Source: Bolinopsis microptera
Lineage: Eukaryota; Ctenophora; Tentaculata; Lobata; Bolinopsidae
Reading direction: 5' to 3'
DNA: 64,000 nt
Assembly: GCF_026151205.1 (NCBI RefSeq)
Contig: NC_087078.1
Coordinates: 9,378,675-9,442,674, forward strand
The translations under genes were made by a program, and so were the position numbers. Under the pieces are notes generated by a model that saw only the letters and a list, made by a program, of their open reading frames with translations, was not told the origin of the DNA and did no database searches. Below are positions 1-64,000 of this stretch, piece after piece. Every line of letters begins with the position of its first letter. Within the stretch, counting starts at the first letter, position 1.

Positions 1-3000
1 GGAAACTGTATTTACTTGAATGAAAGGGAGTGTAGTATTCAGAGGAGGAATCAGAAGGTTAGTACGTTCCTTAGAAGTTACTATAGTTACTATAGTTATT
101 ATAGTTACTATAGTTACTATAGTTACTATAGTTACTATAGTTACTATAGTTACTATAGTTCCTTAGTTACTATTATATTCATATCAATCAATCAGTTTAT
201 CGACTGCTCTTGCAGTTATGACCTCAGTCCGGTATCTCACTGACCATCTTATCCAGGTAGTTGAGGAAGCGCCAAGTCCCTTCATCACTCCTGAAGTGAG
301 AAAGGCTATGGGAGAACAAGCGGTGCTGTTGTCTCAAGCTGTAAATTATCAGGTTAGTTTAGTATTTTAACCAAACTTTTATAATTGTTTACCCTGACCC
401 ACTGCAGTCAGCAAATTTGTATATTCAGGATACTCTTTGATAGATTTCAATGTTGTTCACGGTGTTTATGACACATTTTGGGAATTTCTTCATGTTCCTT
501 TAAACACTGTTTATTACCAGAGTGCGGGCACGGTAGAGTTCCTAGTGGACACCCAAATGAACTTCTTCTTCCTGGAGATGAACACGAGACTGCAAGTTGA
601 GCACCCTATCACGGAGTGTATAACTGGGGTAAGTACCTTCAGCACTGGTTACTAATGGTTACTAACCTAGTAACCTGTAACCTAGTAACCTAGTGCCATT
701 GCTTGCTCCATTCCTTTGTCTTAGTTCTAGTCTAATGTGTGCAGTAGGGGAACGTGATAGCGTGGGATATGCTAAATACTTGATACTAACACATCTTATT
801 TCAGGTGGATATAGTGGATGAGATGTTACGCGTAGCGGCCGGCTACCCTCTCAGCTATACCCAATCTGATATCGGAATCAAAGGTACGTGTCTTAGACTT
901 ATCACCCCTGCTGTGTTTGGCTCAAATCAGTCATTATCAGCTTACTACTGAAGCCCGAAAATTGTCCTGAAACGTCCAAATCGTCCAATAAACGTGAAAA
1001 TACGCCGAAGACCTGCTCGAGACCTGCTCCCAAGTACTGCACAGTATGCCTGATAACTGTTAATTTCAGGATGGGCCATGAAGTGTAGAGTGTATTACTG
1101 GTTACTAGGCTACTAGCTTACTAGCATACTAGGTTACTAGGGTTACTTGGTTACTAAGTAGCTATTTGAGAGTATTCCTGCTAACTGCTAATTTCAGGAT
1201 GGGCTATGGAGTGTAGAGTGTACGCAGAGGACCCAGTCAGATATCTGCCCAGTGTAGGTCTACTCACCAAATACACAGAACCAGGCGTCTCTCACAACAC
1301 TGCAGACCTAGGTTAGTGTATTACTGGTTACTAGATTACTAGGTTAGTGTATTACTGGTTACTAGGTTACTAGGTTACTAGGTTAGTGTATTACTGGTTA
1401 CTAGGTTACTCCCAACTAGGTTAGTGTATTCCAGATCTAGTTCTCCGCGAATTTAGCAGTTGTTCAACAACTACAAGTGTTAGTTTTACATCGAAGATGA
1501 TGATGATTGTTAGATTAAAGATAATTGATTCCTGATTCCCTATATTCTCCAGGAGTACGATGTGATAGTGGTATAGTAGAGGGTAGCAGCATTAGTATCC
1601 ACTACGATCCCATGATATCTAAACTAGTAACATACGCTCCAACAAGGCAGGAGGCTATAGATCACATGGAGAAAGCTCTGGATGAGTATGTTATTGACGG
1701 CATCACTCATAACACTCCACTTTTACGGGAGATACTGGGAAATGAGAGGTTAGTTTAGTTTGTTATTGACGGCATCACTCATAACACTCCACTTTTACGG
1801 GAGATACTGGGAAATGAGAGGTTAGTTTAGTTTGTTATTGACGGCATCACTCATAACACTCCACTTTTACGGGAGATACTGGGAAATGAGAGGTTAGTTT
1901 AGTTTGTTATTGACGGCATCACTCATAATACTCCACTTTTACGGGAGATACTGGGAAATGAGAGGTTAGTTTAGTTTGTTATTGACGGCATCACTCATAA
2001 CACTCCACTTTTACGGGAGATACTGGGAAATGAGAGGTTAGTTTAGTTTGTTATTGACGGCATCACTCATAACACTCCTCTTTTACGGGAGATACTGGGA
2101 AATGAGAGGTTAGTTTAGTTTGTTATTGACGGCATCACTCATAACACTCCACTTTTACGGGAGATACTGGGAAATGAGAGGTTAGTTTAGTTTGTTATTG
2201 ACGGCATCACTCATAACACTCCTCTTTTACGGGAGATACTGGGAAATGAGAGGTTAGTTTAGTTTGTTATTGACGGCATCACTCATAATACTCCACTTTT
2301 ACGGGAGATACTGGGAAATGAGAGGTTAGTTTAGTTTGTTATTGACGGCATCACTCATAATACTCCACTTTTACGGGAGATACTGGGAAATGAGAGGTTA
2401 GTTTAGTTTGTTATTGACGGCATCACTCATAATACTCCACTTTTACGGGAGATACTGGGAAATGAGAGGTTAGTTTAGTTTGTTATTGACGGCATCACTC
2501 ATAACACTCCACTTTTACGGGAGATACTGGGAAATGAGAGGTTAGTTTAGTATGTTATTGACGGCATCACTCATAACACTCCACTTTTACGGGAGATACT
2601 GGGAAATGAGAGGTTAGTTTAGGAAGTTCTAGACTTTTTCATTTCATGTGCATTTAGTGTCATACACAAGAAAATTCCTTGTGTCTTATAATAATATACC
2701 TATGTTTTCCAAATACACTAGGTTCTACTATACCTAGTTACATTTTAATGACAATAATGTGTATGTACCACACAAGATTCTATTTCAACAGGTCGGAGAC
2801 AGTCCATTCTGTCCGACCTCCACCATTTCTTACTACAGCTTACTAAAAGTTCTTTTAGTGAATTTAAACAAAAGTCTACGTTTTTCTGTTTCTAAATATC
2901 TTTGCCAACTACAATCTCTTTATCCCACCGCAGACTGTATCTAACTTATACCATCTACCGCAAGGTTCAAATCAGGCAACATCTCCACCAAGTTTCTGGA

Positions 3001-3530
3001 CGAGGAGTACCCCCAGGGCTACAGTGGAGGGGACCTCACTCCTGAGCAAAAGAGTGAACTGATTCCCTCTCTTTCTGTCCTACACCACATGAAGATGAAC
3101 CGCGCTGTCACTGATGTGAGTTTATTTTGAAAGATTATATAATATGTGGATTCTCGTGGGCAGGTGAGGTACATTTGTTTACTTTTAAGGGTAAGTACCC
3201 GCTCAGCAAAGGAAAGAGGTGATGCACATTTGTTTACTTTTAAGGGTAAGTACCCGCTCAGCAGAGGAAAGAGGTGATGCAATCCTTCTTGTTACCCCCT
3301 TTGAAGGTCCCGAATTATTTTCTGAACGAAAGCTTAAAAATAACCGAGAAATCGACCTTGTTATTAACTCATGGTAACCATTGTAACTCTTGACTCACTC
3401 TCTTTTTATCAGGGTAGGTTTGAGTACATAATAAGTTGTGACGAAGATAAAGTTTCTGTTACTGTTAATGTACAGAAAGGAGATTACACTGTTACCTTTG
3501 AGGACACAACCGTCACTGTTAGCCCCTCCG
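1..3530 (+). CDS. PCCA: Propionyl-CoA carboxylase alpha subunit, central exons (partial)
   Basis: Biotin-dependent mitochondrial carboxylase subunit that carboxylates biotin for propionyl-CoA to methylmalonyl-CoA conversion. Eight exons read in one consistent phase: 1-57, 257-352, 521-628, 805-883, 1198-1311, 1553-1748, 2965-3115 and 3413-3530, each bounded by AG and GT. Visible motifs include [42 protein letters not shown] (biotin carboxylase core), [13 protein letters not shown] and [15 protein letters not shown], then [15 protein letters not shown]. This spacing is PCCA-like rather than MCC- or PC-like. The N-terminal ATP-grasp part lies before base 1. The exons for the biotinyl domain (AMKM motif) were not found downstream, so the 3' end is unresolved; a possible further exon near 3787 is weak. 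Introns carry minisatellites that repeat exon edges. Family identity is strong; the exon borders are my reading. Confidence 0.9.
79..172 (+). repeat. 9-bp intronic microsatellite (AGTTACTAT)n
   Basis: About ten head-to-tail copies of a 9-base unit in PCCA intron 1, starting about 20 bases after the GTTAGT donor at 58. Translation gives a Tyr-Tyr-Ser run that is not coding. Confidence 0.9.
1070..1150 (+). repeat. Duplicated start of PCCA exon 5 (pseudo-exon) followed by GTTACTAG repeats
   Basis: The acceptor TTTCAG and the first 30 or so bases of exon 5 (real copy at 1198) occur once more from 1070. Here the sequence runs into ACTGGTTACTAGG repeats and soon hits a stop in the exon frame. It looks like a tandem duplicate of the exon's 5' edge with its acceptor. 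If used as an exon it would truncate the protein. Confidence 0.75.
1312..1430 (+). repeat. Donor-site repeat after PCCA exon 5
   Basis: The exon 5 end CTAG|GTTAGTGTATT recurs about four times, separated by GGTTACTAG units. Each copy is a potential 5' splice site. Confidence 0.75.
1689..2624 (+). repeat. 72-bp minisatellite made of PCCA exon 6 end plus its 5' splice site, 13 copies
   Basis: The unit begins TGTTATTGACGGCATCACTC and ends GAAATGAGAG|GTTAGTTTAG. Copy 1 is the genuine 3' end of exon 6; twelve near-identical copies follow at an exact 72-base period (1761, 1833 ... 2553) with only scattered C/T and A/T differences. The period is a multiple of three, but every unit has an in-frame TAG just after the donor, so use of any donor beyond the first would truncate the protein. 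The last copy carries the TATGTT variant seen in the exon itself, while the middle copies carry TTTGTT. Confidence 0.97.
2625..2964 (+). other. Rest of PCCA intron 6, no further feature seen
   Basis: AT-rich sequence between the 72-bp array and the acceptor at 2963-2964. The short open frame within it shows no family resemblance. Confidence 0.6.
3168..3277 (+). repeat. Two-copy 55-bp tandem repeat in PCCA intron
   Basis: A unit starting ACATTTGTTTACTTTTAAGG occurs twice in a row with one A/G difference. Each unit contains AAGGGTAAGTACC, a good 5' splice-site match. Confidence 0.9.
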
Positions 3531-4466
3531 GTTAGTGTTACCAACAATAATATTCATAGTGAGGGGATATTCAGATCGGCACTACATCCTCAAAATCGGC
3601 TTTTCAGTGAAATCTATTTAAGTTCCTTCACTATGAAATAACTAGCAAGTAACTACTTGACTAAATCAGTCATTTCAGCAGTTTTGCTATCCACCAATCA
3701 ATCTCCCCGATTACTTAAGTAAGACACGCACAATTATTGTACGTGTCTTATTTCCACAAACTAACCTTTTCTCTGTTGCTTCTAGAACCCGGGCAATCTT
3801 GTAAAATTACACACAAGGTTACCCAGTAAGCAGTGTTCTCGTGTAACAAGCGAGGCGAGCACTAAATAAGAAACTTATCGAAAAGTGTATAATAAGCTGA
3901 ATAATTAGAATCCGGAGGTTCTAAATAATTCTACCAATGTTATAAAGACCTCGTTGGAATTTTTGAAACTCATTCGTTGTTTGATTGGGGGAAATACCGA
4001 TCTTGATGATTCTAATTACTAAACCCTCGTTAGGCGGAGTATTTGGTGCTCTACAAGAATTCAAGCTGAACTCTGCCAACACTGTTGCCCTGCAACATCT
4101 TCAATTTGACGGTTTGTAACAATATTTAACAATAATCGTTTAATCCTTATCTGCCGCTTTGCTGATAAGATGAACTTTCTGGTAACGATTTGAACATTGC
4201 TTTTACTTTTATGCTGTAATCCGCCATTTGAGGCTTTTTGAGCTTGATTCCGTTTCCATTGCAATTATAAACATCCAACGCATATAATAGTTAATTCAGA
4301 CACGCCAAGTATTTTTGTTACAGATCGGAACGTCCGGAAGTGCTGAACCATATTAATATATTTGTTAACCCATTTTTTAAACGATAAAAAACAACGCCCT
4401 TGCTTGAACTCCCTAATCTGATCGATGAAAAAAAGTGAAAGTGAAAGCGAAAGTAAATTTATTTAC
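3531..4466. other. Gap between PCCA and EXOSC2, no recognised exon
   Basis: The two genes converge here, and the last exons of both (PCCA biotinyl domain, EXOSC2 C-terminus) should lie in this stretch, but I could not recognise them. A dispersed repeat containing TTTTAAACGATAAAAA (near 4376) recurs near 8769. Confidence 0.5.
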
Positions 4467-7400
4467 CGGCTGATCGGGTGAGAAATGTGGTCCAACCCAC
4501 ACGAACCCATTGTTCCCAAGTATCACAGTAGCGTTACAGGGTAATCTGTGAAAATGGAGCTTGCTTCTTTTTATTAGCACGCTGGGGACCTGGGATTTTG
4601 TTAATACAAGAGTTACTTTGTGCAAAAATATCACATAAACGTGTACGTGGAATTTGTTAATTTACCATTTCTGCATCGTGGAAGACATTGGTCGTATATC
4701 ATTACTGTATACGATGTATATTATATACCGGTAAGAAGATATTATCAAAGAAAGCTTTGATTAACGGAAAATCATCAGAATATAAAAAGATATTTTGAAG
4801 ATTTTTGAAGGGGAGCTTTTCTGCCGTGCCCTTGACCGAAATTTCGCGGTTTTGACTGAATTTTTTACCAGTGACCAATCAGTGAGGTCGGTGAGAGTGA
4901 CACAAGTTGCAATCAAGGTACTGGAAGTAGTATATCCGGAGAAAACTTTGATGCAATGAAAATTTTGAATATGTTCTCATACGAATACGAATAAGTCTTA
5001 ATACGATTAATTTAAAATAGTTTATTCATTTATTTTACCTTGATGAGAACCCCCTCAGGTAGTTTCCCGTACTTGTTGGACCTCATGTGTAACTTTAACA
5101 TACCGTCTATATTCCCTACATCTGATACCTGTGTGTTACTATGGTTACTAGCAGTCACTATGGTTACTATCGTAGGTAACTATATTATCTACATCACACT
5201 AACAGTTACTACGGTTACTACTGTAAGTAACTCTAACATCACACTTACCTCAGCACAGACGAGGTCCCCCTCAGTGAAATACTCCCTCATCATCAGCTCA
5301 TCATTAAGGGTCTTCCTCCGCAGAACGTTTCCAGGTAAGTACACTGAACTCAGCTGTAGTTGGCAGTCTAATCTGGAACCACAGTCCACCTGAACAAAAA
5401 TAGGTCACAAAAATACTTGGTCAGAACAAAACTAGGTCAGAACAAAGCTGAGTCACAAGATCAGAAGATAGATGGGTCAAAATAGGTTTGGACTCGTTAT
5501 TGCAGATCAAAAAAACAAACGCATGGGCCAAAGTCTAAATAAAAATGTAAAAAATGATAATATAACGTGTCCCATATCCATTTCATTTCAAAACGGTAAA
5601 ATCTATTATAAAAACCTTCCACTTTTTCTGCTGAACTTCAGTTATCCTCCCCACCACCACATCTCCTATCTCTCCTCTGTATCTGTTGTTTACTCCTTTC
5701 ACACTAACCAACTTATCTACCTGAAGGGTGTTGCTGTGGTTACTAGCAGTTACTATAGTAACTAGCAGTTACTATGGTTACTAGCATTTACTATGGTTAC
5801 TAGCAGTTACTATGGTTACTAGGCGTTTATAGGATGGATGGGTTTATGAACAGACTGGGTAACACACAGGTTACCATAGTAACTGCTAGTAACCACAGCA
5901 ACACACAGGTTTCTGTGGGGACTTGTGCGAGAACTGCAGTTTATAGGAACCTTCCTTCAAACAATTGTGAGATTCTAAGAACTTACCCCAACTTATACTC
6001 CTAAAATATAAACATGTCGAGCATTCAGCTTTTTCAGGTCAGCTGTCCATCTGGAACTAGATAAATACGTAAACAGCACGACTACTCCCCCCCCCCCCCC
6101 GCCCCCAAATTTGTAACTAGATAAATACGTGAACAGAAAGACTACCCGCCCCCGCCCCCACATCTGGAACTAGATAAATACGTGAACAGAAAGACTACCC
6201 GCCCCCGCCCCCACATCTGGAACTAGATAAATACGTGAACAGAAAGACTACCCGCCCCCGCCCCCACATCTGGAACTAGATAAATACGTAAACAGCACGA
6301 CTACTCCCCCCCCCCGCCCCCACATCTGGAACTAGATAAATACGTGAACAGAAAGACTACCCGCCCCCGCCCCCACATCTGGAACTAGATAAATACGTGA
6401 ACAGAAAGACTACCCGCCCCCGCCCCCACATCTGGAACTAGATAAATACGTGAACAGAAAGACTACCCGCCCCCCGCCCCCACATCTGGAACTAGATAAA
6501 TACGTAAACAGCACGACTACTCCCCCCCCCCGCCCCCACATCTGGAACTAGATAAATACGTGAACAGAAAGACTACCCGCCCCCGCCCCCACATCTGGAA
6601 CTAGATAAATACGTGAACAGAAAGACTACCCGCCCCCGCCCCCACATCTGGAACTAGATAAATACGTGAACAGAAAGACTACCCGCCCCCGCCCCCACAT
6701 CTGGAACTAGATAAATACGTGAACAGAAAGACAACCCGCCCCCGCTACCACTTGAGTCTGAACTATAGTTAATATTTAATAGCACTATGTTTACAGTATG
6801 CATTGAAGGGGTATCCTAGGAATTTTCTTGAACTTTTAACAGGTACCCCTCCTCATTTAACCCTCAATTAAGTTTCCTATCATTCGGCTGAGTCGACCGA
6901 GGAGATCGCATAGATCCAATGGATCCTTAGCTACTCCCTAGACTAGGTGACACTGGGATTCGAACCCTGAACCTTCTGCGCAGAGGGCGGATGCTCTAAC
7001 CACTAGGCCACCTAACCCCGTCGACAGACCTATATTGTCGACAGGAAATAATTTGAGGTACTATGGTAACTATGGTAACTATGGCAACAAGGCAGGTAAC
7101 TATGGTAACTATGGTAACTATGGTAACTATGGTAACTATGGCAACAAGGCAGGTAACTATGGCAACAAGGCAGTACAGACTTACACCTTCAACTGTAAGG
7201 GAAGTAGAGGGGACAGTGTGTTGATTAAGGATCTGGATAGAGGGATAGGGGCTGGACTGGGCACTCTATATCAGAGATCAAGATCTTCGGAGAACCTTAC
7301 TCTAGTGAGTTAGCTGGTAAACAGTAAAGATCACCATAAATTATCAGCTTCTCATAAATTGTAACTCCATTCTGTGCGCGCCACGCAGTTTATATTTTGA

Positions 7401-10400
7401 ACCTATTTTAACGTAGATATTAATGTTTTTTTTCACATAATGTGTGGACTGTAGACTTTAATAGTGGTAAATATTATACTTCTTCTTGGGTATCATCCAA
7501 CTCCCATGATTTAGTGAAAAGTTACAAAAACTCTCTTAAATTTTATAGACATTGCAGTTCTAAATTATGCTTAATAACCTCGCAGCTGTAATTACGGTCA
7601 GCACCACGTCATGCTCAACAACTTAATATTCTTAAGGGGGCATACACCAAATCTGTCCAACCCAAATGACCTCATAGGCAGTTCAGTGACCATCTAGCGC
7701 ACCGTTTCCACATCAAACAAAATTATTTTGAGAATACCCATTTTTGTAATCGAGCATTTCCTGGTTAGAGTGGAATTTTCGGAAAAACACAATTTGTTTC
7801 GTGGAGAGGCTATAAGTTAATCATTTCTTGCGGTATCGAGTTGAAATTTTGCTCGCCGTCTATTCACATCTATTTCAAGGTGTGTGTAAAATCTTGATAT
7901 CGTATCTAAAAAGGCTGGTGTGTTATAAATTTTCAAAGTTTAAAAAAGTCAAAAAGTTGAAATTGTCCTATTCAGACTTATTTTAACCAAAAAGTCAGTC
8001 AGGGAAGATCGGATTGATTTGATGGTTGACAAGAACTTGTTCTCTGAATTCTGGCGCAGTTTTTGATGCCCTCAAAAATGTTTTTACTAATTTATCTTCA
8101 GATCTATTGGACTTCAAAGCCAAACAACAAATTTAGGCACATTTTTCGTTTTTCATATTTACCGATTTTTCTAAAATTTTGATAGGCATGTGCTAGTGAC
8201 TTTTTGAAGAGCGCAAAATAACCGCAACTAGCACATTTATATATTAGTTATGAACAACAAAACACCCTAAAATGCTTCCCTTTGAAGTTATGGGAGAAAA
8301 TGTGATTTCTTGGCTTTGCAGATAAAAATTAAAAACTCACATTTTCTCCCATAACTTCAAAGGGAAGCATTTTAGGGTGTTTTGTTGTTCATAACTCTTA
8401 TATAAATGTGCTAGTTGCGGTTATTTTGCGCTCTTCAAAAAGTCACTAGCACATTCCTATCAAAATTTTAGAAAAATCAGTAAATATGAAAAACGAAAAA
8501 TATGCCCAAGGGGACATCTACTTAAGGACGTCTGCCAAAATCGCAAATGTTCAGACCACCCCCCTCCCGCTGTCCACAGTCCAGGTGAGTCCGAATTTTC
8601 AAAACCACCCCCTCCCCCTGTCCGGATTTGTCCGAAATTCCAAAACCACCCCCTCCCTATTTGCCGGACGTCCTAAGTATATGGCACCTAATATGAAGCA
8701 TCGTCCCATATTTATTAAAGTATTAAACACCTACGGCTGCATATTTTCAAACTTGTTTAACCATTTTTTTAAACGATAAAAACCAACGACCTTGAACTCC
8801 TAAATCTCTGTTAAAACGGCAAATTGTTCTATAATGCAGAAAATTCAGAAATATAACGACTTAAATGCGGGAAAGTTATATATTTCATTAGTCGTAAAAG
8901 TCACGGTAACTACTGCTACTATACAAATTATACTATGTTAAAAATACAGAATATTGTGTAATACTGTAATAACAGCCTCAAAAAAACTTCTGTTAAAAGC
9001 ATTGGGCTAATGCTGTGGTCTTAATTCGAAATTACTTTTAAACGGTAGAGAATTGTTCTAAGAAACTGTTTTTTGCTAGCTCAACTATTCAGCAAATTAT
9101 TTACCCTTGGTGTGCATTTCGATTAAATTATACTGTTTGCAATAAGCGCGCTTTCCAGATCATCTGCTTATCCAAGGTTGGGTTGTAGCCCATTTAAGAG
9201 AAGCACCAGAAACAAACGGCCATTCACTCGCATTTCTGGTTTTTTATTTCATTTTTATTATGTAAATACTAATAGCTGTCAACTTGATTGATAATGGCCC
9301 AATGCCCATCAGTTTAATTTCGTTAATTCTGCCAAAATTTCCGGACGTCCGGATTTTCAGAAACCACCCCCCCCCCCCCCCCCCCCCCCCTCAGGGACAA
9401 AAGGATTTCGCGATTATTTTGGCCAAAAATCGCGATACCGCGATTTTTAACAGACTATACATTAAACTATAACTATACATAAAATTTGTCGCAAATAATG
9501 GGAAATTTACGATTCCGTACATGCCGCGATTTCCTTTTGTCCCTGCCCCCCCTCCCCCTGTTCGGATTTGTCCGAAATTCCAAAACCACCTGCACCCTGC
9601 CCCCTCCCTATTTGCCGGACGTCCTAAGTAGATGGCCCCTAAATTCGTTGTTTGACTTTGAGGTCCAAAAGATTAACTTTCCAGTTGAATAAACACATTT
9701 TTGAGGGCATCAAAAACTGCGCCAGACCTCAGAGAACAATTTCATGTCAAGCATCAAAACAATCCGATGTTCCTTGACGGATATTTTGGTACAACAAGCC
9801 TGAAAAGAAAAATTGCCGCTTTTTGACTTTCAAAATTTATAAAAACGCAGCTTTTACCGATACGATATCAAGATTTTACACACATCTTGAACAAGATATG
9901 AATAAACTTCGTGCAACATTTCAGCTCGATATCACAAGAAATGATTGACTTATAGCCTCTCAACAAAACAAATTGTGCTTTTCCGAAAAATGCACGTTAA
10001 CCAGGAAATGTTTGATTACAGAAATTTGGATTTGTTCGCTTTAAACTGTAACCTTAATGCCGAAACTTATTCTACATGTATACTGAATAGGCTATAGCTT
10101 ATCAACTTAACATTTATTTTTTATTTTTAGCTCACAATAATGGAATAAAACATTTAATTTGTATATTTATATTTTAGAAAAACACAGAAATGTTAGCTTT
10201 CCCGATGATGTTAACCCTGGTTTTAGCATTACTTCTCCATTATGGTAAGTTGAACTTAAAGTCTAATGTTACAGTTCAAATATTTACAAATTCTGACCCA
10301 AAAATTCTGACCCAAAAGTCCAATATAGGTTATTGCAAACTTTGTATCAAAATTATCCGTAATTATTTATTGTGGACTTGCCTCAGGACCTCTGGCAGTG

Positions 10401-13400
10401 AGAGCAGAAAACACGCAGATTGATATAAAGAGTTCAGAAGCTAAGAGCCACAATGACATCAGACCGCCCTCTAACGCACATGATGAGGACTACAGTACGT
10501 TCTACAGCGTGAAAAATGATGCTGCAGGGATTACAGGGAACTTCCTGAAACTCTATCTGGACGGTCTATACACCATCTCAACAGTGAATGTAACGAATAG
10601 ACATGATTATGGACCTAGCATTAATAGATTCATAAATACGGTGGTTATGGTTATAACAACAGATGCTGCAAGGTTAGGGGCTGATAACACGAAGACGGAC
10701 TGCGGCACTGTGACAGGTAGTTTATAAAACTGAGATTTGAGCTGATTAATAGATTTCTGTACTTCATAAACGGTTAACGTGGCGTATGTTTACTGACTAA
10801 AAAATAAAATGATCTTTTTACACCCAAAATCTATAACTCCATGTATCCACAGCAAATGATGTGCGGACTGTCATCAGCCAAGAGGAGCAGACTTACCCGT
10901 TCGACTGTAAAGGTGGTAAAGGCGACACTATCATGATTACGGATACGGACCCAGGGACAACTGGGCACCAAATTTCAGAAGTGAAGGTTTACGGAACATC
11001 TTTTCCGAGTAAGTCAATAATATTAATTCAATTTAACAACATTAACGTAGGAGATAACACGCGCACAGGCCACAGCTCGACCACTTTTATCAAAGCAAAG
11101 AGCACCACCTGCTCAGCAGACAGCAGGAATATGTTTACTCTATTCTTAACCAAGATATCTAATGAGAAAGGGGTGAGGATGGGAGAGGGGTGACTATTTT
11201 TAAAATTTTATTGAAATCTTTTAAATCAATTATCAAATACATACAAATTATACAATGGAATATGCTACAAAATATACCTTGAGAGAAAGTGTGGATTTGC
11301 AAGCTAGTTTACTATGCAAAATACTTAAAATGTATGTTATCAAATGACTTTTGGGTTCCAAAACCACCCTGCCCCCCTCCCTATCTGCCGGACGTCCTAA
11401 GTAGATGGCCCCTAAATTCGTTGTTTGATTTTGAGGTCCAAAAGATTAACTTTCCAGTTGAATAAACACATTTTTGAGGGCATCAAAAACTGCGCCAGAC
11501 CTCAGAGAACAATTTCATGTCAAGCATCAAAACAATCCGATGTTCCTTGACGGATGTTTTGGTCAAAACAAGCCTGAAAAAGGCCGACACAAACCCCAGT
11601 TTTGGTGTATACCCCCTTAAGAGAGGGACATGATTAGTTTATATTATAACGGTATGGCTCCCTCATTACCAGTCATTAAACCTCTTAATGGGGCCCTGCG
11701 AACCCTCCTTAACATAATATGACCACGTGAAGATCAAATATTAGCAAGTTAAAATATTATACCAGCACGTTAATGTTAGATCACAAGCTCTGTTGTAATT
11801 ATATTGGTTGCTGTCCACGTTGCAGTGGGAAGATAACAGCTTTTGGACTACATAATCACATAATTGGCAAACGACTCAACGAGCAGGCGCGCCACGTGCG
11901 CGTGGGATGGTTCAGGACCCCGCCTATTAGAAATTTGTTAGTACTAGTTTTCAAGACTATGCCATTTATTGCCGTTGAAATTTGGATTTGTTTGCTTTAA
12001 ACTGTAACCTTTATGCCGAAACTTATTCTACGTGTATACTGTATACAGTATAGGATATAGCTTATCAACTTAACATTTATTTTTTATTTTTAGCTCACAA
12101 TAATGGAATAAAACATTTAATTTGTATATTTATATTTTAGAAAAACACAGAAATGTCAGCTTTCCCGATGATTTTAACCCTGGTTTTAGCATTACTTCTC
12201 CATTATGGTAAGTTGAAATTAAAGTCTAATGTTACAGCTCAAATATTTTAAAAATTCTGACCCAAAAGTCCAATATAGGTTATTGCAAACCTTGTATCAA
12301 AATTATTCGTAATTGTGGACTTGCCTCAGGACCTCCGGCAGTAAGAGCAGAAAACACGCAGATTGATATAAAGAGTTCAGAAGCTAAGAGTCACTATAAC
12401 GGTATGCCACCATCTTACGCACATGACGGGAACTACGTTACCTTCTACAGCGTGCAAGATGGCGATACAGCCGGGAACTTTCTGAAACTCTATCTGGACG
12501 GTCTATACACCATCTCATTAGTGAAAGTAACCAATAGACTTGATGGGCATACTAATAGATTCGGAAATACGATGGTTATGGTTATAACAACAGATGCTGC
12601 AAGGTTAGATGCTTCGGGAGGGGTGACGGACTGTGGAACTGTGACAGGTAATCATTATTTATCAAACTGAGATTTGGGCTGATTAATAGATTTCTGTACT
12701 TCATCAACGGTTAACGTGGCGTATGTTAACTGACTAAAAATATACAATGATCTTTCTACATCCAAAATCTATAACTCCATGTATCCACAGCAAATGATGT
12801 GCGGACTGTCATCAGCCAAGAGGAGCAGACTTACCCGTTCGACTGTAAAGGTGGTAAAGGCGACACCATCTGGATTACGGATACGGACACAGGGAGAACT
12901 GGGCACGGAATTTCAGAAGTGAAGGTCTACGGAACATCTTTTCCGAGTAAGTCAACAATAATAATTCAATTTAACAACATTTATGTAGGAGTTAACTCTA
13001 AATAGATTACGCGCGAACAGAGCAACCACCTCCAATAGGCAAAGAGCACCACCTTCTCAGCAAACTGTACTACAGTAGGAACTCTAATCTTAACCAAGAT
13101 ATCTAATGGGGGAGTGAGATGACTATAGGTACTAAGCAAAGAGCACCACCTTCTCAGCAGACAGTAGGTACTCTAATCTTAACCAAGATATCTAATGGGG
13201 GAGTGAGATGAATATAGGTACTAAGCAAAGAGCACCACCTTCTCAGCAGACAGTAGGTACTCTAATCTTAACCAAGATATCTAATGGGGGAGTGAGATGA
13301 CTATAGGTACTAGGCAAAGAGCACCACCTTCTCAGCAGACAGTAGGAACTCTAATCTTAACCAAGATATCTAATGGGGGAGTGAGATGACTATAGGTAAT

Positions 13401-15844
13401 TCTCGTGTCTGTAAAATTGGACCCTTCTTCCCTAGCACTTAATTAAAAGGGTTAGCTTACTAGCACTAGTGAGTTAACTGGTAAACAGTAAAGATCACCA
13501 TAAATTATCAGCTTCTCATAAATTGTAACTCCATTCTGTGCGCGCTACGCAGTTTATATTTTGAACCTATTTTAACGTTGATATCAATGTGCTTTTTCAC
13601 ATATTATTATGTAGGTGCAGCATCGGAATGTCCATCCCTAAAAGGTGTGCGACGTTTCTAATCTTAAACAGTATCCGATAAATATCAAATTGTGGAAAAA
13701 GTTTATATTTCTTCTTGTAAGGTATCATCCAGCTCCCATGATTTAGTGAAAAGTTACAAAAACTCTCATCTTTTATAGACATTACATTTCTAAATTAGGC
13801 TTAATAACCTCGCAGCTGTAATCACGATCAGCACTATCCACATGCTCAACAACTTAATAGCCTCATTATCAGTCATTAAACCTCTTAACGGGGCCCTGCG
13901 AACCCTTTCAATAATAATATGACCCCGTGAAGATCGAATATTAGCAATTTAAAATATTATATTATATTTATTATATTATATTATACCAGCACGTTAATGT
14001 CAGATCACAAGCTCTGTTGTAATTATATTGGTTGCTGGCCACGTTGCAGTGGGAAGATAACAACCTTTGGACTACATAATGGGCAAAGGACTAAAGTTCA
14101 ACGGTTCGTGCGCGTGAGATGGCTCAGGACCCCGCCTATCAGAAACATTTTATAAGTATAACTAACAGCCGTTGTTGCTCATTATGTTTTATATTCGGGC
14201 TTCTATAAGTATTAGTTTTGCCAACTAAGATATTTACTGTTACCTTATTGTCGAAAATTATTCTACATGTATGGCTATACCTTATCAACTTAACATTTAT
14301 TTTTGATTTTCACCTCACAATAATGAAATAAAACATTCAATTCGTATACTTCTATTTTAGGAAGACACAGAAATGTCAGCATTTCCAATGATGTTAACCC
14401 TGGCTTTAACAGCACTTCTCCATTATGGTAAGTTGAAATTAAAGTCTTATGTTACATCCAAATAATAAAAAGACCCAAAAGTCCATTAAAGGTTATTGCA
14501 AACCTTGTATCAAGATTATTCATAAATTGTAGAAACCTGTCTCTCCCTCAGGACCTTTGGCAGTGAGAGCAGAAAACACACTCATTGATATAAAGAGTTC
14601 AGAAGCTAAGAGTCACAATCCAATCAGACCGCCCTCTAACGCACATGATGGGGACTACAGTACGTTCTACAGCGTGAAAAATGATGCTGCAGGGATTTCA
14701 GGGAACTTTCTGAAACTCTATCTGGACGGTCTATACACCATCTCAACAGTGAATGTAACGAATAGACATGATTATGGACCTAGCATTAATAGATTCATAA
14801 ATACGATTGTTATGGTTATAACAACAGATGCTGCAAGGTTAGGGGCTGATAACACAGAGACGGACTGCGGCACTGTGACAGGTAGTTTATCAAACTAAGA
14901 TTTGGGCTGATTAATAGATTTCTGTACTTCATAAACGGTTAACGTGGCGTATGTTAACTGACTAAAAAATAAAATGATCTTTCTATACCCAAAATCTATA
15001 ACTTTTTACAGAGATACAGAGCAGCAGCAGCCAAGAGAAGCAGACTTACCCGTTCGACTGTAAAGGTGGTAAAGGCGACACCATCTGGATTACGGACACA
15101 GACTCCGGGAAAAATGGGCACCAAATTTCAGAAGTGAGGGTTTACGGAACATCTTTTCCGAGTAAGTCAATAATATTAATTCAATTTAACATCATTAACG
15201 TAGGAGATAACACGCGCACAGGCCACAGCGCGACCACTTTTATCAAAGCAAAGAGCACCACCTGCTCAGCAGACAGCAGGAATATGTTTACTCCTTAACC
15301 AAGATATCTAATGGGAGAGGGGTGACTATGGGAACTTCTTGTGTCACGAAAACTGGACCCTCCTACTCAAGCAATAAATTAAAAGGGTTAGCTTCAGGTA
15401 AAAGTAGTTGAACTTACCTTGTATACAGCACCAGCAACTGTAGCACAGATGTGATCGTGACTCAAAGCAGTTCCGTGAGACTTCATAAAATCCAGATTCT
15501 GTGTTATGACGTCACCTGGAGGAAGACCAAATTTAAAATCAATAGAAAAAAAAAACGGACGTCTTGAAAAATTTATCTTGAAACGCACAATGCCCATATA
15601 AGGACCTAACCAGGAATAACACGTGATGCCCATATAAGGACCCAACCAGGAATTGAATAACACGTGATGCCCATATAAGGACCTAACCAGGAGTTAAACG
15701 TGATGCCCATATAAGGACCTAACCAGAAATAACACATGATGCCCATATAAGGACCTAACCAGGAGTAACGATGTGTTGCTCCAACTCTTCTCCCTGTGAA
15801 GCTATCACTCTAGTCCTCTTGTAAGGAGCTCGTATTATCTCCAT
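4467..15844 (-). CDS. EXOSC2: Exosome complex component RRP4
   Basis: Cap subunit of the RNA exosome, binding RNA through S1 and KH domains. Six exons on the minus strand join in phase: 15844-15760 (start ATG), 15515-15418, 5720-5616, 5389-5249, 5128-5039 and 4589-4467. In order they show VTPGDVITQNLDFMKSHGT, the S1-region motifs RYRGEIGDVVVGRITEVQQ and LDCQLQLSSVYLPG, DELMMREYF, LHMRSNKYGKLPEGVLIK and the KH signature VILGNNGFVWV. The assembled product is about 214 residues. The C-terminal 70-80 residues usual for RRP4 were not found. Intron 2 (15417-5721) is 9.7 kb and encloses three lectin genes on the other strand and a TTAA-flanked element. Exons 1-2 are duplicated at 28.66-29.06 kb. The donor of exon 3 (GTTTTT) is weak. 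Identity is secure. Confidence 0.92.
5721..6049. other. EXOSC2 intron with GTTACTA repeats
   Basis: Contains alternating GGTTACTAGCAGTTACTAT-type units and their reverse complements (5735-5900). No coding signal found. Confidence 0.6.
6050..6750 (+). repeat. About 54-bp C-rich minisatellite, 13 copies
   Basis: The unit contains ACATCTGGAACTAGATAAATACGT, then an AACAGAAAGACTACCCG or AACAGCACGACTACTCC variant, then a C run broken by single Gs. The two variants alternate in a higher-order pattern (one type-2 unit every three or four units). The complementary strand has G runs able to form quadruplexes. Confidence 0.95.
6946..7017 (-). other. tRNA-like sequence (tRNA pseudogene or SINE head)
   Basis: On the minus strand an A-box TGGCCTAGTGG and a B-box GGTTCGAATCC are correctly spaced within 72 bases, and the D and T arms can be drawn. 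The anticodon stem has a mismatch, position 33 is C rather than T, and the acceptor stem pairs only partly. It probably has Pol III promoter character but is not a functional tRNA. Confidence 0.6.
7035..7313 (+). pseudogene. Relic of a fucolectin-like gene exon
   Basis: After a GGTAACTAT microsatellite the frame reads QTYTFNCKGSRGDSVLIKD, matching the third exon of the intact lectin copies (QTYPFDCKGGKGDTI). The following residues lose the ISEVKVYG motif and no upstream exons are present. The 3' flank (7290-7400) is the same as that at 13460-13580, so this is the remnant of an extra tandem unit. Confidence 0.7.
8136..8506. repeat. Long hairpin, two 170-bp arms, 31-bp loop
   Basis: 8136-8305 and 8337-8506 are inverse copies with few differences; for example, AACACCCTAAAATGCTTCCC is mirrored by GGGAAGCATTTTAGGGTGTT. 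It forms the centre of the fold-back part of the TTAA element. No protein. Confidence 0.93.
8509..9640. mobile_element. Nested element with about 23-bp terminal inverted repeats
   Basis: AGGGGACATCTACTTAAGG at 8509 is mirrored by CCTAAGTAGATGGCCCCT ending at 9640, splitting the right fold-back arm between GCC and TAAAT. Inside are repeated pyrimidine-rich CAAAACCACCCCCTCCC stretches and an internal copy of the right end near 8664. No transposase frame found. A right-end copy also lies at about 11350-11413. Confidence 0.65.
9392..9545. mobile_element. hAT-type MITE, copy 1
   Basis: Starts CAGGGACAAAAGGATTTCGCG and ends with CCTTTTGTCCCTG; flanked by the 8-base direct repeat CCCCCCCT on both sides. 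154 bp, non-coding, same family as 26177-26325. Confidence 0.85.
10190..11193 (+). CDS. Secreted fucolectin-like protein, copy A
   Basis: Four exons: 10190-10244, 10387-10716, 10853-11008 and 11069-11193, totalling 666 nt, an exact multiple of three. Exon 1 encodes a signal peptide (MLAFPMMLTLVLALLLHYG). Exons 2-3 encode a galactose-binding-like fold of the fucolectin/tachylectin-4/pentraxin (FTP) type: NFLKLYLDGLYTISTVNV, NRHD, DCGTVTG, then TYPFDCKGGKGDTIMITD and ISEVKVYG. Family members bind fucose or galactose; binding here is untested. Reading through intron 3 is also open, so the last exon is uncertain. An acceptor (TATTTTAG) lies 12 bases before the ATG. The gene lies inside a TTAA-flanked element. 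Confidence 0.75.
11621..12152 (+). other. Upstream region of lectin B, duplicated before lectin C
   Basis: About 11675-11840 matches 13880-14060. This is the shared 5' flank of the lectin tandem unit and probably contains its promoter. No coding signal. Confidence 0.6.
12153..12946 (+). CDS. Secreted fucolectin-like protein, copy B (3' end altered)
   Basis: Exons 12153-12207 (signal peptide, MSAFPMILTLVLALLLHYG), 12330-12647 and 12791-12946 keep the FTP-type motifs GNFLKLYLDGLYTIS, VTNRLDGHTNRF, DCGTVTG and PFDCKGGKGDTIWITD. The terminal exon of the other copies is degraded here and amplified into four tandem units (13039-13400). A stop follows shortly if intron 3 is retained. The gene may still give a shorter product, or it may be a pseudogene in progress. 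Confidence 0.65.
13039..13400 (+). repeat. About 89-bp tandem repeat of the lectin terminal-exon region, 4 copies
   Basis: Units start GCAAAGAGCACCACCTTCTC at 13039, 13136, 13225 and 13314. The first 40 bases correspond to the last coding exon of copies A, C and D, so the repeat amplifies an exon together with downstream flank. Confidence 0.92.
13401..14372 (+). other. 3' flank of lectin B and 5' flank of lectin C
   Basis: 13460-13580 matches 7290-7400, and 13790-14060 matches 7560-7630 plus 11660-11840. It provides the uninterrupted version of the site where the TTAA element inserted. No protein signal. Confidence 0.65.
14373..15298 (+). CDS. Secreted fucolectin-like protein, copy C
   Basis: Four exons 14373-14427, 14552-14881, 15012-15161 and 15222-15298 give 612 nt (203 residues plus stop), a multiple of three, which supports the exon model. 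Signal peptide MSAFPMMLTLALTALLHYG; FTP-type motifs as in copy A. Exon 3 begins differently from its paralogues (QSSSSQEKQTYPFDCKGG) because the acceptor region was rewritten, yet the frame is kept. An acceptor TATTTTAG lies 12 bases before the ATG, as in copies A and B. The gene lies in EXOSC2 intron 2, antisense, about 120 bases from EXOSC2 exon 2. Confidence 0.78.
15593..15770 (-). repeat. About 36-bp repeats carrying the EXOSC2 exon 1 donor, 5 units
   Basis: Read on the minus strand, the exon 1 end and donor TCCTG|GTTAGGTCCTTATATGG recur about every 36 to 40 bases, linked by GCATCACGTGTTATT. The copy at 15760 is the true exon boundary; the others lie in the intron and reproduce a potential 5' splice site each time. 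Confidence 0.88.
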
Positions 15845-17410
15845 GTTTACTTAAATCTAATGAGGTAGAGGGGATTATACAAGAAACCTTTAGAAGAACA
15901 AGCGTTTTATTAAACTAATTTAAGTGTAAATAATTTAGTCAAAGGCAATACTTGTAATGCTACTTGGGGGTAGTAAGCTTGGTTTCAATTTTGATCCTTC
16001 TTTGTCTTACAACTTATAATCTCAGTTGACAACATGGCTGATGTTTGACTACAATAAACACGTGATGCCCATATGGATGAGCTTGTGTTTGACTACCGGA
16101 GAATCAAACGAGTGAACGTTTTAACAAGAATTGCGCCCGTTGTTTCGTTTTGGCGGACGCTAGATTTCCATTTCACATTTACTATAAATTTAAGTATAAG
16201 CTCCAATCAGCTCACTTCAGTCTTCATGATAATAATATTGATAAATTATGCATTAAGTACAGGAAACACTTGAAATTCAGTTCAATTGCCAAAGAACTTA
16301 ACTTGTAAAGCAAAGAACTTAAATTGTAAGCAAAGGTAACTATACTCGTGTACACATGACACATCAATACACTACGCGTGCCACGTACAAATTGGGCTTA
16401 TAACCTAATATTATACATTACATCGTATACATTAAAACACAGTTGCGCCGCGCATTCATAGATCACAGGCTATCTATACATCACATCTCCGCAAGCAATC
16501 CTTGCGCGCGCAACTTTTTCGTTGCATGGTTACTAACGGAAGTAAGGAAGGACTGACGACATATTTAGACCCACCTACAACCTACGTTACTGCAATTTCC
16601 AAAATCCACGTTTTTCTGAAAAAACGTCCATTCGTAACCTTTCACTATTGCCTTTTTTCAAAAGGGTGAAAAGGAAAAAATATGTTCCGTTTTTAATGTT
16701 ACAAAATACATGATATTACTTCAAATAATTGCCAGGTTATTCAACGAAATTGCATCTGAAATTCAGTCTTCTGAGTTCTGAGGTCAATATTTACAATTAA
16801 ATAATATCAAATATTTTGGTTTAGAACTCATTAATGATGTCACTCCGGAATAAGTTCATCAAACAATTTGATGCCAACAAAGACATTTAACATTGGTTGA
16901 TTGGTTCTATTAAGTCAGCGATAATAATTAATATCTTTAGTCAGCAGTATGATCTATGAATTTAATAATTGTTAAAAACAACTTGATAAAATATTTCAAG
17001 TCATACTAATAACGTCATACTAATAATAAGTCATACTAATAACGAGGCAAACAACTGAAGGCTCAACAAAATACAATTAATTATCAACAACAATTATAAA
17101 TTAACGTATAAAATAAAACATCAGTTTTTCTCGTGAGATCGCTGATAAAAGACGAAGGAGACGGCTGTATCCCAGGCTGAGTGTAAAGCAAAGTCCTTTA
17201 TTTTGTGTTTACTTGTAGTGTGATTCCACTGTGCCACCTGAAATGTACCGTTATTTGTAAGTTAAGTTAAAGCCAATATACCCTGATTATTGGCTTTAAT
17301 CTGACTGGATAATATGGTATTAACTATTATCCATTCACACAAGCCAGATTATTATTAATTCCCATAATTCTTTTTTTTTTCTGAAGTAAGTGAATAATAA
17401 TTTAAACAAG
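15845..17410. other. Upstream of EXOSC2, non-coding part of the duplication
   Basis: AT-rich, expected to include the EXOSC2 promoter. 16119-16677 is absent from the second copy (29347), so it is an insertion here or a deletion there. No terminal repeats or frame identified. Single copies of the ACACGTGATGCCCATAT motif occur at about 16050. Confidence 0.55.
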
Positions 17411-17845
17411 AGTAGTACTACAATAAACACGTGATGCCCATATAAGGGTATATAACTAACCGAGCAGTACTACAATAAACACGTGATGCCTATATAAAGG
17501 TATATGACTAACCAAGCAGTACTATAATAAATACGTGATGCCCATATAAGGGTATATGGCTAACCGAGCAGTACTATAATAAACACGTGATGCCCATATA
17601 AAGATATAAGGGTATATGACTAACCGAGCAGTACTATAATAAACACGCGATGCCCATATAAGGGTATGTGACTAACCGAGCAGTACTACAATAAACACGC
17701 GATGCCCATATAAGGGTATATGACTAACCGAGCAGTACTATAATAAACACGTGATGCCCATATAAGGGTATATAACTAACCGAGCAGTACTACAATAAAC
17801 ACGCGATGCCCATATAAGGGTGTGAGACTAACCGAGCAGGTGGTG
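17411..17845 (-). repeat. About 52-60-bp repeats carrying the RAD54L exon donor, 8 units
   Basis: Each unit on the plus strand reads AATAAACACGTGATGCCCAT, ATAAGGGTATATGACTAACC, GAGCAGTACTA. On the minus strand every unit ends CTGCTCG|GTTAGT, the same junction as the functional RAD54L exon at 33387. The core CCTTATATGGGCATCACGTGTT is shared with the EXOSC2 exon 1 array. Confidence 0.93.
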
Positions 17846-17910
17846 TCAGCTTCCTCAGGAGGTGCTTTAGTCTGAATATTGTTAATACACCTCTTACATT
17901 GCACTTTGCA
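17833..17910 (-). pseudogene. Relic copy of a RAD54L exon
   Basis: The reading [14 protein letters not shown] is present on the minus strand as in 33387-33459 (with a changed base before it), but a 7-base insertion at the acceptor removes the normal splice boundary and phase. No neighbouring RAD54L exons occur here, so this is a by-product of the segmental duplication. Confidence 0.75.
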
Positions 17911-18272
17911 GTTTGGAGGGAATGGTATTAGAAACATAGAGTGAGTGATATAAAGAGGAATTATTGATACAAATTAAGATGGAAAAGATGGAACACATAG
18001 CTAGCAACTGCATAGTGCATACCATTACTGTGTGGCAATGATAAGTGGAAACGAACAGGACACACAGGAAACGATGTAACAGAGTCGATATATTTTAATG
18101 TTGCCATGGGGTGGCAAGTCCCCATTCACCAGTCTGTTAGCTCCTGTTAAAATCAGATTTATTTTATTTGTTGTTATTATATAACTGTAGATTAGGCAGT
18201 AGTAGGGTTTACTACTTACAGAATTAAATTCTGGCTTGTTTAGTCCTTCACAGCGAAGGTGGTGCCTTACTC

Positions 18273-19644
18273 TTGATCCCCTATCAAGATTCTAAAAAAA
18301 GTGCGATGAGATTGGATTTTGACACTAGAAGTGCGATTTTCACGTGTCACGTGCAGTGGCGAAATGTACTCCCCCCCCCCCCCCCCCCCCTCCAGCCTGC
18401 AAGATTTCTTGCCCCACAAATTATTTTCTATTTAAAAAGATTTCGCGAGTTCCTTTGTAAGCGAAAAGTATGTCACTGTTATTGGATCCATAAATAACGA
18501 AAAATTTACGTGCGTATTTTTATGAATTATATTATGTTACATATTGTAATTATGGTAAGCCTCACGTAGCCCGATAGTTTAGGGCGCGCTCGTCAAGCAG
18601 TCGACTCGGGTTCGAGTCTCGTCAACGGTCATCCTTTTGGCAATTATTAATTATTTTACTAAAATTATCATCAGAGCACCTTGTAATATACGTTATCCGA
18701 TAGATTATACTGTTCATACTTCATCTAGAGAACTAAGAGAAGACTGGCATTTAAGGATTTGTCCGGGGAAGGCCTCGTTCACACTGGAACATGTCAAATT
18801 ATTGTAAACGGAGTTATCTGGTAATGTTTGTTTTGTTTATGGCTAGAATTTAGAATGGAACCAATGTGATGAGGATCCAGAGTTAATTACCTGCTAGGAT
18901 TAATAAGTCAGTTCTCCAGTTGAAGAGACCCTTTCTCAAACTTTTAATGAAGAAATATTCACTATGCCTATGGCAGTATCAAGTATATTCTGTGAAAGAT
19001 GGAGTAAACTGTAGCCAGGAATAGTACCTCCTTTAATGGTAACCATGGTAACTATAGTAACCACTGTGAATCTTGATCTTATAACAACTAGTATCCTTTA
19101 AGACTTAGACAGTACAGTGAATAAACACGCTGAAAAGCGATGAAAATGCAAGCGCGCGACCGAATATGTAGTGCTGAAAGAGGGTGCCGAAATCTCGCGG
19201 AGAATCTCGCGATATCGTGAGCCTAGCTATTATTATTATATGAGATTTAAACGAAACTCGCAAAAATCTGGCAAAAATCTCGCGCGCGTTACGTCGAAGT
19301 TTTCACGCTATAAACAAGTGATAAAATACACGTTAAGACTTAAGAGTATAAAATACATGTTAATTTCCTAATTCCCTCAACTTTTAAGTTAAACTTTTTC
19401 TGTTTCCTCATTTATTTACAAATTTTGTGCGATGAGTCCGGCTCGCAATCTCGCATAAATCTTGAGCTGGGCTCTTGATCAGATTGAGTGACGAGATCAA
19501 TGATTGAGTGCAGAGATCACTGATTGAGTGCAGAGATCACGTATCCGATGGATTTTGAAATGGTCATATTGTCATAACTCACCAAAATTTAGAACACTTT
19601 TCTTATTCCTGTCATCTTTGAAATTGAATTAGAATGTTTTAAAC
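18273..19644. other. Non-coding stretch
   Basis: Contains a 20-base C homopolymer (about 18371), a tRNA-like segment (18560-18629), an ATCTCGCG-rich repeat (19185-19290) and a short tandem repeat of GATTGAGTGCAGAGATCAC (19490-19550). No gene recognised. Confidence 0.6.
18560..18629 (+). other. tRNA-like segment (possible SINE head)
   Basis: TAGCCCGATAGTTTAGGGC resembles an A-box/D-arm and GGTTCGAGTC is a B-box match at tRNA spacing. The acceptor stem does not pair, so this is not a functional tRNA. Confidence 0.45.
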
Positions 19645-21683
19645 TTAAAGGACCAGTTAACTGAAAAATTTGTAGTCTCCAATTTGGCTAAGATTTAAAT
19701 CAGCTGTGACAAACTGGTAAAGAATCGTATCGCCGAAAGAACCAACTCTCTATCGTACGTGTAACGCGTGTTATTGCAATAATAAGCTGTGGCCTCGTGA
19801 CGTCATAAAGTCCCTCAGTGCGCGCTTGCATAGCGTAATTTACATTACAAATGTTTATCATCGTCAATAAAACACATGTAACTCACTCAAATTTTAGAAT
19901 TATGACTACTACCCTAGTTCTCCAAAATCCTTATAGTTTTGGCTATCATTCTAACTAAAGGAATAGCTGATTGGATGTACAGTGCTCACGTCATGATTTT
20001 AAACAGTGATGTAGGTTCTTGAACAGTGGCGGGTGAATGTACGGTTAGAAAGTTTCTGCTATTACAACTTATGTTATATGTGATAATTTTGGATTGCTTT
20101 CATTGCTTAATTACACAAGCAGCTAGGGAGACTGTACCGATTATTTTTGTCCATGAAACTCTAACGAATTTAGAAAGGATCTAGATAAGTAGGAGTTTGT
20201 TCAATTCCGAGAGCAATTATATTTATAGCATATAGCGAAATTTAAAACTTTAATCCGCATGTGTCAGCCAGAACAGGAGACAAGAAGTCTGGCTACTTTA
20301 CGGCCGTTCCTCTGGGACCATTAGTAGAAGTAGCTTCTATCAGAACAGTGCCGTGGGAACAGAATTCCCGCCAAAATACCCGGTCTCGGGTCTACCAAAC
20401 AGTAATACTGTTCGGAGTGTACGGTGTGCAGTGTGTTTTGAATTAGACTTACGGCTTACCTAGTTGTTATCCTAATTGCATTATCATCGGTACATAACAT
20501 AAATAAACTACTGGTAAGTTTAAATACCAAGTGCAAACGTGTTCAGTCAATCGACCCACTGAACAATTATAGAATTTCCAAGACCCTATTATTCTCTGGC
20601 CATATATTACGGCACGATCGATTGTTAGATGGCTAAACGACCAACGTTATAATCTATACAATTCTAAAACTATGAGCTAGCACTTTAATCTAAAAATACA
20701 CTTTTAATATTACTCCTGATTTTTACATTTCACGTAAAACATTGTCGCCACAGGTTGATCATGGACACTAACAGCTTAATTTGAGATAAATGACTTATGA
20801 GTTTCTCTAAAGTTAACTCTTAAGTTGTGTACTCCAGTCATTTATGGACATTTATGGAAATGAACCTGCAAATGTTCAAATACTCACGAAACTTTGCACA
20901 GACCTTCCTGAAGGTATGAATAAACGATTTTCGTTTGGAGACATTTTTTTGACCGTGGAGAAAACCCAGGAGGGCCACGCCCCTATTGACCCAATAACGT
21001 AACCGACCCCTTGCTTCTGAAGGTCGTAGAGGCTTCAAAATAGGCTTAAACGAAGCCGCATATGCATGTTTATATAGGAGTTATTGAGCAACACATGGCC
21101 TAAAATCCTTACTTTTCGAGAAATTCGCCAAAAACCATTTTGGGCGTGGTGCTGAGCCCATTTTCGATAGGATCGTGATAGAGTCTTTAGACAGGGTGCA
21201 AAAGAACCGCAATTAGCATATTAATATATGACTTACGAACAAACATATGCCTTAAAGTGCTTACTTTTTCAGTTATTGGCGAAAAACTGATTTTCGGTTC
21301 CAGAAATCATACAAAACTATGGGTATCTGGCAACTTGGGCTATGAAGGCCCTAAAGGTTTTTGAATGTGTGCAAATTGTGCAGAATGGCCATGTTTATAT
21401 ACAACTTATGAAGCAACATGTACCCTAAATTACTTACTTTTCGAGTTATCTGGGGGAAAAGATTGTATTATGTCCATTTTCTACCTGTAAAATACAGTCT
21501 CACGAGCTCTTCTGCGCGCGGGAGGGACTTTATGACGTCATCGCCAAAATAATACAAACGTTATTTACACGCGTTAGAGAGCAGTTAGAGATTTAGGAAT
21601 TTCGACTCGTTGCTTAGTTTGCTATTTGTCACAATCTGTCAAAATATGAGGATAACTTTTTTTTCAGTTAACTGGTCCTTTAA
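19645..21683 (+). mobile_element. Non-autonomous piggyBac-like element, copy 1
   Basis: A body of 2031 bp (19649-21679) is bounded by AGGACCAGTTAACTGAAAAA and its inverse and flanked by TTAA on each side (19645-19648, 21680-21683). It has no transposase frame; only short open frames of 61 and 66 residues. Both recur with identical translations in copy 2, which points to very recent origin rather than to coding. Confidence 0.93.
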
Positions 21684-22604
21684 CATGAGACTCCATGTTG
21701 ACAGTTTAGTCTTAGAGCTTATGTATTAAGCAACGTAATACCGTGAATTATTGAAGTGGTAGAATTGTTGGTTGCAGCCTGCTCGACGCAGATTACTGAA
21801 CTAAACCCTTGACTGGAGGATAATGATGTTCTTTAAAACTAAAAACTGTGCCGAGAATTACAGGTCAATATAATACACTTTATGGTGACAATAGTGGAAA
21901 AGAGTTGTATCACGTCGTGACCCCCACGGTCGTTTCACTATGGTGAAACTCTACCCCTGTAGAGTTTCTACGATACAGGGGGAGCCGGGCACTCGTGCGC
22001 GGCGGGTCATACAACGTATGACAAGAAAAGAGGGATGGGCGTGCAACACCCACTGTAATTAATTAAATTTGCCGAAACTTTCAGGAAATCTAAGTTTGAC
22101 CCATATCTATAATCTCTGAAATTTCTGTGCAATTCTAAGAAGAATTACGTGAGTTATTAAAGGGTTGCGTGTGGGTAGTAACTTTTGGGCCACCCTGTAT
22201 AACTATAACACACATAACGCAGACACGCACAAGAATTACATTTTTATTTCCCGCGACGAGTGCGAAGCACGAGGGATTGTTTATATGAAAATAACGCTGA
22301 CTTGCTTTAGCACGAGGGGTTATTTCAATATAACTTTAAGCGTGCAGGCGTTTTGTGTCATAAACTCCTCCGGGATGTTGCTAAGTGCTTGGGCTAATTC
22401 GTTTTAACATTTACCTTACATTCTAGCTAAATAAGATCAGTATGGAAAGTAAAAAATGGAATTGAAACGTATATTACAGTGCTGGCAAGCACGATCGTAG
22501 CCCTTATACTCACATTACTATTTACCCTCTATACAGATACTATTATACCCCTTTTACTGTTTTCAGGCATTAAGACTCACCGAAAGTAGTTCAGCAGGCA
22601 TATC
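21684..22604. other. Spacer between the two TTAA elements
   Basis: 921 bp with no recognised gene. It contains a hairpin-rich module (21902-22024, repeated at 25926-26065), a short CTTTTGGGCCACCCTGTATA segment like the ends of many Tc1/mariner remnants, and a GTGCTGGCAAGCAC hairpin (22481) that recurs at 27303. Confidence 0.6.
21902..22024. repeat. Hairpin-rich repeat module, copy 1
   Basis: Starts with GTTGTATCACGTCGTGACCC and ends GGGTCATACAACGTATGAC. Both ends are small palindromes (TCACG-T-CGTGA and GTCATAC-AAC-GTATGAC), and the ends are imperfect inverses of each other. A second copy lies at 25926-26065. Confidence 0.7.
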
Positions 22605-24643
22605 TTAAAGGACCAGTTAACTGAAAAAAAAGTTATCCTCATATTTTGACAGATTGTGACAAATAGCAAACTAAGCAACGAGTCGAAATTCCTAAATCTC
22701 TAACTGCTCTCTAACGCGTGTAAATAACGTTTGTATTATTTTGGCGATGACGTCATAAAGTCCCTCCCGCGCGCAGAAGAGCTCGTGAGACTGTATTTTA
22801 CAGGTAGAAAATGGACATAATACAATCTTTTCCCCCAGATAACTCGAAAAGTAAGTAATTTAGGGTACATGTTGCTTCATAAGTTGTATATAAACATGGC
22901 CATTCTGCACAATTTGCACACATTCAAAAACCTTTAGGGCCTTCATAGCCCAAGTTGCCAGATACCCATAGTTTTGTATGATTTCTGGAACCGAAAATCA
23001 GTTTTTCGCCAATAACTGAAAAAGTAAGCACTTTAAGGCATATGTTTGTTCGTAAGTCATATATTAATATGCTAATTGCGGTTCTTTTGCACCCTGTCTA
23101 AAGACTCTATCACGATCCTATCGAAAATGGGCTCAGCACCACGCCCAAAATGGTTTTTGGCGAATTTCTCGAAAAGTAAGGATTTTAGGCCATGTGTTGC
23201 TCAATAACTCCTATATAAACATGCATATGCGGCTTCGTTTAAGCCTATTTTGAAGCCTCTACGACCTTCAGAAGCAAGGGGTCGGTTACGTTATTGGGTC
23301 AATAGGGGCGTGGCCCTCCTGGGTTTTCTCCACGGTCAAAAAAATGTCTCCAAACGAAAATCGTTTATTCATACCTTCAGGAAGGTCTGTGCAAAGTTTC
23401 GTGAGTATTTGAACATTTGCAGGTTCATTTCCATAAATGTCCATAAATGACTGGAGTACACAACTTAAGAGTTAACTTTAGAGAAACTCATAAGTCATTT
23501 ATCTCAAATTAAGCTGTTAGTGTCCATGATCAACCTGTGGCGACAATGTTTTACGTGAAATGTAAAAATCAGGAGTAATATTAAAAGTGTATTTTTAGAT
23601 TAAAGTGCTAGCTCATAGTTTTAGAATTGTATAGATTATAACGTTGGTCGTTTAGCCATCTAACAATCGATCGTGCCGTAATATATGGCCAGAGAATAAT
23701 AGGGTCTTGGAAATTCTATAATTGTTCAGTGGGTCGATTGACTGAACACGTTTGCACTTGGTATTTAAACTTACCAGTAGTTTATTTATGTTATGTACCG
23801 ATGATAATGCAATTAGGATAACAACTAGGTAAGCCGTAAGTCTAATTCAAAACACACTGCACACCGTACACTCCGAACAGTATTACTGTTTGGTAGACCC
23901 GAGACCGGGTATTTTGGCGGGAATTCTGTTCCCACGGCACTGTTCTGATAGAAGCTACTTCTACTAATGGTCCCAGAGGAACGGCCGTAAAGTAGCCAGA
24001 CTTCTTGTCTCCTGTTCTGGCTGACACATGCGGATTAAAGTTTTAAATTTCGCTATATGCTATAAATATAATTGCTCTCGGAATTGAACAAACTCCTACT
24101 TATCTAGATCCTTTCTAAATTCGTTAGAGTTTCATGGACAAAAATAATCGGTACAGTCTCCCTAGCTGCTTGTGTAATTAAGCAATGAAAGCAATCCAAA
24201 ATTATCACATATAACATAAGTTGTAATAGCAGAAACTTTCTAACCGTACATTCACCCGCCACTGTTCAAGAACCTACATCACTGTTTAAAATCATGACGT
24301 GAGCACTGTACATCCAATCAGCTATTCCTTTAGTTAGAATGATAGCCAAAACTATAAGGATTTTGGAGAACTAGGGTAATAGTCATAATTCTAAAATTTG
24401 AGTGAGTTACATGTGTTTTATTGACGATGATAAACATTTGTAATGTAAATTACGCTATGCAAGCGCGCACTGAGGGACTTTATGACGTCACGAGGCCACA
24501 GCTTATTATTGCAATAACACGCGTTACACGTACGATAGAGAGTTGGTTCTTTCGGCGATACGATTCTTTACCAGTTTGTCACAGCTGATTTAAATCTTAG
24601 CCAAATTGGAGACTACAAATTTTTCAGTTAACTGGTCCTTTAA
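22605..24643 (-). mobile_element. Non-autonomous piggyBac-like element, copy 2 (inverted)
   Basis: Reverse complement of copy 1 with the same 2031-bp body (22609-24639), the same ends and its own TTAA duplications (22605-22608, 24640-24643). Every stretch I compared is identical. The pair forms inverted repeats about 2 kb long around a 0.9-kb spacer. Confidence 0.93.
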
Positions 24644-25925
24644 TAAACAGAGTTTATCCTGATTTAATTGGCAGTACTTACCATTACATTCATTTTAGCA
24701 TATACAGATTTTCTCATGACGTCTCTCAACTTATGTTATGCCAGGACCCAGAACTAACCGGAGTTATTTTAGATTTGTGCCTCACCTTTGGCTTTAACTC
24801 CTGATTTCTGAAAATCTAGATTTACTGCGGACGTTTTTCCCGTTTAAAATTGCTAAAAACTTATTTTTGGTCTAATAATTGTGTTTTCGAGCCACACGCA
24901 AAAATTCTCTGCTACTCTCTGTAATTACATAAGTCTTCATAAATCTTAAAGTTAAACATTAGCATTGGGCAACAAGGAAATGACACTATCTGTAATTACA
25001 TAAGTCTTCATAAATCTTAAAGTTAAACATTAGCATTGGGCTACAAGGAAATGACACTATCTGTAATTACATAAGTCTTAATAAATCTTAAAGTTAAACA
25101 GTAGCATTGCGCTAAAAGGAAATGACACTATCTGTAATTACATAATTCTTCATAAACTTAAAGTTAAAGTTAAACATTCGCATTGGGCTACAAGGAAATG
25201 ACACAAAATGAGTACCTATAAGTATAATAACATATAATAATTCGACGAATCTTGCAAGCTTGCCTCTCCCATTGCACACCTTTCCTATCTTTACTAACTG
25301 GCTCGTTTATATAATCTTAATGTTCAGATTATTTTCTTTTACTTTAAAAGAGAAATTAAGATTTTGTGACAATAAGCACGTAGAATTGTAGGTATATTAT
25401 CATTTTTTCATTATCTTTTCTTACGATAATAAGATCAAGAAAAGATAATGAATAAATAATATTAGGTGTGTAGGATTTCAGAAATTTCACAACTCAGATA
25501 ATCATTGTGCATTAAATTTCTATTCCGTTAACATTGGTTAGCACTTTTTGGCCAGTCCCAATCAACAATCAAAATAACCTTCATAACTGCCAACTGGACC
25601 ATAGTTAGATAAATACCGTTTGGACTGTGGTCTCTGCATATCATAGAGTGACCTGCAATTCTACATGATCACCCGAACTCTTAAAGGACACAATTATCTT
25701 CCATATCAAGGATTTAGTACAATAAGCTGCGTCTTGTAGACTGGGTCGGCAATTCCACCACTTCAATAATTCAAGGTAACAAGTTTCTTAGTAAAGCAGC
25801 TCTTAAAGTTAACCGTCCGTCAGCCAAGGAGTCTTATGTGGATGAGCATAGTTTATCCTAATTTAATGGGTGCTTACCATTAGTTTAGCATATTAGGATT
25901 TGTCCCGCTCTGCTCTCCCAATGCC

Positions 25926-26065
25926 TTGTATCACGTCGTGACCCCCAATGTCGTTTCACTATAGATCCTGTACTTGTAGAGTTTCTACGATACAGGGGGA
26001 GCCGCGCACTCAAAATTCAGGGCGAGCTGCGCACTCGTGCGCGGCGGGTCATACAACGTATGACA
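25926..26065. repeat. Hairpin-rich repeat module, copy 2
   Basis: Same order of GTATCACGTCGTGACCCCC, TGTAGAGTTTCTACGATAC, GGGGGAGCCG and GTCATACAACGTATGAC as at 21902, with a short internal duplication (GCGCACTC). Function unknown. Confidence 0.7.
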
Positions 26066-26176
26066 ACCAATGCCCCAGCCCGAAACCAACCACTTTCGGA
26101 AAAATCTCCAAGTTGGCAATGCAAATCAGCTCTAAACGGTCAACGTTTGGACAAGGAATCCCATGTGGATGAGCAT

Positions 26177-26325
26177 CAGGGACAAAAGGATTTCGCGATT
26201 ATTTTTGCCAAAAATCGCGGTACCGCGAAATTTAACAGGCTATACATTAAACTATACATAAAATTTGTCGCGGAGAATGGGAAATTTCGCGATTTCGTAC
26301 ATGCCGCGAAATCCTTTTGTCCCTG
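26177..26325. mobile_element. hAT-type MITE, copy 2
   Basis: 149 bp with ends CAGGGACAAAAGGATTTCGCG and its inverse, flanked by a perfect 8-bp duplication ATGAGCAT (26169-26176 and 26326-26333). It inserted into the dispersed GATGAGCATAGTTTATCCTA repeat, whose intact copy is at 25838. Confidence 0.93.
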
Positions 26326-27612
26326 ATGAGCATAGTTTATCCTATTTTAATGGGTGCTTACCATTAGTTTAGCATATTAAAATTTGTCCCTCTCCCAATG
26401 TCCGGACACAAACCTGGCCAGAGTTCTCTTGGAGAGTTAGAGTTGTGCCTGACGTTTGGTTTTAACTCCCGCTCTCTGGAAATCTAAATTTATCGCGGAC
26501 GTTTTCTCTCGGGTAAAATCGATAACAGCTGATTTTGGTAACGAACACTGCAAAGACGCAGCGAGCAGGATGATGCCATTAGGCCCACTGGTCGGCGCCC
26601 CTCCTAAAATTGAACAAATTAGGTGATTTTAGAGGATACGCCGGTAGAAAATTTCTAAAAAGTGTGTTTCTAGAGCAAAACGCGCAGTTTTGCTAGTACT
26701 TCAGTTAAGTTTTTCAAAATTATCCCACATTCAAACGACAATTTGGCCAAGGATGTTAAGTACGTAGCGTTTCTTATAAACGTACGGCATACGAGCGTAT
26801 TCGGACAAAATTTAACATCAAACTTTTTTTCTAAAGTTCTAAAGCTGCAAAATGTGCCGTATTTCACGTATGTCTTAGAATTTAGACAAACAGCGTATTT
26901 TCGACTGGTTTTTCGGCGTACTTAACATCAATGATTTTTGAGCCCCCCTAAGATGCAAGATGAAATTTGTGATAGAGCCGAACCATTTTTTCTTTTGAAT
27001 GCACCTTTTTGTTGCCTCTATATCTTACTTATAATTCAGAGAATTATCTTTGTTTGTCGTTTGTACGACCGCCCACGTGAAAATCAGACGAGAAATAGGT
27101 AGTTGCGTAGTTACCATGGTAACGAGGATTATTGATCAGTTTTATTGATATTACGCTGTGTTTAGTACGAGAAACATTTTAATTGGCTGTATCTTCAGTT
27201 CATGTGTAGGCTATTTTTTGACGCCACTTAAACTTACCAACAAAGAATACTATTAGCTTCATCCCTGTGACCACGGGTTTTCTAGTCATATAATCCATCA
27301 CAGTGCTGGCAAGCACGACCGTTGCCTTTATTCTTAAGTATAAGTATAACTAACAGCCGTTGTTGCTCATATGTTCTATATTCGGGTTTCTATAAGTATA
27401 ACTACCAGCCGTTGTTGCTCATTATATTTTATATTCGGGTTTCTGTAAGTATTAATTTTTCTAACTAAGATATTTACTGTTACCTTAATGTTGAAACTTA
27501 TTCTTCATGTATGGCTATACCTTATCAACTTAGCATTTATTTTTGATTTTCACCTCACAATAATGAAATAAAACATTCAATTTGTATACTTCTATTTTAG
27601 GAAGACACAGAT

Positions 27613-28542
27613 ATGTCAGCATTTCCAATGATGCTAACCCTGGCTTTAGCATCACTTCTCCACTATAGTAAGTTGAAATTAAAGTCTTATGTTACATTTC
27701 AAATAATAAAAAGACCCAAACGTCCAACATAGGTAATTGCAAACCTTGTATCAAGATTATTCGTAAATTGTAGACATAAAACCTGTCTCTCCCTCAGGAC
27801 CTCTGGCAGTGGGAGCAGAAAACACGCAGATCGATATAAAGAGTTCAGAAGCTAAGAGCCACAATAACAACAGACCGCCCTCTAACGCACATGATGGGAA
27901 CTACAGTACGTTCTACAGCGTGAAAAATGGTGATACAGCCGGGAACTTTCTGAAACTCTATCTGGACGGTCTATACACCATCTCAACAGTGAACGTAACG
28001 ACTAGACATACTAATAGATTCATAAATACGATTGTTATGGTTATAACAACAGATGCTGCAAGGTTAGGGGCTGATAACACGAAGACGGACTGCGGCACTG
28101 TGACAGGTAGTTTATCAAACTGAGATTTGGGCTATTAATAGATTTCTGTACTTCATAAACGCTTAACGTGGCGACTGGCGTATGTTAACTGACTAAAAAT
28201 ATACAATGATCTTTCTACATCCAAAATCTATAACTCCATGTATCCACAGCAAATGATTTGCGGACTGGCAACAGCCAAGAGGAGCAGACTTACCCGTTCG
28301 ACTGTAAAGGTGGTAAAGGCGACACTATCATGATTACGGACACGGACTCCGGGACAACTGGGCACGGAATTTCAGAAGTGAAGGTCTACGGAACATCTTT
28401 TCCGAGTAAGTTAATAATATTAATACAATTTAACAACATTAACGTAGGAGATAACACGCGCACAGGCCACAGCGCGACCACTTTTATCAAAGTAAAGAGC
28501 ACCACGTGCTCAGCAGACAGTAGGAATATGTTTACTCCTTAA
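27613..28542 (+). CDS. Secreted fucolectin-like protein, copy D
   Basis: Exons 27613-27667, 27798-28106, 28250-28405 and 28466-28542 total 597 nt (198 residues plus stop), again divisible by three. Signal peptide MSAFPMMLTLALASLLHY; the motifs GNFLKLYLDGLYTISTVNV, RFINTIVMVITTDAARLG, DCGTVTG, PFDCKGGKGDTIMITD and ISEVKVYG mark the FTP/F-type lectin-like fold. Relative to copies A and C it lacks seven residues between N and the RFIN motif. Neighbours and order match copy C exactly, so C and D are duplicates. Confidence 0.78.
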
Positions 28543-28661
28543 CCAAGATATCTAATGGGAGAGGGGTGACTATGGGAACTTCTTGTGTCACGAATACTGG
28601 ACCCTCCTACTCAAGCACTAAATTAAAAGGGTTAGCTTCAGGTAAAAGTAGTTGAACTTAC

Positions 28662-29062
28662 CTTGTATACAGCACCAGCAACTGTAGCACAGATGTGATC
28701 GTGACTCGGAGCAGTTCCGTGAGACTTCATAAAATCCAGATTCTGTGTTATGACGTCACCTGGAGGAAACAAATATTAAAGACCAAATTTTAAATCAATA
28801 GAAAAAAAAAAACGGACGTCTTGAAACATTTATCTTGAAACGCACAATGCCCATATAAGGACCTAACCAGGAATAATACGTGATGCCCATAAATAAGGAC
28901 CTAACCAGGAATAACACGTGATGCCCATATAAGGACGTAACCAGAAATAACACGTGATGCCCATATAAGGACCTAACCAGGAGTAACGATGTGTTGCTCC
29001 AACTCTTCTCCCTGTGAAGCTATCACTCTAGTCCTCTTGTAAGGAGCTCGTATTATCTCCAT
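28662..29062 (-). CDS. Second copy of EXOSC2 exons 1-2
   Basis: Exon 1 (29062-28978, ATG to a GTTAGG donor) and exon 2 (28759-28662) match the first set in length and phase; exon 2 has a visible Leu-to-Pro change (GTAPSHDH for GTALSHDH). No copy of exons 3-6 lies nearby, the next being at 5.7 kb across the first set. It could be an alternative first-exon set, a dead duplicate, or half of a gene that continues elsewhere. Four donor-carrying repeats (28850-28980) accompany it. Confidence 0.8.
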
Positions 29063-29986
29063 GTTTACTTAAATCTAGTGAAGTAGTGGGGATTATACAA
29101 GAAAACTTTAGAAGAATAAGCGTTTTATTAAACTAATTTAAGTGTAAATAATTTAGTCAAAGGCAATACTTGTAATGCTACTTGGGGGTAGTAAGCTCGG
29201 TTTCAATTTTGGTCCTTCTTTGTCTTACAACTTATAATCTCAGTTGACAACATGGCTGATGTTTGACTACAATAAACACGTGATGCCCATGGCCATATGG
29301 ATGAGCTTGTGTTTGACTACCGGAGAATCAAACGAGTGAACGTTTTAAAAATATGTTCCGTTTTTAATGTTACAAAATACATGATTTTACTTCAAATAAT
29401 TGCCAGGTTATTCAACGAAATTTCATCTGAAATTCAGTCTTCTGAGTTCTGAGGTCAATATTTACAATTAAATAATATCAAATGTTTTGGTTTAGAACTC
29501 ATTAATGGTGTAACTCCGGAATAAGTTCATCAAACAATTTGATGCCAACAAATAAAAGACATTTAACATTGGTTGATTGGTTCTATTAAGTCAGTGATAA
29601 TAATTAATATCTTTAGTCAGCAGTATGAACTATGAATTTAATAATTGTTAAAAACAACTTGATAAAATATTTTAAGTCATACTAATAACGAGGCAAACAA
29701 CTGAAGGCTCAACAAAATACAATTAATTATCAACAACAATTTATAAATTAACGTATAAAATAAAACATCAGTTTTTCTCGTGAGATCGCTGGTAGAAGAC
29801 GAAGGAGACGGCTGTATCCCAGGCTGAGTGTAAAGCAAAGTCCTTTATTTTGTGTTTACTTGTAGTGTGATTCCACTGTGCCACCTGAAATGTACCGTTA
29901 TTTGTAAGTTAAGTTAAAGCCAATATACCCTGAATATTGGCTTTAATCTGACTGGATAATATGGTATAATCCATTCACACAAGCCA

Positions 29987-32900
29987 TGTTGTTGTAAAGA
30001 CCCGTATAGAGCCACCTCTAAGGGCTTTGAGACAGTTTATTAAATATAATATAATAATCAATAATATCGAAAGTCGTTTCAAAATATTTTCAAACTCAAA
30101 GTTGAAATCACACTCACACTAAAAAGATCAATTATTTTGTCAAATAGTAAAAATTAAAAAAAAAAAAAAAAAAAACTCTCGACACATTACAGTACGTGAG
30201 CATGATTAGCATCAGCATGCCTTTCATTTTATTTGTACCACTTAAGTCCCAGAACCTTTTATCTTTTAATTCTGCTTGCTATAGTTTGTTATAATATACG
30301 GCTATTCTAATTTCTAGAAATTTTCAAGCGTGACGATGAAAATTTTATCGCGAGAATTATCTTTAAGATTTTGTGCATTAAAAAGCCGCGCGGAGTGGGG
30401 TAAGGCTTGCTGTTATCAGCGCTTTGGCAGTGAAAAATATGCTGAAATATGTCAGTCCATTAACTTTAAGCGAACGTTGTTTATTACTGCTCGTTTATTG
30501 TGTGTTTGCTGTCGTCCTATGTTATGTTATGTTATGATATGATGTCATGATTTAGCGATTATTGGTCGCTGTATTACTCAATCATCCCTCATCTATTGGA
30601 CTTCCTCAAACCAGGTACGTTGTGTAGCAGAAATGCTGGCCAGCTGTCCTCTGAGTTAGCTAGTGTTGACTGTTGCTCAAGAAGCACGCGTTTTGCGTTC
30701 GATTTGTAAATATTTATTGAAAATAAGCTAGGTAGGGACGTGATGTTCTTGTTGGTGTCTGTTAGAGCTAGTAAAGGTCCTTTAAAAAAGATGGATGCTT
30801 TGAAACATCGGTTATTGTACGTATCTAGCCATTCGCTACTGTTCTCATGATTTGAACCATGCGTGGGTATGTTATCTGGAAACAAATTTCTAATTGATAC
30901 AGGTACTGTGTTAGGAAAGTGCTTCATGCGGTGCATTAATGTAAGCGCATTCTTTACGATGATGCCGTGTATTGTCAAAATCTCAAATTTGCAGAATGTT
31001 TCTCTGGTGTGAGCTGGCAATTTGCCGTCTTTGTAAAAGTAATTTACATATCCTGGCATAACCATCCGCATTCCTTGCTTTTGTTTACGGAATAATTTCT
31101 CAATGTGACATTTTGCCGCGAATCCCCAGGCTAACGAGCAGTAGTTAACATGTGCCTCAATAAAACTATGGTAGAGTTGTAGTCGCACTTTTAGGGGCAG
31201 ATATCGTTTTAATTTGAACATGATGCCTATGTACCTACTCATTTTTAATCTTACCGCTGTGATATGTTTACACCATGTTAGTTTCTCATCAATTATAACA
31301 CCCAGAAACCGTGCCTCAGTAACCCGTTCAATGTTTGTTCCAGATATGTTGAGACTTATTTTGGAATAATCTACTTTACGGTTACTGAAGACCATATAGT
31401 GGGTCTTCTTCAGGTTTAAAGAAAGCCCGTTGCTACTTACCCAATTCACTAGAAGTGTTGCAATCATAGAGAGCTTACTTTGAATTTCTTCCTCGTTATG
31501 GCCCGTGACTATAATATTTGCATCATCGGCGTAAAGTATGAACTTGGCCAGGTCTGAGATTCCGGGGAGGTCGTTTATATAGATGACGAAGAGTAGGGGG
31601 CCCAGAATAGAGCCTTGAGGAATACCATAATTGATCGTCTTGGGACTGGAATCAACCCCGTTGACTGTGACGAACTGATGACGATCGTGAAGATAGGAGT
31701 CGAACCAGCTTAGTGCTATACCTCTAATTCCGTAGTGTTCCAGTTTTTTAAGCAAAATTTTATGTTCAAGTAGGTCGAAAGCTTTGGAGTAGTCTAACAG
31801 TAGGAGCACCGCAATTTGTTTCCTGCCAAGGTAATGAAGGATAGAGTTCTGTGCATTAAGAAGAGCATGCTCGCATGACATCCCCGGTCTAAAGCCGTAT
31901 TGGCTTTCGAACAGAGAGCCGTTTTTATCAAGAAATTCAAGGACTCTAGTGTGCATTAACTTTTCGTAAATTTTTGAGAATGAGCTAAGAAGAGATATGG
32001 GTCTATAGTTAGTGACATCTGTCTTACTACCTCCCTTGTGGATAGGGATTACGCGTGCAGTTTTAAGAGCAGTTGGAAATATGCCCTGTGTAAATGATGA
32101 GTTTATGATAGTAGAAATCACACCGGTGAACTTGCTATCATGGTTTGCGACTTTCATCGGCCCAATTTTGGTATCCAGTGTTGACTTATTCTTAAATTTT
32201 AGAATCACCTCACTCACCTCAGTTGGTGTTACCGGCCTAAGATACATCGAATTCGATGTTGGGTTCCTAAGATATCTACTAAAACCCCCAGGATCAAAAG
32301 TTTGTCTAGCACTGATCTGTGCTTTAATGTTTGAGGCTATATTTGAGAAGTAGTTGTTAAATTTTGCTGCAACATCGGTGCCATTGCTGATAATAGATCC
32401 GTCGTCGCCTTTCAGTTTTATAGAATTTTTTTCTTTCAACTTCCTGTTCAACAGCGTGTTAATCATTTGCCATTGCTTTTTAGAGTTCTCACAATGCTCG
32501 TCAAAAAATTTCTTATAATATTTTGCTTTAGCTAAGTCAATGTGCTTGTTGCAGAATTTATCAATTTTTTCATACGCTTCATCATTGGCCTTGGTTGAAG
32601 TTGTGATTTTTAGGTGGTGGAGCTTATGCCTTCGCGCACACGCATCCTCTAGCCAGGGAAGAATCCAAGGTTTTGGATCTCTTCGTTCATTTTTACGCCG
32701 CGGCCTGGATTTGTTCAAGGGGTATGCCTCATCATAATGTTTGGTGTAAATTTCACAAAATTTTTCGTACTGTACTTCACAATTTTCGTGTAAACTCACT
32801 TCACTCCAGTCCTCACTTTCGATCAAGCTTTGAAATTTAGCATTGTTAGCTTCGCCAAATCTCCGTGCCTGTTTGATACTTGGTTTTTTACTTGTAACCC

Positions 32901-32989
32901 TCCCGCATGGCCCCTCTCTGTCCCCAAGTAGAAGCGTAGTAAGGGTGGCTAGGTGGTCTGATACGTGTAGAGTAAGCACCTGACAACTT
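29987..32989 (-). mobile_element. 5'-truncated Jockey/CR1-group LINE
   Basis: Comparison with the empty site at about 17371 places the insertion between CACACAAGCCA and GCCAGATTATT. It has a 3-kb body and a 3' end (low coordinate) TTTACAACAACA on the minus strand. The upstream endonuclease and ORF1 are missing. Confidence 0.85.
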
Positions 32990-33012
32990 GCCAGATTATT
33001 GCTAATTCCCAT
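30589..33012 (-). CDS. LINE reverse transcriptase (endonuclease mostly missing)
   Basis: 807 residues. The frame opens with ATG and about seven codons that belong to flanking host DNA (32991-33012); element sequence starts at VLTLHVSDHLATL, the last motif (SDH) of an APE-type endonuclease. The RT domain spans roughly residues 260-540: NYRPISLLSSFSKIYEKLM, QYGFRPGMSCEHALL, LLDYSKAFDLLEH, GIPQGSILGPLLFVIYINDL and catalytic YADDANIIV, then a thumb region. There are no internal stops, so the RT is intact although the copy cannot be autonomous. Jockey/CR1/L2-group by motif style; the exact clade needs a tree. Confidence 0.9.
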   Translation of the reverse strand: MGISNNLASCQVLTLHVSDHLATLTTLLLGDREGPCGRVTSKKPSIKQARRFGEANNAKFQSLIESEDWSEVSLHENCEVQYEKFCEIYTKHYDEAYPLNKSRPRRKNERRDPKPWILPWLEDACARRHKLHHLKITTSTKANDEAYEKIDKFCNKHIDLAKAKYYKKFFDEHCENSKKQWQMINTLLNRKLKEKNSIKLKGDDGSIISNGTDVAAKFNNYFSNIASNIKAQISARQTFDPGGFSRYLRNPTSNSMYLRPVTPTEVSEVILKFKNKSTLDTKIGPMKVANHDSKFTGVISTIINSSFTQGIFPTALKTARVIPIHKGGSKTDVTNYRPISLLSSFSKIYEKLMHTRVLEFLDKNGSLFESQYGFRPGMSCEHALLNAQNSILHYLGRKQIAVLLLLDYSKAFDLLEHKILLKKLEHYGIRGIALSWFDSYLHDRHQFVTVNGVDSSPKTINYGIPQGSILGPLLFVIYINDLPGISDLAKFILYADDANIIVTGHNEEEIQSKLSMIATLLVNWVSSNGLSLNLKKTHYMVFSNRKVDYSKISLNISGTNIERVTEARFLGVIIDEKLTWCKHITAVRLKMSRYIGIMFKLKRYLPLKVRLQLYHSFIEAHVNYCSLAWGFAAKCHIEKLFRKQKQGMRMVMPGYVNYFYKDGKLPAHTRETFCKFEILTIHGIIVKNALTLMHRMKHFPNTVPVSIRNLFPDNIPTHGSNHENSSEWLDTYNNRCFKASIFFKGPLLALTDTNKNITSLPSLFSINIYKSNAKRVLLEQQSTLANSEDSWPAFLLHNVPGLRKSNR

Positions 33013-33055
33013 AATTCTTTATTTTCTGACGTAAGTGAATAATAATTTAAACAAG

Positions 33056-33395
33056 AGCAGTACTACAATAAACACGTGATGCCTATATAAGGGTATATGA
33101 CTAACCGAGCAGGACTACAATAAACACGTGATGCCCATATAAACTATAAAGGCGGGGTGCAACACCTAACCACGCCAATCCCGCCAATCCCGCGTAATCC
33201 CGCCAAATCCCGCGTAATCCCGCGTAATTCCGCGTTATCCCGCGTAATCCCGCCTAATTCCGCAAGTGCGGGGTTAGACGGAAATTGGCGGGGTTATGTG
33301 CTGCACCCCGCCTATATAAGGGAATATGAATAACCGAGCAGTAGTACAATAAACACGTGATGCCCATATAAGGGTATATGACTAACCGAGCAGGT
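33056..33395 (-). repeat. RAD54L exon-donor repeats, 4 units, second copy
   Basis: Same unit as 17411-17845, adjoining the functional RAD54L exon whose donor is CTGCTCG|GTTAGT at 33387. One unit is split by a 162-bp MITE. Confidence 0.88.
33151..33312. mobile_element. MITE with GGCGGGGTGCA ends
   Basis: GGCGGGGTGCA at 33151 and TGCACCCCGCC ending 33312; the interior consists of CCCGCGTAATCCCGC-type units. It sits inside a CCCATATAAGG repeat. An imperfect TATAAA/TATATA flank may be the target duplication. Confidence 0.75.
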
Positions 33396-36300
33396 GGTGT
33401 CAGCTTCCTCAGGAGGTGCTTTAGTCTGGATATTGTTAATACACCTCTTACATTGCAGTCTGGAGGGAATGGTATTAGAAACATAGAGAGAGAGTGATAT
33501 AAAGATGAATTGATACAAATTAAGACGGAAAAGAACACATAGCCAGTAACAGTGTAGTAGCTGCATACCATTACTGTGTAGCAATGATGAGTGAATAATC
33601 AATTGTGTTTTAACATTAACAATTTAGATAAAGGATGTTATCATTGATTCTACTGTTGAACTTTTGCGGAGATATAACAACTAACTTATCGTGAGTATCG
33701 CTGAGAGTATCTGTCTTGAGGTTGAACAGTTCCCTAAGTTCCGAGAGAGAAAAGTGTCGCTCCACATTCTCTTCACAGTCCACCACCGCACTGCTCAAAC
33801 TCTGTAACACAAGGTCAGCATTCAGCAGCGTGAATTTTCCCCGTTTTTATTTTGTAGTTGACAATTAACATTTATATTATTTGGTATTTTATTCAATTGT
33901 TCACATGTATGATGTGGTGTTCACGTAAAAAGTGTCGTAATTGAGTTTTGAGGTCGAAGTCAGATGCCAATCAAAAGAATCCAAAATACAATCGAAAAGC
34001 TGAGATTGCCCTTCAGTTGCGCTGTAAATCCAGGAACAATACTGATCGTTAAGTAACGATTAAAGTAACCATAGTAATTAGTAACCATAGTAACGACCCT
34101 AACCTTCTTATGAGTCTGTCTCTGAAATATCTTCTCCTCAATAGTTCCAGTAGTCAGCAGTCTGTATATAAATACAGGTTTCTTCTGTCCGTCCCTCCAG
34201 ACCCGTGCCATAGCCTGCTCATCATTGGCTGGGTTCCAGTCAGGGTCAAACATCACCAGTCTGTTAGCTCCTGTTAGTTATATAATTAGTCAAACATCAC
34301 CAGTCTGTTAGCTCCTGAGTTTTGGTTAAAATTAGATTTATTTTATTTGTTGTTATCATATAACTGTAGATTAGCCCCCCCCCCCCCCCCCCCCCCCCCC
34401 CAGATTAGGCAGTAGTAGGGTTTACTTCTTACAGAATTAAATTCTGGCTTGTTTAGTCCTTCACAGCGAAGGTGGTTCAATCAATTATTTGTTAGGTTTC
34501 AATTGTGTTTTGCCACAATATGTAGAATTCTATTCTATACCTATCAGGTTCAACCCACACGTAACCTAGTAACCTAGTAACCTAGTAACCTAGTAACCTA
34601 GTAACCTAGTTACCTGGTAACATAGTAACCTAGTAACCTAGAAACCTAGTAACCTAGTAACCTAGTAACCTAGTAACCTAGTAAACCAGTAACCTAGTAG
34701 CCTAGTAACCATAGTAACTTAGTAACCATACCTATCAGGTTGAGACCACACCCTCCTGCTTTGCTGCTCAACATGAACAGGAAGTCCTTACTGTCAGGGT
34801 CATTGAACTTGTCTACTATCTTCATACGCTTCTTAGCTGTCATTGAACCGTCCAGACGTACAAACTGGTACCTGTAGGAGTGTGTGGATGATAGGGATGT
34901 TATTGCAGATCTCAAAATATTAGACTACTACTATGTCGGAGCTAAGTCCGATCTACGCCAGAAAACCCCCTCCATATATCCCTGTCCCGCATCAGGGTTC
35001 GCAGTTCCTCTTTAGAGTTTGTCCCAACTTCCTTCAGTAGCATAGACAAGTAGCTTTGTCTTGGTCGGCCTTGCTGTGCTCTACCGTGCGTAGGTTCCCA
35101 TAAGACTAAATCACTGGCAAGTAGCTCAGGATGTCGGATGCAGTGTCCCGCCATTTTTAATCTCCTGCTTCGTAACTTGTTTGACAGCCTTGGGAGGCTA
35201 CCATACAAAGTTATATTGCTGACCTTGTCCTTCCATGAGATACCCAGCACCATACGCAACATCTTTGTGTATGTCCCGTCCAAACTTTTCTCTTGAGCCT
35301 TTGTCAGTGTCCAGGTTTCTGATCCGTAGAGCAGTACTGATTCACAAGCCGCTATGAACAATCTAATCTTTAGGCTCTTTGAGAGTTTGGATTTCCAGAT
35401 ATCCTTCAGTCTATGTAGGGCACCCCACGCTTTTCCCTTTCTAACCCTTATCTCCCTATCTGTGCTCTCAATCCAGGAGCCTAAGTAGATGAAATCATCT
35501 ACATTTCCTATGGCTTCCCCGGATCGACTTTGTAGGTCGCTAGATCGATCCTCCATATTCAGTGTCATGACCTTGGTCTTGCCTTCGTTTATGTGTAGTC
35601 CCACGCTTGCTGCCGCCGATTCTACTCTGAGCAGGAACTCGTTAGCCTTGTCCATGTCCTCAGATATAAGTGCTATATCATCTGCAAAGTCCACATCGGT
35701 GATGATCTTGGGCCCCACTCTTCTGCTTTTTCTACGTTCGAGGGTGAGTCCAAGTCGCTCCGCATCATCGCCTATGGCTTGCCTCATACAGTAGTCGATG
35801 ACTATTGCAAAGAGGTAAGGTGCTAAGGTATCACCCTGTAACACACCTGCAAGTATCTCGAACAATTCAGTTTCTCCGTCTGGAGTTAGGACTTTGGCCA
35901 TTGTCTTCTCGTACATGAGCCGTATAAGCTGCACGATTTTGACTGGAATGCCGTAAGCTTCTAGAATCTTTAGCATTTTCCCACGATGTACACTGTCGAA
36001 AGCCTTCTTAAAGTCTATAAATGTCAGAACAGCTGGCAGTTTCCGACTCTTGACACCCTCTATAAGACGTCTCAGTACCAATATCTGTTGAGTTGTTGAC
36101 CTTCCTGGTCTGAATCCATTCTGGTTTCTACGCAGAATTGTCTCGATTTCTGGCTTCAACCGGTTTAGAACCATCTTGTTTAGAGACTTGGCAACTAGGG
36201 ATGACAAGCTTATTCCCCGATAGTTCATTGGTTCGCTAAGGTCGCCCTTCTTTGGAATTGGTATGATGTTGGCAGTTGACCATTGGTCTGGTTTCTCACC

Positions 36301-39300
36301 TTTCAAAATATTAGAGATATATCAATAAAGTGTTATATAGCGTTGGAACAGAGTCAATATATTTAATGTTGCCATAGGATGAAAAGTCCCCATTCATCGC
36401 AGCCCGCTAGTTTCACTGCCTTCTAATACTAAAGAGCCATAATATTAAACGTGTAGTGAGAGATAACTTAGTAAACATAGTAACGTACCCTCGGAGTCTT
36501 GCCAGATGTTCGAACACGTCTAGAGTTTGGGTATAGTTGGATACCAGGACAAACCTATCATCAGTCCGGGACTTGGTGGACGCTAAAATACAGTCTAGCA
36601 CTGCCAGCTTACCTGAAATAAGGACGTTAAAATAGAGTCCAGCACAGTTTTGAGTTGCTCCCGTTGTTTTACTCACCGTACAGTCGCTCAATCCTCCAAA
36701 GACCAAGAGCCGCGGTAGTGATATTATAAAACAGTATAAACAATATAAACAACATGTCATGTTCACATCTCAGTAATACTGAACAAAAACTTAATGTCAT
36801 TTGTTGCATAGTGGTGTGAGGTGGGGGGGTACCAATGGCATAAAATGGCATAAATGGCATACGTTTTATGGCATAAATGGAAATTTTTATTGGCCAATTC
36901 TCCATTTATGCCATGAATTTAGGTTCATATTTGACTATAAAATTGGCAAATTATTATTAGATACTTGAATAAGAGACATTGTTTTCATGCTTTATAACGC
37001 TTGGAATGATCGTTAAAGAGTCATATGACAAAATAAAGAAAATAGAAATGTATTAATCAAAAAATGGCATAAATGGCATACGCGTTTTATGGCATAATGG
37101 AAATTTTTGTTGGGCCAATTGTCTCCATTATTGCCATTTATTCCATTGCGGTACCCCCCCTTTGAGGTTCAATCTCTTAATACAAATAAGAAACTAAAAC
37201 GCAGATAATTGGATGATCTAGAAATAACTCATCGGTCTATTCACCTTCTCTAAATATTTAAAATGATAAAATATTAAAGTTCTGTTCAACTCTTCAAAGG
37301 AGTGTTCTCTATCACTGGAGACAGCAACAGTGACTCCTACAACAGGTGCCCCGTTAACTGTTACTTCAAAGACATGACAGAGGAACACAATGGGAAGCTA
37401 GTCCAGAAACTGGGGTCACGTTGAAGAATGACAGAGCTAGTAAATAGAAACCAGCTGCTTAGTGCTTACAAACAATCCACCCCATACGATAAAGTAAGAC
37501 GTCTCTAAGTAACACTCCACTGTAACCTCTATTTATCTATATTACTGCGATCAGAAACCTCTCATTTCGTGATATAAGTTGCATTCAGTAACCTTTCATT
37601 TCTATATACTGCATTAATGGTTGCTGCTCAGTGTGCTGTCGTTACTAATACCCAATTGTGTAAGGGATTCCAGATCTACCAGTGTGGCCTAAACAGTTCA
37701 GATGGTCTACTCTGGTTGTCCCTGCTGGTTACAGTTGTGTTAAGATAACAGACCTCCGATCCGGATATGGTGAGGACAATTACTTAGCTGGGAGAAAACA
37801 CTGTGCCAAACCCATGTAGAGTCCAAGGAACCTAGTAAACCTAGTACCTAAGTCACCTAGTAACCTAGTTACATAGTTAACCTAGTAAACAACTACTTCT
37901 GCTGGGAGATAACCACTGTGCTAACCCAGGTAGAGTACAAGTAAACCTTGTAACCTAGTAACCTAGTAAACCTAGTAAATAGTAACCTAAGTAACCTAGT
38001 AACCTGTACTAGTAACCAACTACTTCTTGCTGGGAGAACACTGTGCCCAAACCGGGGAAGAGTCCAAATACTGATTAAACTACGGAGTTTAGGAGAGAAA
38101 GGAAACAGCTGTATTACCAAAATATTCACTTATGATTTCTGTCTTTCATCTTTATCTACCTTACCCTTGGAAGTTATTTTTGCCTGCTTTAGTTTCTGTA
38201 ATACTCAAATAAACCTCCATTTTTGAAATGAATATTTCTCTCACTTTATCTGCCTTACCTTGTATTGGAGTTTCATGTATTGGAAGTTCCAGTCAATTTC
38301 CTTAATTTGAACCCTTAATTTTTACACCAGGTTTCCAGGGAGGTACGCCGGGAGATTAAGTGGAATGCGCTGACCAAAATAGTGAACCTCAGATCCCCAC
38401 GCGTGGGCGGAACAAAATACCTGTGTGTACCTAGCAACACTAACTATCACTTCACTGGCTCACAGTGGGGGTATGATGCAGAGTGGGAGCAGTTGTGTGC
38501 GTGGTGGAACTAGTGAAAAGCATACTTGGCAGGACTAACTACCTGTGTGGTAATACAGGGGCTGGACCGAGTTATGATGATCATAATTCGAGTAATGACG
38601 GGCTACTTAGTAACCATAGTTAAAACGACCCTAATTACTGTCCTACTTAGTTACTTATTAGACTTGCTTAGTTAACAAATTAGGATTTTTGCTGGAAATG
38701 GTTCATTCTTTCACTTGGTTTCTATGATCGATATTACGGTAATCTCATACGTTCATTGGACAATAACGCAGTAACACTTTTTGATTTTTAAGAAAATAAT
38801 ATCGAAATCTAATGAAAATGCCAAAACTACATAAGTCTTTATCGTCGATTACGACCAACCCCGTACAGAATGTGATCGTGAAGTAGGTCTAGTGGTCTGA
38901 AAATGATAACGAGAGGAAATGAACGATGAAAAATAAATACCTCAACAAACAAACAAACATACAAAAAGGGACAAAACCAGAATAGTATAGGCTGGAGTTT
39001 TCTGATTGGTGCGTTTCCAGGTGATCGAGAGCAATCTTCCACCCGGGGAAGCCCGTTCTTCGGCCTTCTCTCTGATAGCGCTGGGTCTGGGGTTATTATA
39101 GAAGTAGAGTAAGAGTCAAACTATGTGAAATTATTCATTGCAGTTAGTCGAATAAAATCGGTTAGTAGGCTAATCTATAACGAACTGAACTGACTTGGTA
39201 AGAATGGTACACTTTTCAAACTTTAGATGTGAAAAGTTTTTAACATCTACATTCTCATACCAATGGACCAACAAAACTATAGTACAAGTGCTAACTCACA

Positions 39301-41260
39301 GTGTACGTGCTAAGTGCTAAGTGTAAAGTGCTAAAGTACTAAGTGCTAAGTGCTAAGTGCTAAGTGCTAAAGTGATAAGTGCTAAGTACTAAGTGCTATG
39401 TGATCTAAGTGCTAATGTAAGTACTAAGAACTAAGTCTAAGTGCAAAGTGCTAGTAATAAAGTATAAGTACTAAGTGCTAAAGTGCTAAGTACTACGTGC
39501 TAAGTACTTAGTACTAAGTACTAAGTGCTAACTACTAAGTGCTAAGTGCTAAGTGCTAAGTGCTAAGTGCTAAGTGCTAACTCCCACTGTGGCTAAACTG
39601 CAAGTGCTAAGTGCTTAAGTGCTAAGTGCTAAGTGCTAAGTTGCAAGTTTTTTTTTCTTAAGTGCTAAGTTCTTAAAGTGCTAAGTGCTAACTCACAGTT
39701 ACAAAGCTTCTAAGATTAGTGTTAGAAGAGAGAGCCCCAACTGCGCATTCTTTTATCAGCCGAGCTAATCGAGTAGTTTTAGAGTTAACAAAGGGAAAAG
39801 ATGTGTGATGCAGATTGTAGGATGAGAGGGCCGACCAGCATTACTACTTGTTCTATTTTTTTTGGGAGGTACTTGATAGGATAGCTGTGTTCTTCTGATG
39901 ATACACCTGTGTGGATATATGATATTGTGATATTATCGGTAAATTAACATGAATCTCTTCTCTATTATTTCTGTGAAATTAGGGTCCCATTCATTTTTTT
40001 CTGACTTAATTTTTCCTGACTAAAAATAACGAAGTTGAAGACGTTTTCGTTTAAAAAAGACGATCATAATATCTCAGAATAATAACCTGTTTACTAGAGC
40101 GAGCAGCTCTTTCAGCATCGCCTCCCCCCTAACTTTTCCTGTCAGACGGCAAACGAGTCACGTGGACTTTAAGATGGGGTTCACGAACTTCCTCTGAAGT
40201 CTGCTATCGACCCCAACATCCTCGTTTTGACAAAGTGATAGACTGAAGTATCAAGCAGGTCGTTCTGTATAGGGGTGCCGGAGAGGAAGGCTCTACGTTT
40301 GCAGTTCAGCTTGTTCAGGAGCTACGTAGGTTTGGGAGTCACAGTTCTTTAGACGGTGCATTCGTCACATGATTATCTGACCGATTGACTGGAAGTTGGA
40401 GAAAGTAAATAATTAAGTTGGTTCGGACAACTTAAAATACATGTATGGTCTAGGAAGTTGTACAATTTACAGTACGTAAAAAAAGTGCGTTTACCTTGAG
40501 AGGCAAGTGATGTGAAGTCTAGAGAGTCTATAGACAGGGATCAGAATCGGATACACAACTCTCCGAGGAGGTGACAAAGTTAGACCAAGTAATATCTATC
40601 TTCTGTTTGGAAACCGGAGTCAATGGCGAGGGGGGGTGATGCGCCTTTCAGCCATTTGTAGTACTCGTTATTACCAATTCTGTAATTATATCAGATATTA
40701 ACAACTCAAATGTAAGTATTGGAAGTTTGAACTTAAAATTCGTGGAAGGTATGCTATGATTGATATGCTATGATATTATTAACAATTGATTTTACAACGA
40801 ATAACGTCATTTTACAAGAGAGAAGGACACACAAGTAACAACCCTATCAATAAACTGGTTTACATTCCGGTCCTGTTTCAAGAGAGGTCCACGAGGGGCG
40901 ACACACTTCAGTGTCTTAACCAGTCCCATATCATCAGCCATATACAACCGTAATTATAGGTGCTGTAATACGGTCCACACAGCGGTTACATACACCGTAC
41001 TCCTGGGTTAAACGTTTCATGGACTAAAAGCCTACCCGGTGAGCAAGTCTGAAAAATATCTATCTGAGAAACAAAATTAAAAATAAGCCAGAGTGGTTTA
41101 TAACCTACCTCCCGTTGATTGAATGGTCTCAGATGTCTCCAAATCGGATCTACAACAACAATGGACCTCGTCTTTCGCATCTTCTGGAGGTTTGTAGAGG
41201 GCTAGAGCATTTGGGCATCAGGGTCGATGCAAAGAGCCTTCACGCAGCCTGACGGAGCAC
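33387..41260 (-). CDS. RAD54L: RAD54-like Swi2/Snf2 recombination ATPase
   Basis: dsDNA translocase that stimulates RAD51 in homologous recombination. Clean exons: 36612-36489 ([34 protein letters not shown]), 34871-34732 ([35 protein letters not shown], helicase motifs IV-V), 34270-34104 ([20 protein letters not shown], motif [17 protein letters not shown]), 33801-33686 ([21 protein letters not shown]) and 33459-33387 ([20 protein letters not shown]). Junction phases all agree. N-terminal exons are recognisable at 40110-41260 but frameshifted (separate entry). The exons between them, and the last C-terminal exon, were not found. An RTE-like LINE lies in the intron between the first two clean exons. 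Confidence 0.9.
34375..34401 (+). repeat. 27-base C homopolymer flanked by AGATTAG duplication
   Basis: AGATTAG, 27 Cs, AGATTAG. The paralogous site at about 18190 has a single AGATTAG and no C tract. Confidence 0.9.
34555..34728 (-). repeat. 8-bp microsatellite (GGTTACTA)n after a RAD54L donor
   Basis: About 20 units of CCTAGTAA on the plus strand, which is GGTTACTA on the coding strand, starting a few bases after the donor at 34731. Many units read AG|GTTACT and so resemble 5' splice sites. Confidence 0.92.
34925..36303 (-). mobile_element. 5'-truncated RTE-like LINE with 12-bp target duplication
   Basis: Flanked by CAAAATATTAGA at 34913-34924 and 36304-36315. The 3' end on the minus strand has almost no UTR and ends in CATAGTAGTAG, a short repeat tail of the sort known for RTE elements. 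Confidence 0.92.
34942..36306 (-). CDS. RTE-like reverse transcriptase, N-terminally truncated
   Basis: 454 residues beginning inside RT block 1. Motifs in order: [73 protein letters not shown], catalytic [23 protein letters not shown], then the C-terminal block [20 protein letters not shown] and [14 protein letters not shown] typical of RTE/BovB-like elements. No endonuclease. Start codon falls at the truncation point, so it is not a natural start. No stops or shifts, suggesting a recent copy. Confidence 0.9.
   Translation of the reverse strand: MKGEKPDQWSTANIIPIPKKGDLSEPMNYRGISLSSLVAKSLNKMVLNRLKPEIETILRRNQNGFRPGRSTTQQILVLRRLIEGVKSRKLPAVLTFIDFKKAFDSVHRGKMLKILEAYGIPVKIVQLIRLMYEKTMAKVLTPDGETELFEILAGVLQGDTLAPYLFAIVIDYCMRQAIGDDAERLGLTLERRKSRRVGPKIITDVDFADDIALISEDMDKANEFLLRVESAAASVGLHINEGKTKVMTLNMEDRSSDLQSRSGEAIGNVDDFIYLGSWIESTDREIRVRKGKAWGALHRLKDIWKSKLSKSLKIRLFIAACESVLLYGSETWTLTKAQEKSLDGTYTKMLRMVLGISWKDKVSNITLYGSLPRLSNKLRSRRLKMAGHCIRHPELLASDLVLWEPTHGRAQQGRPRQSYLSMLLKEVGTNSKEELRTLMRDRDIWRGFSGVDRT
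36613..36822 (-). other. RAD54L intron, no feature seen
   Basis: Short AT-rich interval before a MITE. Overlapping open frames carry no recognisable motif. Confidence 0.5.
36823..37160. mobile_element. Fold-back MITE with GGGGGGGTACC ends
   Basis: GGGGGGGTACCAATGGCATAA at 36823 is mirrored at 37160. The interior is built of ATGGCATAAATGGCATACG units in both orientations. 338 bp. Confidence 0.82.
37265..38513 (+). other. Possible exons of an unrecognised gene (noisy)
   Basis: Three open stretches have acceptor-like starts: about 37303-37425 (reads [20 protein letters not shown]), about 37670-37810 ([17 protein letters not shown], then in another frame [19 protein letters not shown]) and 38331-38513 ([32 protein letters not shown], ending TAG). 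The first stretch is also open on the minus strand ([20 protein letters not shown]). Three tandem copies of an AACACTGTGCCAAACCC-like unit lie at 37790-38070. I do not recognise the protein and strand choice is uncertain. Confidence 0.3.
38514..40109. other. Non-coding or unreadable stretch with a GTGCTAA microsatellite
   Basis: 39300-39700 is an irregular (AAGTGCT)n array with many one-base slips. No exon identified, although missing RAD54L helicase exons would be expected around here. Confidence 0.6.
40110..41260 (-). pseudogene. 5' half of RAD54L in frameshifted pieces
   Basis: Four minus-strand segments are collinear with RAD54: about 41240-41108 ([14 protein letters not shown] in one frame, [18 protein letters not shown] in another), about 40950-40870 ([12 protein letters not shown], where the Walker A GLGKT is changed), about 40630-40490 ([10 protein letters not shown] then WSNFVTSSE) and about 40340-40150 ([39 protein letters not shown]). 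Each has one or more single-base shifts or stops. Either the gene is dying or this part of the assembly carries uncorrected indels; the clean downstream exons favour the latter. Confidence 0.7.
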
Positions 41261-42196
41261 TAGAGAATTTGCGGTACCCGCCTAAAAAAGCAAGCATGTG
41301 AATTAATGTTCAAAATCTTCAAATGAAGGTATAAAATGGTTGGCGCGCTTTTGACATTGACTAGCGTCATGCAACTTTGTCTTGAGCGTTACAAAAACAA
41401 CAAATATCATGGGCAAAACTTTCACGTGTCGCACACGTTACACAAAATAAGCAAGTCTTGTTCTCGACTTACTAGCAACGTAGTTTGGTATTGGATTTGA
41501 AATGGCTTGCAAAGCCGAATCTTGATAAGGTCCTCCGAAGATGTTTAAAAGTAGGAGGTTATCGTTCAGGGATATTGAGAACACTTAACTATACAATCAA
41601 GACGGCAAGCGGCAGTGTTAATTCAGTAACGCAACAGAATAATATGTGAATACAAAATATGTGATTATAGAATACACAACTTACCTGAGCAGAGTAAGAT
41701 TCATTTTCTCTTTGTCCTCAGAAACTTCCTTTAACACCTCTGGAGACAATAATGGAGTTGAAATTGTGAAACCTCCAGCTACAATTATTAGGATAATCTG
41801 TAACTAATTATTAGGATACTGGAATGACTTACCACGCGGAGGCTACTAAGTAAAGAAAGTATTTAATTCCTAGTTGTAAAACTTGTTAGACTTGAGATGA
41901 ACATATTGTGTTCGCTGATTATTCCTCTTTACGATTGGCTCGGCGCCAGAATCGCGCGCTAGTGAAAAGTAACATGTTAACAAACTCAAATACAAAACAA
42001 GATTCCAGAGCAAAGACTGCAAGTGTTTCTATTGAAATTAAAAGATTCCCAAATCTCATGTTTAACAAACTTAACTAACCCAAAAAACGATTAAAGTGAG
42101 TAGATAATTTCCTCTATATTAATTAAAATACGGGATCTAAATATCTGAAGGAATAGGAAGAAGAAGTTAGAAAAGACCACGTAAACAAACTTACCA
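41261..42196. other. No gene recognised
   Basis: AT-rich sequence, presumably upstream of or in the first introns of RAD54L. No motif identified. Confidence 0.5.
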
Positions 42197-42595
42197 TAGG
42201 GGGGGAGCCAAGTGGATATTTGTAGATATTTGTAGATTAATGTTAGAATGGATAATCCACGGAAAAAAGTGGATGACATTCTACAAATTTATTAACATTT
42301 ATCTCCAAAAATTCAGTAAGAATTTCTGGGCACATATTTGAGGATTTCATTTTTTTGTAGATAAATGTAGTTATTCGTGTTATTGTCAATTATGGATAAT
42401 TTACGAAAATTCTACAAATTCTACAAATTTATACATTTATTTCAAAAATTCAGTAGAATTTCTGGGCACATATTTGAGATATACATTTTTTGTTAGATAA
42501 AGTAGATATTTGTAGTTATTGTCAATGGATAATTCTCGAAAAAAGTGCGATGACATTATCCAATATCTACAAATATCCAGCTTGGCTCCCCCCTA
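42197..42595. mobile_element. Fold-back MITE with TAGGGGGGAGCCAAG ends
   Basis: Near-inverse ends TAGGGGG(G)GAGCCAAG...CTTGGCTCCCCCCTA, with TGGATATTTGTAGATATTTG next to one end and its inverse at the other. The interior repeats TTTGTAGATAAATGTAG and AAAATTCAGTA(A)GAATTTCTGGGCAC twice. 399 bp. Confidence 0.85.
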
Positions 42596-43375
42596 CATAG
42601 CTTAAAGAAGATAAAGCTGGTATACATGGACTGGATCTCTTTCAGCTCCACTTCAGTTATATTAGACTTGTTAGATTTACATCTGTTCATGGGGTCTATT
42701 CTGTGGAGGATAACTTTGTTAATCTGAACACTGAGTAGGGGAAATCATGGAGGACATAATAATACTTGAAACCGTGATTGTTTGAATTGAATATAATAGG
42801 GTTTTGTGTTCTAAGTAATAACAGAGTTTCGACATAAGGTAATTTCTGCTTCTTTACAGTCTGAACGGAGAAATCAAACAAGTCGGATTTAAAAATTCAA
42901 TTGTCAATCTATAAAACATTCTCAAATAAGTATAAACTGAAATCAAGGACCATAAAAACATTAATAAGTTATCTATTTGCGTTTTAAATTCATAATCATA
43001 AAGATATATGTAATTCATTTTATAATGAAGCTTTGAAAAATCAAACCCTCTGAACAAAGTAGCCATTTACAAAACCCAATCACTTACTAACGTCAAGACA
43101 TTAAGCACAATCTCCACTCTAAAAACATAGGTCACTATCTCGGAGGTATCTAACGATACACTCAATCAAGATCCATAATTTTAACTTACCGTCATCATCC
43201 CATGAACAACATTCACAGGCTAGGACCCAGGGGAGGAACCCGTCCACAACTCAGTGAAAGTGTCGGTCAGATGTATGGGGGCAGTTACATAAACACTACC
43301 GCTACTGCTACATATTCTGGGGTTCCTCCTAGCGTCCTTGTGGTACCTGCAGAGTGGGTATAGTTACCAGGCACG
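42596..43375. other. No confident gene
   Basis: A minus-strand stretch near 43200-43330 reads ACECCSWDDDG before a GTAAGTT donor and might be a further exon of the neighbouring reductase, but I cannot support it. Confidence 0.4.
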
Positions 43376-43640
43376 TTACCATGGCAACAGGGGGGTTTGC
43401 ATGGGCAACACGGGGGTTACGATGTAACAAATACGGGGGTTACCATGGCAACACGGGGGTTTACAATGGTAACCGGGGTTAGCATGGTAAAGGGGGGTTA
43501 GCATGGTAATCGGGGGGTTTAGCATGGGTACAGGGGGGTTAGGCATGGTATACAGGGGGGTTAGCATGGTAACAGGGGGGTTAGCATAGGTCACAGGGGG
43601 TAAGCATGGTAACAGGGGGGTTACATGGTAACACGGGGGT
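43376..43640 (-). repeat. Irregular GGGGGGTTAGCATGGTAACA repeats
   Basis: About twelve units of 18-22 bases with frequent single-base slips. Translation gives a Pro/Met/Leu-rich run that is not a gene. Confidence 0.85.
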
Positions 43641-43749
43641 TAGCGGATCATTGAATCATTGTCTCACGTGACATGTCACACATTTTGAATGTAAGATAAT
43701 TTGTTATCTGATAAGAAACAGCCAGATGTTACAATTTTCTATTATTTCA

Positions 43750-44830
43750 CCTGGTTTCTAGCCTCTTTAAACATCTTGGGACCGAAAGGACGTAGTATGA
43801 ACTGCGGTATCAGAGTATTAACCCCGGGTATCACAATATTTACAACTGATCCCATATCGCCTGATTGAAATGGTGGGAAGAGTTTTTAAGTTGAGGAGGA
43901 ACCAGAAATAAGAAATTTTACCGTTCAGGGAAAGAAAACGATGAAAATATCACACGAAGACAGATCATCAGTTGAAACAGAAATTTCTAAATCTCCAACC
44001 GCCTGAACTAGCGACTACTACACCCCAACAAACCCCCATTCAACAGCAAGTGTTTTAGCTAGAGCCTCTAACTCCAGATCTTGAGAAAACACTATGAGCA
44101 AACCCCGGCCAGCCCCCGTGTAGTCCATCAGGATGTTAACAATAGATCATCCGTTCTCTTTCATACACTGTTTATATACGGACTGAGTGAGGAAGAAAGG
44201 TACCCGGAGTTCGTGTTTACAACTGAAATTAAAATGAGTTAGCTCCAAAATAATAACAACCCTAGTAACACCCTAGTAACACCCTAGTACACCCTAGGAA
44301 CACCATAGTAACACCCTAGTAACACCTAGAAATACGGATGAGAGAGGAAGAAGGTACCCCGGTGGTTCGTGTTTACAATGAAATTAAGAGGAGTTTGCTC
44401 AACATAATAAACACCCTAGTAACACCCTAGTAACACCATAGTAACACCCTGCAACACCATAGTAACACCCTAGTAAACACCCTAGTAATACGGACTGGGG
44501 TGAGGAAGAAGGGACCCCGGAGGTTCGTGTTTACAACTGAAATTAGAAGGAGTTAAGTCACTATCACAATAGAGTTGTCTTTACAGATGAACAATGGAAG
44601 GTAAACAACAAACATTAAATCAGGCAAGGTATCTAAAACCCTATCGCGAGGAATACAACCAATCACAATATAAAAAACTGGATTCACACTAAGACAATAA
44701 CGCTGTTTTCAGTTAAACCGAACACCATTCCCTCTCACCTGCATCCCGCCGTTAAGGAGTGGATCATCTCGCAGGTTTACAAACTGTCCTCCTCCGTTAT
44801 TAACCAGGTAGTCCCCATTACCGTGAAGAA
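43750..44830 (-). CDS. Peroxisomal trans-2-enoyl-CoA reductase-like SDR (fragmentary)
   Basis: Short-chain dehydrogenase pieces occur in family order on the minus strand. About 44825-44739: DYLVNNGGGQFVNLRDDPLL (SDR NNGGG motif). 44222-44165: FFLTQSVYKQCMKENG. About 44163-44035: SIVNILMDYTGAGRGLLIVF then LEALAKTLAVEWG. About 43855-43755: VIPGVNTLIPQF. The NNGGGQF motif and the block before AVEWG fit PECR/DECR-type SDRs. The usual Tyr-x-x-x-Lys (S/T-G-A..AG in PECR) region is only partly visible, and at least one one-base shift lies between ENG and SIVN. The N-terminal Rossmann exon (TGGxxGIG) was not found. Family confident, integrity not. Confidence 0.65.
44175..44560 (-). repeat. Three tandem copies of a PECR-like exon start
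   Basis: Minus-strand units begin TTTCAG-T(T)GTAAACACGAAC and encode variants of NTNxRGTFFLT; they lie at about 44222, 44380 and 44540, separated by ACACCCTAGTA microsatellites. Each keeps the acceptor, so this array amplifies a 3' splice site plus exon start. Confidence 0.75.
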
Positions 44831-45794
44831 GTGATAAAGGAGTTTACAATTGCTCTATCTGCTCATTCTTCCTAATTCACATTGGTATGGGATCACTCTT
44901 CCTTCACTCTCCTGTTGTGAGTGATAAAATGAGTTTTCTATGCTGATATACAGAAATGTCTGAGGGTACACTATTTTTGACTTTATAATCACATAATCAC
45001 CAAATGATCAGTTAAATCGTTTAATTAACTTTAAACAATTGAACATATAAATTCTAAAGTCAGGGTATTTAAACCTTCTTACTTGTACTTTTCGTTATAA
45101 ATTCCTGTGCAGTGTTCTACTTTTTTGAAGTGACCGGGAGGCTATAGCAACTTCTACAGGCCTTTCTGTATAACAGTTCCTTGATACCTTTACAATACCT
45201 TTAACAGAAAATATAATACGGCTGCTTAAGAAAATAAATATGTTCACTAAAACCGACGTCATTCATACTGAATAGTAGAAATAAAGAACTCTTAGTGTCA
45301 ACCATAACTGACACCGCACTCCAAAATTGACTTAATTCCTGTACACCTTCAGTTACATAGCAGTTTTTACCAACTAATGAAGAGTACACGCGTATCATGT
45401 ATACTCCTCTCGCTTCACGCAATACTCGTTTCACCTTCACTTAAAATGTCTAGCTGCACAGAACAGGAGTTCTATTAGCATTTGGCACGTCATGTTATTA
45501 TGATATTAAGAGTTAAGTATTCGTTATCATGATGTGTGTTTATGTTATGAACTGGTGAGTAAAGTGATAGTAATTATAGTAAAGATTTGGAGTCAATAGT
45601 TTTTGATAATTTTTAGACATATTTAGTTTTGTGATGTTATAATTTTTCAAAAGTACGCACTGAAAATCGACGATTGTAAATCTGAGCATAATTTAGTAAA
45701 CCAAAAACTCAAATAGTAAAAAACTGCATAATCAATTAAATTAAACTCATATGTCCGGACTAGAACGTTAGGGAAAGTCTCAACTAGAGAACTA
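44831..45794. other. No gene recognised
   Basis: AT-rich. The 79-codon open frame on the minus strand at 45201-45440 has no recognisable motif. Confidence 0.5.
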
Positions 45795-47060
45795 GACCTC
45801 TAACTCAGGCCTGTGAGACGGGGCCCCCATTAGAGACAGTAACTCGTTATCAAGTACACAGCTGCTGGCTACATCGGCACTTGTCTGGCTTGTCATTGTG
45901 TGTCCCACTCTACCTCGGCCCATCTGACAGGAGATATAATTGTGTGAGGAGGAGAGAGGGTGAGAGGGGCTGATTGTTTTGTGATTGATAAACTGATGAA
46001 TATGAAGGTTTAAATCAGTGATGAAAAGTTGAAGAGATTGTAAAAGTGAACCAACTTAAGATGTTAAATAATCCACTTCAAAAAAAACAGTGAAATATAA
46101 CTCACGATCCATCTGATAATCGCTCTCCAGATATGACAAGCACATAGGCTCCTCTGCACCATGAGTCCCGTCCAACATAGCCATAGAAAAGGACCAGGCT
46201 CTTAGAGGAAGTAGTAGAGTGGTTGTAAGCAGGCAGGGTCCAGGGGGCGGGTGTGTTTTAAGGAAGGTGGGGAGCGGATAGTGGAGATAGTCTGTCAGGT
46301 TGTGGGGTCAGATGATATCTGTTGTTAGCGCTAGGTTGCACGTGGTAGTGCTCTGAGAACCGTCTGTTAGAGGGTTCCATCTGGGGCAAATAGTGTGTTA
46401 GGGTTTTGTATCTGGGCAAATAGTTTATTAGGTGGGTTCATCTGGGGTAAATAGTTTTGTTAGGGGGTTCCATCCTGGGGTAAAATAGTTGTTAGGGGGT
46501 TCCATCTGGTGTTAAAATAGTCGTGTTAGGGGGTTCCATCTGGGTAAAGGTTTACTTTAAGAGGCAATTGAACATTGAACGACAGAGAATCATTGCACTA
46601 GTTAGGATTGCACAGTTAATAGAGCTCTTTTTAGTAATAGAATTCATTTTTAATGATTACAGAAAAATACTATACAGTTTCCCGATATATAGGAGACGAG
46701 ATAATATAAGGTTGTTTCAAGAGTACCGTAATAGTACGCTATAATATATAAGGTTCGTCTCTAACATAGTACGTATATATAAGTTGTATCTGATTAAGTA
46801 CCTGCTTTTCTCCAGACTGTGAAGGTTGCCGTCCTCCTTAGGTCCAGCCCTGTAACACATGTATCAGTTCTCAGGAACTCTGAATGTGCTTCACTAAAGC
46901 CGCTCCTTTCATGGGGGCGTATCTGTTGCTTTCAACATAGTGTTGTCAGGGGCATCAGGACTAAGATAAGTTGCTATCTCTCTGCAAGTCCCATTCAACT
47001 GCTTACAGCGGTAGCTAGTGGTCTCCGTGGGGAGGATAACAGGTTCCAGAGATGCGTTTA
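45795..47060 (-). CDS. Unrecognised gene, three coding-like segments (noisy)
   Basis: Minus-strand stretches with coding character: about 47058-46900 (LEPVILPTETTSYRCKQLNG, CREIATYLSPDAPDNTMLKA, then a shift to MKGAALVKHIQSS), about 46240-46113 (SFSMAMLDGTHGAEEPMCLS, YLESDYQMD) and 45927-45795 (MGRGRVGHTMTSQTSADVAS, ending GAPSHRPELEV and TAG after a good CTCCTGTCAG acceptor). I do not recognise the family. The phases between segments do not join cleanly, consistent with the indel noise of this region. Confidence 0.4.
46365..46555 (+). repeat. Repeats of GTTAGGGGGTTCCATCTGGG, about 6 units
   Basis: 28-32-base units with variable G and T run lengths, between segments of the unrecognised gene. 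Confidence 0.85.
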
Positions 47061-47705
47061 AACGTTGGACTGTTGTCTAGGGTACTGGTAACCTGCATTC
47101 TGTTTGTTATGACAATCCACTTCTTTGTAGAATTTGTTGTGTCTTTGGAGAAGGTGGAAGGGAAGCGGAAGGAGGGGAGAGCAGTTGCGGATTATCTTGA
47201 TAGTAGCATTCTGCTTAACAAATTCTAAGTCATACTCTGATGGGATTTTAGTTAAGACTACAATATACTCGTATTCTCACATTGTTTGAAATATTCATGG
47301 ATTTGTTCTATTATTTACATTGAATTATGAGTCAACACACTTTCGTGACTTCATAAGTTTTTACGGTAAGGTGCACTTGGCTATTCGAGAAACAGTGAAA
47401 TACATTTTAAAAATACAAATCATACAATATAATCTTCTTAATACAAAATTATGTCGAAAATAATAAATTCCAGAAATATAACATCGCATAATTATACAAG
47501 TATACAATTTTAAAGCAAACAAAAGTGAAATTAATTATCAATGAATAAAAATTCAGTTAAAAATATACTTAAGTCAAAATTTAAAGGGTGCATACAATCA
47601 CAACCAAAGGTGGCAAAAAGCCAGAATTTTCGGAACTTCAGAAGAAATATACAGCATTCCTCCAGTTTTTTAGCAAGATGTAAAAGTACATTTTGCATTC
47701 TTTGT
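47061..47705. other. Intergenic, no feature seen
   Basis: AT-rich stretch downstream of the exonuclease array; it should include the poly(A) region of the last paralogue. Confidence 0.5.
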
Positions 47706-48911
47706 TTAAGTTTGTTTGATAACGTTTCCGTTTTTAGATGTTTCCATGTATATACCAATTACAGCTACCACACATAGGGCCAGGAAGGAGAATATCATGA
47801 TTTTATCAATTTTATCTATTAGGTAAAACAAGCTTCTAAAAAATCCCTTGATAAGCAAAACTAAGTTCCTGAAAAATCTCTTAATAGCATCTTCACCAAG
47901 GGTTTCAAAGTTTCGTCTTTGAGCCTCTTTTGTAGCTTCACTTCCAGAACATTTTAGTTTTTGGTGCACCAAAGCTGTCTCACGTGGCCCAGTAATAATA
48001 GTGTCCGGTGGAACAGGGGAGGTGGAGAGAGGTTTGTTTGAAGTCTCAATCTTCCTGCGACGAGAACGTCCGTAGTAGTCAGTTAAGATGGACTGCTGTG
48101 CTGGAATGATATGTTCAGCCAACATGTCAAGGCATGTTTGCCTAGTCTCCTTTTGATGGTAGGGTTTTTCAATAACCGATCTCCAAGTTACGTCACTTGA
48201 ACTTTCAGAGAGACCATCAAGATTGTAATCCGAGTCTCTCAAACTACGGTGTCTTTCTTCATCTAATCCAAGAAAAACATCTAGCGAGGCAGCTCCATCT
48301 GCTGCAGCGTAAGTCTTCATTTCCTGGGAGAGCTGAAATATCTCCCAATCAACTTGTAATTCAGATTGCTTAACCAGGCGCCGATGCAGAATATCTTCAA
48401 CCAGCTGTTGAAGGCTTAACTTTGGCATAAACCCACTGCGTTTAACTTTTAACTCAGGGTCAGAGAGAGCCGCTTCCTCCAAACAATACTCAAAGTATTG
48501 TAGTTGTTGGATTAGTAATGGGGAGAAGGATTCTTTGCCAACAGCAAGGCACCTCAGATCCAACCAGCTTTTAACAGATATTTGAAACTGACGACGTATT
48601 CTCACTATCACCTCCTCAATATCAACACCAACCTTTACAACACCTTCATTCAGGAGAATGGAAGACAACTGATCAGGAAGCCAATATTCAGTTTCAAATC
48701 TGCGCACTTGGAACAGGATGACATGTTCTGCTGTTGCTATTTGGATTACGGCTACATCGTAGACACCTTTGGTCTCCCATTTACAATCTAGTCCTATCAC
48801 AGAGTGCTCTCCATCGATGACGTACCATTGTAGGGCGAGATTAGCCTCTTTGTCGTTTCTGGGGATTATTATAGTCCGAGTCTCTTCAACGTGGTACTCC
48901 TCTAATGTCAT
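47706..48911 (-). CDS. DEDDy 3'-5' exonuclease-like protein, paralogue 1 (predicted inactive)
   Basis: 401 residues, uninterrupted. The fold matches the WRN/EXD1/EXD2-type 3'-5' exonuclease domain, residues about 30-215. Motif I reads GLDCKW: Asp42 is kept but the catalytic Glu is Lys44 (AAA codon). Motif II reads VGVDIEEVIVRI: Val101 replaces the Asp found in all paralogues. Motif III YAAAD (Tyr201, Asp205) is intact. With two of four metal-binding acids gone, catalysis is unlikely; a binding or regulatory role is inference. A family-specific block with ILTDYYGRS follows, then a C-terminal hydrophobic segment (IFSFLALCVVAVIGIYM) with a short polar tail, as in tail-anchored proteins. An acceptor TTTCCAG lies two bases before the ATG. 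Confidence 0.9.
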   Translation of the reverse strand: MTLEEYHVEETRTIIIPRNDKEANLALQWYVIDGEHSVIGLDCKWETKGVYDVAVIQIATAEHVILFQVRRFETEYWLPDQLSSILLNEGVVKVGVDIEEVIVRIRRQFQISVKSWLDLRCLAVGKESFSPLLIQQLQYFEYCLEEAALSDPELKVKRSGFMPKLSLQQLVEDILHRRLVKQSELQVDWEIFQLSQEMKTYAAADGAASLDVFLGLDEERHRSLRDSDYNLDGLSESSSDVTWRSVIEKPYHQKETRQTCLDMLAEHIIPAQQSILTDYYGRSRRRKIETSNKPLSTSPVPPDTIITGPRETALVHQKLKCSGSEATKEAQRRNFETLGEDAIKRFFRNLVLLIKGFFRSLFYLIDKIDKIMIFSFLALCVVAVIGIYMETSKNGNVIKQT

Positions 48912-49657
48912 TCCTGGAAAGAGGAGATTTGTTCATCGTATTTTATTTACTGAATTTAATATTATATATACATTGAACATAATATTATAATAGCTATTGG
49001 TTCCCGTGGTTAGACTGGCACTAGAAAGTGACCAATTAGTGACCAATTAGTGACCAATTAGTGACCAATTAGCTTGAGCTACAACCAATTACATAAATCT
49101 CTATTTTTTCTGACAAAGAGTAATTTGAAATTTTACCACAATTTTGTACTTGAAAATCTATTCTAGATACTTTAAAATTTTAAAGCACGAAAATATAATT
49201 AATATCATTTTATCAACTCAGCTGATGGCAAATTTAAAACAGAACCGTAGCTTAATAAATCAATCATACTATCATGAGTAATTACAAAATCAAATTAATA
49301 ATCGACTGAAACTATTTAAAACATAAAATTAAAAAAAGATTAATTATCAAAATTGATTAGAAATTCATCAACGAATAAAAAAATTTGAATTATAATTCGC
49401 ATTCAGTCCTAGTCATTCACTAATCACTATACAATATGTTTGAAATAAAAATCGGTATAAAAATCATTGGTATACAAAATTTATGATCATTATTTACGAT
49501 AAAACCCATCATCTAAACAATCATTATTCAAGGGAAATTTAACATTATTCCAAAAATCAAAGGCTTCTGCAGCTAATATGCAAACATCCCAGAATAATCA
49601 TTGATATGCATTATTCTTATTGCTTTATTGGTTGTTTCATAATTGTTAAAAAACGCC
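48912..49657 (-). other. Spacer between exonuclease paralogues 1 and 2
   Basis: AT-rich with four copies of GTGACCAATTA at 49030-49070. Probably leader/intron of paralogue 1 and 3' region of paralogue 2. No gene. Confidence 0.55.
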
Positions 49658-50902
49658 CTATTTCTTCTTCAGATCCAAGCACATACCAATCACAGTAATA
49701 ACTAGAATTGCCAGAAACGTAAACAAAAAGATATTCTTGATAAGGTTGAACAGGCTTCTGAAAAACCCCTTTATAGCTTCAACGAAAGATTCGTCCTCTC
49801 TTCTTTGACCAGCGTATCTTCTCTCACCGGGCTGCTTTGCGTCTCTTGGTCCAGTAGATTGTTGCCTTAAGTTTAGCAAAGCACTCTCACGTACAGAGCT
49901 GTAGCTGGTAACATCTGGCAAATCGTCTTTTGGTTGTTGCTGTCGGTTTGCGGAAGGACTCTTGTGTACGGAGATGCAGTTGCGAGATTCGTTGGAATGT
50001 ACAACCTGATGACCTCGGCGTCCATAGTAGTCGGTCAATAACCACTTGTGCTGAGGATCTATATTTTCAGCTATCATATCAAGGCATGAAAGCCTAATCT
50101 CTTTTGGAATATATGACTTTTCGATAACTAATCTCCAAGTGAACATATTTGAAGTAATTTTGAGCCATTCAAGATTGTAATCCGAATTTCTCAAATTACA
50201 ATGTCTTGCTTCATCTAGTCCAAGAAAAACATCTAATGAGGCAGCAGCATCTGCTGCAGCGTAAATCTGCAATTTCCGGGGCAGATACAATTCTTCCCAT
50301 TCACCGAATATTTGTAAGTGCTTAGCCTCTTTATCTGATGACTTTTGCAGGCTTCGATTCAGAATATGTTCGACCAACTTTTCGAGACTTAACTTTGGCA
50401 TGAAACCACTGCGCTTAACTTTTAAATCTGCATCAGAGAGGGAAGACCAGTCGGATTCGCATTTTTTCAGTTGTTGGATCAGGTATCAAGTGAAAAAATC
50501 GTTGCTGACAGCAAGGCATCGCAAATCCAACCAGCCTCTAACAGATATTTGAAACTGAAGAAGAATTCTTCTGACATCTTCCTCGATACCAACTCCAGCC
50601 TTAACAATTCTTTCATTCAGAAGAATTGAAGATAATAGTTTGGGAAGCTGATGTTTGTTTTGGAATGTGCATACTTGAAACAATATTACGTAATCTTCTG
50701 TTGCAACTTGGATCAGTGCTACGTGATAATCAGCACGCTTCCGATTAGAGCTAGGGTGGTCAGTCTTCCATTCACAATCTAGCCCTATAACATTGGTATC
50801 TTCATCAATGATGTACTTTTGTACCGCTAAGTTAGCTCTCTTGTCGTTTCTAGGTATTATTATCGTTCGAGTTTCCTCAACGTCATACAGCTTTAACTTC
50901 AT
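49658..50902 (-). pseudogene. DEDDy exonuclease paralogue 2, interrupted by one in-frame TGA
   Basis: The frame opens at ATG 50902 (MKLKLYDVEETRTIIIPRND), two bases after a TTTCTAG acceptor, and shows motif I GLDCEW and motif II VGVGIEEDVRRI. A single TGA at 50488-50486 (after SNDFFT) breaks it. Past the stop the same frame is open to the end with MPKLSLEKLVEHIL, motif III YAAADAAASLDVFLGLD, LLTDYYGRR and a hydrophobic C-terminal anchor (FLFTFLAILVITVIGM) followed by LDLKKK. All four catalytic acids are encoded. It is a young pseudogene, a polymorphic null, a sequencing error, or less likely a readthrough gene. Confidence 0.88.
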
Positions 50903-51386
50903 TCCTAGAAAGAGAAATGTTACATTGATTATTTTATCATACGGGTCCATGATTATAATTATCTTAATTTTAGCTACATTTATGCTTGTTTCAGTTTTTA
51001 ATTGTCTTACTGCATGTTTCTGTTCATTGCCACCTCAGACAAAAAACTTGTAATACATCCAGAGAGTTTACAATTTCTTCGCAGTTCAATAACCTGGGGC
51101 TTTTTTTTGAGACACCCTACCCTGTACATGGCCATTAAAAACGTTAAGGTTCTCTGGTGGTTCGTAGCTGTGAACAATTCGTTTTATTTGATTATTAAAG
51201 ATACAAACACCAAAAAGCATATTATATATATATAAGCATACTATATTATATAGTATAAAACAATCTCAGCAAAGACTATAATATTATAATGTTGCATACT
51301 ATTATGGTTTAATCTTTCATGAAAAGTTATTATCAAAGGAAGTAATATCAAATGTTCGGTTCAATGTCCAATGACCATAAGTGGTT

Positions 51387-52664
51387 TCAAAGTCGACTGT
51401 GAAACACTTCAAGCTTTTGTTCTAAATGTCTTAACAATACTTCTAATTTATCTATATGGAGATTGAAAGTGAAATCTTCATTATACATTATTCTTTTAAG
51501 AAACTCTTCTAATGTTTTAACAGAACGATGAAGAATGAAATCTTTGTCCGTTATCGCTCTCAGAAATAATACGAGTTTTTCTATACAAAAACCAAAAGTG
51601 AAATCTTTATGCTTTATAATAGCAATAAAATTGTATAGTCCTATCCCTAAAAGACCAAATACGAAAATACCCATCAAGGTTTCATAGATAACTAGACATA
51701 TGTTTTGCCCAATTTTTTCTGGGGGTGCAGGAGGTCTGACATTGTTCACATCCTTTGAACATTCGGTCGTGACTTGAACCTTTTTTGTACATTTACACGT
51801 AGTTTGAACGTTTTCCACAACCTTACTGTGATTAGAGTTTCCATAGTAGTCAGGTAGGATTTGCCACATCTCAGGGGCCAACTTAGCAACACGATCGAGG
51901 CAATCTAACCTAATCTGTCTGTGATAATAATATCTTTCAGTTAATAAAATGTCCCAACAAGCCCTCAAATTTTGCTGTATTTCATTTTCAATTATTTTCA
52001 AAATAACATCAAGAGAGGCAGCAGCGTCTGCAGCAGCATAAAGTGTCTGTTCACGGGATAAGTTAGATGCTTCCCAATCACCCCAAACTTGCAAAGATTT
52101 TGATTTTGGAAGAGTCAACTGAAGAAAATGTTCAACTAGCGCTTCTAGACCAAGTTTTGGCATGAAACTGCGACGCTTTACCGCTACATCGGGGGCATTA
52201 CTGGCATTAACAAGTTTAAGTCCGGCTTCGAAGTCCTTAAATTGCCGCAGAATAAGTCCAGTTAGAGGACTGTTGGAAATCTGCATATCAGCAAGGCAGC
52301 GCAAATCTAACCAGTAATTCACAGTTACCCGAAATTGTCGATAAATTCGTCTGACGTCTTCTTCAATATTGACACCAACTTTAGTTTGCTTTCGAGACCT
52401 TAGAATGCAAGCCAACACTCTAGGGAGAACGTTCTCGCTTTCAAACCTGCAGGTCTGGAACAAGATAACGTGTCCTTTTGTAGCAATCTGGATAACTGCT
52501 ACACTATAATCGGCCGATCTATTTGAGACCCATTCACAATCAAGCCCTAGATATTGCTCATCTTCAGATTTATCGATTATGTAATGTTGCGCAGCAAAGT
52601 TTGCTTCTGAGCTATTCCTCGGAATAATTATCTGCCGTCCATCCTCGACATCATACAAACCCAT
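51387..52664 (-). CDS. DEDDy 3'-5' exonuclease, paralogue 3, membrane-anchored
   Basis: 425 residues. Motif I LGLDCEWVS, motif II VGVNIEEDVRRI and motif III YAAADAAASLDVI hold all four metal ligands and the Tyr of DEDDy enzymes, which remove 3' nucleotides from DNA or RNA with two metal ions. The family block ILPDYYGNS follows. A hydrophobic stretch (YETLMGIFVFGLLGIGLYNF) then precedes about 80 further residues with three repeats of the form DFTFxxxIEKLxxFLR. So, unlike its neighbours, this copy has a substantial domain beyond the membrane segment. An acceptor TTCTTTCAG lies two bases before the ATG. The substrate is unknown. Confidence 0.9.
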   Translation of the reverse strand: MGLYDVEDGRQIIIPRNSSEANFAAQHYIIDKSEDEQYLGLDCEWVSNRSADYSVAVIQIATKGHVILFQTCRFESENVLPRVLACILRSRKQTKVGVNIEEDVRRIYRQFRVTVNYWLDLRCLADMQISNSPLTGLILRQFKDFEAGLKLVNASNAPDVAVKRRSFMPKLGLEALVEHFLQLTLPKSKSLQVWGDWEASNLSREQTLYAAADAAASLDVILKIIENEIQQNLRACWDILLTERYYYHRQIRLDCLDRVAKLAPEMWQILPDYYGNSNHSKVVENVQTTCKCTKKVQVTTECSKDVNNVRPPAPPEKIGQNICLVIYETLMGIFVFGLLGIGLYNFIAIIKHKDFTFGFCIEKLVLFLRAITDKDFILHRSVKTLEEFLKRIMYNEDFTFNLHIDKLEVLLRHLEQKLEVFHSRL

Positions 52665-53377
52665 ACCTGAAAGAATAAGTTATACATAATACAATATACA
52701 TATTTACATAGTGAATAGTCATGAACAAAAAAATAAAAGTCAAAAATAGGATGCAGAATTCATAAATATTTCTTGTTCTTAGATTATATTATATAATTTT
52801 AACACTTCTAAAGCTTGGCGACATGTACACTCACCATGCGAGGTGGTGTTTAGACAGGATTTAGGCAAAGTATTCATATTATAAAAACGTTGATGCATTT
52901 CATGATTCAAAATTCGTACAAATTATAATTTTGATACTTATGTCTGTTTTAACTTAAGTACATCGAAGTAACACGCTACTTAGTTTGCATGTGCATGAAT
53001 AATCAATATTCAATAAAACATAAACAGAAATAAGTTTGATTAAACCCTGAAACAAATAAACCGAACTTAAACAGAATTAACCCAAATAGGCACTCAATTA
53101 TAGCCTAATTAAAAGTGTAAAACATTCCCACCATAATAAGCCAGCATTATGAAATTTACATTCGTAAAATTAGAATTAAATATAAAAATAATGGTAGGCA
53201 CAATTGATAAGTAAACAAAAAAGTTTAAAAAGCAGTTAAAAGTAAATTATCAACAAATTGAAATTTTAAAAAAGTGACTGCAGTATCAACAACATAAATA
53301 ACAAAAGAAAACTTTAAAATTACAACTGAAAAACAACTTTAAAACTATCATCTTATTTCTCGCAGTTTCTTACATGA
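52665..53377 (-). other. Spacer between paralogues 3 and 4
   Basis: AT-rich, no recognised element. Confidence 0.5.
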
Positions 53378-54445
53378 TCAAAACATTAATTTGAGAGTAA
53401 TTGTACCGATAACAATCAGAATAAAAATATAAGCAAGCACCATGATATGACAGGTTCTAATAACGAATTCAAACAATTCAATCAATTGTCTGATTATACA
53501 TAACAACATTCCCTCCTCAACAAAAGTGTCATCGTCTCCACTAGTTGCACTTGATACTTCAACAACAAGATTTTCTTCTTGCTTTAGAGTGCATTTCAAG
53601 GCGATATTAGATCTTTTGCTGTATGAACGTCCATAGTAGTCAGGTAAAATAGGTTGAATCCAACTTGGAGCTATCTCATGTATCATGTCAAGGCAACATA
53701 ATCTGATTTGTTTATGATTATAGGGCTTTTCAAGAACTGATAACCAAGACTTAGAGTCCTTTGTAGTTTTAGGAGTGTGACCTATCTTGACATCTAGTGC
53801 ATAAAATATGTCTAGTGACGACGCAGCATCTGCTGCAGCATACAACTTTAGTTCTTGAGTTAGTTCACAGGCCTCCCATTCGCCCAACACTTGTGAAGCG
53901 AAGGATTTTGGCAGGGCTTTACCCAAACAACTTCCAACTAGTGTTTCAAGCCCTAGTTTTGGCATGAAATTTACACGCTTGGCCTTGACATCAACAGAAG
54001 ATGTAAGGTTTTTAGTCTGTTTTAATTCGTATTCCTCCAGTTGCAGAAGCAGATTTTCACTTAGCAGCATATTTTCAATTGCAAAACATCTCAAATCTAC
54101 CCAGCTTAGGACAGACTCTCCAAATTTGAGACGGATCCGTCTGATATCTTCTTGAATGTTCACTCCAACTTTCACAATACTTTTGTCTCGCAGTATTTTA
54201 GCCAATTGTAGAGGAAGGACACGTTCGTTTTCAAACCTACATACTTGAAACAAAAGTACGTGTTTTTCAGTCGCAATTTGGATCAATGCTACAAGACACC
54301 TAGCACGCCCGGTCTTCCATTCACAATCCAGTCCTAACACGTTGCTATCTTTATCAATGATGTATCTTTGCACAGCAGCATTTGCTTCGTCGTTATTTCT
54401 GGGGATTATAATAGATCGACTATCTTCAACATCATACAGATTCAT
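53378..54445 (-). CDS. DEDDy 3'-5' exonuclease, paralogue 4, tail-anchored
   Basis: 355 residues. Motif I LGLDCEWKTG, motif II VGVNIQEDIRRI and motif III YAAADAASSLDIF are complete, predicting an active enzyme. After the family block ILPDYYGRSYSKR comes a short linker and a terminal hydrophobic segment (IMVLAYIFILIVIGTITL) with almost nothing after it, the arrangement of a tail-anchored protein with the exonuclease facing the cytosol. Human EXD2 is also membrane-bound but through its N-terminus, so the topology differs. Starts two bases after acceptor ACTTTTCAG. Confidence 0.9.
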   Translation of the reverse strand: MNLYDVEDSRSIIIPRNNDEANAAVQRYIIDKDSNVLGLDCEWKTGRARCLVALIQIATEKHVLLFQVCRFENERVLPLQLAKILRDKSIVKVGVNIQEDIRRIRLKFGESVLSWVDLRCFAIENMLLSENLLLQLEEYELKQTKNLTSSVDVKAKRVNFMPKLGLETLVGSCLGKALPKSFASQVLGEWEACELTQELKLYAAADAASSLDIFYALDVKIGHTPKTTKDSKSWLSVLEKPYNHKQIRLCCLDMIHEIAPSWIQPILPDYYGRSYSKRSNIALKCTLKQEENLVVEVSSATSGDDDTFVEEGMLLCIIRQLIELFEFVIRTCHIMVLAYIFILIVIGTITLKLMF

Positions 54446-56045
54446 TCCTGAAAAGTATGCAATAGATTAAAAAACCAAATGTTTCGGCACCCTGAATATT
54501 ACAGCTGACAGAGGGCGAAAGAACTCTTTTAGCTAATTTGTTAGCTGTCGAAATGATCTAAATCAAAATAGGGATTGAAATTGGTACGTATTGGATACAA
54601 TTTTCAGTGAAGCATGCAAGAAGTTTTTACAAGAACTTGAATAAATAGACTCGGATGGTCACAAACCGTAACAATATAATTTTGTAATGCTATGTACAAT
54701 TTCAAAACAATAATTAAAATCTTTTTATACCAGAGTAAGTCCCTCAAGTAACGTCAGATAATAGGACCTTTGACCTTTTGACTGAAAAACAAAACTAGAA
54801 ATGACAGAAAATCATAAAAATCATACATCAGAAATCAAAAAACGAATGGTAATAGTGCATCACTGCGAATAAATAAAATTTTGCAAACTATGTTTATATA
54901 CACTATACATTATACATTATACATTATACATTATACCTTATCTATATTATATTTTAAACTTGACGAAATTTCCCCGGCAACGGGGACATAGAAGAAAAAA
55001 CACCGAAAATCGACCTCAAAATGACCCTCTGGTGATGCCAAACCCAGCTCGCAAATGGAGTTGAAACCTCGCCATTTTTAGCAGGGTTGTAGAAAAAGGA
55101 TAGGAATAGGCTATAGCATTCTTAGAATTTTGATTTAGGCTTTAGATTTTTTATAATTAACGTCGGAAGTGAGGTTAAATAATCGTTAGAATAATGGCGT
55201 TATTTAAGCAAAGGTTTACTGCGCTGTTGCGTAGCAACGATAAAAATGCACGTGCGCGAGCAACCACAGATTAACAACGCGCGTTGTTATGCTGTATGAT
55301 ATATACGTCATAATTTCAAAACTAGCTCACATTTACGCTCACGCTATGACTTCTTATAACTTTGTTTGTGATTGCAATATTTTGATGCAGTAAAAAGTAT
55401 CGATACTTTTTTTTCGATACTAAATTCGCTAGAGCTACACACAATGCTGACATGACACTGCGCACACACAATCAACAAAAATATTGTTGTTTTCTAATTA
55501 CGCAAATAACTTTGCGCAGTTAAACATTTTAATTGCCTGGCAATAATTCAATTGACTGTCATTCTCGATTGAAACATCAGAATTTCACAACTAGCTCACA
55601 TTTACCCTCATGACGCTATATACCTATATATATTTATAACTTTGGTTGTGATTGAAATTTTTTGATGCAGTAAAAAATATCGTTTTGGGGCTATATGATG
55701 AAGAGAAATTAAAACATAACTGATGCTTAAAATTTCCTCGAACAAAGCTTTCGACTAGCGGCGGGTTTCTAGTACATTATACATTATACAGTACATACAG
55801 TTAAAAAACAAAGTTCTATCATAAATTTGACACAGAATGAAATGACCAAAAATCCCTTTTACCCGGTGACAGAAAACGAAAGTAATGATTGGTCCTCAGA
55901 ATGAGATAAAATTGAGACGAACTTAGAGTTGTAGAATTTCGGTGAGAACAATCAATGTGAGGATTCCTTGGTATTTTCTTCCTGAACCATAGAAAGTATA
56001 CCCAATCTGGTGCACTTTCCTGCACCTGGTCCATGAACTAGTGTT
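54446..56045. other. Spacer between paralogues 4 and 5, with a repeat
   Basis: About 54960-55760 looks like a transposon remnant inserted in ACATTATAC repeats. It holds two versions of TTTCA(A/C)AACTAGCTCACATTTAC, TTATAACTTTG(T/G)TTGTGATTG and TTTTTGATGCAGTAAAAA. No protein. Confidence 0.6.
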
Positions 56046-57599
56046 TTAAGTGTATGAATGAGGAGTGAAGGTAATCTCTGGCGGCATCTGAACTAGAAAT
56101 CGAGGTTGAGGGAGTCCTGGCAATCCGAACTGGGGATGGAACATGACATTGTCTCGGTGGTATTGGCTCATAGGAATGCCTGGTGGTGGAGGTGGTAGTC
56201 CAAATGTAGGGTACGGTTGCTGGTAACTGTGGGGAACAAAGCTTACATCTTGGTATAAATTTGGCTGCATAATCTCGACTGGCCCTCTCAATTGTAAGTG
56301 AGGGTCTGACGAACCAGGGTGAGAACCATTAGCTTCCTTGTGAAGGTGTGCATCATGTGAATCGATATAAATCGTTCTAGTCAGAGCAACGTTACGTGAT
56401 CGGGCTGTGCTAAGTTTGTGAGACATTTTAACCTTTTTGTGACAAGGAGGTCTGTAGTTTAGGTTAATTATAACACTTGATGGTGGCGGTTGTAAATATC
56501 TGGGGGAATCTTGCTGGTAGTTGTGGGGAACAAAGCTAACGTCTTGGAGGAACCCTGGCTGCATGGTCTTTGCGAGCTGTAAATGATGGTCTGGTGGACC
56601 TGAGTGAGTACTATAATTAGCTTCCTTGTGAAGTTGTGAATCTTGTGAATAATTTGGAATTTGGTTATTCAAAGCTTTTTCAAGGGGACTAGGTGAAATG
56701 CGGTCGTGAGATTTGTTGGACCTTTTAACCTTCTTACTAGGAGAACGTCTGTAATGATCAGTTAAAATTGGTCTCCACTGAGGCAGAACATTCTGGGAGA
56801 TAATGTCAAGACATGATTGCCGGACATCTCCGTCAATATAAGGCATTTCAATAACCAATCTCCAAGTAAGGTCGTTTGAAGGAACTGAAAGCCATCTGAG
56901 ATTGTAATTGGTATGCACCAAAGTACAATGTCTGGCTTCATCTAGCCCAAGGAATATGTCTAATGAAGCAGCAGCATCTGCTGCAGCATAAATCTTCATA
57001 TCCTGGGATAGTTCAAATGCTTCCCAATTACCTAACACTTGTATGTTAAATAGCTTAGGCAGGCTTCGATGCAAAATATCTGCAACCAACTTTTCAAGGC
57101 CTAACTTCGGCATGAAACTGCTTCGTCTACCCTTAACAATTGAGTCGGTAAGAGGAGCATCCTGTGACAATTTTAATTCGAAGTTTTGAAATTGTTGAAC
57201 CAAAAATAACGAGAAGAAGTCTTTTCGAACAGCAAGGCATCTCAAATCTAACCAGCCCCTAACAGTAATTTGAAACTGAAGTAGAATTCTTCTAACATCT
57301 TCCTTAATACCAACTCCAACCTTAGCAATTCTTTCATCCAGAAGGATTGAAGATAACAGTTTGGGGAGCCTATGTTTGCTTTCAAACCTACATATTTGAA
57401 ACAAGATTGATTGTTCTTCCGTAGCAATTTGGATCAATGCTACAGGACAACTAGCAAATCTGCTCTTCCATTCACAATCTAGTCCTATTACAGGTGCTTC
57501 TTTGTCAATGATGTACTTTTTTACAGCGGAATTGGCTTCTGTTACGTCTCTGGGAATTATTATGGCTCGACTTTCTTCAACGTCATATAGATTCATCAC
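56046..57599 (-). CDS. DEDDy 3'-5' exonuclease, paralogue 5, with Pro-rich tail
   Basis: 517 residues. Complete catalytic set: Asp41 and Glu43 in GLDCEW, Asp101 in GVGIKEDVRRI, Tyr204 and Asp208 in YAAAD. The family block is altered (ILTDHYRRSPSKK). Instead of a membrane anchor it has about 230 Pro/His/Gln-rich residues built from two related units of about 90 residues, each containing KKVK, LHKEAN, HLQL, MQP and QDVSFVPH.YQQ, plus a partial third (TFTPHSYT). It is therefore probably soluble. An acceptor TTTTTCAG lies directly upstream of TGATG. A truncated Penelope-like element begins 70 bp upstream of the start codon. Largest and most upstream member of the array. Confidence 0.9.
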   Translation of the reverse strand: MMNLYDVEESRAIIIPRDVTEANSAVKKYIIDKEAPVIGLDCEWKSRFASCPVALIQIATEEQSILFQICRFESKHRLPKLLSSILLDERIAKVGVGIKEDVRRILLQFQITVRGWLDLRCLAVRKDFFSLFLVQQFQNFELKLSQDAPLTDSIVKGRRSSFMPKLGLEKLVADILHRSLPKLFNIQVLGNWEAFELSQDMKIYAAADAAASLDIFLGLDEARHCTLVHTNYNLRWLSVPSNDLTWRLVIEMPYIDGDVRQSCLDIISQNVLPQWRPILTDHYRRSPSKKVKRSNKSHDRISPSPLEKALNNQIPNYSQDSQLHKEANYSTHSGPPDHHLQLAKTMQPGFLQDVSFVPHNYQQDSPRYLQPPPSSVIINLNYRPPCHKKVKMSHKLSTARSRNVALTRTIYIDSHDAHLHKEANGSHPGSSDPHLQLRGPVEIMQPNLYQDVSFVPHSYQQPYPTFGLPPPPPGIPMSQYHRDNVMFHPQFGLPGLPQPRFLVQMPPEITFTPHSYT

Positions 57600-57774
57600 T
57601 GAAAAATTTTTGATGCAGCAAAAGACATAATATCATTAAATCATATATTATTATATAATTTATATATATGGCAGATACCGTGACGACATATACATCACCT
57701 GGACTGAGTCACTGGAGAAGCTAGACCAGTTCCTACTTTGGCTCAATCAATACCATCCAAACCTCAAGTTTACA

Positions 57775-58860
57775 ATGTCGACACCTTCTACAGAGGGGAC
57801 TGAATTTCTAGACCTGTTTATTTACTCGAAAAATTGCAAGCTAGAAACTAGGACGTACTGCAAACCTAGTGATGCCCATAGCTATTTACTCCCACAATCC
57901 TGCCACCCTACACACATAGCAGAGAATATTCCATATGGAGTAGCACATCGAGTGTTCAAAAACTGTTCAGAGGAAGAAGAGTATTTGAAATGTAAAATTG
58001 AATTTAGTGAATATCTAGAAGATAGGAATTACAATAAAGATCTTATCCATAAATCCTTTGAGAAAGTTGAGTTACTTAAACGGGATGATCTGATTTCAAA
58101 AAACCTTACAAGCTCTAATAGTAAGAAGAGTGAAAGATGTTTTCCTTTAGTTTGTGATTTTGACCCTAACTTACCTCCAATTGGTAAAATAGTTAACAAG
58201 AATAAATTTATCCTTGGCCTAGACCCCCTTTTAAAGTCTGTGATCCAGCCTAGTAAAGTATTTGTTTCATATCGTGGTAATAAAACTATCAAAGAAACTT
58301 TAGTTCCGAGTAAACTTTCAGAAGATCGTAAGTATCATGAAGATAGTAATGTTATAGCTTTAAACTCTAACACTGAAAATGTGGCTCTGCCTACTAGTAT
58401 AGAAGAGGGGGGATGTTATCATTGTAACTCCAGATGTAAAGCCTGTAGAATGTATATTTGTGAATCAAAAACAGCTCAGAGCTACCACTCGGGGTACACT
58501 GTTAACATCATTGGACAACTAGACTGCAACACAGTAGGGGTGTGCTATCTAGTAAGGGATAAAGTCTGCAGACGTGCTTCAGTAGGAAGCACAGTTAACA
58601 ATTTTAAGACCAGATGGCAGAACCACAAATCACATATTAGGAAAGCGGTTAGGAGTTGTGAAATTTCTTGTCATTTTAACGATAACCAGTTCCATAATCT
58701 TACCAAAGAGCCCTTAAAAACGTTTGACAATGAGTTATCCGATCAGATAGAGGTTATTATTTTTGATTACCCATATCCAAAAAAATTTCAATTTCCTACA
58801 TTCTCAATTTTTTCGTTTTCTGTGGCCCGCTCGCTTCGCTCGCATGCAGCCCCCCCCTAG
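57775..58860 (+). CDS. Penelope-like RT C-terminus and GIY-YIG endonuclease (broken)
   Basis: 361 residues from the first in-frame ATG; element coding actually begins upstream at 57668. The zinc-finger-like CYHCNSRCKACRM precedes the GIY-YIG core VCYLVRDKVCRRASVGSTV with the arginine in FKTRWQNHKSHI. The YIG tyrosine position is Ser here (ASVG), so the nuclease may be inactive. The last 28 or so residues derive from the inserted element, not from the retroelement. Confidence 0.8.
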   Translation: MSTPSTEGTEFLDLFIYSKNCKLETRTYCKPSDAHSYLLPQSCHPTHIAENIPYGVAHRVFKNCSEEEEYLKCKIEFSEYLEDRNYNKDLIHKSFEKVELLKRDDLISKNLTSSNSKKSERCFPLVCDFDPNLPPIGKIVNKNKFILGLDPLLKSVIQPSKVFVSYRGNKTIKETLVPSKLSEDRKYHEDSNVIALNSNTENVALPTSIEEGGCYHCNSRCKACRMYICESKTAQSYHSGYTVNIIGQLDCNTVGVCYLVRDKVCRRASVGSTVNNFKTRWQNHKSHIRKAVRSCEISCHFNDNQFHNLTKEPLKTFDNELSDQIEVIIFDYPYPKKFQFPTFSIFSFSVARSLRSHAAPP

Positions 58861-60481
58861 CCCCCCTGGCTACGTGCCTGATGGCGTAACGTTATCATTT
58901 GGCGCCCAGCTGAAGCTCCCACAATAATTCTTCAATTTTCTTGGCGCCCCTAAAAAATTGAAGCATTTTTCACCTTAAATATTTGTTTGTACCCCGATTT
59001 AACAAACAAAGTACAGCGAGCGAAGCGCGCAAGCTGTGGCAGGGGTCTGGGGGCGCAGCCCCCAGCGGGGTCCAGAGGCGGAGCCCCATTGGCGGGGGCT
59101 AGGGGGGCGCAGCCCCCCGAAAAATTTTTGCGAAACAGGGTGTTTTAGACGACATTTGGCATTAAAGAAATTTGTAGGACAGCAATAAACTGGGATTGAA
59201 AAGAATCAAGTACTCACGTAAATTTGGTAACTTCACAACAGCAATCTGCATTCTCCAATCAGAATTTACGACTTACTCAGGCCTCATCGTCTTAAGATTT
59301 TTACATTTCCTACGGTCTAGGGGACACTATTGACTATTTATAGAAGTCTTCTAGAATGTTTGCTTGGATTTAATGACATATATTTACTAATCCACAGTTC
59401 AAATCTTTGACTGACTGCAGTCATAAACACAGCCCAGTTACCAGGCGACCATGGGGACTAGGGGCTTATCTTTTTTCTGGGGTTCGATTTTTTCCGGGGG
59501 GGGGGGCTGCCGCCCCCCTAGCCCCCCCCCCCTGTCTACGTGCCTGGCCCGGAATGCTTTTTAATAGATAATCCTAGGTTACTTTTGGGGGCGAAGCTCC
59601 CGAAAATTTTGGAAATTTTAACTAGATTTGGCCTCCTGGAACAAATCTGACAATGGAGAACGATTTTAGCATACTATTTTCTGATTTCAATTTTTATTGG
59701 GATAAATTGTCTGGATTCTAGAATCCCTAAACACTTGGCTTAACTAAAGCACGAAATAGGAGACAGCATGAAGTATCAAGAGTTTATAATTTTGGCAAAA
59801 ATGTTTTCTCATCTACTACTATCACTTTCTGCTTTCAAGCCCGTTTCATAGACTAGATAGTAGATAGTAAAATGTTAATAAAGTAATAATGACAACTATT
59901 TATGTCGTGTACGCGAAAATGCCCCAATAATTAGCATCTGGTTAGTGGTTACTTGATGCACAGATTTTGTAGCTAATAGGAACAAAAGAACAAACTTTGG
60001 TCTGTGAAACGAAATTTGATAGACTGGATCAGTGGATCCCTGACTGAGGACATCTTACTATATATAAAGCGAGACGATATATATATGTGTATATATCCGT
60101 GCCATTTTACTGACACCACGGCATCAACTTTAACGCGACTTTCCGCAAAAACTGGCCAAAAAAAAAAAAATTGGCCAAGGAATAATAATTTTAGTGCCCA
60201 AAATTTGGACTCTCAAGTGGTGTCAAAAACGCGAATTAAATAGGTAATAATTATTTTAGTCTCTCGAGTCTTGACACCACTTTAGGGTTAGACGGGTTCC
60301 TGCTAGTTACAATAACGGTCCAGCAACTTTTAGTCTGCTCTTTCACTTAAATTCCTACTGAAATATTATCGAAAATTCTCAGAGTTGGCTCTCGAATTTC
60401 CTACTTTTTGTCAAAAATTTCCTACTTTTAAAAATTTCCTACATTCTTAGAATGCGAGAATGCGGGTTTTTGGATATGGGT
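58769..60481. mobile_element. GC-rich insertion with 15-bp inverted ends
   Basis: ACCCATATCCAAAAA at 58769 and its perfect inverse ending at 60481 bound the insertion; TTTTTGA on both sides may be the target duplication. Inside are two blocks of GCAGCCCCCCCCTAGCCCCC and CTACGTGCCTGG (58840-58880 and about 59510-59545), mirrored GCGAGCGAAGCGCGC and GGGGCGCAGCCCCC palindromes, and TTTCCTACATTCT near both ends. No transposase frame. Confidence 0.75.
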
Positions 60482-60640
60482 TTTTGAAAAGCTAGATTTT
60501 ATAAAATGTTTAACCTTAGAAGATAGAAGTAGGGTTGCTAAAGAAAGAGAATCATTTTGGCAAAACCAGCTTATGACCCTCAGTGATTTTGGAGGACTTA
60601 ATAAACGTAGTGCTCTTAATGAAATAAAAAATTGACCTTT

Positions 60641-60871
60641 ATATGATATGCTTTAATATTAATCTTTCCACAGACACTTGCATTTTGTTGTTTACTTTCA
60701 CCTCTGCATCTTTTGTTTATATCTTATGATTGAATGAGACTTACTCACAAATTTCCCATCTCAGTATTGATCTATTTTTGTCATGTTTTTAATTTACTTC
60801 ATAGAACAGTTATTTTAATAAACTTGCTTTCAGAATGAGACATGTAAAGATTACACAATCGATAGCTTAAT
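60641..60871. other. Short interval between retroelement pieces
   Basis: AT-rich. An acceptor-like GCTTTCAG at 60827-60834 could belong to the next ORF. Confidence 0.45.
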
Positions 60872-61474
60872 GTGAATTTCGTGTTTTACTGTTTCACTGA
60901 ATGTCTCAAATATATATATATAATAATAATAATATATAATTATCGCTGCTCGATTGGTAACAGAGTACTGAGAAACAGTGCTATCTGCAGAACACCGGCA
61001 GAAAATAATTCAGAGTGGACTCAGAAATGCAATGCACCAAGATGCCGAACATGCAGGCATATGTGTAGGGCAGGGGAAGAATTTGTAGTTAATGGACAGA
61101 AGCTAGTAGTTCCTATCAGATTTAATTGTAAATCTAAAAATGTTAATTATGTGGCCCAATGTAAGCTTTGTAATCTTATAAAGGAAGAAGGTTATGAGAT
61201 AGTTGTAGAAGACACTTATTTCGGGCAAACAATGCAAAACTTTCATAAACGTGTCAATGGACACAGAGCCTGTTTTAAAGTAGAGGATCGTAATAAATCA
61301 GCCCTTTCGATTCATGCCTATGAACATCACAGTGACATTTTTACTATTGACAACTATAAATTTGCCATTTTGAAAGAATGTAACCCCAGGGGATTAAATA
61401 GGGAGGAATTTAGGTATATTGAGAAGTATAGAACTAATTGCTTGGGTTTAAATAGATGCAAAGTTGAAAGATAA
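60872..61474 (+). CDS. GIY-YIG endonuclease-domain protein, retroelement type
   Basis: 200 residues; coding resemblance starts at about residue 28. Zinc-ligand-like pattern CNAPRCRTCRHMC, then the GIY-YIG core NVNYVAQCKLCN and DTYFGQT, the catalytic-type arginine in FHKRVNGHRACF, a late acidic segment EEFRYIEKYRT and GLN near the end. Such domains occur at the C-terminus of Penelope-like and some other retroelements. No RT lies directly upstream, so this may be a fragment or a small stand-alone gene. The core residues look intact, unlike the neighbouring element. Confidence 0.7.
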   Translation: MNFVFYCFTECLKYIYIIIIIYNYRCSIGNRVLRNSAICRTPAENNSEWTQKCNAPRCRTCRHMCRAGEEFVVNGQKLVVPIRFNCKSKNVNYVAQCKLCNLIKEEGYEIVVEDTYFGQTMQNFHKRVNGHRACFKVEDRNKSALSIHAYEHHSDIFTIDNYKFAILKECNPRGLNREEFRYIEKYRTNCLGLNRCKVER

Positions 61475-62470
61475 GGTTCTTAGTTTTTAATTCTTTTTTT
61501 TTTGTAGCTTCATTTTTGAAGCTATATTTTTGTGTAGTTCATTTCCATTTACCTTGTGTATTTTATTTAGGTTATTTGATTCTCGATTGTTTGAGGCATT
61601 TTAGATCTTCGTATATTTAGTACTAATTAAACTAACCAACTTAATTCCTTTGTAGCTAATGATGTAATTTAACGAAGTATACACTACATTTGCGTGTTTC
61701 ACTGTCTAGCCCACCAACCATAATATAATATAATAATTAGTGTCGTTCAGCTACAATACAACCTTGAAAAATCGTGTATGAAAGTATGAATAACTGAAAT
61801 CTGAGAGCGGGAAAGTGGTGATTTTGAGCATACTGTAAAATGGACTTCATACAAAAATGAGAGGTTCAACTAAGTGGAATTGAACTGTGAGAGAGCGCGA
61901 GATTAAGGGCTGTGGGACAATAAAAACCCTGCACGATAGAAACGAAAAGCGTCTGTATTACATTCTCCCAAGATTTTACTAAAATTTGCATAATATTATA
62001 AAATACATATAATATATAGTTTAATTAAACACCCTACGCGCGTGGGGTGGACTCCTGGGGTGGACTTTTATTCAGCGCGTATTTTGTAGCCTGTTCAACT
62101 TGACGTTTTGATTCGTTACTATCTCAATGTCACAGATACACAGAATGTGAGGTGATCATCTTAAAGAGAAACGTCTCAGCTTTCACCTGGTGTAAAGTTT
62201 ATCTTTGTACTCAAAATATAGCTCGCTCAGTGTGCAATAGAAGTTGACAATACAATAACCACGTCTGCGACCGGTCGTCAGATACCGGAGTGTTGCACAA
62301 AATTGGGTCCCTAAATTAAAATTCTATGACACAGTTACCATGCAGAAATGTCTAGGGAAACATTTGGTGAAAGTTTCAACTCTCTACTATAAAAATAGCG
62401 ATAGTTATTGAAGATAAACCGTGAGAAACTCCCTCTTGTCGAGATCAACGCTCTAGGAACCTCCCTTCTG
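61475..62470. other. Intergenic, no feature seen
   Basis: AT-rich. Contains a TTTTTTTTTT run just after the GIY-YIG ORF and a CTACGCGCGTGGGGTGGACTCC segment (62032-62055). No gene. Confidence 0.5.
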
Positions 62471-62473
62471 TAC

Positions 62474-62690
62474 CACGTGACAACGATTTGAGCGTCACGT
62501 GGCCGTCACGTGACAAAAGTGCGCGCATCGGATCGAACAGTCTCGTGGGAAATCCTGATTGCCTGATCGATCTCGTGGGAAATCCTGATTGCTACGGAAA
62601 GGGCTGACAACCACAGTTATTTCCCTTCCTCAATTTTCCAGTTCACTTGCTCAGTGCTGTCAGTTGTTTTTTGTTTGCCCTGCTATATAA
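62474..62690 (+). promoter_or_regulatory. E-box cluster and TATA box, likely promoter
   Basis: Three CACGTG E-boxes at 62474-62479, 62496-62501 and 62507-62512; the third is the full palindrome GTCACGTGAC, the form bound by TFEB/MITF/USF-type bHLH-Zip factors. TATATAA at 62684-62690 follows. A 22-base repeat TCTCGTGGGAAATCCTGATTGC occurs twice between (about 62541 and 62569). Orientation and position fit the ankyrin gene beginning at 63317. Confidence 0.55.
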
Positions 62691-63316
62691 ACTTCACTCC
62701 GTCATAATCCCCTACTCCCCTATCCAATGAACTGTTTCTGTTACAGCTGCCATTCTGTTGACTGGACCCTAACTTAGTCTTATCATTTTCACTTGATAAC
62801 TTTATCCGTGTGCACTTTCTCGAAACTCAACTTATCTTTGTCAAGACTCAGCTAATCTCAGAACTAAATGTTGCCTTAACAGACTTACTTGTCACTGCAC
62901 TGGGCCCTCCTTTAAATGCAAATATCATATGAGCAGCTGATCGATTTATTGCTTGAACTGTGCATCCTTTTTAAAAATATATAAGGTCAATTTTACTATC
63001 GTGAAACTTAGTCACTGAAGACAACGCAATCTGGCTGTGCCGGTTCCCCTCTGCCTAGATCACTTAGAATATCCATAGTTAGCAATACTTTTATCGTTTA
63101 ATGCAGCGATATAGCCAGTTATCAATGCTACATAGTAGATTTTAGCCTGTTCCAATCATGGACTTATATCGCGTTAATGGAATTTATGAAATTGCCTACC
63201 GTTCAAATCGCTCTCTGTTGTTAGCACCACACTGATTAACTACGATGTTCCAATTTTTTAGAATTATGTCCGACATAATTCTAATTTTTGCTGTTACAGC
63301 AGATAGTTATGGTGTA

Positions 63317-64000
63317 ATGGCACGCAGGAATAAGTCATCCCTGTCCTCCAAAAAGCACATGAAAAGGTATTTGGTAAGCTATGTCTTTTCCAATATCAAA
63401 TCCAATGTATCACAATCTGTGGACTTTCTACTCAAAAACTAGATTGATTAATTGATAATTCATTGCTGATTGTTCACGCGCCCTGTATGGAAGTATATAA
63501 ATGGTAATCCGCATACTCCAGGAAGAATTGAAGCAATCTCAAAAGAAAAGAAGGGAATCTGGATCCTTCGTAGGATCGTCAAAGAGCTTAGAGGGGAGCT
63601 CTACGCTTCACTGGCCATGCAAAGCAGGGAGAGTGACGGAGGCGGAGGCACTGCTGGCTGCTGGAACGGACATTAACAAGCTGGACAGAACGCAGTTTAA
63701 CCCTTTCATGGACGCGATCAACTCAGGTAAATCATTTGACCGCCTTAACAATATGGGTTTATCTAACATTGGTAATAGTAGCAAGAGGTTTTAGTCATGC
63801 ATTTGATTACAGCACAGTGTGAAACCCTGAAGCATACGTCGAGCTCTAAACTCTGTTTTGTCTGATAATCAATTATTTGAATATTGAAGGATTAAATTTG
63901 GTAACTTGATGATCACACAATTAACAGGACAGGTCGACTGTGCTAGATGGCTGCTGAGGCAAGACGGTTTAAAGCTTCAGCCCGAGATATGGTCGTTTTG
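63317..64000 (+). CDS. Ankyrin-repeat protein, first exons (partial, runs off the window)
   Basis: Exon 63317-63373 (basic N-terminus MARRNKSS.., 19 codons), exon 63522-63726 and exon 63928 onward join in phase. The second exon gives a Lys/Ser-rich stretch, then an ankyrin unit HWPCKAGRVTEAEALLAAGT followed by DINKLDRTQFNPFMDAINSG. The third continues QVDCARWLLRQDG, the next unit. The first exon is preceded by acceptor TGTTACAG at 63292-63299, so a 5' untranslated exon or spliced leader is expected. Which ankyrin family cannot be told from this portion. Promoter-like elements lie 0.6-0.8 kb upstream. Confidence 0.75.

Follow-up and report, generated by a model that had tools for sequence, protein, structure and literature searches.

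We identified a micro-repeat, CCTTATATGGGCATCACGTG, that measures about 20 bp (CT often precedes it) and is dispersed in the genome of the ctenophore Bolinopsis microptera; statistical comparison shows that it is bordered by a direct duplication at about a quarter of its single sites, that some neighbouring copies share further flank, and that it has no preference for splice donors. We give about an even chance to the explanation that this binding-site-like sequence spread as short templated patches inserted at staggered breaks, with tandem amplification afterwards. This bears on the route by which regulatory sites reach new places when no transposon carries them, and on the origin of minisatellites and exon-edge repeats; a 20-bp word with 1,725 near-exact copies, some of which are flanked by target duplications marking their arrival, would make both questions testable between two comb jelly genomes.

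Repeat arrays at the EXOSC2 and RAD54L donors

The window (the whole 64,000-nucleotide stretch of DNA analysed here) contains 18 matches to the 21-mer form of the core with up to 3 mismatches, against none in 100 shuffles. The features around the two genes are as follows (window positions; a slash marks an exon end):

15418..15515, minus strand: EXOSC2 exon 2 (RRP4 match)
15590..15769, minus strand: array at the 5' end of EXOSC2 intron 1 (36-bp unit, 4.9 copies)
15760..15844, minus strand: EXOSC2 exon 1, coding from the ATG, followed by the donor G/GTTAGG (RRP4 match)
16057..16077, minus strand: isolated copy of the core, with 3 mismatches to the 21-mer; the EXOSC2 ATG lies about 210 bp downstream
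17121..17237, minus strand: RAD54L last exon (1z3i match)
17410..17839, minus strand: array at the 5' end of the last RAD54L intron (52-bp unit, 8.1 copies)

As the first-pass annotation had reported, both minus-strand arrays carry a common core just downstream of the donor and each repeats the exon end of its own gene. Specifically, the EXOSC2 unit consists of the exon end and donor TCCTG/GTTAGG and the core, and the RAD54L unit of CTGCTCG/GTTAGT, the core and TTTATTGTAGTA. The gene names given there also hold, with translated exons matching exosome RRP4 (E 5.3e-8) and 1z3i (RAD54-like; E 2e-17). That annotation had named local copying of one array to the other gene as an alternative, which we reject because units and edges differ around the same core, although the 11 bp directly after it, TTTATTGTAGT, are common to the RAD54L unit and the copy upstream of EXOSC2. 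In the latter, GTAGT is part of the local duplication, and in the paralogue L023 this copy is flanked on each side by GTAGTCAAACA.

This block occurs again in the window, at 28.8-33.4 kb, and two further times near C7:8.84 Mb, so that the core-bearing donor cases in the window number two and not four. The second copy contains:

28847..28987, minus strand: EXOSC2 intron 1 array
29277..29300, minus strand: damaged copy of the core on the upstream side of this second EXOSC2
33071..33393, minus strand: RAD54L array, split by inserted sequence at about 33151-33312

All four EXOSC2 copies found in the genome have the core, and no empty site was seen for EXOSC2, L041 or L054 (for two of these, among the best 40 of 731 and the best 40 of 612 candidates).

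A dispersed core resembling a composite binding site

The 1,725 genomic copies were counted at up to two mismatches (reversed control: 0); many lie in arrays, and we estimate that the sites number in the hundreds. We drew 95 loci by the core (L001-L095), using either the exact 21-mer (which favours TT after the core; its C15 site was left out) or the first 100 exact 20-mers listed, and dropped 12 paralogues or array pieces, leaving 83 loci with 105 clusters. Drawing by exact match means that this sample leans to unmutated copies and to contigs C1-C4. Single copies make up 83 of the 105 clusters, and arrays hold much of the genome-wide copy listing. The edges of the core are constant to within a few bp in the 105 clusters, all of which were drawn by the exact core, and flank composition (11 loci left out) is near background outside the nearest 4 bp or so to the left and 2 bp or so to the right.

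In form, the core looks like a composite site in which a CArG box, CC(A/T)6GG, is followed after 4 bp by the E-box CACGTG; SRF-type and bHLH-zip proteins are the binders that define such a site. The corresponding pattern, CCWWWWWWGGNNNNCACGTG, has 1,361 matches in the genome against 0 for the control, and the spacer GCAT is kept in 949 of them (arrays inflate both numbers). These matches include divergent families that differ from the main core by 4-5 changes, are in some cases arranged in arrays and keep the CArG/E-box form. Of the non-exact sites of C1 and C2, after collapsing, 7-9 have A/T swaps in the CArG core and 4 have transitions; a 9:4 ratio has P 0.009 if one third of changes are expected to be swaps and 0.13 if one half are. 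The constraint on the form of the binding site is weak, and this weighs against our preferred explanation. No site had all four spacer letters changed, and none had four E-box letters changed.

Could selection alone account for this distribution? A functional CArG/E-box element kept or re-made near promoters, with duplication and arrays as ordinary binding-site turnover, would fit the two boxes held at one spacing, the divergent families of the same form, and the presence of two arrays and a lone copy no more than 2 kb from the EXOSC2 start; moreover, local duplication is held to have built fly regulatory modules, as stated in part of one report (PMC3188502). However, selection on two boxes would not by itself require GCAT between them, and the exact sites on C1-C3 (that part of the first-100 exact 20-mer list, with one further site) are biased towards contig ends. 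We consider selection of this kind unlikely. Ten 700-base end stretches from five contigs contained neither the core nor telomeric arrays.

A viral or prokaryotic source was rejected, as the exact 20-mer had 0 matches both in viral contigs and in a genome contig collection. A literature search with variant forms of the core, together with a minisatellite query, returned no publication.

Flanking duplications and shared flanks

An abutting direct duplication with a score of at least 9 was found at 20 of the 83 single sites, with lengths of 10-25 bp, compared with 2 of 1,991 cross-locus and 88 of 830 same-locus controls (odds ratio against the latter 2.7, P 0.001). At loci with quiet surroundings the proportion was 11/49, against 20/1,225 (P 4e-9). 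Tandem repeats are plentiful in this genome, and the excess over the same-locus control is marginal at a score of at least 12 (P 0.054) and absent at 20 or more (8/105 observed, 48/630 in the control). The remaining 63 of 83 single sites, at a threshold blind to short duplications, have no abutting duplication, and both points count against our preferred explanation. The cleanest cases are L002 (21 bp), L033 (17 bp), L047 (15 bp) and L051 (10 bp), in which 21-23 bp lie between the duplicated halves. In many arrays the repeating unit is the core plus the duplicated target, with duplications of up to about 60 bp. Neither the duplication nor the donor counts include clusters closer than 80 bp to the end of a locus.

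Neighbouring copies can resemble each other beyond the core. Among 54 pairs of loci (from the 83) less than 300 kb apart, 5 share at least 8 bp of flank, whereas permutation gave a mean of 0.38 and never as many in 1,000 rounds; the 5 pairs stem from 3 neighbourhoods. This additional flank suggests that some copies may have been templated by nearby DNA. Units are also common to different chromosomes (L016, L046 and L052), so copying would not be only local.

These observations bear on two further explanations. In the first, the core would be an ultra-short non-autonomous element, a unit of 20-25 bp mobilised by an enzyme (integrase or transposase) that acts in trans and leaves a target duplication of loose and variable length. 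The same ends at independent sites, the inserts of 21-23 bp between duplications of 10-21 bp in the cleanest cases and the high copy number all agree with this. The core, however, is not self-complementary and has no terminal inverted repeats, and duplications range over 10-25 bp at the scored single sites and up to about 60 bp in arrays, while transposase staggers have a fixed length. In an all-against-all comparison of every sampled locus, we read core-spanning matches of at least 60 bp as paralogous copies or arrays, and read no longer parent element containing the core; the flank shared by some neighbours also argues against such an element, which we regard as rather unlikely. Close inverted pairs of the core occur at only two sampled loci (L030 and L004), and copies on both strands lie wider apart at L018, L026, L028, L035 and L082.

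In the second, a small RNA or telomerase-like template would be reverse-transcribed into breaks, much as for interstitial telomeric repeats. The near-constant insert of 20-24 nt in the cleanest cases fits this too, as do L031 and L039, head-to-tail arrays of almost pure core, and telomeric repeats are described as inserting at breaks, with target duplication in a minority, in the available part of one study (PMC2246262). Flank in common with a neighbouring copy and the existence of divergent families speak against an RNA template, and we judge it very unlikely.

No excess of splice donors near the core

The first-pass annotation had proposed an introner-like or donor-targeted repeat that copies the adjoining exon edge as it spreads. 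The spreading part of this proposal stands, since the core is dispersed and often accompanied by a copy of adjoining DNA; donor targeting is not supported. Most sampled copies lie away from donors, the outcome that the annotation itself had taken to count against its proposal. Specifically, 7 donor-like sites lay on the same strand within 40 nt upstream in the 105 clusters, compared with 6.9 expected, as scored for donors only with a generic matrix; the EXOSC2 and RAD54L donors fall below the score threshold and are thus not among the 7. A weak rise in donors 10-30 nt away (7 versus 3.5), the core directly downstream of donors in two genes with repeated exon ends, and L009 and L085, which also duplicate stretches resembling exon ends with donors, are what an introner would offer. 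Against it, by reading, the edges of the core have no splice site, duplications also flank sites without donor-like sequence, and exon-edge arrays exist without the core:

1308-1430 and 1685-2622: exon-edge arrays without the core, in a gene that we read as PCCA

We therefore consider an introner or donor-targeted element extremely improbable. The core suggests instead that repeated exon ends at donors can arise incidentally from local duplication that is tolerated, and not from mobile introns.

GGTTAG was dropped as a special site of duplication, with 4/43 sites in the loci against 4/41 for GGTAAG (10 loci left out); in the window, 7 of 44 GGTTAG sites have a duplication, with the block counted twice.

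Proposed templated insertion followed by tandem amplification

In the explanation that we favour, repair of a break with staggered ends, or of an end that slipped and was primed anew, would use a short patch templated by an existing, sometimes nearby, copy of the core. Fill-in of the staggered ends would then leave the target duplicated on both sides of the core, and arrays of core plus target edge could arise once these edges exchange unequally or slip against each other. In EXOSC2 and RAD54L the duplicated target would have included the exon end and donor, and the exon end would be repeated because the target spanned a donor. Such a duplication was probably tolerated since the first donor can still work and the extra copies fall within the intron. 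Break repair is likewise the route that we infer, whereas the role of a germline DNA-binding protein, which might make core sites break-prone or good templates, is the least certain part. Plain patch copying leaves the two near-constant edges of the copied piece unexplained.

Human sites bound by transcription factors in the germline offer a parallel: in the accessible part of one study (PMC8559717), short insertions often duplicate the motif in place and build clusters, and the sites are break-prone. The comb jelly core differs in that it also occurs alone at many unrelated places. It is conceivable, though doubtful, that a composite transcription factor site acts as a selfish element, with germline binding making it both break-prone and a good template, so that it would copy itself to new places, along with a duplicated target, and give rise to regulatory clusters without a transposon.

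Comparison with known systems

The hallmarks of DNA transposons and MITEs, terminal inverted repeats and a target duplication of fixed length, were not seen, at a score threshold that passes over short duplications. LINEs and SINEs have variable target duplications of about 7-20 bp, variable 5' truncation and a common 3' tail; the core is similar in its variable duplication (10-25 bp at 20/83 single sites) but lacks variable 5' truncation, both ends being constant within a few bp in this exact-core sample. Dispersed minisatellites likewise form arrays and can be compared for the excess towards contig ends on C1-C3, but most sampled clusters here are single copies and the common part is mainly the core.

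Introners, as covered in part of one report (PMC9860276), are also repeated sequences, with target duplications of 3-9 bp in the families that have one, and the core touches donors in two genes; however, it is only about 20 bp long, has by reading no splice sites of its own, shows no donor preference in the sample, and its flanking duplications are variable and longer (shorter ones falling below the score threshold). With interstitial telomeric repeats the core would share the entry of a constant short sequence into breaks, sometimes with target duplication, in the excerpted account (PMC2246262), but it is not TTAGGG, some copies have neighbouring flank in common, and no RNA template is known. 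Finally, loop-anchor motifs, described in part of another report (PMC12221973) as a Mutator inverted repeat in placozoans and the GC-rich CTEP motif in ctenophores, are dispersed as well, with possible regulatory use, and are repeat-borne in placozoans; compared by description, CTEP is GC-rich with two CpG, whereas half of the core is A/T and it contains a single CpG.

Copy number, form and distribution of the core

The core, a word of about 20 bp, is real; what makes it unusual is its dispersal as a micro-repeat, together with target duplications. The window is C7:9378675-9442674 of an assembly that we take to be from a lobate ctenophore, most likely B. microptera. Among solved structures, a glutamate-receptor ligand-binding stretch of this genome (L098) matched ML032222a iGluR (112 bits) and 4zdm (82 bits) best, from the ctenophores Mnemiopsis leidyi and Pleurobrachia bachei, with NMDA receptors next (63 bits). 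For a stretch of a second receptor (L096) the top matches were delta and kainate receptors, and for full-length receptor queries they were kainate receptors. In the searched assembly (264.65 Mb, 232 contigs; the B. microptera genome is described as 265 Mb with 13 chromosomes and 346 scaffolds in the available text of PMC11797021, and as having 13 chromosome-scale scaffolds in that of PMC10232365), the exact 21-mer occurred 64 times and its reversed control 0 times, while the 20-mer CCTTATATGGGCATCACGTG, allowing at most two mismatches, was found in 1,725 copies (846 + 879; control 0). The copy count overstates the number of sites: of the exact 20-mers, the first 100 listed lie at 53 places on contigs C1–C3 (one of these added from the variant-form counts, outside the 100) and three on C4, including two long arrays, and we thus estimate hundreds of core sites in total.

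The core consists of CCTTATATGG, four bases and CACGTG, the first of which we take to be a CArG box and the last an E-box. The degenerate form CCWWWWWWGGNNNNCACGTG occurred 1,361 times genome-wide (control 0), with matches including families four or five changes off, e.g., CCATATAAGG-CAAC-CACGTG and CCTTATAAGG-TAGC-CACGTG, both likewise found in arrays. Variant counts, all containing the exact copies and inflated by arrays, were 949 (A/T swaps only), 647 (CArG-core transitions only) and 663 (E-box transitions only), with 0 and 0 for changes to all four spacer letters and to four E-box letters. After collapsing, C1 and C2 held 7–9 swap sites (depending on the merging of neighbours) vs. 4 transition sites, a surplus that may be a weak sign of constraint. 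Among divergent-family loci, two (L109, L110) have an extra GTCACGTGAC site, two (L111, L117) additional E-boxes and one (L113) TGACGTCA.

A literature search by core sequence strings found no paper printing the core. For the loop motif of ctenophores, the available part of PMC12221973 gives a GC-rich sequence containing two CpG, so this motif is probably not the core.

Flanks were compared in 105 clusters from loci sampled by the exact core, so that the constancy of the core itself is a product of the sampling. Beyond about 4 bp to the left and 2 bp to the right, columns were near background composition, with mild left-flank excesses of up to 0.45. Sites leaned towards contig ends (which may not be chromosome ends): among the matches listed, 32 of 53 exact sites on C1–C3 lay within 10% of one or other end of their contig (10.6 expected), as did 22 of 43 after collapsing to 100 kb (8.6 expected). 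For the 21-mer list on eleven contigs, the outer 10% held 15/40 (8 expected; P 0.008), but the outer 15% only 16/40 (12 expected; P 0.12).

Target duplication at core copies

Twenty of 83 single core copies lay between the halves of a local direct duplication (score at least 9, total gaps at most 20 bp), compared with 2/1,991 for pairings of one locus's left flank with another's right flank and 88/830 at other points within the same loci (OR 2.7, P 0.001), the latter rate being high because the genome is full of tandem repeats. At loci with quiet surroundings (n=49) the values were 11/49 vs. 20/1,225 (P 4e-9). With gaps unlimited, duplication was found in 35 of 105 clusters (cross-locus 31/1,000; same-locus 106/630). 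At a score of at least 20 there was no excess over the same locus (8/105 clusters vs. 48/630), so that no conclusion can be drawn from long duplications. In the clearest examples (L002, L033, L047, L051) the sites combine a 10–21 bp duplication with a 21–23 bp insert; in the arrays L009, L016 and L085 the duplicated stretch reaches about 60 bp.

The 63 of 83 single sites without flanking duplication at score at least 9 may be older, blunt or formed in another way. No empty site was found with L041, L054 or EXOSC2 queries (the best 40 of 731 and the best 40 of 612 candidates scored for L041 and EXOSC2, respectively), and this absence is one of the weakest links of the dispersed-insertion reading. 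L041 also carries a repeat beside its core copy; an end of this repeat, about 35 bp long, has matches in many places, frequently as inverted pairs.

Exon ends and splice donors

Arrays that repeat an exon end and its donor were found in two settings.
15590-15769, minus strand: EXOSC2 array, with core
17410-17839, minus strand: RAD54L array, with core
1308-1430 and 1685-2622: 5' ends of two introns of a gene we read as PCCA, exon end plus GTTAG donor, without core

The EXOSC2 and RAD54L arrays are present as the first-pass annotation had described them. Translated exons identify EXOSC2 (RRP4 match, E 5.3e-8), and RAD54L matches 1z3i (E 2e-17). The array makes up about 170 of the 244 bp of EXOSC2 intron 1. 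All four EXOSC2 copies detected genome-wide contain the core (4/4), hence the insertions there probably predate duplication of the block carrying both genes; the number of array units varies among block copies.

The same annotation had suggested a mobile intron-borne or introner-like sequence or, alternatively, a donor-targeted repeat that copies the adjoining exon edge. Donor targeting was not supported: scored with a generic donor matrix, the 105 clusters had 7 same-strand donor-like sites within 40 nt upstream against 6.9 expected. There was a weak excess at 10–30 nt (7 vs. 3.5 expected); the EXOSC2 and RAD54L donors fall below the matrix threshold, and adding both gives 9. The core is ordinary with respect to splice donors. 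Introners, as presented in the available text of PMC9860276, are unlike it in three respects: their length, their splice sites and their target duplications.

Exon-end repetition also occurs in the absence of the core, in the gene read as PCCA (biotin carboxylase C-terminal domain match for two joined exons, E 1.7e-6, below the curated cut-off). Its array at 1685-2622 repeats GAGAG|GTTAGT, exon end plus donor, about 13 times in near-identical 72-bp units.

Flanks shared by neighbours and a proposed mechanism

Among the 83 loci, 5 of 54 pairs less than 300 kb apart had at least 8 bp of core-adjoining flank in common (label shuffles: mean 0.38, 0/1000 reaching 5), as did 6 of 107 pairs less than 1 Mb apart (mean 0.76, 1/1000 as high). 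The five pairs represent three neighbourhoods, at C3:1.65 Mb (three pairs), C6:20.1-20.2 Mb and C3:2.0-2.2 Mb. In the window, TTTATTGTAGT lies 3' of the core in both the RAD54L unit and a core copy upstream of EXOSC2, 1.3 kb apart; GTAGT lies within the local duplication at the latter. Longer units are common to different chromosomes at L016, L046 and L052.

The most likely origin is short templated patches at the repair of staggered ends, followed by tandem amplification. Staggered ends would be repaired with short patches templated by existing core copies, some of them nearby, and amplification after patch insertion would give arrays. A putative bound protein would cause the same 20 bp to be copied every time; this step is one of the weakest links of the mechanism. 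Where the duplicated target covered an exon end and donor, both would be carried in the unit of the later array; as the first donor could still splice the gene and the remaining copies would be intronic, selection would presumably tolerate the array. In the available parts of the respective sources, motif duplication is a frequent outcome of short insertions at germline-bound sites in humans (PMC8559717), local duplication is credited with the growth of fly regulatory modules (PMC3188502), and telomeric repeats are inserted at breaks, with target duplication in a minority (PMC2246262).

Other features of the window

In the acceptor region at 17895-17920, the first RAD54L copy reads ctccaaactgcaaagtgcaatg and the second ctccagactgcaatg; given its altered acceptor AG and additional bases, the first copy may have become a pseudogene, or may splice at a different acceptor. 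The second RAD54L array is broken by an insertion (33151-33312) whose ends are inverted (GGCGGGGTGCA...TGCACCCCGCC) and which holds an internal run of AATCCCGCGT units. Upstream of the first EXOSC2, 16119-16180 forms the end of a repeat present in high copy number, with many 60-bp matches across the genome; in the other three copies of the block, long matches begin beyond it.

A second dispersed short word is palindromic (GTTACCATGGTAAC or GTAACCATGGTAAC) and occurs singly and in arrays, with 25 matches at no more than one mismatch in the window and sampled loci.

Second-word positions and open frames
5870, 19039, 27110, 43375-43573: second word in the window
L010, L019, L021, L027, L028, L035, L038, L091, L101: second word in other loci
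30589-33012 and 34942-36306: open frames with reverse transcriptase domain RVT_1
47706-57599: six similar-looking open frames in a cluster; a 3'-5' exonuclease domain (PF01612) is present in 51387-52664, the frame tested
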